The translations under genes and the position numbers were made by a program. Positions 1 to 64,000 of a stretch of 64,000 nucleotides of DNA are shown piece after piece; position 1 is the stretch's first letter; each line of letters begins with the position of its first letter. A model generated the notes under the pieces. It worked only from the letters and a program-made list of their open reading frames with translations, was not told the origin of the DNA and ran no database searches. Source of the DNA: Hanleya hanleyi (lineage: Eukaryota > Mollusca > Polyplacophora > Lepidopleurida > Hanleyidae); the NCBI GenBank assembly GCA_036873755.1, contig JAVTVY010037116.1, positions 93,428 through 157,427 on the forward strand. Direction: 5' to 3'.

Positions 1-789
1 GTTAATTCGCCGTGAGCAGACCCGTTTGAATTGTCCTCGTCGCGTTGTCGACTTCAAAAATTGATAACCAAACGACCACGATTAGGAAATTTGGTATTCA
101 AATTGAACCTATTTCTCAGCATAACTTCTTTGTTAGGTTTGACATTACGCGGAATTATTTAGATGTGGTGAAAAGTTCAGGCAGGTAGGCAGAGGAGGAA
201 AGTCATTGTTTCGTTACCTCTCGTGAGTTTGATACAATAAACGGCGAACCTTTGGCATTTCTGATTTGGACAACTGCGTTGTATCGCTATCCCTGATATG
301 TGGAACTCAATTACTGTACAAGACCTCCAGCACGTTGGTTAAGGTTATTATGGAGGAATCGAGAGAAATATTGCCAGACAGATTGCTCCATGTTCGATGA
401 ATCCAGATGGATGTAAATACAATGGGTGAGAGGAAGTCTTTATTTGCACCATGGCGAACTGGATGTTTCCAGATCTCCGAAAATTGGTTCAATAGCAAAT
501 AGTGATTAAAGGAAACTTTTTATATTTCATTAATAAGACTATTTTAGATATTCTGTTGACTACATGTATTAGTTTACTGATGAATTTGAACCAGCCATGA
601 GTTTTCATCCGTTATATGCACATAATTGGTAAAGATGGGGAGTGAGGCAGTTCCTGGTCTTTTGATAATACACACAGTTATGCTAATTAGGGCAGTAAGT
701 GTGTGAAGAACATTAATATTTAATTGGCTCTTCCTTGCCTCAATCATAAAGATATTTTCATAATAGCCAAGCTGTGAACACAGATAACT
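1..789. other. Non-coding, probable intron; nothing recognised
   Basis: AT-rich sequence with stops in all frames and only short random open frames. It lies upstream of the potassium-channel exon on the same strand, so it is probably intron of that gene. No RNA gene, promoter or repeat was recognised here. Confidence 0.5.
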
Positions 790-1335
790 CTCAGTCCCGC
801 GGCCCATCAGACGTCCATGATGCTCATCTATTAACATCAGATGAGTTGTTTATTTGAGCTGATATGTCATCTCAGCTCCCGAGCTGGCGTACTAATTCCG
901 CTTAAGCCGGTGCTGGAGGCCTTGTGGATACTTCATTGTCTCCACATGAAAATCTGCAATAAAATCGCGGATGAGATACTAAGGCTATATCCGAGGAACC
1001 ACCTTATTCGCGGATGAGATACTAAGGCTATATCCGAGGAACCACCTTATTCGCGGATGAGATACTAAGGCTATATCCGAGGAACCACCTTATTCGCGGA
1101 TCTTAATGTGAATTGATGTGGAATGCTTTCCTGCAGTGTCATATGGTTGCTTTTTAGTCACAAGACGTCAATTTTTCCCACCTCTTGCATATCGTTCCAA
1201 TTCAGTAGCATGAAAGAGGCACTGACCCATCTTTTGTTTTTGATATCTATTGTCAGCGATGAAGTTACTCTCTCATGGGAGTCTTTTGTTTCCCGTTTTC
1301 CATGCCTGTACATGTTTATCGCCATATCAATAATG
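790..1335 (+). repeat. Dispersed repeat, copy A
   Basis: This stretch matches 36320-36700 at roughly 80% by eye and in the same order. Shared pieces include CATCAGACGTCCATGAT, GCTTAAGCCGGTGCT, GAGATACTAAGGCTA and TCTTGCATATCG. It is an interspersed repeat of unknown class. A short related piece (GGTGCTTGTGGCCTTGTGG) occurs near 5078. Copy A differs from copy B by an internal tandem triplication (965-1096). Confidence 0.7.
965..1096 (+). repeat. 43-bp tandem repeat, three near-identical units
   Basis: A 43-base unit starting TCGCGGATGAGATACTAAGG is repeated at 965, 1008 and 1051, with the first bases of a fourth at 1094. The units look identical, so the expansion is recent. The other copy of the host repeat (near 36487) carries the unit once. 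Confidence 0.9.
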
Positions 1336-1339
1336 TAAG

Positions 1340-6589
<5,250 letters not shown>

Positions 6590-9500
6590 GTCTGGATTTA
6601 CCCAGGTATTTTTCAATACCTCTTCCACTTTGTTGACGAGAATGAATGTTAAATTTGTTCTTCTGTTACTTAATGTGGCACGTTCATGTTTACTTGGGAT
6701 ATTGAAATTCGTTTGTATGCCATTTGGAATTACGGAGGAGTCAATCACAGCTGAAGGCCAGAAGATATGAGTTTATTACGGGGTCATGAAAAATGCGATA
6801 TACACATTACCTAATGACGAGAACCGAGTTAGCATTCTCTGTAGGCGATGACCCATGGTCGATGAGACGCTGCGACCTCAGAGACACCGACACGTATTAT
6901 ATACACAGATTGGGATGCTGTACCTATGTCAGTCTTTTCGATCGTGCCCTTGAGATGAACTTGAGAGTGCTGGTTGTACCGCAGTCTTCGAGTTGCTTGT
7001 CCTCTTTTGTTTTGATCGGCATGTATCGTCTGTTGCCTGTGGATTGGGCTGTTTTCCAGCGGAAGTGATAATGTGCACCAGTCACGCCAACAAAAGGGAA
7101 TGCGACTTATTATAATGCGAGTGCGTAAAATGTTAGCTATTCTTGAATTGGTTAATCGTGAAGGAATCTGTATTGGAGGTTTTGATAGGCCGACCTTCGT
7201 GTTGAGTGATACTCAGATTCTGAGCTGCTTTCTAAGAAAGTGAAGGTTGAATGAGATCATTTCCATGTACATAAATTATGAGTGTAAATTATTACGTGAT
7301 CAAGCTACAGAAGATATTTTGATTTCTATGTGGCGATTGCTCAATGTACCGAGAACGCGTGTTTGACAAGTGTGTGGTAGTGGGTGTGTGCGAGTGTATG
7401 TCGGTGTGTTTGTGTGCCTGTCGATGTGATAGCCACGCTGCGGACAATTTATATATATAAATTTTGGGTTTTTATTCAAAATGACAGTCGAAATTCTCTT
7501 TTCAACTTGCATTCTATCGAAGTGATCTTTCCGTTAGCTTCCTCTAAGTAGTCTCATTTTTCAATCTTAGCCTCAATTGTCACGTGATTTCGTTTGACTT
7601 GGGTACTTCATAAAAAAATTGTTTCATGTGTGTTACGATAATATATTTCCGTGATGGATTCAGATAGCACTATAATATAGTGTTATAATTTGAACTTTCA
7701 CTCACGGGTTTCTGATTTCCAGGTTCATTTGTAAATATATCAACAAAGGTGTGTTTAAACTTTGTATTATCGAAGACAAATTGTATGTTTTATACAGGGG
7801 CAAATCTAATACCAAATTGAATGAGACATAAATGAGGCATCAGTTCATATCATGTTATATTATCACTTACCTTTATTTATTCATCCATTAATCGACACCA
7901 GAATTTACCAACATATATCCTGTACATCCCATTTTGTACACGCTCTACATATTTTCCCATTAAAAGGCGTTAATTTTCAGGAAGAACTCTTGTAAGTAAA
8001 TCTAATCGTGTATAGTTGAAAATCTACGTCCCACTGGATGCTATTTTGGCGTCCAAAAAGTTAACAATTCAGGCTAATTTGTTTTATCACAGTAAACTAT
8101 TTTGTGGTGTTTGACAAATGAGATTGGATGAGTGAGCTCGATATTCATATGCTCATTCAATCTGCATCGGGCCAACGTCCCTTACTATCTTTTTTCCCGA
8201 GAAGTTATTTCCCTTACTCTTCTTTTTCCCGAGGAGTTACTCCCCTCATCCTGGTCTCGAGGGGGTAGAGACACAGGTCCGAGAAATGGTAGTAGGTATT
8301 CATGGATAACATGAAACTTTAAATTTTCTGAATAATCTTCTGTTTTATGGCTTAAACAATATTACTCACCATTTGGTCTGAATGTTAAAAGGAGAAGATA
8401 TATTGATAAATCATGGGAACAGCTATCCAACTAATTAGCAGTTTTCAGCCAATAAACATTCTCCAGCTAGCATTATCAGCTGAGGAACCGTTTTAACAGA
8501 TTAACAATTTCAAGCGTATATGCATTCACCAAATAGTGTTACCAGCAAAGGAACAGCTATCTAAGTTTCAAGTTTATAAACAGCAATTAGATACTAATAG
8601 ATTGTGCCCCTCTGATGTCCAGTGCCCCGCTATTTAGCAGTTACATGGTGATACCTTCCTAACTCCACTGAACGCCGTCGTATTGTTCTCTCCTTGTCAC
8701 CTTTTCTATGCACTTCGATATCAAACAATCTATGAACTTGCACACTTGCCACTCAGCCTACACTGATGAGAACTTTATTTATACGACATTACGGCTTTAT
8801 TCATACGACATTTAGGCCGGAATCCAAGCAAATAGAAAGATATATAAAGACAAACTATTTCCTGTGGGTGGGGCGTCAGTATGTCCGATGATGCCTCGGC
8901 TGTCAAATTCCAATCACTGACCAGCAATCGCCTTGCAGTTTGACTTGTCAATCTCGGATGAATATTCCCACATGACAGGTATCAGTTCACGTAAAAAGTT
9001 ATTGAATGAAGTTCCAGTTAGTTAATAGCATTGTAGATGATTTGGGCGAGGCTGTAAAACGTAGCCTTCACATATGCAACATGAAAGCAATCTATCCAGA
9101 GGACAGTTGAGGAGCCAAGAACACGGCGTAGGCGTTTTGAGAAGTTTGGCAGGTCTGGATGGTTAGGTGCCGCTATGAAAAAGACAATGCACACGATGGC
9201 CCGATCCATTATTGACTAGAGTTTGTGGACCTGTCATAAGAATTACAGAGCATATTATATCAGCATTACTATTGCACACTTCGCACCATTGGTCATCATG
9301 ACAATGACATTGAGAACAACCAGCTTACCGCCAAGATTTAAAAATACTGCTGAAGTATGAAAAAGTTATACAATGTAAAGATCTAATATTTTAACGACGA
9401 AATTGGAACCACTGCTTATTTGTTTGTAATTTTTACTGGCATTTGTTTAACAACCCTGGTAGCACTTTAGAAGATGACGTGAGAAACTTTCGACATTAGT

Positions 9501-12500
9501 TCCAAGCCGCCATTTTGTAACATGTACCAAAACAGGAACATGGCAATGCTGATATCACGTGACTTATTATTTATCCATGTTTTTGTTTTGAGGATAAGGG
9601 GGTCATACCTGATGTTCCATCAAAACGCAACATACAAAGGCCTTTGGCCTAATTTACTGTGAGGATGTCGCGTGATTTACGTTGGCCTGATCAAACTTTT
9701 CGAGTTATTGAATATTTCCTCCAAATATGAATCTTTCAAATGAAACTGACGAAAATGATATACCAGAAGTATTTCGCATACCACTGTACATTACAAAAAT
9801 TGTAAAATATACTGTAAATTTACAATTACATGTTGTCAACTGGCGACATCGTTGAGAATGGAGCTCATTTTACCGAAATTTTACTGTTTCTTATTTCATA
9901 TTTTTAATCAAATCTCTGCATGTAAACAGAATTTATGTGAATTCATCATGCGTTTGATACAAGTATAACTGAGAGACGCAAATATTTTATAAATGAAAAG
10001 CTGTAAAAGGTTGCCTCATAACCACGATAAGTAATCTTGGGTCCCATGTGGTCCAATCCAGATGTCTTATTTTTTGTATTTCATGATTAACAGATAGTTA
10101 ATAATTATGAACATAAGCATTCCTATAATTCGTCGTTGTGTGTATGTCTTCCCTAATCTCTGTGATTTAATTGTGATCAACCAATGAAATCATAGTTTAC
10201 AGAGAGCCAATCGTTTCCTCGCTGCTTCCTGTTCATGATTCGAGCACATAATCTAAGCCATTATTGAACACTGCTTCTTTTATACCAATATTTGGAATTT
10301 CACTCACGCTGTGAATTAGCACACGTTCAGATAGAGATTGGTCTGTTCCATGTTTTCAAAATTGTCTATTAAAACTATTTTCCTCGTTACCGTAAACAGT
10401 TTTATCCAGCATCGAAGTCATGTTTCATTACCTCACTTTTTTCAACACGAAAATACCGTAATTACCCGAATTTTCTGTCCAAAGTTGAATATAACTCATA
10501 TCATTGAAACGAATGTAAATCTGAAGGTTTTACGGTAATAAATTCGGATGAATTTAATATTTTCCAGTATTGTCTTGATTGTATGTCTAAACAGTTCTAT
10601 TCACTCCAGCTGATTCACCATCAGCAGGTCATGATGACGACAGCCACGATTCTGCATGTCAGAATATATTGAATTATATTTTAATAAATATTGTGCAGTT
10701 GAGAAGCAAACCCCATCTTTATTTCACACAATACAGTAGAATAGCGCAATTCTTTCCCGTTCGCGTTGCATTCCATAGTTTATGCCCCGCTGGTGGACGT
10801 ATGAAAGATTGCCAGTTACTTGACGTCGGGCGGTGGTTCTCTCGGGGTACTCCGGATGCCTCCGTCATTAAAACTGTCCCTCACCATATGAGTGAAATAA
10901 TCCTGAGTATGACATTAAATCAAATTCCCCCTCCATAGTTTGATTGCGACGATGCAAAAGTAACTTTTCAACTGGAAATTCGTGTTAAGTATAACACACG
11001 TGATTTCAGTGTTGGTGTGGGTGTGTTCACATCAACGTTCACACAAGAAAACTTATTGATGCAGATGCATCAATGCCGGCGGAAACGCTTGTAGCTTATA
11101 ATCTGCGTATTACAAGCTCATTACGTATACAACTGGTGAATACAGGTCACGATGCACCATTATGGTTAAAAAAAACGTCGATTTGTTTGTTCGCGCAAGG
11201 ATCCATCTGGAAAGTGTGGGGTTAGCCGGAAGTTAAGTGCTTGCTGGCAAAATGTGCACATGAATTGCATGTCAAACTAGACTTTGAAAGTAATATTCTC
11301 TGGTTGACGTATTAAGTCACTTCACATAGCCTGATGTAAGAGTTCGCGCTGTGGCATTATATGGGACCCATCATCAAGCCACTATTTCTTTATTGATGTG
11401 TGTCATTGTAAATTAAGCCTAGGTCGACTTTCTCTACACATCAATCAGATCCGCGTGTTTTACTGTTTCGAATTTTTAGTAACTCGCAGTTCAATCTCAA
11501 ACATTTTGCTGCAGACGTACAGGTGAATAACTTGATCGTGTATGGTCATCGATTTGGTCTCTCAGCCATAATAAAATAGTACTAAGGACATTTATTCCAT
11601 GAATTCATTATAACAGAATTAATATTAATGTGTTAACCACGAACGGGTGATACAATCCTGTCGTTTTACGATATGAAACTAGTTGGATCACTCCACGGCA
11701 CGTCTGTGAAGTATGGCTCGAGAAAACACCTGTTACTCGTCCAATATCAAGATGGCCGCTCCCATGTTTACCGAATTCAGATATCCGGCGGCGCTGCGCC
11801 GCCGGAAATGAACGTTCACAAGAAAGCTTGTCTAATACACATACTTACTTTGTACCCGGCACTTGACGGATTTTACACAACAACGGTCTCGCAATAAATC
11901 AAGACAAAAATACCCAACCATATCCTGATGGAGAGATGCGGTGAAAGAATCGATGTTTAACAGTGGATAAATGTTATTAGGTACAGACCCCGAGGTCAAA
12001 GAGGGCAGTCGAGATAGTTTTATTAAATATCAATTTTGACTTTCGTCGTTTAATGTGTGCGTGTACTTGTACTACAGCACTTTTCAACATGGGTTACCTA
12101 TCTGATTGATGTTCTTCTTTCAGTCTATCCGTGTTTTATTTCGATTTAATTAGCACAGCTCTTGCAGCTGTGTGTGTAAACTGGCTTGTCCACTGAATGC
12201 TGACCAGTTCAGTTTTATTGATTAATCTGAGCGTCGATCTGAACCTCGAATTTTGTATCTCCAACATTAACTTCATTGACTGCAAACGACATCAATTCCA
12301 TTGTCACCCTGTCCTCTGTATTCTCATCGTTAGTTTTACGTTGAAATTGAAAGGTCATCGATTTTTGTATCGTCCGACTAGTTACCGCTGAACTGATTTC
12401 GCGAGGTATAACCAATGAAATGCGGTGAATTAAGTGTAACAATATAATATTATTTATGGCAGAAATTTGTCAACATAAAATAGCCCATCTTGTGGTGTAC

Positions 12501-13500
12501 TCAAGAGTAATTCGAAGAAACAGTCATAAATGTTGATGAATAACAACATCACGAAATTAGTGTGCCGAACATTGCTTTCCTAGTGAAAACATCACTTCCC
12601 CTTTTCTCGCTATAAACATATGAGCATCCGACGGACGCAAACAAAGCTTTGCGCCGGAGTATGTTTTCGATCAATAAGTAATTGTTGTGCAAAGAAAACT
12701 TATGAAATGGATTTTTTATGCCTAGAATACTGCATTCCACATACATTCTCGCACAGAGGTCTATACAGTCGCCATGCACTAACCACTCATTGACATCCTT
12801 GTTATACACTGTCATCGAGATTGCGACAATTCAACCCAATCTTTTTGAGGTACAAACGCGACGGACTAATCAAGGACTATTATTCTTTATCCAAATGAAT
12901 TACCAAGTCTTTTTCCAGAGTGTGTATCCCAGTCACGCTTTGATTATGACTGTTCATTTGAACATCTTGAAGATATCATATCATGTCATTTCATAACATC
13001 TGGGGATGTTGCCAAAGAGGTATGGCCATTTTGATTTGCATGTAACCCACCGATAGCAAATGACTGAAAACATATAGTGCTGGTCCTGGGAACGATGGGC
13101 CAGCTTTGTATAATATAACACAAGTACCGTCCTCTTAATTCAAACAAACACAAACTAATCGACAACAGCAAAAAAGATCTAACACTATCAGACTGTCAGT
13201 AACAAAACGTAGTTCAAAACGACAGGCCTTTCATTCACAGGAGACTTTGTATTACGTGTAGTTCCAAAGTCCAAGAAGGCACAAAATGTCAATATGGAGA
13301 CATGACTGGTAGTTTCCTGTGAGGCATCACGATGTTCCCATATCGGTTCATTTTGAATGATCAATATTCGTTCGTGGAACTGAATATTGTAATTTCATGA
13401 GCATTCAGGATTCCATCTGACAGTACACGCCTTAATTGTTCGCCAGGTAGGGACATTTAAATTTTAAGCTTGCTTGGAAATGGTGCAGTATGAAATGCAA
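6590..13500. other. Intergenic/3' flank; no gene recognised
   Basis: About 6.9 kb of AT-rich non-coding DNA. Items seen: a purine/TG-rich stretch near 7370-7430; near-duplicate short blocks around 8190-8250 and 8440-8590; and a GC-rich 23-base palindrome (TCCGGCGGCGCTGCGCCGCC..) at 11784-11806. Open frames here are short and show no family resemblance. The 3' UTR of the channel presumably begins at 6590 but no clear poly(A) site was assigned. Confidence 0.5.
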
Positions 13501-16500
13501 ACGGTATTTGGATTATCGGCGCGGAAATTCTTTATGGACCACTTTTGCCTATCTAACGTCGAACGTGAGGCCTGTGTCGGTTTATACGGCAAATCGAGTT
13601 AGTAGACATCTGGTGTCGCCTTTGTCCTCTTTGTTTGGGTTGCGTGCAAGCCCTGAAGCTGGCTATGATTTTAAGGTGTTAAGTTCCATATGTCGTTCTC
13701 TCTCTCGTACGATGGGGTGTCACTTGTGTGCTTTGTCTTCTAGTTAGGTGCTGATGTTATGCAACGAGTCTGATATATAATACACAACTCCTCTTGTCTA
13801 ACCGTTGTGGCTACAATTCTCATATGGTAGTTGTACAGACTCCTGAGCATTTATCACGAAAATTGACTTCTGAGCATGGAGGTGTTCTATTCTTCTTCCA
13901 CGTTGTCTTGTGGTAATCACCGGGGAAATCGCATGTTGCCGGCTTCACCCAATTATTTCACCTGTTATTGGTAAATTGACTGCCTATAGCAGAGAGAAGT
14001 GATGCGTTATCGACAAAAACTCGTGTCCAAAAACAGTCTGTCAGTGCCTCGATATCGCTTGGCGCGAGATTTGAAACTTTGCACGAGTTCATCACATTTC
14101 GCCATTACTGACGTCATTCGGCGAAACTTCTCCCAGAATACAAAGCCTAGAAACTGATATTCCCGGTTGATCACAAGGGCCATCGGTGCGTATTTATCAC
14201 TAAATCCAGCGATATGCGTCGTATGGGGGATAGACGATAGCTCTGTCTGATGGGCTGAAATTGGTCCTACAAGAATTGATCCCAGCTTCTCGGATTCATC
14301 TCGAATACGCCTGTAGTCATCTGATCTGCGGATATGTAGCTGTATATATACATTGCTTGTTCTTTGAAGCTTCGGTAGCCCTATTCTAGATGTTGTCTGT
14401 ATTGTCCAGAAGCAACACGAAACAATGTTGTCCCCACAATCCGAAATTCCATCTTCAGCCAACTTGAGGCGTTCGATTTTAACATTCTCGGAGTGTGTCT
14501 GCTGTGTGTAGATTATATCCCTTAGGAAGATGGGCTAGATTTGTAACGTCCTGTTTTCACTGCAGGCATACACAAGAGATAGTTGAGGCGGTCCAACGAA
14601 ATTTTATTACCTTGCTATGGCCACTGTTGCTTTCGATTCTTCGCTCCGTTGACCTCTACCTCAATTCTCATGTGTTATTCTCCCTTTATGATACAAGGAC
14701 TCAGAACCCCAGGCGATCATCAAGGGTGGGTTATAAATAGCTCTCGTTCCTCCAGAACGGTTGAATACATTAATAGAATTTCATGTCATTTACCATAATT
14801 GAATACCGGTTAAAGTATCCTTTCTACAACCAGCGAGAAACAGACATCTGAAAATGATTCACTTAGAAGCTGGCGTTTAGCTTGTTTTAAGACTACCGTT
14901 ATGCGGTAGTTTTCCTATTTCGTATCAGCTTGGACAGCAGAGAGGTTATGATCTAAGCGAGATGCTTAATGCGCTGTATCGCTCGATATAAATCATTGAG
15001 ACAACAGCGCAAGAAACTAGGACCTTAGTTGTGCATACGAATGGGGTCATACTGTCTAGTATTTTCTTCTAACCCAGTGTAATAAATGTATAGCTGATTT
15101 ATGGAAATGCCAAACTTCCTTTGACGTTAGTTTTTGTGACAGTCATTAAGACTTCGAGCTCCTGGGTAGTCGGGTACCGGATTATAAAGGGCTTTGAAAG
15201 GCTGTATATCCATCATCTTGAAGGCACATACAGAGACTCTCCACTGTCGGCAGAGTAGAATAAAACCATTTTTCAACAATTATCGGCTGTAATGTGAAGG
15301 ATGATGAGAGTTTCGATGATATCTCTTCATTTTGTTCCCATTTCTGCCAAACTTGAGTATGACTAACAGATATAAACATAGAGCCGAGGGGCATCAAACC
15401 AAGGATCGGTGTAGTCGTGTGTTAAATAGACACATGGTACTATCGCACTACATGCGTGCTTTTGGTCAGATTAGTGGCCCACTATGTCAGAAGTTTGAAG
15501 GAGTATAGCTTTATCAAGGCAAAAAAAAACAAGGATATACTGTACGTAGTTCCCCAAACAAAATCTTGAGGCCATAGATTAATATTTGTTGTGGCGTTTG
15601 TTGTCACCTCTCGTTTCTGAAGACGGACAAGATTACAAATGCACTGGGTAACCTCGAGCGATTAACTTTGGACATTTTACAAATGTGCGCGGTATTGGAG
15701 TTGGAAGCTTGCCAGAGTGTTACGGGGTAGATTCGGACTTCGATGCTCTCGAGTTGTATACTGTAACTGACTTACTCTTGAAAGCTCCATGGTCATTTTA
15801 CGATGCGATTCACTCGAAGTTTAACTGTATGACTCAAACTATTATCAACATTGAGTTTCCTCCAGATTGTGGAAGATTTGACAATTATATCGTTTCAAAT
15901 CCATTGACTTAAATCAGTAGGACAAGAAAAGCGTTAGGGTCTGGGTTCATTGCTCCATTTCTCACTTTCCTGGTTGTCATAGTTTTGGAATTTTTCAAGA
16001 TTTATCTCACAATGAAGCGCCCACACAGCAGACTGCAATATTTATATCATAGCTTGGCCTGCAAACACCGTAAATTTATTGCAAATTTAATGAAAATTGT
16101 CCATCTTTCGCTGTTGCAATTAGTGTTTCCTCATAGTCAAAGTGAAAATAGGATGGAGACGTATAAGTGAAACAATATCCCTGCGAAGAAAATTCTGAGG
16201 CTGGTACCGTAAGTTTTTACTACCATGCCCTCAAAGTAATATGAAGATCTGATTCAACTATATCTCTAACTTGGTTTGTCGAAGGGCATGACAATCAAAT
16301 AAACTAACAGATGTATCTTAGAAGGTAAAACTGTGAATATTTGAATACCGACAGCTGGGTAAACCGCCCAATTTCTAAATTCCGGCATTTTTCATGTTCG
16401 CAATACTTGAATTTAAAGCATTTTGAAACTCGATAAACCAGAACTCTGTATTAGAATTAGACTAGTTTTGCATAGTAGAGCAAGTTAAGCACTCCAAAGA
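13501..16500. other. Non-coding, with a fragment of a dispersed repeat
   Basis: Around 13511-13530 is the motif GATTATCGGCGCGGAAATTC, a fragment of the dispersed family described at 16800-17165. A 151-codon open frame at 14007-14462 (-) has no recognisable domain and is of a length expected by chance in this much sequence. Nothing else was recognised. Confidence 0.45.
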
Positions 16501-16501
16501 A

Positions 16502-16610
16502 TGGCAAGCAATTCATTTGGACTCAATATTTCGGTTTATTGTTCAAACCATCAAAACTCCTGATGATGGTTCGAACAACAAACCGAAATTTGAGTCAAAA
16601 TGAATTGCCA
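16502..16610. repeat. Small hairpin (foldback) repeat
   Basis: Two ~50-base arms are inverted copies of each other. The left begins TGGCAAGCAATTCATTTGG, the right ends CAAAATGAATTGCCA, and they share TTTCGGTTTATTGTTC versus GAACAACAAACCGAAA. They are separated by only a few bases, so the whole 109 bases can fold into one hairpin. It is consistent with a tiny foldback or MITE-like element. No target duplication was identified. Confidence 0.75.
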
Positions 16611-16799
16611 GAATCCTGCCAAAACCGACACTAATCTGGTCCCATTCCTGGTCGGTTTACGCAGGTTTCACCTTAGTTTATATTGATCTGCCTACGATTG
16701 GTGGGAAGTATTGTTGTTGCCAAACCTGTTGGCGTCAAACGTGAAAAATATTGTGACAGCAAAATACAGTCGTATCGTATATATCTCGTCTGCGTTTCG

Positions 16800-17365
16800 C
16801 AACTTGTCTAAATCCGCTTAACCGGGGGTTTGGGGCCGTCTGAATATCTTGTATATTAACTATTTCTGGTGTTCAATTTAACAGTCACAATCAAGGTGTG
16901 ACTGAGATACACACTCTGGAAAACGACTTGAAATTCGTTTGGATGAAGAATAGTGGTCATTGATTATGATTTTATTTTAAGAACATCACCATGTCTTGGT
17001 GACATCACTGAAAACTGCTAAACGCATTGTAGAAAACCATCTTGTGTTCTCATTATTTTTATTTTCAAACACATTTTGAAACTGTCATACGAAATAGGGC
17101 TTTCGATTATTGACGTGGAAAATCTTTATCGAAGACGGCTGAATATTGTAGTCCTATCTGACGCTTCCTATCGTAACTTGTGCCTAATCCCGCTTAACCC
17201 GGGGATATGGGAAGTCTGAATATCGTGTGTTTTACCTATTTATGTTGTTCAAATGAACGTTCACTAATAAATCATAAATGAGATACATGTATGTCGAACA
17301 CTAGAAAATGACGTAAGAATCATTACGATGCTGGCACTGCTCCGTGGTTCTTTCTTGCAGTGAAA
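16800..17365 (+). repeat. Dispersed repeat family, one full and one partial copy
   Basis: Two head-to-tail, diverged units. Each begins with a block like CTTAACCCGGGG(A/T)AT, followed by AACAGTCACAATCAAGG or its variant and a GAGATAC block. The first unit ends CGATTATTGACGTGG..GACGGCTGAATATTG (17103-17148). A similar ~300-base unit with the same ending is at 37700-38060. Fragments occur near 13511, 19480-20220 (split by an insertion), and inverted at 42870-42930 and 45930-45985. The class is unknown. Confidence 0.65.
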
Positions 17366-19479
17366 CCACCAAGCGTTGTGTTAAAGGATACGTGTCGTTT
17401 GACTACGAACAGCTTTGTGTGTAACAGTAATAAAGCCAGTTGTGTCAATCCGAAACTTGCCAAATTATATTACTCACGAAGTATCCATACTGTACTATCA
17501 GGCTCGCAAGGATTCAGATCTTCTGTTTCATACTAGTGGATTTATCATTGATCAAAATATGCTTCCTGGGAGTTTTTTCTGTGTACAAACAACTATGACA
17601 CCTCAAACCAATGTATTTTTCCATTCAATCTATTAGGAAGTTTCATTATGCGAACGAACCAAGGATGTCTTTGGTTTTAGTGTGTCTATTTTTTTTACAC
17701 TTGAAAATCTTCGAATTAAATGCCTCAAAAGCATGAAATAAAGATCGCTTTTTTTTCTTGGCTGATATTTCAGTATGTATGCTACAAGAAAAATATCATT
17801 CGGCAAGTTTTGGATCGAACAAATATAGGCTTCATTACCGTCACGCACAGGGGAGTTTTTCGTTTGCAAATATCACATATCCTTTTCGTTTCATCGTGGG
17901 TGACATTGATATATAACTGTCGTACAAAAATGTATCTGAATTATTTACAATTCAATGGTTTGTGGACGACGATTTATTAATGAATGTGGTTAATATGCCT
18001 ATGAAACGATGGAGTTGTCCAATCAGATTAATTCGGTTATTGTTTTTACTTTCGGAAGATATTCCGTGGTGCATTAATAATACACGTTACTATAGTAACC
18101 ATTATTTGAACTGGAACAGCTCATTTAGCTAATGGCATTTTATTTGTACAGAAGGTCGGGTATGTGTATCAATAAAATATGTTGGATCAATGTGCAAGGA
18201 AGAATAACATAGTCACGCCTACCTATATACACGTGTTGCTGATTTATAACCTTTCCGTTGTTGAATATGAACTGTTCCTGCACAATACAACTTCCAATTT
18301 ACGAGGCAATTTAATGAAGTACACCGTGTCGATCGGTCAAATTATTAACCCGACCATCAAGCGTAACATCTGTTGAGTGTATTAGTTGTGGATAAAATAT
18401 ACATAATATACATTCTGGCAACAATGGAGATTTAGATTGAAAATTTCTGCTAATCAACCTTTGTATTAATAATTAGTTCAACGTCTAATTGTGGCTCGCG
18501 AAAAATGGTATGCGCCTATGGAAATACGGACGGGGCTATGTAAGTGTTGCTATGCTCCAGTATTGGACTACTATGGAGCAAAGTTAGTCTCTTGGAAAGA
18601 GAAATGTCGAGGTCGGTTCTCTACAATATTGACAATTCAGTAGACTTCGAACTGGTCCTATATCGCCAATGCGTTATTTTTAACTTTGGCCCAACTTCGC
18701 ACTAATTCTGGCCAGTTCCCCCAATAAACTCGCACTTCCTGGTTGAGTAGCTAACCCCCAGATGCTTTATTAGGGCAACACTTTGATTTATCTGGAATAC
18801 TCCATTACACAGACTGTAATACCCATACCCATTCTCACGACCACTCGAGCCTGGAAATTATGTACTGTATTGTCTATCAGATCGAAAACATTCCCAATGA
18901 ATAGGATTTTGTTCGCGTACTGCCCATATCCAGTGGTTGCCTGGGGAATTGAACCCATGAAGCTGATTGGAAGCGGGTTAAATACCATCTCATAAGCAGT
19001 TTATTGGCGAACTAGTACTGGTAGCGATCGTGCATCGAATGAACCATTACAGCAACTCATTGATTGGTTAAAGTTTCTTCCAGTTTTACTCGCATTTAAA
19101 AATTTGAATTTTTAAACTCATCTGGTAATATGCCCTGATGCATTGATAGATAGGACGTTTTTTCCGTACATCTTAATCTCTTTCCATCATCTTTTATGTT
19201 GCGTTTAATAGTTGATTGTTACTGCAGGGCTGCTTGAGTTGGGGGTCCTGATTAGAAAATTATTAATCGCTTCTTCGTTTGCACGTTTGGTGCTGAATTT
19301 TCTGACAATTGTCTGTACGAGCCAATGAAAATACCGAATTTATTTTTGAATTTTTGAATTGACCAATCAAATGGTTTTAAAAATTGAAGATATCCCGTGA
19401 TGCATTAAGGTTTCTATAAAATTCTACTCGTTTAGTGCATTAAGAATATTGATCAGCGAAAACTATATATATGGAAACA
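17366..19479. other. Non-coding; nothing recognised
   Basis: AT-rich DNA with short overlapping open frames on both strands and no recognisable coding, RNA or repeat structure. Confidence 0.45.
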
Positions 19480-19633
19480 TCAGGATGTCTTCCGCGATCA
19501 TTGAAAATTGTTGACCGCTTTTCTCTTGAAGGAAACTAGCTTATGTTTATGTATACTATGATTGTTTTCTAATGAATTTGGTGCTACTGCTGTTAAATGA
19601 ATTCGGTCTTTGGATTATGAACGCGGAAATTCC

Positions 19634-20202
19634 TTAACCCTATCTGGCCTGGGCGATTTGAGGTGTACAGCAGCCTGGGGGGGGGGGGGGGAGGGCCTCC
19701 TATATATTTTCGCTACCGCTAAGGCTAGGGGGCTGAAACTTACCACCCTATATATTTGGGTCACGCTCTACAAGAAAATGTAATATCCAAGATGGCCGCC
19801 ATAATGACGTCATTTTCAAAAAGAGCATTTTTGGACGATTTTTCGGTCAGCGTTTTCGATTGTTTTATTTTTGTTTTGTCTTCTCAAAAACTGCATGATA
19901 AATTAGTAAAAAATATTCTGATATAAAATAGGTTTTACTCACTTTTCCATACAGAAAAGCAAAGATTTTGAAGAAATGTGACGAAAACATCACTTTTCTG
20001 GTACCTCACATGGCCGCCATTTTGAATTTACCCATGATTCTCTGCTCGGGGGGGGGGGGTCAAGTAAATAGGCTCAAAATGACCCCAATATGATAATCTA
20101 AAAAGTGTCGGAGTTTCATTTCTCTTTGTTTTGTCGTTCGGGAGATAGCAGTCAAAAAACTACAGGGGGGTCGGAAAGTGCCCCCAGGACAGTTAGGGTT
20201 AA
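19634..20202 (+). mobile_element. piggyBac-like non-autonomous element (TTAA-flanked), copy 1
   Basis: The element starts TTAACCCTATCTGGCCTGGG and ends with the imperfect inverted complement CCAGGACAGTTAGGGTTAA. TTAA at both ends followed by CCCT is the target-site and terminus signature of piggyBac transposons. It has no coding capacity. The interior contains poly-G runs, AAGATGGCCGCC and a CGGGAGATAGC block shared with the copies at ~21230-21452 and 42268-42793. It interrupts a dispersed repeat: the left flank ends GAACGCGGAAATTCC and the right flank resumes AGGACGACGGCTGAATG, which are contiguous in other copies. Confidence 0.8.
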
Positions 20203-21229
20203 AGGACGACGGCTGAATGACGGACTAGACGCTTGTACTGATTTTTATCTTAGTTCACGCCTCCATGTCCTTTGCTTCTGCTGTATGCTCAGCCCAAGTC
20301 GTCTATCTAAGTATGTGTATTTGTTTAGTTATGCTTTTTCTGCTTGCCAGGGAGAGGTTTTTGCCCATTCGCCAATTCCCATTTCTTTTCCAAAATAATC
20401 ATAGTGTTTAAAGCAACTAAATTGATCTCCAGTAATTTATGCAAACCTCACAATTGTTCATCTAGAGTAGCCATGTTTGCAGGAACTGTCTGCGGATTGG
20501 AATGAGATCTTGCAGTCTTCGGTTGGGCGTGGCAAGGCATGGCGCAACTGCCTTGTGGCCAAACCATTCGCCAATTGGTATAATACTCCGGTAATTAATC
20601 TCCGTGAGCAGGTTACATTCACGACTTCATTGAAAGTGGGATTCTCCAAATCAGTGAGCATCTACTTGTCTAAGAAAATATTTCAACTGACAAGATAGAC
20701 CTTTTTCTTCCTCCTGTGAGAAAAAAAACGTTCTGTTTTGCACGCAAGCAGATATTTGAATCCACATGATTCTATAATAAATGGATATCAATTACGCGGT
20801 GTGATGGTACCCTTTGATACCGTGTTGAATATGAAGAGTTTTGCTTTCATTTTAGGCGTGGGTGTGTGAAACTCAACCCAGGATATGTCATCACTGATTA
20901 CTCGTCTGTGGAGAGAGAAACTGACATTTTTGACATCTGGGAAAGCAAAGATGTTCTAGTTCGTCTCATCTCTCATTTACGGTAATATGTCTGATCATTC
21001 GATTAACCAAATCCACGAAATCAAAGCTCATGTTTCATTCCCATTCCCATAGACGATATCAATAGCAAATCGCCGTCTACAGAGAATTATTGCATCCATT
21101 GAGTAATCGGATTATTGGAGCCTTTTGGGTACGCAACACTGACCAAGGTTGCGCATGATGAAACAAAAATTAATTAAATTAATAAATTGTGATGGTCTTA
21201 ATTGCATACCGGATCCAGGACGTTTTATC
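20203..21229. other. Non-coding; nothing recognised
   Basis: AT-rich DNA between two piggyBac-like element copies. No gene, RNA or repeat was recognised apart from the short flank of the dispersed repeat at 20203-20220. Confidence 0.45.
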
Positions 21230-21452
21230 CCCATCTAGCTGGGCTTGTTGGAGCCTGTCCTTGACTGGGAGGGGGGGGGGGGCGAAAAATGGTTATTCAG
21301 TTGGGCACAAAATGACCCCAATATGATAAACTCTAAAGTCGGAGTTTCAGCACTTCTTTATTTGTGGTTCCGGAGATAGCGCAGAATGTTTGGTAGGGGG
21401 CCATTTCGCCCCCCCCCCCTAGACCACGCCCCCCCCCGACAGGTAGGGTTAA
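21230..21452 (+). mobile_element. piggyBac-like non-autonomous element, truncated copy 2
   Basis: The right end matches the family (GACAGGTAGGGTTAA, ending 21452). The interior shares AAAATGACCCCAATATGATAA, TCGGAGTTTCAG and TTCCGGAGATAGCGCAGAA with the copies at 19634 and 42268. The left end is degenerate or missing (GCTGGGCTTGTTGGAGCCTG near 21239), so this is an internally deleted or 5'-truncated copy. The left boundary is approximate. Confidence 0.65.
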
Positions 21453-24300
21453 TCTTACCGAGGCACGTGGCCAGCGATGGAAAAATCCAAAATCAATTCG
21501 ATTGAGCAAACTTGTACACCAATTCGAAGTATGCAATGAAGTAAGTTGCATCGTTTTTGTAATAATCCTTATTTGAACTCGACAAGCTCATGAAGCTAAT
21601 AATTATTTTTACATGAGGTGGAGTAAGCTTATCAACAAAATATGTTGAGCCAATGTGCAGGGTAAAATAACAGTTCGTTGAAATTCGTACAAAATCACTT
21701 CAAATGGAAGTTCCTGTGTTTTCACTATTTGATTAGTTGGAGTTTGAGCTACATAGCTCCCAGTAAGTGATCTGACTATTAGAACTTTTTCGGTACACAT
21801 AGCCGAACCCAGGTTACATATGATGGAACATGAATACCCGGGATATTATTACAAAGATGATAACGATATTATGACAAGCTAGGCGCCTTTCTTCCGTTTG
21901 CAATTAATTCATTCCCTTTAAGTTTATTTGATGAAGTGATAAGTAACAGCAACATCCGTTAAAACATGACTAACTCAAAGACACGTGTCCATGAAATATT
22001 ATCAAGATTAATGGCAGCATCATCTCGCATCATCTGTAGATTCATATAATGTTTGTGTTTGATATACTATTTCGAATTCAAATTTTTGATATAATTTGAC
22101 TGTTAACTGATGGGGCCTATGTAATGTAGTCTTATGACTGCATATCCAGACAGTGCAACACACCATGTTCATGCTTGTTACCCTGAAATTGTCGTTTCCG
22201 TAATATATTTTTGAATATTTCAGGATTAATATTAGAATCATTCGCATCATAATCCCGAGAAGTACAGAGAAATAGCAGATTTAAATTTAAGAGTTGCATA
22301 GACATCACTTTGCGCACTTCCGGTATCTTTCAAGCATGTTAACAGTTGGCGCTGTGGTTATCCGGGTCTTTTCCCCGTCCCCAAATCCGCACTCGACGCT
22401 CGCATGTTTCACAGTTCTATCTATTTTGATGATGGCTTTTTATAGCTAGAGAATATATTTCTCGTTTTATTATGCCTGAAGATGATTGATGCCTCAATCA
22501 CACGGTTGCTGTCTGCATCATATACTGAACTGATACAACTATTAACAGTGACCTTCAAACTGGTTCAAGCTAGCAAAAAGGCAAAAGGAATATTTGTGTC
22601 AAAGATAGGCTAAGGCAGATCGTTTTGAATTAGCCGAGTTACGATGGACCCACTTGCCCCTGATTGTTAATCCCGATTTGCATGGCTTTATATAGATTAG
22701 AGAGTTACAAGTTAGTATGGAGAAGAGACAGTATTTGTATCAAAACCTTGCGGGGGTAAAACGAAAATGTATGGAAGCCGGAGAGAAAACACAATGGAAC
22801 ACATCCTCGATAAAACCAGGGTACCTCTATCCTATATATTCCTGGTACAGATGGAATGGATCGTGTTCATGAGAAACGCAACTGTATTTTCAGCTAATCA
22901 GCAAAAGCAACATCCTGCGTATATTGACCAATCAGACGACAGTTGACCGCGAGCATGACGACCGTGACAACATAAAAACTAGTTTGTCGGATGGTTGGTG
23001 GCAGACGAACACGCACATTTTCAACAAGCCATGAACATCAATAGATATGAAGGAAATGTTTTAAAAATCGAATTGAACAAAAAATATACCCAATCATCTA
23101 CCATCACACATCCCACAAGGCAGGCAATTGTAGAAAAGACTGAAATTTTAAGGCGGTTCGCGATGTCGGTTTATTCGACCTGAACAGGACACGGGACTCG
23201 ATTTGGGTGAAATAGCGCACAGATGTCTGTAAAAAGTTTACTGATCTGTCCGTTAATATTTTATACATGCTTTAAATTCAGTGTCAACGAATATTTTAGC
23301 ACAGAAATCAAACCCTTACCGTATTCCATCACCGCAGTTGTTTTAGGTCAAGAGGTCAAGTTACTGAAATGACCACTGGAAGTACACAGAACGCAGTCAG
23401 TTATGCAAGATGGTCAAGGATTCGCCCGTGGCTAAGAAGGAAACCTTGACGTTGTGATGATGAAGGAGACCAAGTATCAAGACAGTTCGCCTATATTGAA
23501 ATATCGAGGGGTTGTAGATGATATTTCGAGATACTAGATTGGAAGATATTGGCTATAATTTATCGAAGCCATAAGTCTCCACTCTTTATGCCTCATATAT
23601 TTAATCATGAATATTCTCAGGGTGGCCCACATACGCCACAGTAATCATAAAACAGACAGCAGTAAGTCCATATACCAGCTCGTCTCGGATCAGATTTCTC
23701 TCTGTTTTGACGAGCCGAGGTAAAGATAGCAGCGAAATTACCCAGATGGGAAGGTAAGGTCATCTTAAAGGTCAACGAGTACAGGTGGTGACGGACTGGA
23801 ACAGGTGCCAGTCACATAATGGAACCATGTGATCAGCTGCTAGATAGAACGTGCTAGAAGAGCCTAGTTCACTGTCCCAAAACAGGTTCGTTTGTATCTA
23901 AACAATTGATCTTTGATGATTTATCATGATCAATCTCTGCTTTGACTGGGTATTACTTAGGAAAGTAAATAATAGTGCACGATGAAATTATTTTATTCCG
24001 ACTGAGAGTGACATAATTTTCCAGAGACGACATAATGATATTACTGATATTCGTGCGAGAATTCTATTTCTTTTATGTTTCCTGACCCTAGTCTTCTTGA
24101 AGAACCAATGGTCAATGCTTTCCAATTTGAGATTTTTATATAAGACAGATATAAGAGTTCTGATGACGACAGTGAGTCAAGTAGTAGTATAAACACGGAA
24201 AAGGTCGTATTGACCTTTGACCTCTGAGTGCAGTCTATCCCATGATGCAACGCGACAAGGTCAAAGCGATCACGTGATCAAGGCATGTACTGACATGTTC
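21453..24300. other. Non-coding; nothing recognised
   Basis: AT-rich DNA with short, overlapping chance open frames. Near 24301 is TGGATTGCATCAGCATTGGC, whose reverse complement occurs at ~32482-32503 beyond the other end of the giant palindrome. This is either a shared host repeat or the eroded outermost part of the inverted repeat. Confidence 0.45.
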
Positions 24301-24461
24301 TGGATTGCATCAGCATTGGCTGTGTGCCAAGTGTTGACCACTATAGTTCCGGCAACCTTTGACCTTGTATTCCTCCGCGGTGATGCGGTCATGTCTGGCG
24401 GTGATGCGGTCGCCTCCGCGGAGAAAAAGTAGTCCCCAGAATTCAAATACGCTGCATGGTC

Positions 24462-25965
24462 CGATTGGGTCGAGTGAGGTATCATTGTGAAGCTTATGTG
24501 AGGGGGCATCGGTTGGGCTGGGTGCGGGGCTGAAATAGCGTCATTCTGCGCATGCGCGGTGGCCCAAGGGTATGGATATAGACGTTTTGGAGCTAGGGGA
24601 GCCACTAATGGTCCGATGGGGTCGAGTGAGGTATCAAAGTGAAGCATTCGTGAAGGGGCATCTGATGGGCTGGGTGTGGGGTTGAAATAGCGTCATTCTG
24701 CGCATGCGCGGTGGACCAAGGGTATGGAAATAGACGTTTTAGGATATAGGGGAGCCACTAATGGTCCGATGGGGTCGAGTGAGGTATCAATGTGAAGCAA
24801 TCGTGAAGGGGCATCTGATGGGCTGGGTGTGGGGTTGAAATAGCGTCATTCTGCGCATGCGCGGTGGCCAAAGGGTATGGAAATAGCCGTTTTGGAGCTA
24901 GGGGAGCCACTAATGGTCTGATGGGGTCGTATGAGGTATCATTGTGGAGCATTCGTGAAGGGGCATCTGATGGGCTGGATGTGGGGTTGAAATAGCGTCA
25001 TTCTGCGCATGCGCGGTGGCCAAAGGGTATGGAAATAGACGTTTTGGAGCTAGGGGAGCCACTAATGGTCCGATTGGGTCGAGTGAGGTATCAAAGTGAA
25101 GCATTCGTGCAGGGGCATTTGATGGGCTGGGTGTGGGTTGAAATATCGTCATTCTGCGCATGCGCGGTGGATCAAGGGTATGGAAATAGCCGTTTTGGGG
25201 TCTAGGGGAGCCACTAATGGTCCAATGGGGTCATATGAGGTATCAATGTGAAGCATTCGTAAAGGGGCATCCGACAGGTGGGTGTGGGGTTGGAATATCG
25301 GCATTCTGCGCATGCGCAGTAGACCAAGTATATGGAAATAGACGTTTTGGGATCTAGGGGAGCCACTAATGGTCCGATGGAGTCGTATGAGGTATCAATG
25401 TGAAGCCTATGTGACGGGGCATCTGACTGGACTAGTGGCTCGGGCGTTGTCACCATTCTGCGCATGCGCAAACAGGGGATTGTGGGAAAAGGGTATGAAA
25501 ATAGACGTTTTGGGATCTAGGGGAGCCCCTAATGGGCCGATGGAGTCGAGTGAGGTATCAATGTGAAGCCTATGTGAGGGGGCATCTACCTGGACTAGTG
25601 TCGCTGCCGTGTTCAACATTCTGCGCATGCGCAGACAGGGAAGAGTGGGAAAAGGGTATGGAAATAGACGTTTTGGGGTTTAGGTGGGCCACTAGTCGTC
25701 CGATGGAGTCGTATGAGGTATCAATGTAAAGCAGTCGTGAAGGAGCATCCGCTTGGATTAGTATGACGTGGAACTGACGTCATTCTGCGCATGCGCAGTA
25801 GACAAAATGTATGGAAATAGACGTTTTGGGGTCTAGGTGGGCCACTAATGGGCCAATGGAGTTGAGTGAGGTATCAATGTAAAGCCTATGTGAGGGCGCA
25901 TCCGGCTGGACTAGTGTCTCGGCCGTTGTCTACATTCTGCGCATGCGCAAACAGGGAATTGTGAG
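24462..25965 (-). repeat. ~155-bp tandem repeats with NRF1-like sites, left arm
   Basis: About ten diverged units of 150-165 bases. Each carries, in order, a GTCGAGTGAGGTATCA block, an AAGGGGCATCTG block, the motif TGCGCATGCGCA or a one-base variant, and a GGAAATAGACGTTTTGG block. Cores lie near 24548, 24697, 24852, 25001, 25155, 25308, 25456, 25621, 25786 and 25937. The core matches the consensus bound by NRF1, (T/C)GCGCATGCGC(A/G). The array is downstream of the left-arm genes and mirrors 30905-32268. Confidence 0.9.
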
Positions 25966-26130
25966 CAACGCCCGCCAACGCCAAGCTCAACGCTTCAACG
26001 CCCTGGTGAATTAGCCCAAAAGCTCTGATTTTCGTGGGATTGTCACTAATTCATTGGAAATGCAGTGACGCCCGTCAACGTCCGCCTTAACGCCCTAGCA
26101 TAACGCCTTGACGCCATGATATATACAGAT
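25966..26130 (-). repeat. AACGCC short-repeat cluster, left arm outer
   Basis: Irregularly spaced copies of AACGCC/GACGCC such as AACGCCCGCCAACGCC and TAACGCCTTGACGCC, in two groups split by an ordinary segment. The same motif recurs between the two genes (26895-26995), at the palindrome centre (28345-28390), and mirrored on the other arm (29755-29835, 30750-30900). Spacing is not constant, so this is not a simple minisatellite. It may be a protein-binding iteron cluster. Confidence 0.75.
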
Positions 26131-26403
26131 GAGAGAACAGCAACAACAAGGATGAGAGAACAACAACAACAAGTTTTTTTCCATATAGTTTATTTTTCCC
26201 CTCCATCATAACATACCCACGCTGGGGGAGCCGCGTTGGGTATGTTTACAATTCAAGAATACTCTTGTCCAATCAGAGACCGCCATTTGGTCCTGCCATA
26301 TTCGTTCTTGCCCGTTAGATGTATTCTCGGCTGCACTTGTCCAATCAGAAGCCGTCCTTAAGAAAGTCCCATCTTCGGCCCTGTTCGCTCTCATCCGTTT
26401 GTT

Positions 26404-26838
26404 CTAATCGTCGTCGGTCAGGCCTGGATATTCGTCGGGCAGCATATCCTGAAACAGTTGTTTGCGCATTCTAATTGCATTTTCCAGGGCCTCGGTGGGT
26501 GGTAACCCCATAGCCTCTTTCAAGTGACGCTTGGTCTTCATGATGGACCTGTGCGTGGGGTCGCCTTTCATTTCAAGCGGTAGTAAGGTATACTGTTCAT
26601 AGATCGCCATGGCTGTTTTCCTGATGCGGGGCCGCATTTCGGTGTACGCCTGTTGTAAGTTATCTTGTCCCGCGTCCTCGATCGCTTCAGCGTGAGAATT
26701 GATAGCTGCTGTCACAATACGATCCCAGAAGGTAGGTTCTGCCTCGGCGTCTTCAATCCCATGTATATTTTTCTGGTGTCGCATCATATCGTAATGTCTG
26801 GTGAACGTGCGTTCACACTCAGAACAAGTATAAGCCAT
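26404..26838 (-). CDS. C2H2 zinc-finger protein, left arm copy
   Basis: 144 codons. The start is the ATG at 26838, giving MAYTCSECERTFTRHYDMMR and so on: one classical C2H2 finger (CxxC, then H..H) within the first ~26 residues. A helical domain of ~100 residues follows with the pattern W-D-R-I...A...R-I-R-K...Y...K-G-D-P-T-H. A related pattern occurs at the C-terminus of the adjacent ATPase. The acidic linker present in the right-arm copy (about 45 residues) is missing here, a clean in-frame deletion. The gene follows the ATPase on the same strand after a 150-base gap rich in AACGCC repeats. Function is unknown; DNA or RNA binding is likely. Confidence 0.7.
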   Translation of the reverse strand: MAYTCSECERTFTRHYDMMRHQKNIHGIEDAEAEPTFWDRIVTAAINSHAEAIEDAGQDNLQQAYTEMRPRIRKTAMAIYEQYTLLPLEMKGDPTHRSIMKTKRHLKEAMGLPPTEALENAIRMRKQLFQDMLPDEYPGLTDDD

Positions 26839-26894
26839 GTTCACGGTTGAACGTCGACTGTGCGTGTTTTGGGAATACACTCGCTTTCATAGAC

Positions 26895-26995
26895 AGTAAC
26901 GCCCGCCAACGCCCACTGTTACGCCTTAACGCCCTATATGTATGCCTTGACGCTCGTCTCAACGCTTTAACACACTTTCTTAACGCTTTAACGTC
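26895..26995 (-). repeat. AACGCC short-repeat cluster between left-arm genes
   Basis: Copies of AACGCC and close variants (AACGCCCGCCAACGCCC, TTACGCCTTAACGCCC, GACGCTCGTCTCAACGC). It fills the gap between the ATPase stop and the C2H2 start, so it may act as the downstream gene's promoter or as a binding-site cluster. It is mirrored at 29755-29835. Confidence 0.7.
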
Positions 26996-28166
26996 GTTTA
27001 ATGATGCGTTCAAACAAATGTTGCTTTTGTGCTTTTGCTCCGACATACGCCGCTTTCCAGTTCATGCCCGAGGTTTTCAACATCGACGCTGTTGTTTCGA
27101 TTTCCATATGGACTGGGTCCTTGTCCAACAATTTCATATGGGTCACGAGGTCGACATACTGCTGACGTAAAGCCCGTCGTAGTCTGGGTGCCAATCTGTT
27201 ATAGGCTAAAATTGCGGCTTCTTTTTTCGAATATCCTTTGTGTTGAAACTTGTTTTCTGTGGCCCTCAACGTCTCGCCCATCTCGGCGTCCATACTTTCT
27301 TTGAACAAATCCTTCCATAGCCTCGAGTTCACATTATGTCCATTCCCTTGTACGGGTACGGGTTGGGCCTTCACGGTTGGGTGATATTCCGGGACTGATG
27401 GTATGAAGCGGACCCGCTGTATGGGGGTGGGTTGCTGCTGCTGCTCTGCCAGGAGTGGACTCGGCGGATGGTGTAGGGGTATATGACGTTGCGGTGATTT
27501 CTCGCCGGGTAACAGGTGGGTCGTCAGCCGACGATCTTCGGGGGTATGAGCTTTTAAATCTACGAACAGGTAGCCGTACGGACGGCTTGTCGCCCCTTGA
27601 AACGCCTGCATGAAATGGTCGATGTGCTGAGGATAAATTCGACTACCAAACACACGGATTTGTGCTCTGTCAATGGGATTGGAGAACAACACAAAGTATT
27701 GGCAGTTCAAGGCAATATCTCTGGACGCCTTCCCTTGAGGAAAGAAATTCTGGGTCAAATAGATGACGGACAGATTCCGATGATGGGATCCTTTAGTAAA
27801 CAAGTCGGCGACGTGTGAATTGTCCTTGGCCGCACTCATCAGATCATCTAGCACTACCACGTTGGTCTGCTCGGGGTCAAAGTAATACGGATCGTTTATG
27901 TCGTGGGGAATCCCTGGGACGAAGCTCACATTCTGTAACCTTGTAGTTTCGTAGGCGGTATGCCATTGGTTATAACACCAAACAACACGTGTCGGAGCTG
28001 GGGTTGCCACACCTGCCTCTAAGAACTTCATTACCCAGGACGTCTTTCCACATGCCGTAGGATCGCTCACCGTCATCGTATAGGGATGCTCTACTGCTCT
28101 TGTTGGACCTATAGCGAGACTCGGCTGTGTCTCTTGGTTGTGTTTGCGTTGAATGTGCCTGAGCAT
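26988..28166 (-). CDS. A32/FtsK-like packaging ATPase, left arm copy
   Basis: 392 codons, intact. It belongs to the family of viral DNA-packaging ATPases found in Polintons/adintoviruses, which pump the genome into capsids. It opens with the distal half of a C2H2 finger (RHIQRKH), so it is probably truncated at the 5' end by the palindrome junction. Walker A reads DPTACGKT, with Asp where the first Gly is expected; Walker B is VVVLDDLM. Next come KGSHHRNLSVIYLTQN, SNPIDRAQ and GYLFVDLKAHTPED, all matching the ATPase at 62421-63034. A Pro/Gln-rich linker leads to a C-terminal helical domain (LWKDLFKESM...RLAPRLRRALRQQY...DPVHMEIE). The altered Walker A argues against full activity. Confidence 0.8.
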   Translation of the reverse strand: MLRHIQRKHNQETQPSLAIGPTRAVEHPYTMTVSDPTACGKTSWVMKFLEAGVATPAPTRVVWCYNQWHTAYETTRLQNVSFVPGIPHDINDPYYFDPEQTNVVVLDDLMSAAKDNSHVADLFTKGSHHRNLSVIYLTQNFFPQGKASRDIALNCQYFVLFSNPIDRAQIRVFGSRIYPQHIDHFMQAFQGATSRPYGYLFVDLKAHTPEDRRLTTHLLPGEKSPQRHIPLHHPPSPLLAEQQQQPTPIQRVRFIPSVPEYHPTVKAQPVPVQGNGHNVNSRLWKDLFKESMDAEMGETLRATENKFQHKGYSKKEAAILAYNRLAPRLRRALRQQYVDLVTHMKLLDKDPVHMEIETTASMLKTSGMNWKAAYVGAKAQKQHLFERIIKRR

Positions 28167-28172
28167 ACTATC

Positions 28173-28557
28173 GCACCCGCACCCTGGTGTACCCTATTCC
28201 CTACGGGCTATAGGGTACAGGGTGCAGCACAGGTACACACGCATGCCTGCGATGACGTCATTTCCGAGCTCTGAGCTCCGCAAGCTTTGAGCTCCGAGAG
28301 CTCCGATCCAAGAGCTCTGCCACACGGGGGCTACCACCACCACCGGGCGTTGACGCCCGTCAACGCCCGGTGGTGGCGTTGGTGGTGGCGTTGCTGGTGG
28401 CGTTGGTGGTGGTGTTGGTGGTGTGTGGCGGTGGTGTTGGTGGAGTTGGTGGTGGTGTGTGAGGTGGTGGTAGAGTCTGTAAATATAGGAATGAACATGT
28501 GTCCATCATCAGTCCATATGTATTGGTCGACTGATGAACAGAGAACCTTCTCTCGTC
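28173..28557. other. Unique centre (spacer) of the giant palindrome
   Basis: This 385-base stretch is not shared by the arms. It contains a hairpin at 28179-28225 (GCACCCTG..GTACCCTAT against ATAGGGTAC-AGGGTGC). A cluster of GAGCTC sites follows at 28262-28321. A perfect 40-base palindrome lies at 28337-28376 (CACCGGGCGTTGACG and its complement, axis at 28356/28357), and then a GGTGGT/GGCGTT repeat tract to ~28470. The right end adds the missing first half of the ATPase's zinc-finger-like start, which the left arm lacks. Such centres are typical of inverted-dimer junctions or replication origins, but no function is shown. Confidence 0.7.
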
Positions 28558-29741
28558 GCGATAGTATGTTCAGGCACATTGAACGCAAACACAACCAAGA
28601 GACACAGCCGAGTCCCGCTATAGGTCCAACAAGAGCAGTAGAGCATCCCTATACGATGACGGTGAGCGGCCCTACGGCATGTGGAAAGACGTCCTGGGTG
28701 ATGAAGTTCTTAGAGGCAGGTGTGGCAACCCCAGCTCCGACACGTGTTGTTTGGTGTTATAGCCAATGGCAGCCCGCCTACGAAACTACAAGGTTACAGA
28801 ATGTGAGCTTCGTCCCAGGGATTCCACGACATAAACGAACCGTATTACTTTGACCCCGAGCAGACCAACGTGGTAGTGCTAGATGATCTGATGAGTGCGG
28901 CCAAGGACAATTCACACGTCGCCGACTTGTTTACTAAAGGATCCCATCATCGGAATCTGTCCGTCATCTATTTGATCCAGAATCTCTTTCCTCAAGGGAA
29001 GGCGTCCAGAGATATTGCCTTGAACTGCCAATACTTTGTGTTGTTCTCCAATCCCATTGACAGAGCACAAATCCGTATGTTTGGTAGTCGAATTTATCCT
29101 CAGAACATCGACCATTTCATGCAGGCGTTTCAAGGGGCGACAAGTCGTCCGTACGGCTACCTGTTCGTAGATTTAGAAGCCCATACCCCCGAAGATCGTC
29201 GGCTGACGACCCACCTGTTACCCGGCGAGGAATCACCGCAACGTCATATACCCCTACACCATCCACCGAGTTCACTCCTGGCAGAGCAGCAGCAGCAACC
29301 CACCCCCATACAACGGGTCCGCTCCATACCATCAGTCCCGGAATATCACCCAACCGTGAAGGCCCAACCCATACCCGTACAAGGGAATGGACATAATGTG
29401 AACTCGAGGCTATGGAAGGATTTGTTCAAAGAAAGTATGGACGCCGAGATGGGCGAGACGTTGAGGGCCACAGAACACAAGTTTCAACACAAAGGATATT
29501 CGAAAAAAGAAGCCGCAATTTAGCCCATAACAGATTGGCACCCAGACTACGACGGGCTTTACGTCAGCAGTATGTCGACCTCGTGACCCATATGAAATTG
29601 TTGGACAAGGACCCAGTCCATATGGAAATCGAAACAACAGCGTCGATGTTGAAAACCTCGGGCATGAACTGGAAAGCGGCGTATGTCAGAGCAATAGCAC
29701 AAAAGCAACATTTGTTTGAACGCATCATTAAACGACGTTAA
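28558..29741 (+). pseudogene. A32/FtsK-like packaging ATPase, right arm copy, frameshifted
   Basis: This is the inverted copy of the left-arm ATPase. Walker A here is the standard form GPTACGKT. The frame is broken twice relative to the left copy: a 2-base loss near 28833, just after FVPGIP, and a 1-base loss near 29520, just after KKEAAI. Three open segments result (to 28853, 28870-29523, and on to 29741). The upstream in-frame sequence restores more of the zinc-finger start (RTFSRRDSMFRHIERKH), suggesting the true start lies a little upstream, near 28490-28550. As it stands it cannot encode the full enzyme. Confidence 0.8.
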
Positions 29742-29754
29742 AGCGTTAAGAAAG

Positions 29755-29835
29755 TGTGTTAAAGCGTTGAGACGAGCGTCAAGGCGTACATATTGGGCGT
29801 TAAGGCGTAACAGTGGGCATTGGCGGGCGTTACTG
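29755..29835 (+). repeat. AACGCC (GGCGTT) short-repeat cluster between right-arm genes
   Basis: Mirror image of 26895-26995, with GGCGTTAAGGCGTAACAG and related motifs between the ATPase end and the C2H2 start. A further outer cluster is at 30750-30900. Confidence 0.7.
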
Positions 29836-29890
29836 TCTATGAAAGCGAGTGTATTCCCAAAACACGCACAGTCGACGTTCAACCGTCAAC

Positions 29891-30460
29891 ATGGCTTATA
29901 CTTGTTCTGAGTGTGAACGCACGTTCACCAGACATTACGATATGATGCGACACCAGAAAAATATACATGGGATTGAAGACGCCGAGGAGTCCGTTGAATC
30001 GGATGCTGATACAGAGATCGATGAGAGTGTATCGACTGATACCGAATCCAAGATTGCTGACAGTCTATCTACTGATATGGAGAGCTTGACCTCAGATAGT
30101 CAGCCTACATCCCAGGAAAGTGAGGCAGAACCTACCTTCTGGGATCGTATTGTGACAGCAGCTATCAATACTCACGCTGAAGCGATCGAGGACGCGGGAC
30201 AGGATAACTTACAGGCGTACACCGAAATGCGGCCCCGCATCAGGAAAACAGCCATGGCGATCTATGAACAGTATACCTTACTATCGCTTGAAATGAAAGG
30301 CGACCCCACGCACAGGTCCATCATGAAGACCAAGCGTCACTTGGAACAGGCTATGGGGTTACCACCCACCGAGGCCCTGGAAAATGCGATAAGAATGCGC
30401 AAACAACTGTTTCAGGATATGCTGCCCGACGAATATCCAGGCCTGACCGACGACGATTAG
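29891..30460 (+). CDS. C2H2 zinc-finger protein, right arm copy
   Basis: 189 codons from the ATG at 29891. An earlier in-frame GTG is not a plausible eukaryotic start. One C2H2 finger (CSECERTF...H..H) is followed by an acidic, Ser/Thr-rich linker with repeated D-T-E/S-T-D blocks (residues ~33-80). The helical domain then follows (FWDRIV...RPRIRKTAMAIYEQY...KGDPTHRSIM...EALENAIRMRKQLF). The helical part is similar to the C-terminus of the ATPase in the same arm, so the two genes share a duplicated domain. This copy is intact and longer than the left-arm copy. Role unknown; proteins with this finger-plus-helical layout are common in mollusc virus-like elements. Confidence 0.75.
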   Translation: MAYTCSECERTFTRHYDMMRHQKNIHGIEDAEESVESDADTEIDESVSTDTESKIADSLSTDMESLTSDSQPTSQESEAEPTFWDRIVTAAINTHAEAIEDAGQDNLQAYTEMRPRIRKTAMAIYEQYTLLSLEMKGDPTHRSIMKTKRHLEQAMGLPPTEALENAIRMRKQLFQDMLPDEYPGLTDDD

Positions 30461-30749
30461 AACAAACGGATGAGAGCGAACAGGGCCGAAGATGGGACTT
30501 TCTCAAGGACGGCTTCTGATTGGACAAGTGCAGCCGAGAATACATCTAACGGGCAAGAACAAATATGGCAGAACAAAATGGCGGTCTCTGATTGGACAAT
30601 AGTATTCTTAAATTGTAAACATACCTAACGCGACTCCCCCAGCGTGGGTATGTTATGATGGAGGGGAAAATAAACTATATGAAAAAAAACTTGTTGTTGT
30701 TGTTGTTCTCTCATCCTTGTTGTTGTTGTTCTCTCATCTGTCTATATCA

Positions 30750-30900
30750 TGGCGTCAAGGCGTTATGCTAGGGCGTTAAGGCGGACGTTGACGGGCGTCA
30801 CTGCATTTCCAATGAATTAGCGACAATTCCATGAAAATCAGAGCTTTTGGGCTAATTCACCAGGGCGTTGAAGCGTTGAGCTTGGCGTTGGCGGGCGTTG
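30750..30900 (+). repeat. AACGCC (GGCGTT) short-repeat cluster, right arm outer
   Basis: Mirror of 25966-26130: GGCGTCAAGGCGTTATGC, GGGCGTTAAGGCGGACG and GGCGTTGAAGCGTTGAGC. A GTT/TTG microsatellite (30688-30735) precedes it, mirroring the CAACAA tract at 26140-26175. Confidence 0.75.
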
Positions 30901-30904
30901 CTCA

Positions 30905-32268
30905 CAATTGCCTGCTTGCGCATGCGCAGAATGTAGACAACGGCCGAGACATTAGTCCAGGCGGGTGCCCCCTCACATAGGCTTCACATTGATACCTCAT
31001 ACGGCTCCATCGGCCCATTAGGGGCTCCCCCAGATCCTAAAACGTTCATTCCAATGCATTTTTCCCACAATTTCCTGTCTCCGCATGCGCAGAATGTTGA
31101 ATACGGACGACACACTAGTCCAGGCAGATGCCCCTCACATAGGCTTCACATTGATACCTCATTCGACTCCATAGGACCACTAGTGGCCCACCCAGACCCG
31201 AAAACGTATATGTCCATACCCTTTGTCCACCGCGCATGCGCAGAATGACGATATTCCTACCCCATATCCACCCAGTCAGATGCTCCTTCACGAATGCTTC
31301 ACATTGATACCTCATACGACTCCATAGGACCAATAGTGGCCCACCTCGACCTCAAAACGTCTATTTCCATACTCTTGGTCTACTGCGCATGCGCAGACTG
31401 ACGTCAGTTCCACGTTACACCCACCCCGCCGGATGCTCCCTCACACAGGCTTCACTTTGATACCTCATACGACTCCATAGGACCACTAGTGGCCCATCCA
31501 GACCCCAAAACGTCTATTTCCATACCCTTTTCCCACAATTCCCTGTCTGCGCATGCGCAGAATGTTGACAACGGCCGAGACGCTAGTCCAGGCGGATGCC
31601 CCCTCATGTGTGCTTCACATTGATACCTCATACGACTCCATAGGACCACTAGTGGCCCACAAGGACCCGAAAACGTCTATTTCCATACCCTTTTCCCACA
31701 ATTGCCTGTTTGCGCATGCGTAGAATGTTGACAACCGTCGAGATACTAGTCCAGGCGGATGCCCTCTCACATATGCTTCACAGTGATACCTCACTCGACT
31801 CCATCGGCCCATTAGGGGCTCCCCTAGATCCCAAAACGTCTATTTCCATACCCTTGATCTACCGCGCATGCGCAGAATGACGATATTCCAACCCTACACC
31901 CACCCGTCGGATGCCTCCTCACCTAGGCTTCACATTGATACCTCATATGACCCAATCGGACCAATAGTGGCTCCCCTAGACCCCAAAACGTCTATTTCCA
32001 TACCCTTGGTCTACTGCGCATGCGCAGAATGCCGATATTCCAACCTCACACCCAGCCGTCGGATGCCCCCTCACATTGGCTTCACATGGATACCTCATAT
32101 GACCCAATTGGACGATTAGTGGCTCCCCTAGACCCCAAAACGTCTATTTCCATACACTTGGTCCACCGCGCATGCGCAGAATGACGCTATTTCAACCCCA
32201 CACCCAGCCCATCAGATGCCCCTTAACGAATCCTTTACATTGATACCTCATACGACCCAATCGGACCA
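30905..32268 (+). repeat. ~155-bp tandem repeats with NRF1-like sites, right arm
   Basis: About nine units inverted relative to 24462-25965, with GCGCATGCGCA cores near 30918, 31083, 31231, 31386, 31550, 31712 (one base changed), 31864, 32018 and 32168. Flanking blocks are TTCACATTGATACCTCAT, AAAACGTCTATTTCCATACC and GGCCCA/GGCTCCC. Units on the two arms have diverged more than the genes, as expected for tandem DNA. Confidence 0.9.
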
Positions 32269-35140
32269 TCCATACCCCATACAGGCATTTTCCTGTATAG
32301 ATTTAATATGCAAATGTTCGAATCAGGGAAGATAACCCGGCATTTGCCAAAAATCACAAAAGTGCATCAAGAGTTACCTCCCCATTGGAACTCTTCTGTG
32401 TTGGAGGTAGTTTTCCTCCCCATCGACCAAGTACCCCCTTAAATTTTACCCGGTGGGGACAAAAATGTTGGCATCCAGCCAATGCTGATGCAATCCATAA
32501 CCTTGAGCTGGTGGCGCCCCCTGTCGGATGATTTAGGGAAATCAAGAGTTACCTCCCTGGAAAACGTGACCTTTTTTAGCCTTATACTACTACTCACCTG
32601 TACTGGTTATTGCATACCAGGATAGATGAAATTGTTATCTGAATTTAGATAGAATATCTGACGTTTAGATGGAAACTATTTTGGCTGTTACGTTTGAGGA
32701 AAAAAAAATAATTTATTCAATTTTCCACGGAAATCTGTGTTTCTTACAGAAACAATTTTCGGGTTTTATACTGCTGTGAAACAGTGTTGACGTACGTTTG
32801 GCATTGGACATTCGTCTTTTTTATTTGCATTTTCGTGTACATTTTGTCATGGAATTTTTTATTTTTCTGAATAATGAAACCTTGAAACAAAATGATATAG
32901 CATCATTATTATACATCCCCCAGATAGCACATTAGTTTTCAGAATGATGTGGGAGGGTGTGCGCATTGCTCTTCTAACGTGTTGTTAAAGTACTGATACA
33001 TGTTGGTATAGTACTGGTACATTATTTGTAACTGTTACAGTAGAAAGGTGTACAGTCTTCATGTCTTACCTTCGACTGGAGAGAAAGAAGGAGATGGCCA
33101 CATGAAAACATCATTCTTTTTGAGCTTGCCAAAATATATCTGATGACAGCCTCGGGCAAAATGGCATCTGGTTCATAAATGTTATTTCATTGTTAAACCG
33201 CGAAATTTATATTTCGGTTCCTGTCAATTTCGTAAAAAAATCTGTTTCATTGTATAAGACTAAAATGGTTTGAGCAATTCTTGCGAGATTTTTTTTTCAA
33301 TAGATTTTGTTTTTGTATTAAAACTTCACATTCTGTTGTTTGCCAATCTATGAAAATTAATCCTATCTGCTCCCCCATTTGGATATGTCGCTTGCAGGAT
33401 CTAAACGGTTTGCTGTAACGCGAGTGTCAACCAATCTCGAGAGCTCTTCATAGTGCTTTGAAGGGAAAGTGCTTTCTGGTTGGCTCAACCGAATCACATG
33501 CCAAACCGTTGGGGAGTCTTCTGATGTTGCCGCTCTCCCGCCAAATTGGCACCATAATGCGGAGTAGAATTATGGACTGGTCCTCGGCGTAAACTTTGGG
33601 TTAAAGCAGAGACCATGACCCTATCCCCCTTCCTGGCTGCTAGTAAAGTAGTTAAAATGCGGTCAAGATGTCATAAGATTATTAAATATTCATGAGCTGG
33701 GTGCGATGAACACCAAATTCGATTGAAATCAGTAAGATCTTACATAGCGACATATACGATTGGGGAGCATATATATTAATTGGTTTATGCAGAATACACA
33801 CCCATCACAAGGTACGAGATACAAGATACAAATTGTTTTATTTAACGTCGGCTAACATGGGAAATAAATTACATTAGCTATGAAGCTATTTTTTCGACAA
33901 TATCACCAAAATCTAGACAAAGAAACGACGGAAACGCTTATGATGGCGATGATGATGAAGATGACGTCGAGGAAACTGAAAACTCTGACTGACTGGATAT
34001 TACTACAGTTCCCTCAGATTACTGACCAATGCAATTTATCAAACTGTTTTTTCAAATATTCAAATGAATCAATCAGCTTGACCATAGCTTTAAGAAATGC
34101 AAGTTTACATTAGCCTTTTTCAAATGACCCAATGTGTTGATCTAGAGGACGTTCTTCGGTCTTCAGGCCCAGTTACACAAGAAACTTCGCCAATCTTCCC
34201 AGACCAATAGGGCTATATATGGACATATTTCTGTTAGAAGATGAATTGTCAACCATCGTAGGAGGGAACACGTTCTTTCTGAAATTACATTAAACAAATT
34301 CTGCCTATTATTATTTCGTGATGTGCGTTTCTGGCTAGGCAGTCAATATAGTTCAATACAGCATAGAATTTCGTCTTGTATATAATCATCTGGGTATTTG
34401 CCGAGTTTTAACGGGTGAGAAAAAATGCAATAATCTTCAGCGATACCAATATTGCCGCTTATTCTAAAGGAGCTGGGGAACTATTGGAACTGTCACTCCG
34501 GAGGGGGTTCCTATATTTGAACATGGTACAATGCAAATAATCATGGGAGAATGTGCACGACTTCATGGAATTCTTTGAAATATTTACTATTCTATACAAG
34601 AGACCAAAACTTAGATCATACAGCTCGGACTAACTTGTACGAGATTCTGTCCTGTATTTTATAGCAACGGAACACCGGGGTTATACGCAGCGAGCCTGTC
34701 GCGATTTTGTAGAGTGATTTTCGCTCGAAGGAACTTTTATTTTTAACGTGTTCATAATTATCACATTAGTATTTCAAATTTCATCTTGATTTTTTTATGG
34801 AGATGGTTTGCGAAATGGAAGGTTGAAGATTTGGTGCTCGCCACGACATGCTTTTAGTGCCGCTATTTCATCCCCGAGAGATGTTTTTAGTTGAGCGAAA
34901 TTGAACGTCACACAACGCCATCGACTTATCTTTAAATTTAAAAATTACTATCTCGACATTTAAGAAAAATCTCACATTATGGTCCCTAGACTCTCCCATA
35001 CATATACAGGCAGCTACACGGTAGTGTTTTGGTGGAATTATCTGCTTGGTTGCCTTGCGTCTTCAGTAGACCTAACACTTGATGACGCTTGATCCATCTT
35101 TTTATTCACGCGATGATGTGTCCATCCATTCTCTACATAG
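32269..35140. other. Non-coding; nothing firm recognised
   Basis: AT-rich DNA. 32360-32545 contains CAAGAGTTACCTCCC-type blocks twice and the inverted match to 24301 (CCAATGCTGATGCAATCCA), looking like an old dispersed repeat. The remainder has only chance open frames. Confidence 0.45.
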
Positions 35141-35775
35141 CAGGTGATCAATTACATGAAATCTTGAAATTTTTGAGAGAGAAAGAATAAATTGGTCGAA
35201 CCCACGACGCCGGCTGAACGCGCTGATGCTCTACCGACTGAGCTATGAAGGCCCATAAGTATTATACCCGTGAATTATCCTTGTGATGACCAACCTTCTC
35301 TCTCGGTGTTGGTTTTATAATAAAGACTTGATATATGATATGGCTTATAGCTCGCGACTAAGACATACATACACATGAAATGATTTTTGATAGAGATCTA
35401 GCATCGCTTGTGTAACACGACAATAATTTAATTGTCAAAACACAGTGCCTCTTCGGAATGCGAGGATCACGCGTTGACAATTAAATTGATGTCGTGTTAC
35501 ATGTGAGACATGAATAGGCCTGAAACCTGATGATGTTATATCCCACTTCTATCCCTCCATGCAGTGTACACCCATGAAAACTGAATGGCAGGTGGGAATC
35601 GAAATACAATTCAATTACCGGCCAACTCCTTCATGCAACACGAATTGAAATTCATCGGTGTATCGGGTTACATATAGGACCACAATTGTGGCACATTAAC
35701 TGTGTGTTGACAATTAAGTTAGTGTCGTGTAAGATAAGCGATGCTAGATTTCTGGATAATTGATCACCTGTCATG
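35141..35775 (-). mobile_element. SINE-like element with tRNA-derived head and inverted flanks
   Basis: On the minus strand, 35254-35194 reads like a tRNA 5' half and T-loop: a TAGCTCAGTCGGTAGAGC A-box/D-arm and a GTGGGTTCGACC B-box. No matching 3' acceptor strand is present, so it is tRNA-derived rather than a tRNA gene. The region is bracketed by inverted pieces, CAGGTGATCAATTA at 35141 against TAATTGATCACCTG near 35757. Within it, TCTAGCATCGCTTGTGTAAC near 35397 pairs with a copy near 35735. Boundaries are uncertain; more than one insertion may be nested. Confidence 0.55.
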
Positions 35776-36319
35776 CAGATGTCTGAAAGCACAAAACATC
35801 ACTTGATTGAAAGAGGGATACTATGTTATCACGGTTAAGGTCTATTGTATAATGATTCTCCTGTTATTTAATTTAATTGTATAGTTCTTCAGGTGATAGA
35901 TATAGTATAAAACGACACCACGTTCCAAACCTATTGGCAGGGTTGTGAAATTAACAGTTGAAGACTCTTTGTTTGCAACTGGTCACATGTTATCGCGTTA
36001 CTGTACTAACATGAAGCTCCCCTCTCTCATCAAAGTGGTGTGGCCAACGTTCGAGTCTATAGTGCCGCCGTGAGTATAGATGACGTGGGAATTCCAAATA
36101 TCAAGATATAGTGCGGATGATCAATAGGGCGTTCAACTTGGTGCATGTTCCAGATCGTATTATTCAGGAATGACCAATAAAACATATAAGTGTGACATAT
36201 ATGACTCGACAAATATATGTAGGTTTATTGTTTCAGTGAGAAATTTAAGCCGTACGACGTCGGACATTACAGGTTAGTTTTTCTTCTTTTCTTGCATTTA
36301 CCAGGCTACCCCATGTTAA
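35776..36319. other. Non-coding; nothing recognised
   Basis: No coding, RNA or repeat feature could be supported in this stretch. Confidence 0.4.
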
Positions 36320-36700
36320 GGCGTTTACTCCATCAGACGTCCATGATTGTCATCCATTAATATCTGATGAGTTGCTTGAGCTGATCTGTCATAACAGCTC
36401 CCGAGCTAGCTTATCTAATTCCACTTAAGCCGGTGCTAGGGGCCGTGTGGATGCTTCATAGTCTCCACATGAACACCTGCAATGAAAGCGCGGCTGAGAT
36501 ACTAAGGCTACGTCCGAGAATCCACCGTATTCTCGGGTCTGAATGTTAGGTGTCGACAAATACTTTTCCATAGAGTCATATGGTTAATTCTTAGTCGCCA
36601 GATGTCAATTTTCCCCATCTCTTGCATATCGCTCCAATACAAACATTTATATGAGAAGACAGGTATTGCAGACAAAACGATCTCGGGTATAAATTTCATG
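36320..36700 (+). repeat. Dispersed repeat, copy B
   Basis: Second copy of the repeat at 790-1335, with the same blocks in the same order and the 43-base internal unit present once. A poly-G tract (36727-36740) follows shortly after. Confidence 0.7.
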
Positions 36701-37699
36701 AATTATATGTAAATATAATCACATGTAGGGGGGGGGGGGGCTATTGTTGAACAAGCACCCCCTGCTATATCAGTCGTTTCTATACAAATTTTACATAAGC
36801 TGACTAGTTTAAACTACTTGCTTCTGTTAATATAGATCGTTGTCATGGCAGCAGCCTCGCTTTCATCCCACTTACACAGATGATCGGAGTGGCAATAATA
36901 TAAATGCATCCGTTGTGGTGATGTTCACTGCGCGACAGTTACATGACGTCATAACAGTGATGATGTCATCAGCGAATATATAAAGACAATCAGACACAGT
37001 CTCAGTCGATTACTCCCAGAATTCCAATATCCGCTATCTTCATTTTCGTGACAAGATGACGGACGAAAAGCGTTCATGATTCACAGTTGGAATCTTGCCG
37101 GATATTTTCCACAATGTCGTCGCACAGCAGTAGTCTGACATCCATACACTTTGAAATGAAAGTGACAGAACATATTAATGCAAATTAAACGTGTATTACA
37201 ATTAAAGATATGTTTATCTGCTACAAATTGGGTTAGTCGACCTCCTCGATAAAAACTCGACAACACAGTGAGATACTAAAGAAAACCCTCCTAGATACCC
37301 TATCATAATCTAAAGTGAGAATGACTTGCACTCGAACAGGCTGCTTGATTTCTGTGCAGGTCCTAGAAAGTAGAAAGCGAGTTGGCATTTTTTTATCCGA
37401 ATTGATACAGGTTTCACTTTCGCGGAATTATTGATTTGTTTACCGAAGTTCGTCTGTGTTCTCGGCCATTTTTCACAAGCTCCAAACAGGCTTATCTTCC
37501 CTTCTTCCATGTATGCTCTGGTATAATGAGAGACAAGACTGTTCGGATGTTGCATTTTTCAGTGCAGTTGGTTCAGTTAGATGAATGTCCGCGTAGTGGA
37601 AACCATCGCTAGCCAGATCTATGTCTCTACGTTATCCTTCCCGCCGAAAAATCTGAAACAGAGAGGTGTGGTTAACGGGGTGATAAATGACTCACCATA
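36701..37699. other. Non-coding; nothing recognised
   Basis: AT-rich DNA; short chance open frames only. Confidence 0.4.
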
Positions 37700-38060
37700 C
37701 ATGAACGGTGTTGCGGCATATGGTGCAGGGGTCCATTGAACACATCATGGGTTTTACATATACATGGTCTTCAAATGAACATTCACAATCAAAGCTTGAC
37801 TGAGATAAATCAAGCTCCAGAATAGGACTTGGAAATTTAAATGACGAAAGAAAAGAGGTCAGTAAGAAGTATTTTATGTAAAGAATTTGATGATGTCTTG
37901 GTGCTAGCATTGAAAACAGCTGATCCATTCTCTCTTGCGCGAACTCATTTTTTTCTTCATGCACGCTAATATTTGAAATTGATGGTCGTGTGAAAAAGAT
38001 CTTCGATTATTGACGCGGTCATTTTTTTGTGAACGACGGCTGAATATTGAATGGTGGATC
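37700..38060 (+). repeat. Dispersed repeat, family of 16800-17165
   Basis: Shares with 16860-17150 the ordered blocks CACAATCAAAGCTTGACTGA, GATGTCTTGGTG, and the ending CGATTATTGACGCGG...GACGGCTGAATATTG (38003-38050). The class is unknown. Confidence 0.65.
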
Positions 38061-38469
38061 TGACGACTAGAATATGGTGTAACCTTGTACTCTTTGCATA
38101 ATATCTTATTGGTGTTAATCAAAAACATTTTTAAAAAAGACGAAAAAAAAAAATTGAAAAAAAAATGACAGTGACGGAGGCTATAGCTATGGGGGAAATC
38201 ATCGAAACGACAAAAAAACTTATATTGCACATCTCTGCACATCAAAGTTACTAAGTGTTTTCTACGTAAATGTAAAAACTTTCGATCAAATAATATCAGA
38301 CATGGTCCGGACAAGCATCTATTTATGTTCAAGAATATGGGCCAAATTTCTTCGAAACATGTAAACTGCGCATCTGAAAACTCCTCGGCTCTGGGCGCCA
38401 GTTATACATAATTTATTTAGTTTGAACCGTATAATTTGAAGATGTTAGGAACACCAAGCGGTTAAGAGA

Positions 38470-39680
38470 CAAATATACAGATTAATAAAAATTTTGCAAT
38501 TAGAAATGGCCCCAAAGATTTCCGACCAGTCAGAGGAACCGGCAGTCATTACTTGTCTCTTGAGGTATCGATGATGCATACCCAGTATCACGCTGAACAT
38601 TTGAACAGTATCAACGGATATATAGACCAATGATTTGACATGAATTAAGACTGGCCGCCAGGGTTTCCATTCAATCAGAGAAAACGGTTCTGTCATTCAT
38701 TGTTAGTCTCTTGATGTATTGATGATGTATACAAAGTCTTGCATCAGACACTTGAACAGTACCGAAGGTATAGATTTTGCATAAGTTTTCCACATAATCA
38801 GATAAACAGAGAAATTTGTAAATTGTTTGATGTATTGATGATGTATAATTTCATATGAAGCACAAAACGGTATATCAGAGATATAGATCATTGGTGATTT
38901 TGAATGAATTCTAAATGGTCACCAAGTACGTTTCCGCCCAATCAGATGCATCGATGATGTGTATCAAGTTTAATATTGAACACTTCAACGTTATCAAAGA
39001 TATAGATCAGTAATGACTTTGCATAAATTAAAAACGATCGCCAAGATTTCTACCCAATCAGAGAAACCAGTTCTGTCATTCATCGCAAGTCTCTTGATGC
39101 ATCAATAATGTATACCAAATTTTACATCAAGCATTTGAACGGTATCAGAGATAGAAATCATTAATAATTTTGCATAAATTAAAGATGGCCGCCCATCCTT
39201 CCCGCCACTCAGAGGAACTGATGTGGTTATTCATTACATGTCTCTTGATGCATCGATGGCTTATACAAAGATTCGTATAGAACACTTAAATGGTATCAGA
39301 GATATACATCATTAAAGTTATTGTATAAATTGAAGATGGCCGAAAGCTTTCCACCCAAACAGGGAAACTGGTTCAGTCATTCCTTGAAAGTGTCTTGATG
39401 TATCCATGATCTATGCCAGTTTTCACACAGAACAGCGAAATGGTATCCGAGGTACACAAGATTAATGGTTTCGCATAAATTCAAGATGGCCACAAAGTGC
39501 AATAGGGTTCTGGGTCACGAGCATATGAATGTGCACTGCAAGATTGGTGTGCCTAGGGTAAGTCGTTCTAAAGATATATGGGTAACGAAAATGCTGTGAC
39601 GAACAGACGGAAGGACGGACAGACGACAATACCCTTCGGTCAAATTTTAGCCGAGGGGTAAAAACAAAACAGTGAACATT
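38470..39680 (+). mobile_element. Pearl-like element: ~150-bp tandem core repeats plus ACGG-type microsatellite
   Basis: Seven to eight diverged units of about 120-153 bases share TTTTGCATAAATTAAAGATGG, CCAATCAGAGAAAC, AAGTCTCTTGATGCATCGAT and GGTATCAGAGATATAGATCA. The array ends in GACGGAAGGACGGACAGACG (39605-39625) and a short tail. Core repeats of ~160 bp next to an ACGG microsatellite are the hallmark of the bivalve 'pearl' family, thought to be non-autonomous Helitron-related elements. The identification rests on this layout only. Confidence 0.6.
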
Positions 39681-40330
39681 TGCAAGGTACTAAGGAGTTT
39701 CCAAGTTTTCTATCAAATATTACGATAACTGAAATGTGGACTGAACAATCATATATTAATGTTCACCATGACCCCGAGGAAAGTCATCGAATCAGACAAA
39801 AACTTTATTGTGCACATCTACAGGGTACTAAGCATCTTTCACGTAAGTTTCGAACTTCTTCGCCACTTTGTAAGGAAGATAGAGGGAGGACAACATTGTA
39901 CAATATAGGATATCTTAATGTCTTCGATAAAGGGCCATAATTCTGTGAGAAATAACCGAAAGGAGTAAAACAACCCTGAAAGCGCACATCTGGACGATAC
40001 TAATCATCTTCCACGAAAGTTTCGAGGTTGTCGATCGAATAGTAACCGAGATATGGACTGGACAAGTGTATATTGATAGTGACGATAAAGGGCCATAAAT
40101 CTGATCGAACGGGCAAAAAATATCACAGTGCAGATCTACAAGTTCCAAAGTTGTCGATCAAATGGTCATATGGACTTCTTCGGAGGGAAGATGGGGGGGG
40201 GGGGATAATAATAGACATTTCTTTCTGGTCAAAAGGCCTTCGAAAACAATGTTGCGGTGACACTGTTTTTCTTTCAAACTTGTGTTTTTTATTTTATTCT
40301 TGGAAGAACCCCGATTGAGAACAGTTATAT
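39681..40330. repeat. Degenerate dispersed repeat segments
   Basis: Loosely repeated blocks such as AAAGGGCCATAA(T/A)TCTG, GTCGATC(A/G)AAT and CACATCT(A/G)CA occur two or three times with ~160-250 base spacing. A related block lies at 38200-38400. It ends in a poly-G run (40195-40203). Probably an old tandem or interspersed mollusc repeat. Confidence 0.5.
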
Positions 40331-40549
40331 AAGCGTATGTCCGGCTTCAATCCTGAAAAATTCTCTTCAACGTTATTTCAACTGTTAACAACCTTTTCTA
40401 ACTATTGAAATAACGTTAATACAAGTCCACTGTTGATGATTTTTGTCTTTGCTAAGGGAGATAATTTTGTGCAAATAGTTTTTGACGAGCATGGTTCTTA
40501 CACGTACCAGAAACAAAATAATGTTTGGCTTGAGGAGCACATTCTCAGT

Positions 40550-43500
40550 TAGAACAGCTGTTGTTTGATCGAGAAATTGAACAGAAAACAGTTAGTTTGT
40601 TCATCTTGCCGTATGACGATTAATGGAGTAAAACAAAATTGGTATGGCTGATATTTTTGTTTTCCTCGAGGTAAATGGATTAATTAGTCTCGAGTTGCAC
40701 GAATTATTTGATTTAACCGAGGCCCGCGAAATACCTTACTTCAGCTACATCTAATCAGAAAAAGTTGAATTATTTGTGCCAAATGTCTCATAACTAGCTA
40801 GTTTACTTGAAATAACACGATAATAAAGATTAGTAAACTCAATATAATTAAGATGTGGCAAACAATTGTCAAAATCATTGCGTGAAGCAGTTTGAAAACA
40901 GACATTCAGATTTGCTCTTGTTTTCCGTACAGCCATCATGAATCAATAACTAGGCCATGTTATGCGCCGACCGAGGGTACTCTTGCTTATTTGCTGGGGC
41001 AAGGGTTAATTTGATTTCTGATTTTGGGTAGTTCCGGATATCCTACTTTACACTGGCCCTCGTGAAATGATTGCTAAAATTATATTTGATGTCAGTACGC
41101 AGGGAAGATATATAGCTTTTATAAAGAAGCCCCAATTTCGCTGAGTCTGAAGAAAGATTTTTCTTTTAAACGCTAATACCAGAACAAATTTCAGTCTGTC
41201 AAATCTGCCGTGGCGCCAGCGAAAGTCATTCTACATTGATGAGAATTGTTAATATGAGAGCTGAACATCCATGAAACTCTCTTTTTTTTGCAGTCGAAGT
41301 TTTATTGGGAACTGCAGCGTTAATTCGAATTAGGAGACAGGAAGATGTATACAAAATTTAATGGTTGCTATTCAAGGGTTAACACGAATTCTTGGTCTTT
41401 GGTATTGTTCCAAGATTGTCCCATCGCCGATTTAGGTTCCGGGACAAGATATGGAGCAGGATGACACATGTGGATGGTGATAGAGGATACCAAAACTCAT
41501 TTCCCCTATCTTCTAACCCGCGAGATTTTTGTCAAAGAACCCCATGATCACACTATCATATATGCGTCGGTTTAACCCATTGAAATCCGATATACTTGAT
41601 CATAAATATGTTTAACCATTAAAAAAAAATGGAATTGCCTTTCGTGAGGACAGGCAGTTTGAAAAATGACTAAACGTGACCTTCGTGCGGGTGTTTGCAA
41701 TAATTGGCGAGGCACAATATGGCCATTGGAATCTACTATGCCAAATCTTGCCTAAGAAATTCAGTTTATCTCACCGCGCGAAAAGTTTATATGAGTTAAT
41801 GCTCTTGAGGTCATATTTCAAGACGTGCTTTTTTTCATCCTCAGCAGCAATGTACATAGAATTCTTCCAGTTACGGTGATATTGGCTATTCAAAGGCATC
41901 TGCTCTTATCTTCCGGGTTAATCGCCACTATGACATGAACTGACAGTCAAGTAATATCCCATTTTCTGTATTTTTTTCTGCTTCATGGCAGGACCTTCCT
42001 ATTCTTTGAACGGCAACAGCCGTGATTGAAATGGCTTGAATTGCATGAGGATAAATGCTATCGTTATGGTTTAAAGCCATTGCAACCACATGCAAAACTG
42101 ACTTTGTGATATTCGTAACTTCCAAAGGCTAGAAACGAATGGACTGCTTAATAAAGCTGCCTCTCTCTAAGACTTAGTGTCATTCATATGTAAAAGGGTT
42201 TGCTTTCAGACATGATACACAAATACCGTACTCCTATGGATACTGTATCTGTGTTACATCAGTTTCATTAACCCTATCTGGCCTGGGCTTTTTGGGACCT
42301 GTTGTGGCCTGGGGGAAAGGGCGAAATGCCCCCCCCCCAATTATTTTTCTTACCCCTTGAGCTAGGAGGCTGAAACTTACCACACTATACCCTTGGGTCA
42401 AGCTCTACCAGAAACTGTAAAAAATCAAAGATGACCGCTTTGATGACGTCACTGTGACGTCATTTTCAAAAACGACATTTTTTGGTCGATTTTTCAGTCA
42501 GATTTTCCGAATTTTTTATTGATGCAATTTCTCCGCAAAAACTTTTATCGCGGAAAAGCAGAAATTTTGAAGAAATATGACAAAAACATCACTTTTCTAG
42601 GACCCGATGTGGCCGCCATCTTGAATTTACCCATGATCCTCTGCCCGAAGGGTTATGCAAATAGGCTCAAAATGACCCCAATATGATAAACTATAAAGTC
42701 ACGGAATTTGAGCTCCATTTGTTTTCGTTCCGGAGATAGCGCAGAAAGTTTGATAGGGGGGGGTCCCCTCCCCCCCAGGCCAGGTAGGGTTAATATATGG
42801 TAATATCGGACCTGTCACGAGGTTATGAGGCCCTTGTCACCAGGTTCTGGTCAAGTATTGGCGTCAGAACCGACATTCAGTATTCAGTCGTCGTGCGCGA
42901 AAGAATTTCCGCGTCAATGATCGGATTACATTTATGGTACACAATACCAAGCAACAGTTTTCAACGCTGACAGCAACACATGAAGACATTTCCACAACCA
43001 TTCAGCTAATCACTGATAGTGGATACGATATGAATTTATTCGGTGATGATGAGGGGAGGTCTCAACGATACATTAATGGATTGTGGCCGGATTTATGCCC
43101 CCGTTCGAATGCAACCAAGTTTCAATCTCAGTGCACCGGAACCAAGGTTTTAACCTCAATAGTTTTGCGACAAATATCCATTCCAAAGGACGGAGAGTCC
43201 AGCTTCAAGCCGAATTCTGAGAGGCAAACTCCAAGTATATTTGCACTTTGGGAAAGGCTCCAACACAAATATATTGAGAGGTTTAAGTATAGCCCCTCGA
43301 AGACATGTTTCTGATATTAGGGTTTATAGCGAAATTGTGGCATCTATACAAAAGTTATACATCTTCCCCGCGTAATGACACCAAATATAATTTAAGCCAG
43401 CATTTCACGCGGGCCAATGTAAAGTAGGATATTCACCACTGTCTCAAATCAGAAATCGAATTAACCCCTGCCCCGGCAAATAAGCGAGAGTACCCTCCTT

Positions 43501-43990
43501 CGGCGCACAACATAGCACAGTTATTGATTTAAGATGGCTGCACGAAAAATCAAGAGTAAATTTCTATGTGTGTTTTCAAATTCCTTCATCAACCGCATGG
43601 GATAATTGTGACTTCTTTCTGGTCGCATCATAATTGTATTGCGCGTATTAATCTTTATCGACGAGTTAATTCGAATAAACTGGCTATTCATGAGACATTT
43701 GTCAAAAATAATCCATCTTTTCTTCTTATCAGACGAAGCTAAACTAACGTATTCCTCGGGCCTTGCAGAAATGAAATAATTCCTGCAACCCGAGACTAAT
43801 TATTGGTTAAATTTGTTTACCTCGCGAAAAACACAAATATCAGCCACGGCGGTTTTTATGCGCCCAATATCGATATACCCATTTATAGTCGCTCTATGAT
43901 GGATAAAATACATGGGTTTGCTCATTTGTTCGATCAAACATCAGCTGATCTCAGTGCGAGTGTTATATTTTCGGGTCAAAAACTGTTTTG
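40550..43990. mobile_element. Foldback-type element with ~0.55-kb inverted arms
   Basis: The left arm (40550-41110) and right arm (43365-43990) are inverted copies at roughly 75-80%. Examples are GAGGGTACTCTTGCTTATTT against AAATAAGCGAGAGTACCCTC, and ATCCTACTTTACACTGGCCC against its complement near 43410-43430. The interior (41110-43365) has no recognisable transposase and contains an inserted piggyBac-like element. A related arm fragment is at 51110-51400. A diverged copy of the interior is at 44870-46560. The class is unknown; it may be a non-autonomous foldback element. Confidence 0.65.
42268..42793 (+). mobile_element. piggyBac-like non-autonomous element (TTAA-flanked), copy 3
   Basis: The best-preserved copy: it starts TTAACCCTATCTGGCCTGGG and ends CCAGGCCAGGTAGGGTTAA, so the termini are inverted complements of ~15 bases flanked by TTAA. 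The interior shares GAGGCTGAAACTTACCAC, CTTGAATTTACCCATGAT and AATGACCCCAATATGATAA with copy 1. The duplicated locus at ~45830-45850 lacks the insertion, showing the empty site. It has no coding capacity and would depend on a piggyBac transposase in trans. Confidence 0.88.
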
Positions 43991-44139
43991 TTTCTAGTCA
44001 GTGCTACCCTGCAATAACAGGACTTCGTCGCGGTTATAATACAGCTAAGACACAAACTTTCACTCTGGTAAGGTAGCTTAGTGGGCTCATCGATCTGAAA
44101 CTGATGGCACTGCTGTTGAAACTTACCGCTAAGTGAAAT

Positions 44140-44640
44140 ATGGATAAACTTGACTTGAGAGTGCCAAAAGCATACCCCAATAAAAGTGTGATGGTGGCTT
44201 GTCCCTTGTTTACCAGGGGTGTAACATGGCAGTCCAGCAGTTCAAACCTCGACTAAAGCGCAATACGATAGATTGTCGGTCAATGATCACTAGGAGGCGA
44301 AACATAACACTCAAACATTTCAAACCTTGCTTAAGGCGCAATACGATGTGATCACTAGGAGTGAAACATGAAACTCAATCATTCTAAATCTCGACTAAAG
44401 CGCAATGCGATCATTTTGAACCTTTTCTGAAGCGCCATACGATAAATGGTCGGTCATTGGTCACTGGAGGTGAAACACCACACTCGAGCATCTGACAGCG
44501 TGCTCTCAAGAACAGTGAGATAGAAGATTGACCCTTGGTCACTAGCCGTGAAATATGGCACTCAAACATTAAAAACCTTGTGCAAAGAGCAATACGATAA
44601 ATTATTGGCCTCTAATCACTGCGGTTGAAATCAAAACTTT
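44140..44640 (+). repeat. ~70-bp degenerate tandem repeats
   Basis: Five to six diverged units contain GTCACTAG(G/C)(A/C)G(G/T)TGAAA, CACTCAAACATT, AACCTTG and GCAATACGATA. Inverted copies of the same unit lie at 46600-47000 (for example GCTTGAGTGCCATGTTTCACG), so the segment between them is bracketed by inverted tandem arrays. Confidence 0.65.
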
Positions 44641-44869
44641 CCAAATCAATAGCGTTTGACATTGGTCTCGATAGCAACAGGCCTGGACATTGGTCCAGAT
44701 CAATTGGCTTTGAAATCCTGCCCCACGAGTAAAACTGCGCATGATTGGCCCTTGATCATTATGGTTTCAACTTTTCCCAAGCGCCATGGGGTTGAATCTT
44801 GGACACGAGATCAATGGAGTTGAATAAGATAGTATGAAATCTTTCCTCAAGGTTATGGTTATTTATTAA

Positions 44870-46560
44870 TAGGAGAGCTGAATATCCATAAAACTGTAAT
44901 TTTACAGGAAAAGCTTTAGTAGGATGGCCTGTGTTGATTAGGAGACAAGAAGATGTATTCAAAATGATATGGCTGCTGTTAAAGGGTTAATTGTATTCTG
45001 GTTTGTTGATATTGTCTCGAGATTGTCCCATATATCACCAAATTATGGTCCGGAACAAGAGTCAAGAAGGATGGCAGATGTGGAGGAATGGGTATGGGAG
45101 AGGCCACCACACCCTGTCCCCCATATTTTCTGTCCTGTGAGACTTTTGTCAAAACCCCATATGACCACGGTATCGTATAGGATAGCACACACTAGGGGTG
45201 GGCAGTTAAAAAAATGAATAAGCGTGACCTTTCTCATGGGCCTATGCAGTAATTGGCGAGGCACAAATATGCAAAAGAGTTGCATAGGGAATTTATCTTA
45301 ACAAGCGATGAAGATTATATGAGCTAATGCTCTTAAGGTGACATTTCAAAACGTGCTTTTTTTACCCTCAGCTTCAATCCATATATAATTCTTCCAGTCG
45401 CGCTGATATTTGCTATTCAAAGGCCCCTGCTCTTATCTTGAGGGTTACGGCATGAACTGACAGACAACTGACAGACAAGTAATATCCTATTTTCTGTATT
45501 TTTCTATTTCATAGCAGGCCATTCTTATTATTTTGACGGTAACAGCCGTGATTGAAAATGTTTTGACTGAAATTGCATGAGAAAAATGCTTTCGTTATGG
45601 ATCAAAGCCATTGCAAGCACATCAAAGGAAGCGAATTTGATATAATCACAACACCTGAGGGGTAGAAACGGAGGAACTGCTTAATGAAGTTGTCCCTCTC
45701 CAGGAGTGTTTCGGATGTCTTTTCACTTCATATGCCAACGGGTTGGCTTTCAGTCATGATACACAGATAGTGGCCAGGAGAAGTCAAATACCGTACTCCT
45801 ATGGATAATGTATCTATATGGAGTGTGTCACATCAGTTTGGTTACTATATGACAATATCCGAAATGATCACAATGCTATGTCGCCCTTCACACCAGGTTC
45901 TGACCAAGAATGGGCGTCATGGCCGACATTCAGTATTCAGCCATCATCTTCGAAAGAATTTCCGCGTCGATAATAGAAATACCTTTATGGTAGACAGCAC
46001 CAATTCCAAGTAGTCATAGATAATTTTTTTGTTTCGTTCAAGAAAGAAGAGGTTAACAATTTTCATTGATGTCAGCAAGACATCAAGTCATTATGACAGT
46101 AAGATATCAAGTCATTCGGTAAGACATCAAGACATTCAGTAAGACATCAAGACATTCAGTAAAACATCAAGACATTCGGTAAGACATCAAGACATTCAGT
46201 AAGACATCAAGACATTCAGTAAGACATCAAGACATTCGGTAAGACATCAAGACATTCGGTAAGACATCAAGACATTCAGTAAGACATCAAGACATTCAGT
46301 AAGACATCAAGTCATTAACACATCAAATCGTTTCAATTAAGCCAATCAAGTCAACTGGCGACTGTTAAAGGATACGTTATGCATTCACTTAGTAATTGTG
46401 GCCAGATTTTACCCCTCGTGCGAATAAAACCAGGTGTTTACAACCAATAGCCCAGAATCAAGATTTCAACCGTAATTGTATTGCGGCAAAGTTTTCATCC
46501 CAAAGACTCGTGTCCAAGATTCAAACTCATTGCGCTTCTAAGGAAAAGTTAGAACCATAA
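44870..46560 (+). repeat. Diverged duplicate of 41255-43320
   Basis: The same block order as 41255-43320: GAGAGCTGAA.ATCCAT, TTAGGAGACA.GAAGATGTAT, AATTGGCGAGGCACAA, AACAGCCGTGATTGAAA, GACATTCAGTATTCAG, TTCCGCGTC. The first copy is interrupted by the piggyBac-like element at 42268-42793 and this one is not; this one instead carries a 20-bp minisatellite (46075-46318). It shows a segmental duplication or two insertions of one element ~3.6 kb apart. Confidence 0.7.
46075..46318 (+). repeat. 20-bp minisatellite
   Basis: About twelve copies of AAGACATCAAGACATTCAGT, with C(A/G)GT variation, in perfect 20-base phase. It sits inside the 44870-46560 repeat and is absent from the sister copy. Confidence 0.93.
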
Positions 46561-46599
46561 CTCTCATGGCCAAACCATCTGCCGTATTGCTCGCGGGGC

Positions 46600-47000
46600 A
46601 TAGCTTCAAAGCCAATTATTCCGGTCAATTTCCAGTGCTGTTTCTCTCCAGATAAATTTCAAATGCTATTGCTATCGAAACGTTTCCTTTCAACCCCAAA
46701 GAGTAAGGGCAAATCATCTATCGCATTGCTTTTGAGACAAGGTTTTAAATGCGTGAGCGTCATGTTTCGCGCCTAGTGACCAAGGATAACCACCTGACTA
46801 ACTGTTCTTGCGGGCAAGCTTTCAGATGCTTGAGTGCCATGTTTCACGCCAAAAGTGACCAACAATCAACCATCAATCTCATTTTTCTTACGGGCTACGA
46901 TTCAGATACCTGAGTGTTATGTTTCACGCCTAGTGACCAAGGGTCAAGCATCTAGCTCATTGTTCTTGTGGGCAAACCTTCAGATGGTTCAGTGCCAAGC
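46600..47000 (-). repeat. Inverted copies of the ~70-bp repeat unit
   Basis: Diverged units containing GAGTG(C/T)CATGTTTC(A/G)CGCC, (A/G)GTGACCAA and TTCTTGCGGGCAAGC, the reverse complement of the units at 44140-44640. Just after it (47050-47135) is a fragment like the arms of the 40.5-kb foldback element. Confidence 0.6.
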
Positions 47001-47157
47001 AAGGTAGCACTGCCCAGAAACAAAGCAGTTTTTTTTTGGCATGAAGAGATAACACTCACACTTAGATCAACTGATATTTGGTCGAGCAAATGAACAGAAA
47101 CCAATTACTATTATATCCATCATACCGTATAACGAATGGAGCGGCTATAAATATACA

Positions 47158-47318
47158 TTATCGGGTCACTGTGTTGTTCCGGCACTTTGTATCAGCTCGA
47201 GTTCTCGGAGTCTGGATCGCCGTATCGACCGAGACCGCAGGTCGAGGTCGATGCGGCGATCCAGACTCCGAGAACGAGAGCTGATACAAAGTGCCGGAAC
47301 AACACAGTGACCCGATAA
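47158..47318. mobile_element. 161-bp near-perfect hairpin element
   Basis: The left arm starts TTATCGGGTCACTGTGTTGT and the right arm ends ACAACACAGTGACCCGATAA. About 65 bases on each side are inverted complements with one or two differences (AGCTCGAGTTCTC against GAGAACGAGAGCT). The centre has a second, smaller palindrome (TCGACC..GGTCGA). It is a foldback/MITE-like sequence; the near identity of the arms suggests recent insertion or strong pairing. Target duplication is not clear. Confidence 0.88.
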
Positions 47319-48098
47319 TTTATTTATCATATATCTTTTTCTTTTGACACTTAAACGATGGTTTCATTCCGGAACTACGTCCTGATGCGCATTCTCTAGA
47401 TGCGTTGAGTTCATTCGACGTAAATGTATTACTCCGCGCGCGGGTTGTCTAGCTAAAAATAAACTCGCCTCAGCCTAATAAATCTAGGTCAGGATAGACA
47501 GAAGAACAACAGACAACTCGTGTTTGAAGTATTGACTGAACATTTACTTCGTATACTTTGAATATTTTCAATAGCTATTTCACACTCAAGGATGAGAACA
47601 ATTAATTCGAAATAGTAAGGCAAAGTGTGTTTTTCCAACAGCAAACATGTGGAATCCGTACAACTCCTGAACCGTATAATACGAAGGTACCGTACCGTAC
47701 GGTACTGAAATTTAACAGTCGAGAAATTCAAACAAGGTCAGACAACGCGGTCAGACGGGGAAAGCAGTTCAGCAGTTCGAGTTGGCCAGAACTTAAATTT
47801 CGATAAATTAACGCTTTATTGAGAGTCTGTGGTACGTGTTTTTAGAGATTGGATGCATGTCCGATTGCTGACAGAGAGTGACATTTAGGGTACAGTTGTT
47901 GAAAGTCGCACCATGGAATACTCCAACAGTTGTTTGACTGGCGCTGTGTTTCGCAACGAAAGTGTTGGATGTATTCTGCAAGGGAACACGAGCAAGACTA
48001 GAGATGGTGGAAGGACTTTCATTTGAAGAAGTGGCAGTTTGACAGGCTACCATATTTCCTTGGCTGGTGACGAGGAAGGGGAGGACGGTGCTCTGCCT
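47319..48098. other. Non-coding; 3' flank of Crypton-like gene
   Basis: No coding feature recognised. A short palindrome (GTACCGTACCGTACGGTAC) lies near 47687-47705. The Crypton-type gene on the minus strand ends just beyond, and its terminal sequences may lie here but were not identified. Confidence 0.4.
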
Positions 48099-50490
48099 TC
48101 AGCGGTGGCGGAAGCATGTGCGAGACGGTGTCGGACGTGAACATGCAATAATGGTGCTCATTTTCTCCTGCATGCTGGCAGAAGCCACGGCATAATTATT
48201 CAGACTTGCTATATTCTTGTGCCCGGTCAGCTGCATAATGGTCGTGGGCGGAACTCCCGCATCGAGGAGACGGGTAGCAGTGGATCGTCGCGCACTATGA
48301 TTAGTTTTACGACCAGGTAAGTTGGATTTATTGGCCATGTTTTTCACCATATACTTGAGCATGTTTTCTCCTGCGGCCTGACATTTGTACCAGATTTGGC
48401 TACCGGGATTTCTTTTATGATTTACGCTCAAGTAGAATGGGGCATCAGCTTCGCACATCTTCAGGGGTCGGTGATCGCGATAAACATTGTAAACCGAAAC
48501 CGGACAATCGAGGGGCATTTGCGTACACTTCGCCATCCATAAGATGGCTTGCGAATCGTGTGTCTCCATTATTGCGGAGCGATATCCGGTACTTTACCGG
48601 ATTCTGTTCGGCCTTCATCCGGCGGATAACAGACTCCAGAAATCTGATAAATTACAGGTTTTCATACCACTTCCGAAACAGATATTGCCTGGGCTTACAA
48701 ACTATATAGGTATGTATAACTTTCGTATCATCCAAGAGGTGTGGTGGATCTGAAATTTTGAACAAGTAGTTCATCACATGACTCGAAAATGGCGAGTTAC
48801 GTTGGGCTTACGTCGGTAGACTTTAGCTGATTGGCTGACGAAGTCACGTGATATTGATTTATGGAAATTCCCTCTGGCAGTTGCCGAAAGTAGGCTGAAC
48901 ATGGATACACACGATCCCAGGGTCAGTCTTACCGCGTATAGATGACCGAGATGGTTACAGGTTGAATCGAGGGGATTACCGGGCAAGGCGAATTGTTTCG
49001 GCTGGAAAGGTCGCACATGACTGTTCGCATTTGCGCCACTTCTGGTTTTTGTGTCTCTCTCGTTGAATTCCAAATATTCCATGCCGCTCTCATCAATTTT
49101 GAGCGCGATATCCCCCCATCTAAGTTTTCTGTTTTCGCTTGAGGGTCTCATTCCAAAATGCATTGAATTGTTCAACCATATTTGATTTCGCAAGGCTGTG
49201 GGGCTATGGACTCCAGTGACACGCTTTTCTTTCAGCATTTTTTGTTCATTTTCAGTTAATGGGTCAGATTTATTTGGGCGATTTCCCTTCCCCTTTTGCT
49301 TCAGTTCCTTTCGTTTGGATGCGAGAATATCCCTACATGTTTGAAATGCCCTGTCCAGGAGCAGACTGTAGGCCAGGGGTATTCATTTTCTCGAAGGTAA
49401 CGGTCGATGCCCCTGTGATAGCTTGTGAGCGTGTCTGGCTCATAGTCGGACCCGTCGTGCTTTCGAATGGACAAAAGGAAGGAGCCAACATAGTTGTTCA
49501 GTTCCATTGGGGGAATTTCATGAATTCTGCGAGTTTCGAAGCGTGGCCCAGAAGCCAGCCATCCGCCAAATATTTTGCTCACACTTTGAGTTTTACGAAC
49601 AGTATTTTTGTTCTTCATGGTCTCCACAAAATCGAGCTTTTCTGTTGCGCTTGTGTCGATGGAAGTGGGGTGTCTTTGTGGAAAGTTTTTTCGTGTCTGT
49701 GCGCAATCTCACGTTCGGCTATTTCCGTATTGGCGGAACAAGCCTCTCATATAGAACGCACAAATCCCCACTGGTGGGGAGGGTATGACGATCACGCAGT
49801 GAGCCGGCTAAGAAATAGTGCCTTTGATAATCGAGAGATCCGGGTGCATTTTATTGTGAAATTCAGTTAATTTTAACCAAACGAACATAACTCATTCAAA
49901 TTATACAAAACTATTTCTATGTTTAGTTGAATAATAGCAATCTATCACCAGAACTCAGCAACTGGGCTCGCCAATAAGGAAATAGACGAATGCGAGATTG
50001 GTTCCGCCGAAAATTGATTGTATGCATGATAAGATAAGATTCTTTATTGCACTGAGCATCCCATTTGGGACAGAGTACAAAACATATAAAAAGTAGAATA
50101 AATAAGAAAGTAAACAAACAAGTGCGACGTTTCCGTATCTGCTCCCAGAAATCCACTAGGCCAGAGGTCAGTTTTCGCAGCTAAAGTGAGTTCTGGGGCT
50201 AGATTGGTCTGTGCGGTCAACATTTTGATGTCTTCAGGCGGGGAGTACACTACATTTTCAGAATTTGCTGGGGTCAGTGGGGGTGTTTGATTTTCCTGGA
50301 CATCAGATTGAATTGGCCCGCCAGATTCCGTGGTCGGGTCAGTTACCCGATCGAGTTCTGCCACTAGCATGGCATCGTCGCTGCTGGAAATCATACTGGA
50401 GCCATGTGTATGTTCATCATCCGACAAGAAACCCAGGTCGAAATTGGCAGGTTCTGAATCGCTGCTATCGAAGGCGAGATAATCAGCCAT
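48099..50490 (-). pseudogene. Crypton-type (DUF3504) tyrosine recombinase, broken
   Basis: Minus-strand pieces in order. An acidic N-terminal segment starts MADYLAFDSSDSEPANFDLG (ATG at 50490). A core-binding segment (49660-49301) contains SVSKIFGGWLASGPR...SYHRGIDRYLRENEYP. A segment from ~49370 in another frame runs into 49238-48774, with FGMRPSSENRKLRWGDI and DTKTRSG. The last segment (48569-48099) has NHSARRSTATRLLDAG, LTGHKNIASLNNY. These supply the Arg, Lys, HxxR, GHK and Tyr residues of tyrosine recombinases, in the style of Cryptons and Crypton-derived host genes. At least one frameshift (near 49370) and an unaligned ~370-base stretch (48570-48935) interrupt it. A GTAAGA near 48936 could be a splice donor, so part of the interruption may be an intron. 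Not a complete gene as read. Confidence 0.8.
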
Positions 50491-50599
50491 AGTTCTGAAC
50501 GCAAAGTCACAGAGATCGACAAGTTCAATGTATACCTTTGATGACCGAATTCCACAGAGAAAAATTGTAAAACAGTGTTTATAACTTGTAAACGTCAAT

Positions 50600-51109
50600 A
50601 AATTGGCACGAAATAACGGTTATAAATATATACACAATGTCGTTGTTAAACTTGTTTGAGCTGAGTACATCGTCGAACTTCGAAACTTGTGAATGTGACT
50701 ACATGTAACAACAACAACAAACATCGAGAGAAGCAGACGATAAATATTTTAATAAAATAGCATTGGTTTTTGCAATTATATGTCTTTTGAGTATTTTATT
50801 TATAGAATATACGCCGACCGTTCGTCTATGTGTGTTTTGGATAACTTTTACGATTGGGAGTTTTACTACTACTACTGGTAGAAAATCATGAATGAAATTG
50901 ACTGTAGTTCAGGGGTTTCCCCGATAGAGGGCGATGTAAAAGTAGTCCCGGTTTCAAAGCATACTGACACGGGTACTGACTATATCGATACGGAAATAGA
51001 AAACATGAGTGTGTATCACTATCCAAGCACGCACAGGTATATGATAAATGGTGCTTACAAAATTGTTGCGGCTGATATTTGCGTCTTTCGCTAGGTAAAT
51101 AGACTGAGC
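50600..51109. other. Non-coding; nothing recognised
   Basis: AT-rich sequence upstream of the Crypton-like gene. No feature supported beyond CAACAACAACAA near 50710. Confidence 0.4.
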
Positions 51110-51400
51110 CATTATTTAGGCTCGGGCTAAAAGAATTATTTGATTCTCCAAGGCCTGAGGAATACATTAATTCAGCTACCTCTAATAATAAAAAAGATTT
51201 ATATATACCAAATACCTCATAAAGAGCTAGTTTATTTCAATTAACTCGAGAATAAAGATTAGAGAACGAAATACAATTATGATGCGACCAAAACTAAGTC
51301 ACAATTACTCCGTGTGGATGATGAAGCAATTTTATAACAGACATTTAGATTTGGTCTTGTTAGTAGTATACAAAGAGTATTTGAAGGTCTATTGACCTCA
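51110..51400 (+). repeat. Arm fragment of the foldback repeat family
   Basis: Matches 40690-40930 in order: GAATTATTTGATT, CAGCTAC(A/C)TCTAAT, CTAGTTTA(C/T)TT, AATAAAGATTAG, TTTGGTCTTGTT. It directly precedes the YY1-motif array, so the left end of the virus-like element is probably between ~51380 and 51470. Confidence 0.6.
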
Positions 51401-51472
51401 GAAATTTGCATATGACCTCTGTGACGTCACGCGCCAGCCAATCAGAAGCGAGTATTGTGTCACATGGGGTCA

Positions 51473-51962
51473 TGTGTGGTGGTGGATGGGTGGGTGGTGG
51501 GTTTAAGATGGCGGCTGTGGTGGATGGGTGGGTTGTGGGTTTAAGATGGCGGCTGTGGTGGATGGGTGGGTGGTGGGTTTAAGATGGCGGCTGTGGTGGT
51601 GGATGGGTGGGTGGTGGGTTTAAGATGGCGGCTGTGGTGGTGGATGGGTGGGTGGTGTGTTTAAGATGGCGGCTGTGGTGGTGGATGGGTGGGTGGTGGG
51701 TTTAAGATGGCGGCTGTGGTGGTGGATGGGTGGGTGGTGGGTTTAAGATGGCGGCTGTGGTGGTGGATGGGTGGGTGGCGGGTTTAAGATGGCGGCTGTG
51801 GTGGTGGATGGGTGGGTGGTGGGTTTAAGATGGCGGCTGTGGTGGTGGATGGGTGGGTGGTGGGTTTAAGATGGCGGCTGTGGTGGTGGATGGGTGGGTG
51901 GTAGGTTTAAGATGGCGGCTGTGGTGGTGGATGGGTGGGTGGTGGGTTTAAGATGGCGGCTT
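51473..51962 (+). repeat. 38/41-bp minisatellite of YY1-type motifs
   Basis: About twelve units of GTGGTGGATGGGTGGGTGG + TGGGTTTAAGATGGCGGCT; the first steps are 38 bases, the rest 41 (AAGATGG at 51505, 51543, 51581, 51622, 51663, 51704, 51745 and so on). Every unit carries AAGATGGCGGC, the consensus bound by the zinc-finger factor YY1. The array ends ~10 bases before the TATA box of the CARD-PC4 gene. Three more identical-type units are at 55049-55183, upstream of the RING gene on the other strand. It looks like an enhancer/promoter array. Confidence 0.93.
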
Positions 51963-51972
51963 GTAGAAAAAC

Positions 51973-52015
51973 GTATAAAAGGAGGCGATTTTTAGGGGAG
52001 GGGAGTATTCATTGC
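51973..52015 (+). promoter_or_regulatory. TATA box and initiator of CARD-PC4 gene
   Basis: GTATAAAAGG (51973-51982), followed ~33-37 bases downstream by GTATTCATTGCAC. The same layout (TATA, ~30 bases, CATTC/TTCA) recurs before other genes of this element. A CCTG/AGCC tetranucleotide tract (52043-52148) lies in the presumed 5' UTR. Confidence 0.75.
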
Positions 52016-52042
52016 ACTATCCTGTGGAGCACTCTGACATCT

Positions 52043-52108
52043 GACCTGACCTGACCAGCCTGCCTGCCTGCCTGCCTGCCTACCTGTCTGCCTGCCTGCT
52101 TCACCTCT

Positions 52109-52145
<37 letters not shown>

Positions 52146-52148
52146 CCT
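52043..52148 (+). repeat. CCTG and AGCC tetranucleotide microsatellites
   Basis: Runs of CCTG (52043-52100) then AGCC (52108-52145), in the presumed 5' leader of the next gene. Confidence 0.9.
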
Positions 52149-52256
52149 AGCCTGCTTGCCTGTTTTGTAGAACCTTTTACTTTTTTTCATTTTACCAGTG
52201 CAAATTCACCAGACTTTTACACCGTAGCAGTTGCTCATCAGCCTGAGCCCATAGTC

Positions 52257-53504
52257 ATGGCGTCATCATCATTTTTAGTGAGGCTTGGAAAGTACCGTGT
52301 TCGTCTGATTGATGAGATGCAGCATGTGGGTGAATTATGTGATTTCCTTATGGAGGAAAACATACTTCTGAAACAGCGTGTGGAAGATATCATGGCTGAG
52401 AAAACCACTTCAGCACAAAACACAGCCCTCATCGATGGTGTACTGCGCTCTACCCCCTATGCATTTCTAGCCTTCGTGGCGGGGTTGAAGATCACGGGAA
52501 ATGAAGAACTAGCAGATCTACTTGAAGCCGACGTTATACAAGATGATGATATCTTAGTCATGGATACCACCGAAGAGCGTACAGTTAGCAAACGTACGCA
52601 ATCAGCGTCTGGTGTACCTGCCAAACGCGCTGCACGACCCAAACGACCCCGACTAACACCTTTAGAAATACCTGAGTCAGTGCTTCAGCCAGTACTCCAG
52701 CAAGTGCCTGAGCCTGTGAAAGAAGAGGTGCAACTTCCTATGTCTGTGCAGGATATCAATAACATTATTCAGCAGGCCTACCAGGCAGCCCACAAGGACA
52801 TTTGGGAGCTCTCAGCCTATTTAACTGTGAGTGTCAAAGACGAAGAAGTGCATTTTAACGCATCGGGCTTTAACGACAGACCCGGTAGGCATATTGCCAT
52901 GACCTTAGACACCTGGCAAAAACTGGAGACCCTTGATTACGCCATCGATGCGGTTATTCGCGACCAGGGGAGTGACGAAGCGAAATTTTATGTGGGTGAC
53001 GACATCTTTGTCAGCTGTGCCTATTTCAACGACCAGCTCCTGGTGCATATCCGTAAATGGAAAATGAGGTTAGATACGCAAGAGCGTGTTCCTTGTCCTC
53101 AGGGTGTCACCTTGAAATTAACGGCGTGGCGGAAGTTGCAGAGTGTCACAGCTACAATTCGTCAAGCTCTGGTTTACCAGGTGTCTCACTATATTTATAA
53201 GAAGTACATCGACACAGTCCTGGATCTTATCAGACCTCACATTCGACACTTGCGTATCCAAGCATGTACAGGCTGTGAAAATAACAGTCCGATAAACCAG
53301 CATACGTGTGTGGACACTAGTGTACCCTCATACGCACTCATCACTGAGGCACTACAGGCCGTGACCGAGACGCAAATTGCCCTGGCAGTGGAAGCTGCCT
53401 GCCCTCCCAAAATTCCACGTGAAGAGATTACTACCTACATCTACGTGCACCAGGGGCGGAAAGACGATGATGAGTTCAAACAAGTCTTGTTGCAGAACTA
53501 TTGA
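52257..53504 (+). CDS. CARD domain - PC4-like fusion protein
   Basis: 415 codons, intact. Residues ~10-90 match the CARD fold pattern: RVRLIDEMQHVGELCDFLME, then a VEDIMAEKTT segment, ALIDGVLRSTPYAFLAFV, and GNEELADLLE. CARDs mediate assembly of apoptosis and innate-immune complexes. A basic linker (KRAARPKRPR, ~124-133) resembles a nuclear localisation signal. Residues ~180-300 contain two PC4 (p15 coactivator)-like units; the clearest is FYVGDDIFVSCAYFNDQLLV...HIRKW...GVTLKLTAWRKLQ, the ssDNA-binding fold of PC4. The C-terminus has a CxxC...HxC group. The gene has its own TATA promoter behind a YY1-motif array and converges on a RING gene. Domain calls are from pattern reading. A role in host cell-death or innate signalling interference plus nucleic-acid binding is inference. 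Confidence 0.78.
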   Translation: MASSSFLVRLGKYRVRLIDEMQHVGELCDFLMEENILLKQRVEDIMAEKTTSAQNTALIDGVLRSTPYAFLAFVAGLKITGNEELADLLEADVIQDDDILVMDTTEERTVSKRTQSASGVPAKRAARPKRPRLTPLEIPESVLQPVLQQVPEPVKEEVQLPMSVQDINNIIQQAYQAAHKDIWELSAYLTVSVKDEEVHFNASGFNDRPGRHIAMTLDTWQKLETLDYAIDAVIRDQGSDEAKFYVGDDIFVSCAYFNDQLLVHIRKWKMRLDTQERVPCPQGVTLKLTAWRKLQSVTATIRQALVYQVSHYIYKKYIDTVLDLIRPHIRHLRIQACTGCENNSPINQHTCVDTSVPSYALITEALQAVTETQIALAVEAACPPKIPREEITTYIYVHQGRKDDDEFKQVLLQNY

Positions 53505-54179
53505 ACAAGTGTGATGTTGAAAAACATTTACCGTATTCCTACACGTTCATTGAAGTGGCTTGAGAGCGTATAATTGTATTAAAAATTCACAGTTTTTTTT
53601 ACTGTTAATTGTATTAAAATTCAATACTCACAGTTGAACACGTTCATTCTATTGTCTTGTTGTATAAATATTGAGCATTTTCAAGTTTTATTGCATTGGA
53701 ACATTCAGACATTATCATCTGCCAGTCTTGCTCAAGCTGAAAATACGGCTTCTCTCTTCACGTATTCCTACACTATGTTCATTGTGCATTGAAGCGCCTT
53801 CATAGCGTATAATTGTATTAAAATTCAATACCCTGGTGAACACGTTCATTCTATTTGTGTTAATAAAAAATAGTAGAAAATTAAAAAATGGTTGTTAGTG
53901 TTCATTTTTTTAAAAACATCTCCCTCCCCCTTCCCCTTCCCCTCTTTTCTAGTCCCACGCCCCTGTGCTGGTTTCAATAATTTCAGTCCGTTATCATTCG
54001 GGCTGTAATGTTGGTTTCAATAATTTCAGTCCGTTATTATTCGGGCTGTAATGTTAAAAAAAAAAAAAAATTTAAAAATTTAAAAAAAAAAATTTTCATA
54101 GAGGAAAGGGTGAAGGGAGCTGGTGTTAATTTTTGGGTGCTTTTTGAGTTAGAAGTTTTCCCTTTCGGAAAGATGGGGT
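53505..54179. other. Intergenic region between convergent genes
   Basis: AT-rich 3' regions of the CARD-PC4 gene (+) and RING gene (-). It holds a diverged direct duplication (ATTCCTACAC..GTTCATTG..GCGTATAATTGTATTAAA at ~53533 and ~53763), AATAAA-type signals near 53865, two copies of the palindromic repeat (53984-54048), and a poly-A/T tract (54054-54100). Confidence 0.7.
53984..54048. repeat. Two copies of a 29-base palindromic repeat
   Basis: CAGTCCGTTATCATTCGGGCTG at 53984-54005 and its single-base loop variant at 54027-54048. The stem CAGTCCG/CGGGCTG (one G-T pair) extends outward through ATT/AAT with one mismatch, and the loop is TTATNATT. Five more copies lie at 57000-57547. Confidence 0.9.
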
Positions 54180-54195
54180 GGCTCTGAAAAGAGCC
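54180..54195 (-). terminator. Histone-type 3' stem-loop of RING gene B
   Basis: On the minus strand: CAAA-GGCTCTTTTCAGAGCC-ACCCC. A six-base stem, the UUUC loop and both flanks match the stem-loop of replication-dependent histone mRNAs exactly. It begins 27 bases after the stop at 54222. Thirteen bases past the stem is GAAAGGGAAAACTTCTAAC, a purine-rich stretch in the position of the U7-binding histone downstream element. Expected consequence: SLBP/U7-dependent cleavage without a poly(A) tail. Confidence 0.88.
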
Positions 54196-54221
54196 TTTGT
54201 AAAAGTGTTACGACACTTGTT

Positions 54222-55001
54222 TTAGGAGCGGTAAATTCTCTTTACCCCGGCTACCTGCTTCCTACACACGGGACACTTGATCTTTAAATGCTGTTCGTCC
54301 GTTTCAGCGCAGGGGCACACAGCCCCTATACATGTTAGCTTCACCCAGCATTCTTCACATAGGCATAAATGCCCGCACGGAAATAGGGCGTACAGGCTTT
54401 CTTCCTCTGTACACACACTGCAGCTTGATTTACTTTGTTCCTTCTGTAGGACTTCTTCTTGTTTTAAAATCATAACGTCCATTTGAGTAATGTCTTGTCT
54501 CATGCCATTAATCTGTTCGTTGAGGCGGGTTACTTCGGCCCAAGAGCATGGTGATGGTAGTGATGTTGTTGTTGTTGTTGTTGTTGTTTCGGCGGTAGCC
54601 GACGTGGTTTCGCAAGCCGACGTCGTTATAATCGGAGTTTGAGTAGCCGTTGTATTTGCTGGAGGTCTGTTACTGTTTAACCAGGGGAGTTCTTCTTCCT
54701 CATCAGTTATATCCGCATCAGTTATATCCTGATCCTCTTCTTCCAGCACCACCCTCCTGATTTCTTGGTCTTGTTCTTGACTTCGTTGTCTTATCAACCT
54801 CGCATCTTCTTCCATTACTTCCCTCCGCAGCTCTTCCAGTTGTTCTTCACTTCGCCGTATCATCGTCTCGTCGGTAATAACCTGCTGAAAGCTTGTAATT
54901 ATTGCCACTCCACCATTGTTATGTTCATCTCCACTCGTAATCACCTCTCTGTGTTCTCTAGGGTCTCTCGGATCGGTGAAGAGTCTTCGTCTTGTACCCA
55001 T
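54222..55001 (-). CDS. RING-finger protein B (IAP-type C-terminal RING)
   Basis: 259 codons, intact, from the ATG at 55001. Residues ~45-105 form an acidic, heptad-like Glu/Arg-rich segment (likely coiled coil). A Thr-rich linker follows, then a second helix (WAEVTRLNEQINGMRQDI). The C-terminal RING (~195-255) reads CSVC...LYALFPCGHLCLCEECW...IKCPVCRKQVAGVKRIY, like the RING of inhibitor-of-apoptosis E3 ligases but with a ~20-residue insert holding extra cysteines. No BIR domain is present. Likely a ubiquitin ligase; the substrate is unknown. The promoter lies at 55012-55047 with three YY1 motifs upstream, and the 3' end has a histone-type stem-loop. Confidence 0.85.
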   Translation of the reverse strand: MGTRRRLFTDPRDPREHREVITSGDEHNNGGVAIITSFQQVITDETMIRRSEEQLEELRREVMEEDARLIRQRSQEQDQEIRRVVLEEEDQDITDADITDEEEELPWLNSNRPPANTTATQTPIITTSACETTSATAETTTTTTTTSLPSPCSWAEVTRLNEQINGMRQDITQMDVMILKQEEVLQKEQSKSSCSVCTEEESLYALFPCGHLCLCEECWVKLTCIGAVCPCAETDEQHLKIKCPVCRKQVAGVKRIYRS

Positions 55002-55011
55002 GATTGTAGTT

Positions 55012-55047
55012 GTGAATAAATGACAAGATACTACGCGTTATTTATAG
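55012..55047 (-). promoter_or_regulatory. TATA box and initiator of RING gene B
   Basis: Minus strand: ACTATAAATAACGCGTAGTA, then TCATTTATTCACAACTA 25-33 bases downstream. Almost the same string (ACTATAAATAGCGCGCAGTA...TCATTTATTCACAATTA) precedes the gene at 55870, so the two promoters are duplicates. Confidence 0.85.
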
Positions 55048-55048
55048 T

Positions 55049-55183
55049 ATAGGCGGCTGTGGTGGTGGATGGGTGGGTGGTGGGTTTAAGATGGCGGCTG
55101 TGGTGGTGGATGGGTGGGTGGTGGGTTTAAGATGGCGGCTGTGGTGGTGGATGGGTGGGTGGTGGGTTTAAGATGGCGGCCGG
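55049..55183 (+). repeat. Three further YY1-motif units
   Basis: Same 41-base unit as 51473-51962 with AAGATGGCGGC at ~55088, 55129 and 55170, in the same orientation as the big array although the adjacent gene is on the minus strand. Confidence 0.93.
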
Positions 55184-55207
55184 TGTGAGTGAGTGCAATA
55201 TGGTGGT

Positions 55208-55310
55208 ATCTGCTAAAAATTTTTGTGTTTTATTTTTCCAACTTTAAAACGGGGTCTCATTTTTTGCAATAAATGTGAGTTCACTGCAGCATGTTTATCG
55301 AAAAGAAAAA
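55208..55310. repeat. Partial third copy of the 0.4-kb inverted-repeat arm
   Basis: TTTTTGTGTTTTATTTTTCC, CATTTTTTGCAATAAATGTG and GTTTATCGAAAAGAAA match the right arm (58477-58850) in the same orientation and the left arm (55416-55797) inverted. The segment and the left arm therefore form a nested foldback immediately upstream of RING gene B. Confidence 0.7.
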
Positions 55311-55415
55311 AAACTAGGATTTTTTTCCCCATTTTACACCCTATAGCTGTACTCACATTTTTCCCTGCACACTGTATAGTGCTGTGTTACCGTTGCCCAA
55401 GGATAAAAATTTCCT

Positions 55416-55797
55416 AGTTTTCTTTCTTTCTTTCGATAAACCAGTTACAATTTTCAGGGTCACATTATAAGGCTGTGAGCAATATACTTGACGTATTTTT
55501 AGCCAGGAAAACCTATTTATTTCCAGTGTACCGGGTTTTCCACACTACCGTACTATAACGTTACGCGTCTAAAAATCGATAAAATTATTAAAAATAACGG
55601 CTTAGTCTATCGCTATCCTGCTAAGTTTTTAAATGCTACACCATGAGTTGCCTGAGTTCAACTTGAAATAAAATTTATACGTGCACTGACATTTATTGCA
55701 AAATCACACAAGTTTAAAATTGGAAAAGAAACACAAATATTTTGTTCAGCGTAAGTGTAGACAAAACAGATATAAACGATTTCGCTGACGTCCGCGC
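55416..55797 (+). repeat. 0.4-kb inverted repeat, left arm
   Basis: Inverted copy of 58477-58850 at ~90%. Shared blocks (left arm orientation) include CGATAAACCAGTTACAATTT, GAGCAATATACTTGACGTAT, CTACCGTACTATAACGTTAC and CGATTTCGCTGA. The arms enclose the acidic/RING gene pair (+) and the gene at 57831 (-). Each arm ends right next to a TATA box, so each supplies upstream promoter sequence to the gene reading inward. Confidence 0.92.
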
Positions 55798-55804
55798 CTT
55801 ACAC

Positions 55805-55838
55805 TATAAATAGCGCGCAGTATTTACTCATTTATTCA
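55805..55838 (+). promoter_or_regulatory. TATA box and initiator of acidic/RING gene
   Basis: ACTATAAATAGCGCGCAGTA with TCATTTATTCACAATTA following; 33 bases from TATA to the TTCA adenine. Near-duplicate of the RING gene B promoter. Confidence 0.85.
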
Positions 55839-55869
55839 CAATTATGCCAGTGTCTACTAGACGTGCACA

Positions 55870-56178
55870 GTGATGGAGTCATCCCTGGCTGAAATCATGG
55901 ATATTGACATATCAGACTTCATCACAAATGATGATAATGAAGTACAACTGCTCGGCAACATCATTAATATGGTACATGACGAGCCATGGTTGGATGCTAT
56001 AATGGAAGACTTATTTACACGTCAACCCCGGCACCACCCTCCAGCAGCCACACCGCATCTTAGAGACCTCCCAGTAGCCACACCGCATCTTAGTGACTTC
56101 CCAGCAGCGACATCGGATCTTACCCCAGTCGAATACCAACGTTTTGACGACATAGACCGCGTGTTAGAAACTATGTGA
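55870..56178 (+). CDS. Small acidic protein, probably the N-terminus of the downstream RING protein
   Basis: 102 codons from the ATG at 55870; a preceding ATG at 55843 is out of frame. It is acidic (MMESSLAEIMDIDISDFITN...) with a short repeated proline segment (ATPHLRDLPV / ATPHLSDFPA). It ends ETM-stop exactly where the RING frame opens one base back. The RING frame has no ATG of its own from its opening at 56148 to its last residue. The two are therefore best read as one gene joined by frameshifting, splicing, or broken by a single-base change. Resembles no family I recognise; acidic segments of this kind often activate transcription or bind host proteins. Confidence 0.6.
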   Translation: MMESSLAEIMDIDISDFITNDDNEVQLLGNIINMVHDEPWLDAIMEDLFTRQPRHHPPAATPHLRDLPVATPHLSDFPAATSDLTPVEYQRFDDIDRVLETM

Positions 56179-56855
56179 AACAACAACAAAGCTCCCAAGC
56201 TAAAGAAAAAGCAGGAGAAACGGGACAAGAAGAAGAAACGGGACAAGAAGAAACAGAAACCCAAACCCAAACCCAAACCGACACAGAAACAGAAGAAGAA
56301 GAAGGAGGAGAAGATGAGGAGAAGAGGAAAGACTTAAAAACCACAGTATCCGAAAAAAGGAAAGACTCAAGAAAAAACAGGAAAGACGCAAGAAAAAACA
56401 GGAAAGACGCCAGAAGAAACAGGAAAGACGACAGAATCGGTAAAAAAGACGCCAGAAGCTATAGAAAAGACGCCAGAAGCAATAGAAATAGGCAAGAGGC
56501 AAGAACAAACAGAAAAGACGCAAGAAAAAAGAGAATAAGAGAGAATACAAGAAAAATAAGCCAAAAAGAAAACGAAGACGTCATCAACTACGTTTCCGCA
56601 ATAACAACAACACTGGCATCCAACACAGAACGCCAAGCAGCCTGCTATTTACACTGCGTGCAATGCTGTAACCATTTTGCTAAATACGCTATTTTTCCTT
56701 GTGGGCATCAAGCCTTGTGTGTGGCTTGTATACATCAACATGCCCAAATACCAGTGTGTGCGGACGCTTACAAACCCCTAGTGTGTGAATTCATAGCCTT
56801 GACATGCCCGGTATGTACTGTGAGAAGACAACACCAACAGCCTCCAACGATGTAA
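56148..56855 (+). pseudogene. RING-finger protein D (frame without its own start)
   Basis: The open frame ends PPTM at 56855. The middle is a long Lys/Arg/Asp-rich repeat region (units like RKDARKN, ~residues 55-130 from 56175), then a helical spacer. The C-terminal RING reads CVQCCNHFAKYAIFPCGHQA...CVACIHQH..., then LTCPVC. The FPCGH...C..C layout and the extra cysteine-containing insert match RING protein B, so they are diverged paralogs in inverted orientation. Because no ATG exists in frame, it needs the acidic frame at 55870 as its start. Listed as possibly broken; a programmed frameshift or small intron is the alternative. A histone-type stem-loop follows 18 bases after the stop. Confidence 0.65.
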
Positions 56856-56873
56856 TCGCTTACATATTCCAAA

Positions 56874-56889
56874 GGCCCTTTTTAGGGCC
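56874..56889 (+). terminator. Histone-type 3' stem-loop of RING gene D
   Basis: CCAAA-GGCCCTTTTTAGGGCC-ACCCCA: six-base stem GGCCCU/AGGGCC, four-U loop, canonical ACCCCA flank. Thirteen bases later is GAAAGGGAAAATTTCTATC. The flank and downstream stretch (ACCCCATCTTTCCGAAAGGG) are identical to those after RING gene B, in inverted orientation. Confidence 0.88.
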
Positions 56890-57607
56890 ACCCCATCTTT
56901 CCGAAAGGGAAAATTTCTATCAAAAAGCACAAAATAAAAAAATAACATCAACTCCCACACACACACACATATAAAAACACCTATCCCTCTTATAAATTTC
57001 AGTCCGTTATTATTCGGGCTGTAATGTTTATTCCTTTACTGGTCGTCAACGACAGTGACAAATGTCCCCCTCCTCCCTTTTCCCCCTTTCCCCTCACCCA
57101 CTGGTTCAAATAAATTTCAGTCCGTTATCATTCGGGCTGTAATATTAATTACTGAGAGAGAATTTTTTTTGTAAAATTAGTAACATGTCGCACAGGGTCG
57201 CCAACGACAAAAACATGTCCCCCTCCTCACTCCCCCTCTCCCCCTCTACCCCTCCGCCCCCTGGTTCAAATAAATTTCAGTCCGTTATGATTCGGTACGA
57301 CAGTGACAAATGTCCCCCTCCTCCCCTTTCCCCCTTTCCCCTCACCCACTGGTTCAAATAAATTTCAGTCCGTTATCATTCGGGCTGTAATATTAATTAC
57401 TGAGAGAGAATTATTTTTGTAAAATTAGTAACATGTCGCACAGGGTCGCCAACGACAAAAACATGTCCCCCTCCTCACTCCCCCTCTCCCCCTCTACCCC
57501 TCCGCCCCCTGGTTCAAATAAATTTCAGTCCGTTATGATTCGGGCTGTAATATTAATTACTGAGAGAGAGAAAAAAAAAAAAAACCTGTGTTTGTAAGAG
57601 AGAGATT
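56890..57607. other. Intergenic region with tandem duplication and palindromic repeats
   Basis: Contains a CA microsatellite (56955-56969) and pyrimidine-rich CCCCCTCC tracts. A ~248-base tandem duplication shows CGACAGTGACAAATGTCCCC at 57049 and again at 57298. The palindromic repeats lie within it. Confidence 0.75.
57000..57547. repeat. Five copies of the 29-base palindromic repeat
   Basis: CAGTCCG-TTATNATT-CGGGCTG at 57000-57021, 57118-57139, 57366-57387 and 57526-57547, plus a truncated copy at 57278-57295 cut at a duplication joint. N is T, C or G while the stem is invariant. Most are preceded by TTCAAATAAATTT and followed by TAAT(A/G)TT. Confidence 0.9.
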
Positions 57608-57623
57608 GGTCCTGACAAGGACC
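57608..57623 (-). terminator. Possible second histone-type stem-loop
   Basis: Minus strand GGTCCTTGTCAGGACC: correct stem and loop pattern (U at loop positions 1 and 3), preceded by AAC and followed by AATC. No purine-rich downstream element follows. Probably a duplicated, inactive or back-up copy of the one at 57755-57770. Confidence 0.55.
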
Positions 57624-57754
57624 GTTAATATCGGGCAGGGGTTGTTTTTTGGTGTTGCAGTTTGCTAATATTATAGAATAAAGAGGGATAATGTGGGACC
57701 TGTGCTTTGAAATTTGTGCCAAGTTATAGAAGCTCTCTTTCGATAGCATTGGTT

Positions 57755-57770
57755 GGCCCTGATAAGGGCC
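57755..57770 (-). terminator. Histone-type 3' stem-loop of the 57831 gene
   Basis: Minus strand: AAC-GGCCCTTATCAGGGCC-AACCA, 60 bases after the stop. Fourteen bases beyond the stem is GAAAGAGAGCTTCTATAAC (complement of 57723-57741). This resembles the vertebrate histone downstream element (AAAGAGCUGUAAC) that pairs with U7 snRNA. Confidence 0.8.
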
Positions 57771-57830
57771 GTTAGAGTTCAATTTGATCACCCTGTTTTC
57801 TTCAGGAGGGAGTTTTCTTGTCTACTCCCC

Positions 57831-58388
57831 TCACATTTTACTGACAGAGAAATAACTGTAAGGTGTTAGTGTGTATTTATAAACACCCTCTTCTTCTTGT
57901 TCGGCACTAATGGGCATGTCCTCCAAGAAATCGGCGGCAGCTATTGTCTGTTCGTTGTCCTCTTCGTGCTTGTCCTGTTCTTCGAAAATGTTGGTGGGGA
58001 GGTCTTCTAGGGGAAAATCCACGGGCGCTGTTGATGATGATGGTATATCATGCACATAGTCCGGCTGGACTGCTGGCTCTTGTTGTGGACGAGGGGCCAG
58101 CAGCGGAGGAGGGGGACGGTTCACCTCTTCCTTCATGGTGCTCTGTAACAATTGTAACCACCCCGCCTCGCTGATGGTTCTCGACGAATTGATAAGTCTC
58201 CGTAGATTCTCCGCTGTTTCTCCTCGGGCACTGTCTTCGTTGTTGAGTCTTGCACTCCATCCGGTAAATTCTTTTAACCAGAACTCTTTAATGGCTTCCA
58301 TCATCACCTTCTTCTGGCGTCTTGATATTGCTCTCACTCGTCGGGAGGCCTTGGTGGTCGACATTGCTGCTATACGGCGGCTGCTCAT
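57831..58388 (-). CDS. Unknown protein, basic N-terminus, acidic C-terminus
   Basis: 185 codons from the ATG at 58388, intact. Not recognised. The first ~28 residues are Arg/Lys-rich (MSSRRIAAMSTTKASRRVRA). A helical part follows (MMEAIKEFWLKEFTGWSARL...NLRRLINSSRTISEAGWLQLL), then a Pro-rich linker with PPPPLLAPRP, then a Glu/Asp-rich tail. It is transcribed towards the RING D gene from a TATA promoter at the edge of the right inverted-repeat arm and ends with a histone-type stem-loop. Length and charge split resemble small regulatory or early viral proteins, but no function can be assigned. Confidence 0.7.
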   Translation of the reverse strand: MSSRRIAAMSTTKASRRVRAISRRQKKVMMEAIKEFWLKEFTGWSARLNNEDSARGETAENLRRLINSSRTISEAGWLQLLQSTMKEEVNRPPPPLLAPRPQQEPAVQPDYVHDIPSSSTAPVDFPLEDLPTNIFEEQDKHEEDNEQTIAAADFLEDMPISAEQEEEGVYKYTLTPYSYFSVSKM

Positions 58389-58437
58389 TTTCTTCTTCTT
58401 CTCTGTTGATATGTGATGGCAGTGAAAGGTTTTGGAA

Positions 58438-58470
58438 TGGCCCGCATCAAGCTGGTCGCTAGCTTATATA
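58438..58470 (-). promoter_or_regulatory. TATA box and initiator of the 57831 gene
   Basis: Minus strand TTTTATATAAGC with CCATTCC 32 bases downstream. Upstream is the right inverted-repeat arm (CGCTGAGGTCCGCGC), mirroring the arrangement before 55870. Confidence 0.7.
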
Positions 58471-58476
58471 AAAATA

Positions 58477-58850
58477 GCGCGGACCTCAGCGAAATCGTGA
58501 TATCTGTTTGGTCTACATTTACGCTGAACAAAATATTTGTGTTTCTTTTCCAATTTTAAACGGTTGTCATTTTGCAATAAATGTCAGTGCACGTATAAAT
58601 TTTATTTCAAGTTGAACTCAGGCAACTCATGGTGTAGTATTTAAAAATTTAGCAGGATAGCGCTAGACTAAGCCGCTATTTTTAATAATCTTATCGATTT
58701 TTACACGCGTAACGTTATAGTACGGTAGTGTGGAAAACCCGGTACACTGGAAATAAATGGGTTTTCCTGGCTAAAAATACGTCAAGTATATTGCTCACAG
58801 CCTTATAATATCACCCTGAAAATTGTAACTGGTTTATCGAGAGAAAACTA
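58477..58850 (-). repeat. 0.4-kb inverted repeat, right arm
   Basis: Inverted partner of 55416-55797, with small gaps and substitutions. See the left arm for shared blocks. The arms and their contents span 55416-58850. Confidence 0.92.
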
Positions 58851-59282
58851 TAAAAACTATAGAAAAAATAGCCTTCGTTTCATTGCAAGAAGGCCAACGT
58901 GCAGAGTTCCCAATCATTTTGGTGCGCTGTGGATGACGCCATCTAGCGGTCGTTACAGGCACTGAGAATGGAATGTCTATCGGCTTGAAAGGGGTCATCT
59001 GCTAATAACCAATAGGCCGGTGAAGCATTTTGGAGACGATTTCAATGTTGCCTTCTCTCCCACCTGTGGGCGAATTCTTAATTGTTACAGTCCAGGCACA
59101 AATGACACGCAGATGTAGCGTCGCAAAATGTTCTGAAGTATATTTATCTTGGAGCGAGCCTACAAAATTGCATTCTAATCTCAATTGAATTATTTTCTAG
59201 AACAGGGTACGGGTACGATACGATACGAATTTTATTACGATGAAATATTTTTTTTTACTCACAAGTCATTAGCAAGAATCGA
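58851..59282. other. Non-coding; upstream region of PC4-like gene F
   Basis: No coding or repeat feature supported. GGTACGGGTACGATACGATACG near 59206-59227 is a short direct repeat about 60-80 bases before the TATA box of the next gene. Confidence 0.5.
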
Positions 59283-59319
59283 TATATACACATTTGCCTG
59301 GACGGTGTTTTGTCATTCA
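59283..59319 (+). promoter_or_regulatory. TATA box and initiator of PC4-like gene F
   Basis: GATATATACA (59281-59290) and TGTCATTCATC, 30-32 bases apart. The start ATG (59325) follows the presumed transcription start almost immediately, giving a leader of only ~10 bases. Confidence 0.7.
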
Positions 59320-59324
59320 TCACT

Positions 59325-60020
59325 ATGGCAGTGCACGAAACGGAGCTCGCCTTCTTCCAACTCACGTCTGACGTGATTCTCATCGTCTATGACCATGAAC
59401 TGCAGCTCATCGAAGAACATCCCCGAGAGGTGAAGCTATGTTTAAGCCTACCAGGCTGGACTCTATTGACACGGTTGTTACAGGGAAAAGAGCCCGAAGT
59501 CGATTTCATGCACGTGGGAGTCGGTGTTTACCTGCGAAGTGGTAGAGATGATTCTTTTTTTCCTCGGTTAGAACAGTGTGGTGGTACCGCTATCATACTC
59601 CGGCCGGCATTATGGCAGGCGCTGAAAGCTATTATCACCGACGTCCACGACGTACTCTACCCTGAGGCCAACTCTGTAGCCACGCGCACTCTTACACCGG
59701 ACTGTATCCTATTGTTGTACCCCCAACGCGTGGAGCTCATCGATGACGATAGTCGATGTTGGTGTACGTCTGAACCCGCGCGTGTCTCTTTATCCCCGGA
59801 AGGGTGGATTACCTTGAAACGTGTGTTATGCGGTAATCTCGACGGGGATAGCATTCACCTGTGTGACGATGTCTACATTTTCCGCGGTCCCTATTTTACT
59901 CGACTCCTCTGTCTCAAGCGAGGTGGTTTTACTCTGGACCCCGATCTATGGACGGCTTTGCAACAAGTAGTCCCCATGGTCGATGAAGTACTCTCTCCAC
60001 AGGAGCCTCTCACAGAATAG
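59325..60020 (+). CDS. PC4-like repeat protein F
   Basis: 231 codons from the ATG at 59325; an upstream in-frame TTG is not a start. The protein is two similar halves (~1-115 and ~118-231), each with two PC4-like units. Examples are GWTLLTRLLQG, then VGVYLRSG...AIILRPALWQALKAI; and GWITLKRVLCGNLDGDSIHL, DDVYIF...GGFTLDPDLWTALQQVVPMV. The pattern of short beta strands, then G(F/I)TL..x.W..L plus a helix, is that of the PC4/p15 ssDNA-binding coactivator fold. It resembles the next gene (one such half) and the C-terminal half of the protein at 52257. Likely a nucleic-acid-binding protein; whether it serves replication or transcription is unknown. Confidence 0.75.
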   Translation: MAVHETELAFFQLTSDVILIVYDHELQLIEEHPREVKLCLSLPGWTLLTRLLQGKEPEVDFMHVGVGVYLRSGRDDSFFPRLEQCGGTAIILRPALWQALKAIITDVHDVLYPEANSVATRTLTPDCILLLYPQRVELIDDDSRCWCTSEPARVSLSPEGWITLKRVLCGNLDGDSIHLCDDVYIFRGPYFTRLLCLKRGGFTLDPDLWTALQQVVPMVDEVLSPQEPLTE

Positions 60021-60045
60021 TACGACTCATGTCTGTACCTGACAC

Positions 60046-60083
60046 TATAAATACCAGGGGTGAGACAGAGTGTGTGTCATTCA
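60046..60083 (+). promoter_or_regulatory. TATA box and initiator of PC4-like gene G
   Basis: ACTATAAATACC (TATA at 60046) and GTGTCATTCACC, 33 bases apart, located 25 bases after the previous stop. The motif TGTCATTCA is identical to that before gene F. Confidence 0.78.
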
Positions 60084-60105
60084 CCGTTCGACATTTAGAG
60101 CAAGC

Positions 60106-60657
60106 ATGTCATCCGACCTACGAGCCATCCTACCCCTTACACCCCAGGCGGGGTTACACGTCTATGAAGATAAAGTCACCCTGGTGGAAGATTGTGGAGC
60201 TATTTGTTGGGCGCCCGCTGAGACTCTATCGAATACGGTGACGCTACAGCGTGACGGCTGGACTAAATTTAAACGGGTGTTGAGCGGTGAGCTCGACGGA
60301 CACCTCATCCACATAGACAATGCCATCTACGTATACCGTACCTCCCTCTTCGTACGCCTGGGCCGCTACCAAGACCCTACGCGAGGCTTCACCCTAGGCC
60401 CCTCTCTGTGGTCAGCCTTGGAGAAAGTAGTGCCTATTGTGGACCAGCTGTTTACACCGGACGAACGATCATCAGACCAGTTGGCGTGGGCTCGTGCTAT
60501 GGAGGACGCGCTGGCTGAACCCCATGAAAAACAACATGAATCCGATACAGCCTGGGAAGACGAAAGTACTATATCTATAGAATGCACAGAGGCTAGAGTG
60601 TCAGTGTCACCTGATGAAGCGAACACACATGACGGGGACCCAGGGGCACCCCGATGA
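60106..60657 (+). CDS. PC4-like protein G
   Basis: 183 codons from the ATG at 60106; the preceding in-frame GTG is upstream of or at the presumed transcription start. Residues ~10-110 match one half of protein F: VTLQRDGWTKFKRVLSGELD, IHIDNAIYVY, RGFTLGPSLWSALEKVVPIV. The C-terminal ~70 residues are acidic and low-complexity. The stop overlaps the integrase ATG (ATGA at 60654-60657), unusual for a eukaryotic gene pair. This suggests a shared transcript with reinitiation, or a separate internal promoter for the integrase. Confidence 0.75.
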   Translation: MSSDLRAILPLTPQAGLHVYEDKVTLVEDCGAICWAPAETLSNTVTLQRDGWTKFKRVLSGELDGHLIHIDNAIYVYRTSLFVRLGRYQDPTRGFTLGPSLWSALEKVVPIVDQLFTPDERSSDQLAWARAMEDALAEPHEKQHESDTAWEDESTISIECTEARVSVSPDEANTHDGDPGAPR

Positions 60658-61779
60658 GGGGTAAGAAGACCGTGATGAGGAGGTCCCGAAAGGGAAAAAA
60701 GGGGTCAGCATCTACAGTGAACAAGGTGTTAACCGATTTGTATTACAACCCTACCAGTCCAGCCGCGTATAGCGCTGTGGGAGCGCTCGCTCGAGCTGTC
60801 CATTCCCAAGGCATCAGCCGAACTGAAGTTCGAGACTGGTTAAAAACCCAAGACACTTATAGTTTACATCGAGCAGCCCGACGACATTTTCGCCGTAACC
60901 GAGTGATCGTAGGAGGCATAGACGCGCAATGGCAGGCTGATTTAGTGGATATGAGTCGATTTGCACCTCACAATGATGGACATCGGTACATATTGACCTG
61001 TATCGATATTTTATCCAAGTATGCCTGGGTACTACCCATTCGCACCAAAACAGGAGAGAATCTAATACGGGCGTTCCAGCAGATTTTCAAGACGGGGCGC
61101 AAACCTCTTTATTTGCAAACGGATGAAGGTACAGAATTTCTCAACCGACCCTTTCAAGCCTTTCTTAAGAAACAGAAGGTATTTTTCTTCCATACGTACA
61201 ACGAGACCAAAGCCTGTGGTGGAACGATTCAATCGCACCTTCAAAGGACGAATGTACAAGTATTTTACTGCCCAAAACACCCGACGGTACATCGATGTAC
61301 TACCTCAACTGGTGCAAGGATACAATCGAGCCTATCATCGCAGTATCCAGCGAGCTCCCCGCGATGTGGCAGAACGCAACGAACGTCAAGTGCGTGGTAC
61401 GCTGTACTCACCCAGTCCACCATCACTCACGTCACCCCGTTACAAACGCGGAGATGTGGTACGGATCAGTAAAGTGAAAGGCCAATTTGAGAAAAGTTAC
61501 TTGCCCAACTGGAGTGACGAGCACTTTGTCATCGTTCGCCATAAACCTCGACAGCCACGCGTCTATCAACTGGAAGATCTACAAGGAGAAACACTGCAAG
61601 GCACGTTTTACGAGGCAGAATTACAACCCATAGTGAAAACACCGAAAGACTACTACACGGTGGAGAAGATTTTGAAAACGGAACGTCGACGTGGCATCCC
61701 CTATCATTTCGTCAAATGGCAAGGGTGGCCCCGTTCGTTTAATTCCTGGGTGTCAGGCCGTGACATGAAACGCCTATAA
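60654..61779 (+). pseudogene. Polinton-type rve integrase with chromodomain, frameshifted
   Basis: DDE integrase that would insert the element into the host genome. The first segment has a basic start, a zinc-binding-like N-terminal region (YSLHRAARRHFRRN), and the catalytic core with GGIDAQWQADLVDM (first Asp), YILTCIDILSKYAW and LYLQTDEGTEF (second Asp). The frame breaks near 61213, just before the catalytic Glu. The other frame continues VVERFNRTFKGRMYKYF (Glu), then AYHRSIQRAPRDVA, a KRGDVVRISK SH3-like barrel, and a C-terminal chromodomain (YTVEKIL...YHFVKWQGWPRSFNSW). The second frame runs to the stop at 61777-61779. All catalytic residues survive, so the break is one small indel: recent decay or a read error. 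Confidence 0.9.
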
Positions 61780-61811
61780 ATTCTAACCCCTATCACCGAC
61801 ATCCTTCAGTG
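61775..61811 (+). promoter_or_regulatory. Putative TATA/initiator of mucin-like gene
   Basis: CCTATAAATTC overlaps the integrase stop; CCTTCAGTGTAG follows with ~33 bases from TATA to the TCAGT adenine. TCAGT is the classic initiator form. The ATG is at 61824. Confidence 0.6.
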
Positions 61812-61823
61812 TAGGGTTGTACC

Positions 61824-62381
61824 ATGGATAGTGCACATCTACCCTTACTGTTACGAACTCGAAAAGCACAAGGGGGTACTATAGTGTGTCTAGTAGTGCT
61901 TGTGGGTACGTTATTTGGAGGCGTGTTCTACGATTTGGCGTACGTGATATCCTGTTTCAACACCCTGCGTCCCACAATTCCACCTCAGTCATCCACCACT
62001 TCGACCACCACCACTACGACGCTGCCTACGCCATCCAAGACGTCAAGGTACCGCCACGTATCAACCCAGACACCCACGTCTACCACGCCGTCTACTCGAT
62101 CCACTACATCACCTGACCGTCACATCCATCCACCCACGCCTACCACGACCCGTACTACTACTACTACTACCACGCTGCGTACTACGACGCCACGTGATCC
62201 TCCGTCACCCCTGAGAAGCGACGATCCTTCCAGCCCATCACCACCACCACCTAGTACCACCATCACCACTCCTACGACGCTAAACATATTTAGAGTGCGT
62301 GAATCACGTTTACCACGGCAACGGTACCCGTTCAACTACGATCCCCGGTGGGATCCACGAGAACGGGGGGTGGGCCTCTGA
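61824..62381 (+). CDS. Mucin-like single-pass membrane protein
   Basis: 185 codons, intact. Residues ~18-43 form one hydrophobic segment (GTIVCLVVLVGTLFGGVFYD) after a short, mildly basic start (LLLRTRKAQ), fitting a signal anchor. Residues ~50-160 are almost entirely Thr, Ser and Pro, a likely heavily O-glycosylated stalk. The tail is basic with aromatic residues (RVRESRLPRQRYPFNYDPRW). It lies between integrase and ATPase in the block that holds virion genes. It could be an envelope or spike-like surface protein, or a low-complexity region whose reading frame is only coincidentally open; sequence bias limits certainty. Confidence 0.6.
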   Translation: MDSAHLPLLLRTRKAQGGTIVCLVVLVGTLFGGVFYDLAYVISCFNTLRPTIPPQSSTTSTTTTTTLPTPSKTSRYRHVSTQTPTSTTPSTRSTTSPDRHIHPPTPTTTRTTTTTTTLRTTTPRDPPSPLRSDDPSSPSPPPPSTTITTPTTLNIFRVRESRLPRQRYPFNYDPRWDPRERGVGL

Positions 62382-62399
62382 ACGCCGAGCGCAAATCAC

Positions 62400-62420
62400 C
62401 AAATAAAAAAAAAAAAAACT
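62400..62420 (+). promoter_or_regulatory. Poly(A) signal and A-run before ATPase
   Basis: CCAAATAAAAAAAAAAAAAA immediately precedes the ATPase ATG. AATAAA lies ~20 bases after the mucin-like gene's stop and could be its poly(A) signal. The 14-base A-run directly upstream of the ATG is unusual. Confidence 0.5.
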
Positions 62421-63034
62421 ATGGATCCTCGGTGGCAGCATCCTTTCACGTGTCTCATCGCTGGACCGACAGGGTCGGGAAAAACACACTTCGTTCAACG
62501 TCTCATCCAACACGGGTCAGCCCTCATTTCACCTCCTCTAGCTCGCATCCTGTGGTGTTATGGAGCTTGGCAACCCACGTACGAGGAACTGGCACGTGTC
62601 CCGGGACTCACCTTAATGGAAGGCTTACCCCTGAGGATACGCCCAAAGACACGTTGGTGGTGGTGGACGATCTCATGACGGAAACGGACAGTCGAATCAC
62701 CCGTCTCTTTACCAAAGGAAGCCATCATCGTCGGTTGAGCATCATCTACATCGTGCAGAATCTCTTCAGTAAGTACAAAGAGCACAGGAACATTAGTTTG
62801 AATGCTCAGTATGTAGTGTTATTCAAAAACCCCAGAGACGCTTCCCAAATTACGCACCTGGCCCAACAGATGTACCCTAAAAACACGGCCTTTGTACGAG
62901 AAGCCTTTGAAGATGCTACCCAACCAGCTCACGGGTATTTACTCATCGACTTGAAACAAGACACTCCCTCATCCCTTCGATTGCGTACCCACATTTTTCC
63001 CGGAGAGGTACAGACAGTGTACACACCCAAATAA
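62421..63034 (+). pseudogene. A32/FtsK-like packaging ATPase, frameshifted
   Basis: Viral DNA-packaging ATPase. It starts MDPRWQHPFTCLIAGPTGSG, with Walker A GPTGSGKT at residues ~15-22. ILWCYGAWQPTYEEL follows, then the frame breaks near 62620-62630. The other frame carries Walker B (TLVVVDDLM), LFTKGSHHRRLSIIYIVQNL, LNAQYVVLFKNPRDASQ and GYLLIDLKQDTPSSLRLRTH to the stop at 63034. It is about half as similar to the palindrome ATPases as those are to each other and lacks their C-terminal helical domain. The stop overlaps AATAAA (63030-63035), a likely poly(A) signal. The single shift is the only defect. Confidence 0.88.
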
Positions 63035-63069
63035 AAGAAGAAGACAATCCACTCTAGCCGTCACTCATC

Positions 63070-63408
63070 ATGTCTGCACGGGTACGCAAGCACGCGCCGG
63101 CCCTACGCGTATTACGCAGCGCGCCACCGGAGGTGGGCCGGGCCCTGGTGCGCGGGGCGGATCCCGACTTGGTACGGTGTTTGTGTGAAGTGGCGCATAA
63201 TGTGTTAAAAGGCAATGTTCCGCTCAGTCCTCCGCAGAAAGGGAAATTGCAACGGCACAAGGCGGGTCTCCGAACGTTGGTGAAGAAGACGGGTAGTGTG
63301 AAGAAAAAGAAACAGGTGTTACAGCGAGGTGGATTTCTCGGCGCACTCCTCGCACCCTTAGCCGCTACTGTACTGGGGCCGTTACTAGGCTCCATCTTGG
63401 GACGCTAA
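63070..63408 (+). CDS. pX-like basic/hydrophobic capsid-associated peptide
   Basis: 112 codons, intact. A basic, Arg/Lys-rich body (MSARVRKHAPALRVLRSAPP; KKTGSVKKKKQ) ends in a Gly/Leu/Ala-rich hydrophobic C-terminus (GGFLGALLAPLAATVLGPLL). This is the layout of the adenovirus pX/mu-like core or membrane-active peptides found in adintoviruses and Polintons. It sits between ATPase and the conserved protein at 63413, as in related elements. Assignment is by composition, position and C-terminal pattern, not by strong identity. Confidence 0.72.
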   Translation: MSARVRKHAPALRVLRSAPPEVGRALVRGADPDLVRCLCEVAHNVLKGNVPLSPPQKGKLQRHKAGLRTLVKKTGSVKKKKQVLQRGGFLGALLAPLAATVLGPLLGSILGR

Positions 63409-63412
63409 CGGC

Positions 63413-64000
63413 ATGGAACATACGAAAAAAATGATGCTGGTCGACCCTCGACTGTTACAGAGTTTGCAATCACCCTATCCCGTGCCTGCCACAGTGCAAC
63501 AACTGCAGTCTCTGGATGAAGAGATGAATAGTATACTCCAACGTCGACTACCCGATCACGAGAAAATTCAACTCTACCATCATACGCTGAACCGGTACCA
63601 GACGTTTATGGATCAATATAGAGGGAGTAGTAGTACACCACAACTACCCACAACGCCCACAACGCCTACACTCACATCCCCGCCACCGCCATCCTCATCC
63701 TCTGCCTCACCTGAGCTGGAACAGGAAGTGTTGGCCAGTGTGCCTAAAGCCTTCAAGACCAAGGCGCGTTTATTGTTGGACCGGGTGAAACAGAATGCCG
63801 ATATGGGTTGGAACGCTGAAGGAAAACTGCTGATTCGAAACCAAGTGGTGCCGGGATCTCATATGACCGATTTGATCAACGATATGGTACGTTCTCGCAA
63901 ACACTCTAATCCACCGGGCTGGGAAGCCTTTGCTCAGGGATTAAAAGACACACACACTCCTCAAGAATTGGTAGGAAATCGTGAACGCTGGAAGTGGATG
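63413..64000 (+). CDS. Conserved Polinton/adintovirus protein (5' part, runs off window)
   Basis: 196 codons from the ATG at 63413, five bases after the previous stop, open to the window edge. The N-terminus is helical (LLQSLQSPYPVPATVQQLQS...), followed by a Thr/Pro/Ser-rich linker. A conserved block follows: VPKAFKTKARLLLDRVKQN, WNAEGKLLIRNQVVPGSHMT, NPPGWEAFAQGLKD, VGNRERWKW. This KAK...LL..I..N...W...G.....PGS...DL...NPPGW..FA..L pattern is common in uncharacterised proteins of mollusc, cnidarian and fish Polinton-like elements, usually next to pX. It is probably a virion component; the function is not established. Confidence 0.75.
   Translation, partial: MEHTKKMMLVDPRLLQSLQSPYPVPATVQQLQSLDEEMNSILQRRLPDHEKIQLYHHTLNRYQTFMDQYRGSSSTPQLPTTPTTPTLTSPPPPSSSSASPELEQEVLASVPKAFKTKARLLLDRVKQNADMGWNAEGKLLIRNQVVPGSHMTDLINDMVRSRKHSNPPGWEAFAQGLKDTHTPQELVGNRERWKWM

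Follow-up and report, generated by a model that had tools for sequence, protein, structure and literature searches.

Three genes and their 3' ends

Within the window (the whole 64-kb stretch of DNA analysed here), three genes of a virus-like element, RING D, RING B and gene 57831, are each followed by a histone-type stem-loop and a purine-rich downstream element (Table 1). RING B and RING D share 33% identity over 57 aa. The preliminary description treated RING B as a gene; this is to be corrected in that the sole in-frame ATG of the frame lies, in this copy, at 56850. TATA boxes are found 39-82 nt before an ATG in all three units. The element has further hairpins and inverted repeats. Neither RING D, a RING protein, nor gene 57831, for which no Pfam domain was matched, is a replication-dependent histone gene. 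Protein searches with these two revealed no homologue at E<=0.001, and the fold predicted for gene 57831 is poor (mean pLDDT 54.5). Pfam matches to a packaging ATPase are all sub-cut-off (the best, Adeno_IVa2, reaching 18.9 bits vs 21), in a broken frame.

Table 1. Genes, stem-loops and downstream elements, with their positions in the window
Feature	Position	Strand	Remarks
Purine downstream element of SL1, GAAAGGGAAAACUUCU	54151..54166	(-)	13 nt past stem; resembles host histone downstream elements
SL1, histone-type stem-loop 3' of RING D	54180..54195	(-)	Loop UUUC, flanks CAAA/ACCCC; RF00032 37.9 bits at 54200-54154(-)
RING D gene, 259 aa, IAP-type RING	54222..55001	(-)	Pfam PF13920 2.4e-8; BIRC3 RING 3eb5 E 4.7e-7
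Upstream block	55418..55773	(+)	Inverted copy, 94% identical, at 58500-58855 ahead of gene 57831
RING B frame	56148..56855	(+)	Preceded by 101-aa ORF 55873-56178; Pfam RING sub-cut-off, E 0.0064
SL2, histone-type stem-loop 3' of RING B	56874..56889	(+)	Loop UUUU; RF00032 36.7 bits at 56869-56915(+)
Purine downstream element of SL2	56903..56918	(+)	13 nt past stem
SL4, additional fourth hairpin	57608..57623	(-)	RF00032 18.5 bits; no purine element; 207 nt past gene 57831 stop
Purine downstream element of SL3, GAAAGAGAGCUUCUAU	57726..57741	(-)	13 nt past stem
SL3, histone-type stem-loop 3' of gene 57831	57755..57770	(-)	Loop UAUC; RF00032 27.5 bits at 57775-57730(-)
Gene 57831, 185 aa, no assigned function	57831..58388	(-)	No Pfam or PHROGs match
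Integrase core and chromodomain	60654..61779	(+)	Two different frames; Pfam rve 2.7e-11, Chromo 5.7e-6

The three stem-loops lie in sense orientation, 26 nt (SL1), 18 nt (SL2) and 60 nt (SL3) past the stop, so that the places, loops and gaps given in the preliminary description are confirmed. It had also placed GAAAGRGA 13-14 bases past the stems; GAAAGRG is indeed present at all three, and begins exactly 13 nt past the stem in each case. The scan with the Rfam histone stem-loop model that it had proposed recovers all three, SL1 and SL2 scoring above the gathering score of 34 and SL3 below it (E 3.6e-4 in 18 kb), whereas bases 1-46000 give no match at E<=10. Of the 17 host histone tails that match RF00032, 13 also score below gathering.

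The strict hairpin is counted eight times over both strands, which amounts to four sites, the motif being self-complementary. Among 300 dinucleotide shuffles, the mean is 0.16, two reach three and none reaches four. Furthermore, GAAAG lies 9-24 nt downstream of a strict hairpin at three sites, a combination absent from all 300 shuffles. When a looser 21-base pattern is allowed three mismatches at most, it gives six matches, which is near chance (5/100 shuffles equal that); its exact matches are two, SL1 and SL2. The modules of SL1 and SL2 are 85-100% identical by 20-nt blocks; in the coding parts of the two RING genes, 65/150 nt are shared.

Host histone tails and copies of the element

The signals of the element match the 3' ends of the host's histone genes in their stem, their loop, their spacer and their purine element. 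In the host assembly (2.48 Gb), CGAAAGRG is present in 19 of 20 histone tails, and the 13-nt spacing of the purine element is found in 13 of the 16 tails having a strict hairpin. The UAUC loop of SL3 also occurs in two host H3 tails (L133 and L134), and the host H1 tail has the same histone-type form.

The same assembly holds 151 matches to RING D and 160 to gene 57831, the latter with 55-100% identity. Element copies were picked by protein or position, never by stem-loop. The module is kept in 28/30 RING D copies, in 19/20 copies of gene 57831 (protein identity 55-97%) and, for RING B, in 18/19 regions, or 17/17 where the gene was recognised. In copies that keep the hairpin, the purine element stands 12-14 nt past SL1-SL3 in the host histone form. 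SL4 is kept in 15/20 copies. From some copies (L027, L034 and L114), either the hairpin or the purine element has been lost. The preliminary description had named conservation of the genes in relatives devoid of the motifs as evidence against its proposal; within this genome the answer is that the motifs are retained.

Copies vary in pair 1 of the stem (G-C, A-U or C-G) and in the loop (UUUC, UUUU, UAUC or UUUG). When 15 distinct hairpins are compared, 89 of the 90 cells are paired and none of 5000 shuffles pairs equally well; for pairs in which both sides have changed, 138/5000 shuffles reach the observed number. The spacer (10-16 nt) was selected for most pairs in the analysis of gene 57831, which is a small bias, and the 15-hairpin test used a fixed 13-nt spacer for RING B and seven gene 57831 hairpins from that spacer-selected set. 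An argument for selection from rates fails by itself; the hairpin and the intergenic DNA flanking it are conserved to the same degree. In the rate comparison, the L039 tail was mis-cut owing to a premature stop.

To our knowledge, histone-type 3' ends are regarded as essentially private to replication-dependent histone mRNAs. However, a second, apparently unrelated multi-copy family of non-histone genes in the host genome also bears the signal; the histone 3' end would then probably be a transferable expression module that is shared with other genes. For the 68 RF00032 places in the genome, picked by stem-loop, retention proves nothing.

A probable route through SLBP and U7, and its alternatives

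It is very probable that the three genes of this Maverick/adinto-like element use the complete host histone 3'-end signal, via SLBP and U7, to yield non-polyadenylated, S-phase-tuned mRNAs. The earlier proposal that the element borrows histone pre-mRNA processing is supported both by host-matched signals and by their retention with compensatory changes in diverged copies. In this scheme, the stem-loop would be bound by host SLBP and the purine element, 13 nt further on, would base-pair with host U7 snRNP; cleavage by CPSF73 a few bases past the stem would leave mRNAs that end in the stem-loop and have no poly(A). Production and translation of these mRNAs would be largely confined to S phase, and they would decay once replication stops. 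The element could benefit by expressing host-takeover genes while the DNA-synthesis machinery is at hand, and 'early' timing of its genes may be supposed.

Captured histone gene tails could instead persist as ordinary 3' UTR, the transcripts ending at poly(A) sites. The equal conservation of flanking DNA, the losses in three copies and the AATAAA found 78 nt past the stop of RING B and 530 nt past that of RING D are in line with such inherited decoration. However, neither AATAAA nor ATTAAA occurs within 600 nt past the stop of gene 57831, and compensatory changes, constant spacing and a purine element maintained at 55-97% protein identity are not expected without function, which makes this explanation improbable. 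Even less likely is a hairpin serving translation or stability through SLBP, with 3' ends made otherwise, without U7. SL4, kept without a purine element, would fit it, as would the failure to find host U7 snRNA, in a search that was silent in the control genomes too; the host-type purine element at constant distance behind SL1-SL3 stands against it. Pairing of the published CUCUUU core with the downstream elements surpasses that of most shuffles, the fractions being 0.021, 0.021 and 0.007; with human U7, these fractions are 0.232, 0.228 and 0.066, SL1 and SL2 being not above chance.

That the hairpins are palindromes acting at the DNA level (as sites of replication, recombination or regulation) and resembling the histone hairpin is scarcely credible. 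The stem motif reads the same as its reverse complement and the element has other hairpins and inverted repeats, but loop, flanks and purine element are all oriented with the gene upstream and their form equals host histone ends; this reading was rejected on the strand consistency.

If SLBP/U7 processing is right, genes of a virus-like element under a host-matched signal would represent a novel mode of viral expression, with S-phase timing and mRNAs that lack a poly(A) tail. RNA sequencing after poly(A) selection would miss such mRNAs, and the strategy may for that reason have gone unnoticed so far. The element copies would also offer a natural set of variant substrates for the recognition rules of SLBP and U7. 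More broadly, it is rather likely that virus-like DNA elements of animals, forming one large family, produce several non-histone mRNAs whose 3' ends are SLBP/U7-processed and non-polyadenylated and which tie host-takeover genes to S phase, that the second gene family does likewise and that the module is transferable.

Comparison with known systems

Outside this genome, scans of IMG/VR with RING D, an integrase piece, an integrase profile and the capsid-candidate ORF of L004 revealed no relatives, and two exact stem-loop patterns had no match there; these nulls are weak evidence, since the collection seems to be without such elements. A phage collection gave nothing with the integrase and, with SL1, a chance-level partial match alone (E 0.3). 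Bacterial genome contigs include four bearing an integrase (L001-L004), which are probably host contamination. The literature search found no virus with histone-type mRNA 3' ends. A loop of the potato spindle tuber viroid, a pathogen RNA discussed alongside the histone stem-loop and SLBP, has reportedly been likened structurally to the histone hairpin; it lies within the viroid and is no mRNA 3'-end signal.

The assignment to Polintons/adintoviruses is plausible, judging from the chromodomain integrase and a protein common to another integrase-bearing contig; the window and the contig both end inside the element, and PolB, double jelly-roll capsid and terminal inverted repeats fall outside the contig. 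As in Mavericks/Polintons and adintoviruses, the integrase is retrovirus-like, with an rve core and a chromodomain. Its close relatives are found in chiton and ribbon worm, and the element protein at 63413-64000 recurs in L002 and L004. In contrast to the element, L001-L004 show no histone-type 3' end with RF00032 at E<=1, but they are no test of the claim, since none shows the three genes. Nor was such a 3' end seen in passages of PMC11071296.

The closest likeness is to the replication-dependent histone mRNA 3' end (RF00032; SLBP, U7 snRNP, histone downstream element), with which the element shares the 6-bp/4-nt hairpin, the CAAA/ACC flanks, the 13-nt spacer, the CGAAAGRG element and the short distance from the stop, equal to host tails. 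The difference lies in the genes that carry it, which encode RING proteins and an unassigned protein instead of histones, and which sit in a multi-copy virus-like element.

The virus-like element and its gene units

Part of a virus-like element occupies the right side of the window, which stops at the end of its contig. RING D, RING B and gene 57831 all lie between the CARD+PC4 protein and the integrase-side genes (see table). Among named relatives of the integrase piece, the best is that of Liolophura sinensis, a chiton (69% identity, 82% of the piece covered), which points to an animal host, probably a lophotrochozoan. Pieces of an integrase and a protein related to that at 63413-64000 also occur on L004 (JACCHT010000004.1), a 32-kb contig of a Bathymodiolus symbiont bin; this contig is probably host contamination. 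A second Maverick-like ATPase frame pair was identified by eye; bases 1-46000 of the window, which include this pair, contain no match to the Rfam histone 3' stem-loop model RF00032 at E<=10.

Coordinates of the features in the window and of example loci in the host assembly
Feature	Position	Strand	Remark
Second Maverick-like ATPase frame pair	26988-28193; 28807-29523	-; +	inverted
AAGATGGCGGC exact arrays	51505-51960; 55088-55180		12 copies; 3 copies
CARD+PC4 protein	52257-53504
29-nt repeat	53981-54052; 56997-57551	+	six exact copies
RING D gene	54222-55001	-
RING B frame	56148-56855	+	101-aa ORF ahead of RING B
Hairpin SL4	57608-57623	-
Gene 57831	57831-58388	-
Two paralogous proteins	59325-60017; 60106-60657		42% identity to each other over 110 aa
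Integrase, retrovirus-like, with chromodomain	60654-61779		two frames
ATPase-like frame	62421-63034		Pfam matches sub-threshold only
Protein recurring in L004	63413-64000		33% identity to L004 counterpart
Second non-histone gene, example loci	L104:942-1262; L104:5696-6016; L103:358-681

The three units look co-regulated because each has a TATA box 39-82 nt ahead of an ATG and those of RING B and gene 57831 have in common a 356-nt upstream block (94% identical). The IAP-type RING of RING D and the CARD of the adjoining protein suggest that these proteins may interfere with death or immunity signalling in the host. The AAGATGGCGGC arrays, whose motif we take to be YY1-like, consist of 38-41-bp tandem units and are enhancer-like.

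Histone-type signals behind three genes

The preliminary description had placed histone-type hairpins behind the three genes, 18-60 bases after the stop and followed 13-14 bases later by GAAAGRG. All of this holds: with all three hairpins in sense, RF00032 (gathering score 34) gives 37.9 bits to the stem-loop of RING D (SL1), 36.7 to that of RING B (SL2) and 27.5 to that of gene 57831 (SL3). Each has a 6-bp stem and a 4-nt loop, the stop-to-stem distances are 26, 18 and 60 nt, respectively, and the purine element, putative counterpart of the U7-pairing histone downstream element, starts at exactly 13 nt in all three. An additional hairpin, SL4, lies 207 nt past the gene 57831 stop (18.5 bits) without a purine element and is kept in 15/20 copies of this gene. 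In 300 dinucleotide-shuffled versions of the window, the count of strict hairpins never rose to four, and in no case was a strict hairpin followed by GAAAG.

When SL1 and SL2 are compared in 20-nt blocks, the hairpin block is 85% identical, the next one 100% and those farther out 0-55%; the coding parts of RING D and RING B have 65/150 nt and 18/50 residues in common. AATAAA follows the stop codon of RING B by 78 nt and that of RING D by 530 nt, and is absent within 600 nt past the gene 57831 stop. The 29-nt repeat, which frequently comes after AATAAA, folds on the + strand to a hairpin of 7 bp (z of about -5 to -6 in the two copies that were folded) and is perhaps a further 3'-end signal.

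Retention and covariation among element copies

The host assembly (2.48 Gb, 52,793 contigs) holds at least 151 matches to RING D and at least 160 to gene 57831; among the matches listed, in-frame stops occur in 12 and 5, respectively, and those of gene 57831 are 55-100% identical. The preliminary description had considered that the motifs could be lost from related elements keeping the genes, which is not the general pattern in this genome. Hairpin and GAAAG at 13 nt are present in 28/30 RING D copies chosen by protein, the window being one of them; the hairpin is lost in L027, while in L034 the last base of the stem is altered and the purine element is gone. In the same way, 19/20 gene 57831 tails, picked to span protein identity, have the hairpin (5/6 pairs in L121) and GAAAGAG at 12-14 nt, the remaining one (L114) having a deletion at the hairpin site. 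At E<=0.1, RF00032 matches the SL3 hairpin in sense in 12/20 tails; the seven others that keep it have altered stem pairs, mostly the first. The signal is also retained in 18 of 19 regions chosen by position and expected to include the RING B end: in each of the 17 where tblastn sees RING B, the hairpin is paired throughout and the purine element follows at 13 nt (GGAAGG in one), and the hairpin is also present in L152, whose stretch begins just ahead of it. L154 shows neither RING B nor hairpin.

Taken together with the window, the 18 RING B copies give nine distinct hairpins with 54/54 cells paired and both-side changes at pairs 1, 3, 4 and 5. With gene 57831, there are 15 distinct hairpins (89/90 cells paired). 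By statistics that ignore relatedness, the degree of pairing is reached by 0 of 5000 column shuffles, the number of both-side-changed pairs by 138 and that of pair types by 4699. The four window hairpins alone give a weak result (29/500 shuffles). Pair 2 (G-C) differs in a single sequence, consistent with the importance of its G for the stem-loop binding protein (SLBP).

The hairpin does not stand out in sequence conservation. For gene 57831, pairwise difference is 0.02-0.13 in the 3' stretches, 0.13 in the hairpin and 0.21 in the last 30 coding bases. Young RING D copies (L013-L042; median dS 0.037) have a 3' region about as variable as the gene, and their median dN/dS of 0.63 is rather high for a conserved protein.

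Comparison with host histones and known systems

Searching the whole host assembly with RF00032 (75 of 360,901 first-look candidates scored) revealed at least 74 places, 72 of those listed being above the cut-off. Six of the 74 listed are on a single contig, C35382, where places recur at ~4.4 kb intervals; the other 68 were examined and assigned by the frame directly upstream. The RING D family accounts for 29/68, RING B for 7 and a second multi-copy non-histone gene or its relative for 28, four of these (L005, L007, L071, L080) assigned from the 3' text alone. This second gene encodes 106-107 aa beginning with MENHAKLY or MDNNYSKLY, ends with a histone-type stem-loop and has no significant Pfam or PDB match. 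Two places (L101, L102) lack a GG-N12-CC hairpin of six pairs, and single places correspond to histone H1 (L006) and to a transposase-like frame (L083). The latter, presumably Harbinger-like, lies 33 nt ahead of its stem-loop, and CGAAAG is absent.

Twenty tails were drawn from 150 PF00125 histone matches in the host assembly; the proteins end in GERA (H3, nine), TSSK or TSSV (H2B, six) and EE or QE (five). CGAAAGRG is present in 19/20 tails and the strict hairpin in 16, where the distance to the purine element is 13 nt (13 tails), 14 nt (two) or 12 nt (one). The other four show one mismatch (L127), a closing G-U (L129), a shortened loop (L145) or no hairpin (L138). L138 is an H2B-like histone ending in TSSV, and AAGATGGCGG lies within its tail. 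RF00032 matches 17/20 tails at 20.4-36.2 bits, four above the gathering score, so that SL1 and SL2 score above all 20 and SL3 within the host range. The histone H1 tail, CCAAAGGCCCUUUUCAGGGCCACCCAAUUCUUCGAAAGAGGAAAUUUCU, a near-match to SL2, outscores both (41.1 bits). The UAUC loop of SL3 also occurs in two host H3 tails (L133, L134).

In histone pre-mRNA processing, as described in passages of PMC7026596 and PMC5011920, the hairpin is bound by SLBP, the downstream purines pair with the U7 snRNP and CPSF73 cuts in between. The element possesses the cis-parts of this processing, in the same form as the host's. A search of 46000-64000 of the window gave no U7-like RNA at E<=10, and ten proteins scanned include no SLBP domain; therefore, the element would depend on host factors. 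The search for a host U7 gene found none in the assembly and is little informative, since it had no match in control genomes either. Pairing of the purine element with human U7 does not exceed chance in the case of SL1 and SL2 (shuffle fractions 0.232 and 0.228) and is marginal in that of SL3 (0.066); pairing with the CUCUUU core, as published, beats most shuffles (0.021, 0.021 and 0.007).

No virus or transposon with histone-type 3' ends was found in the open-access literature, subscription papers being mostly outside this scope, nor in passages of PMC11071296. The signal and the element type are each known, and it is their combination that is new; if the signal is used, it would represent a new viral expression strategy.
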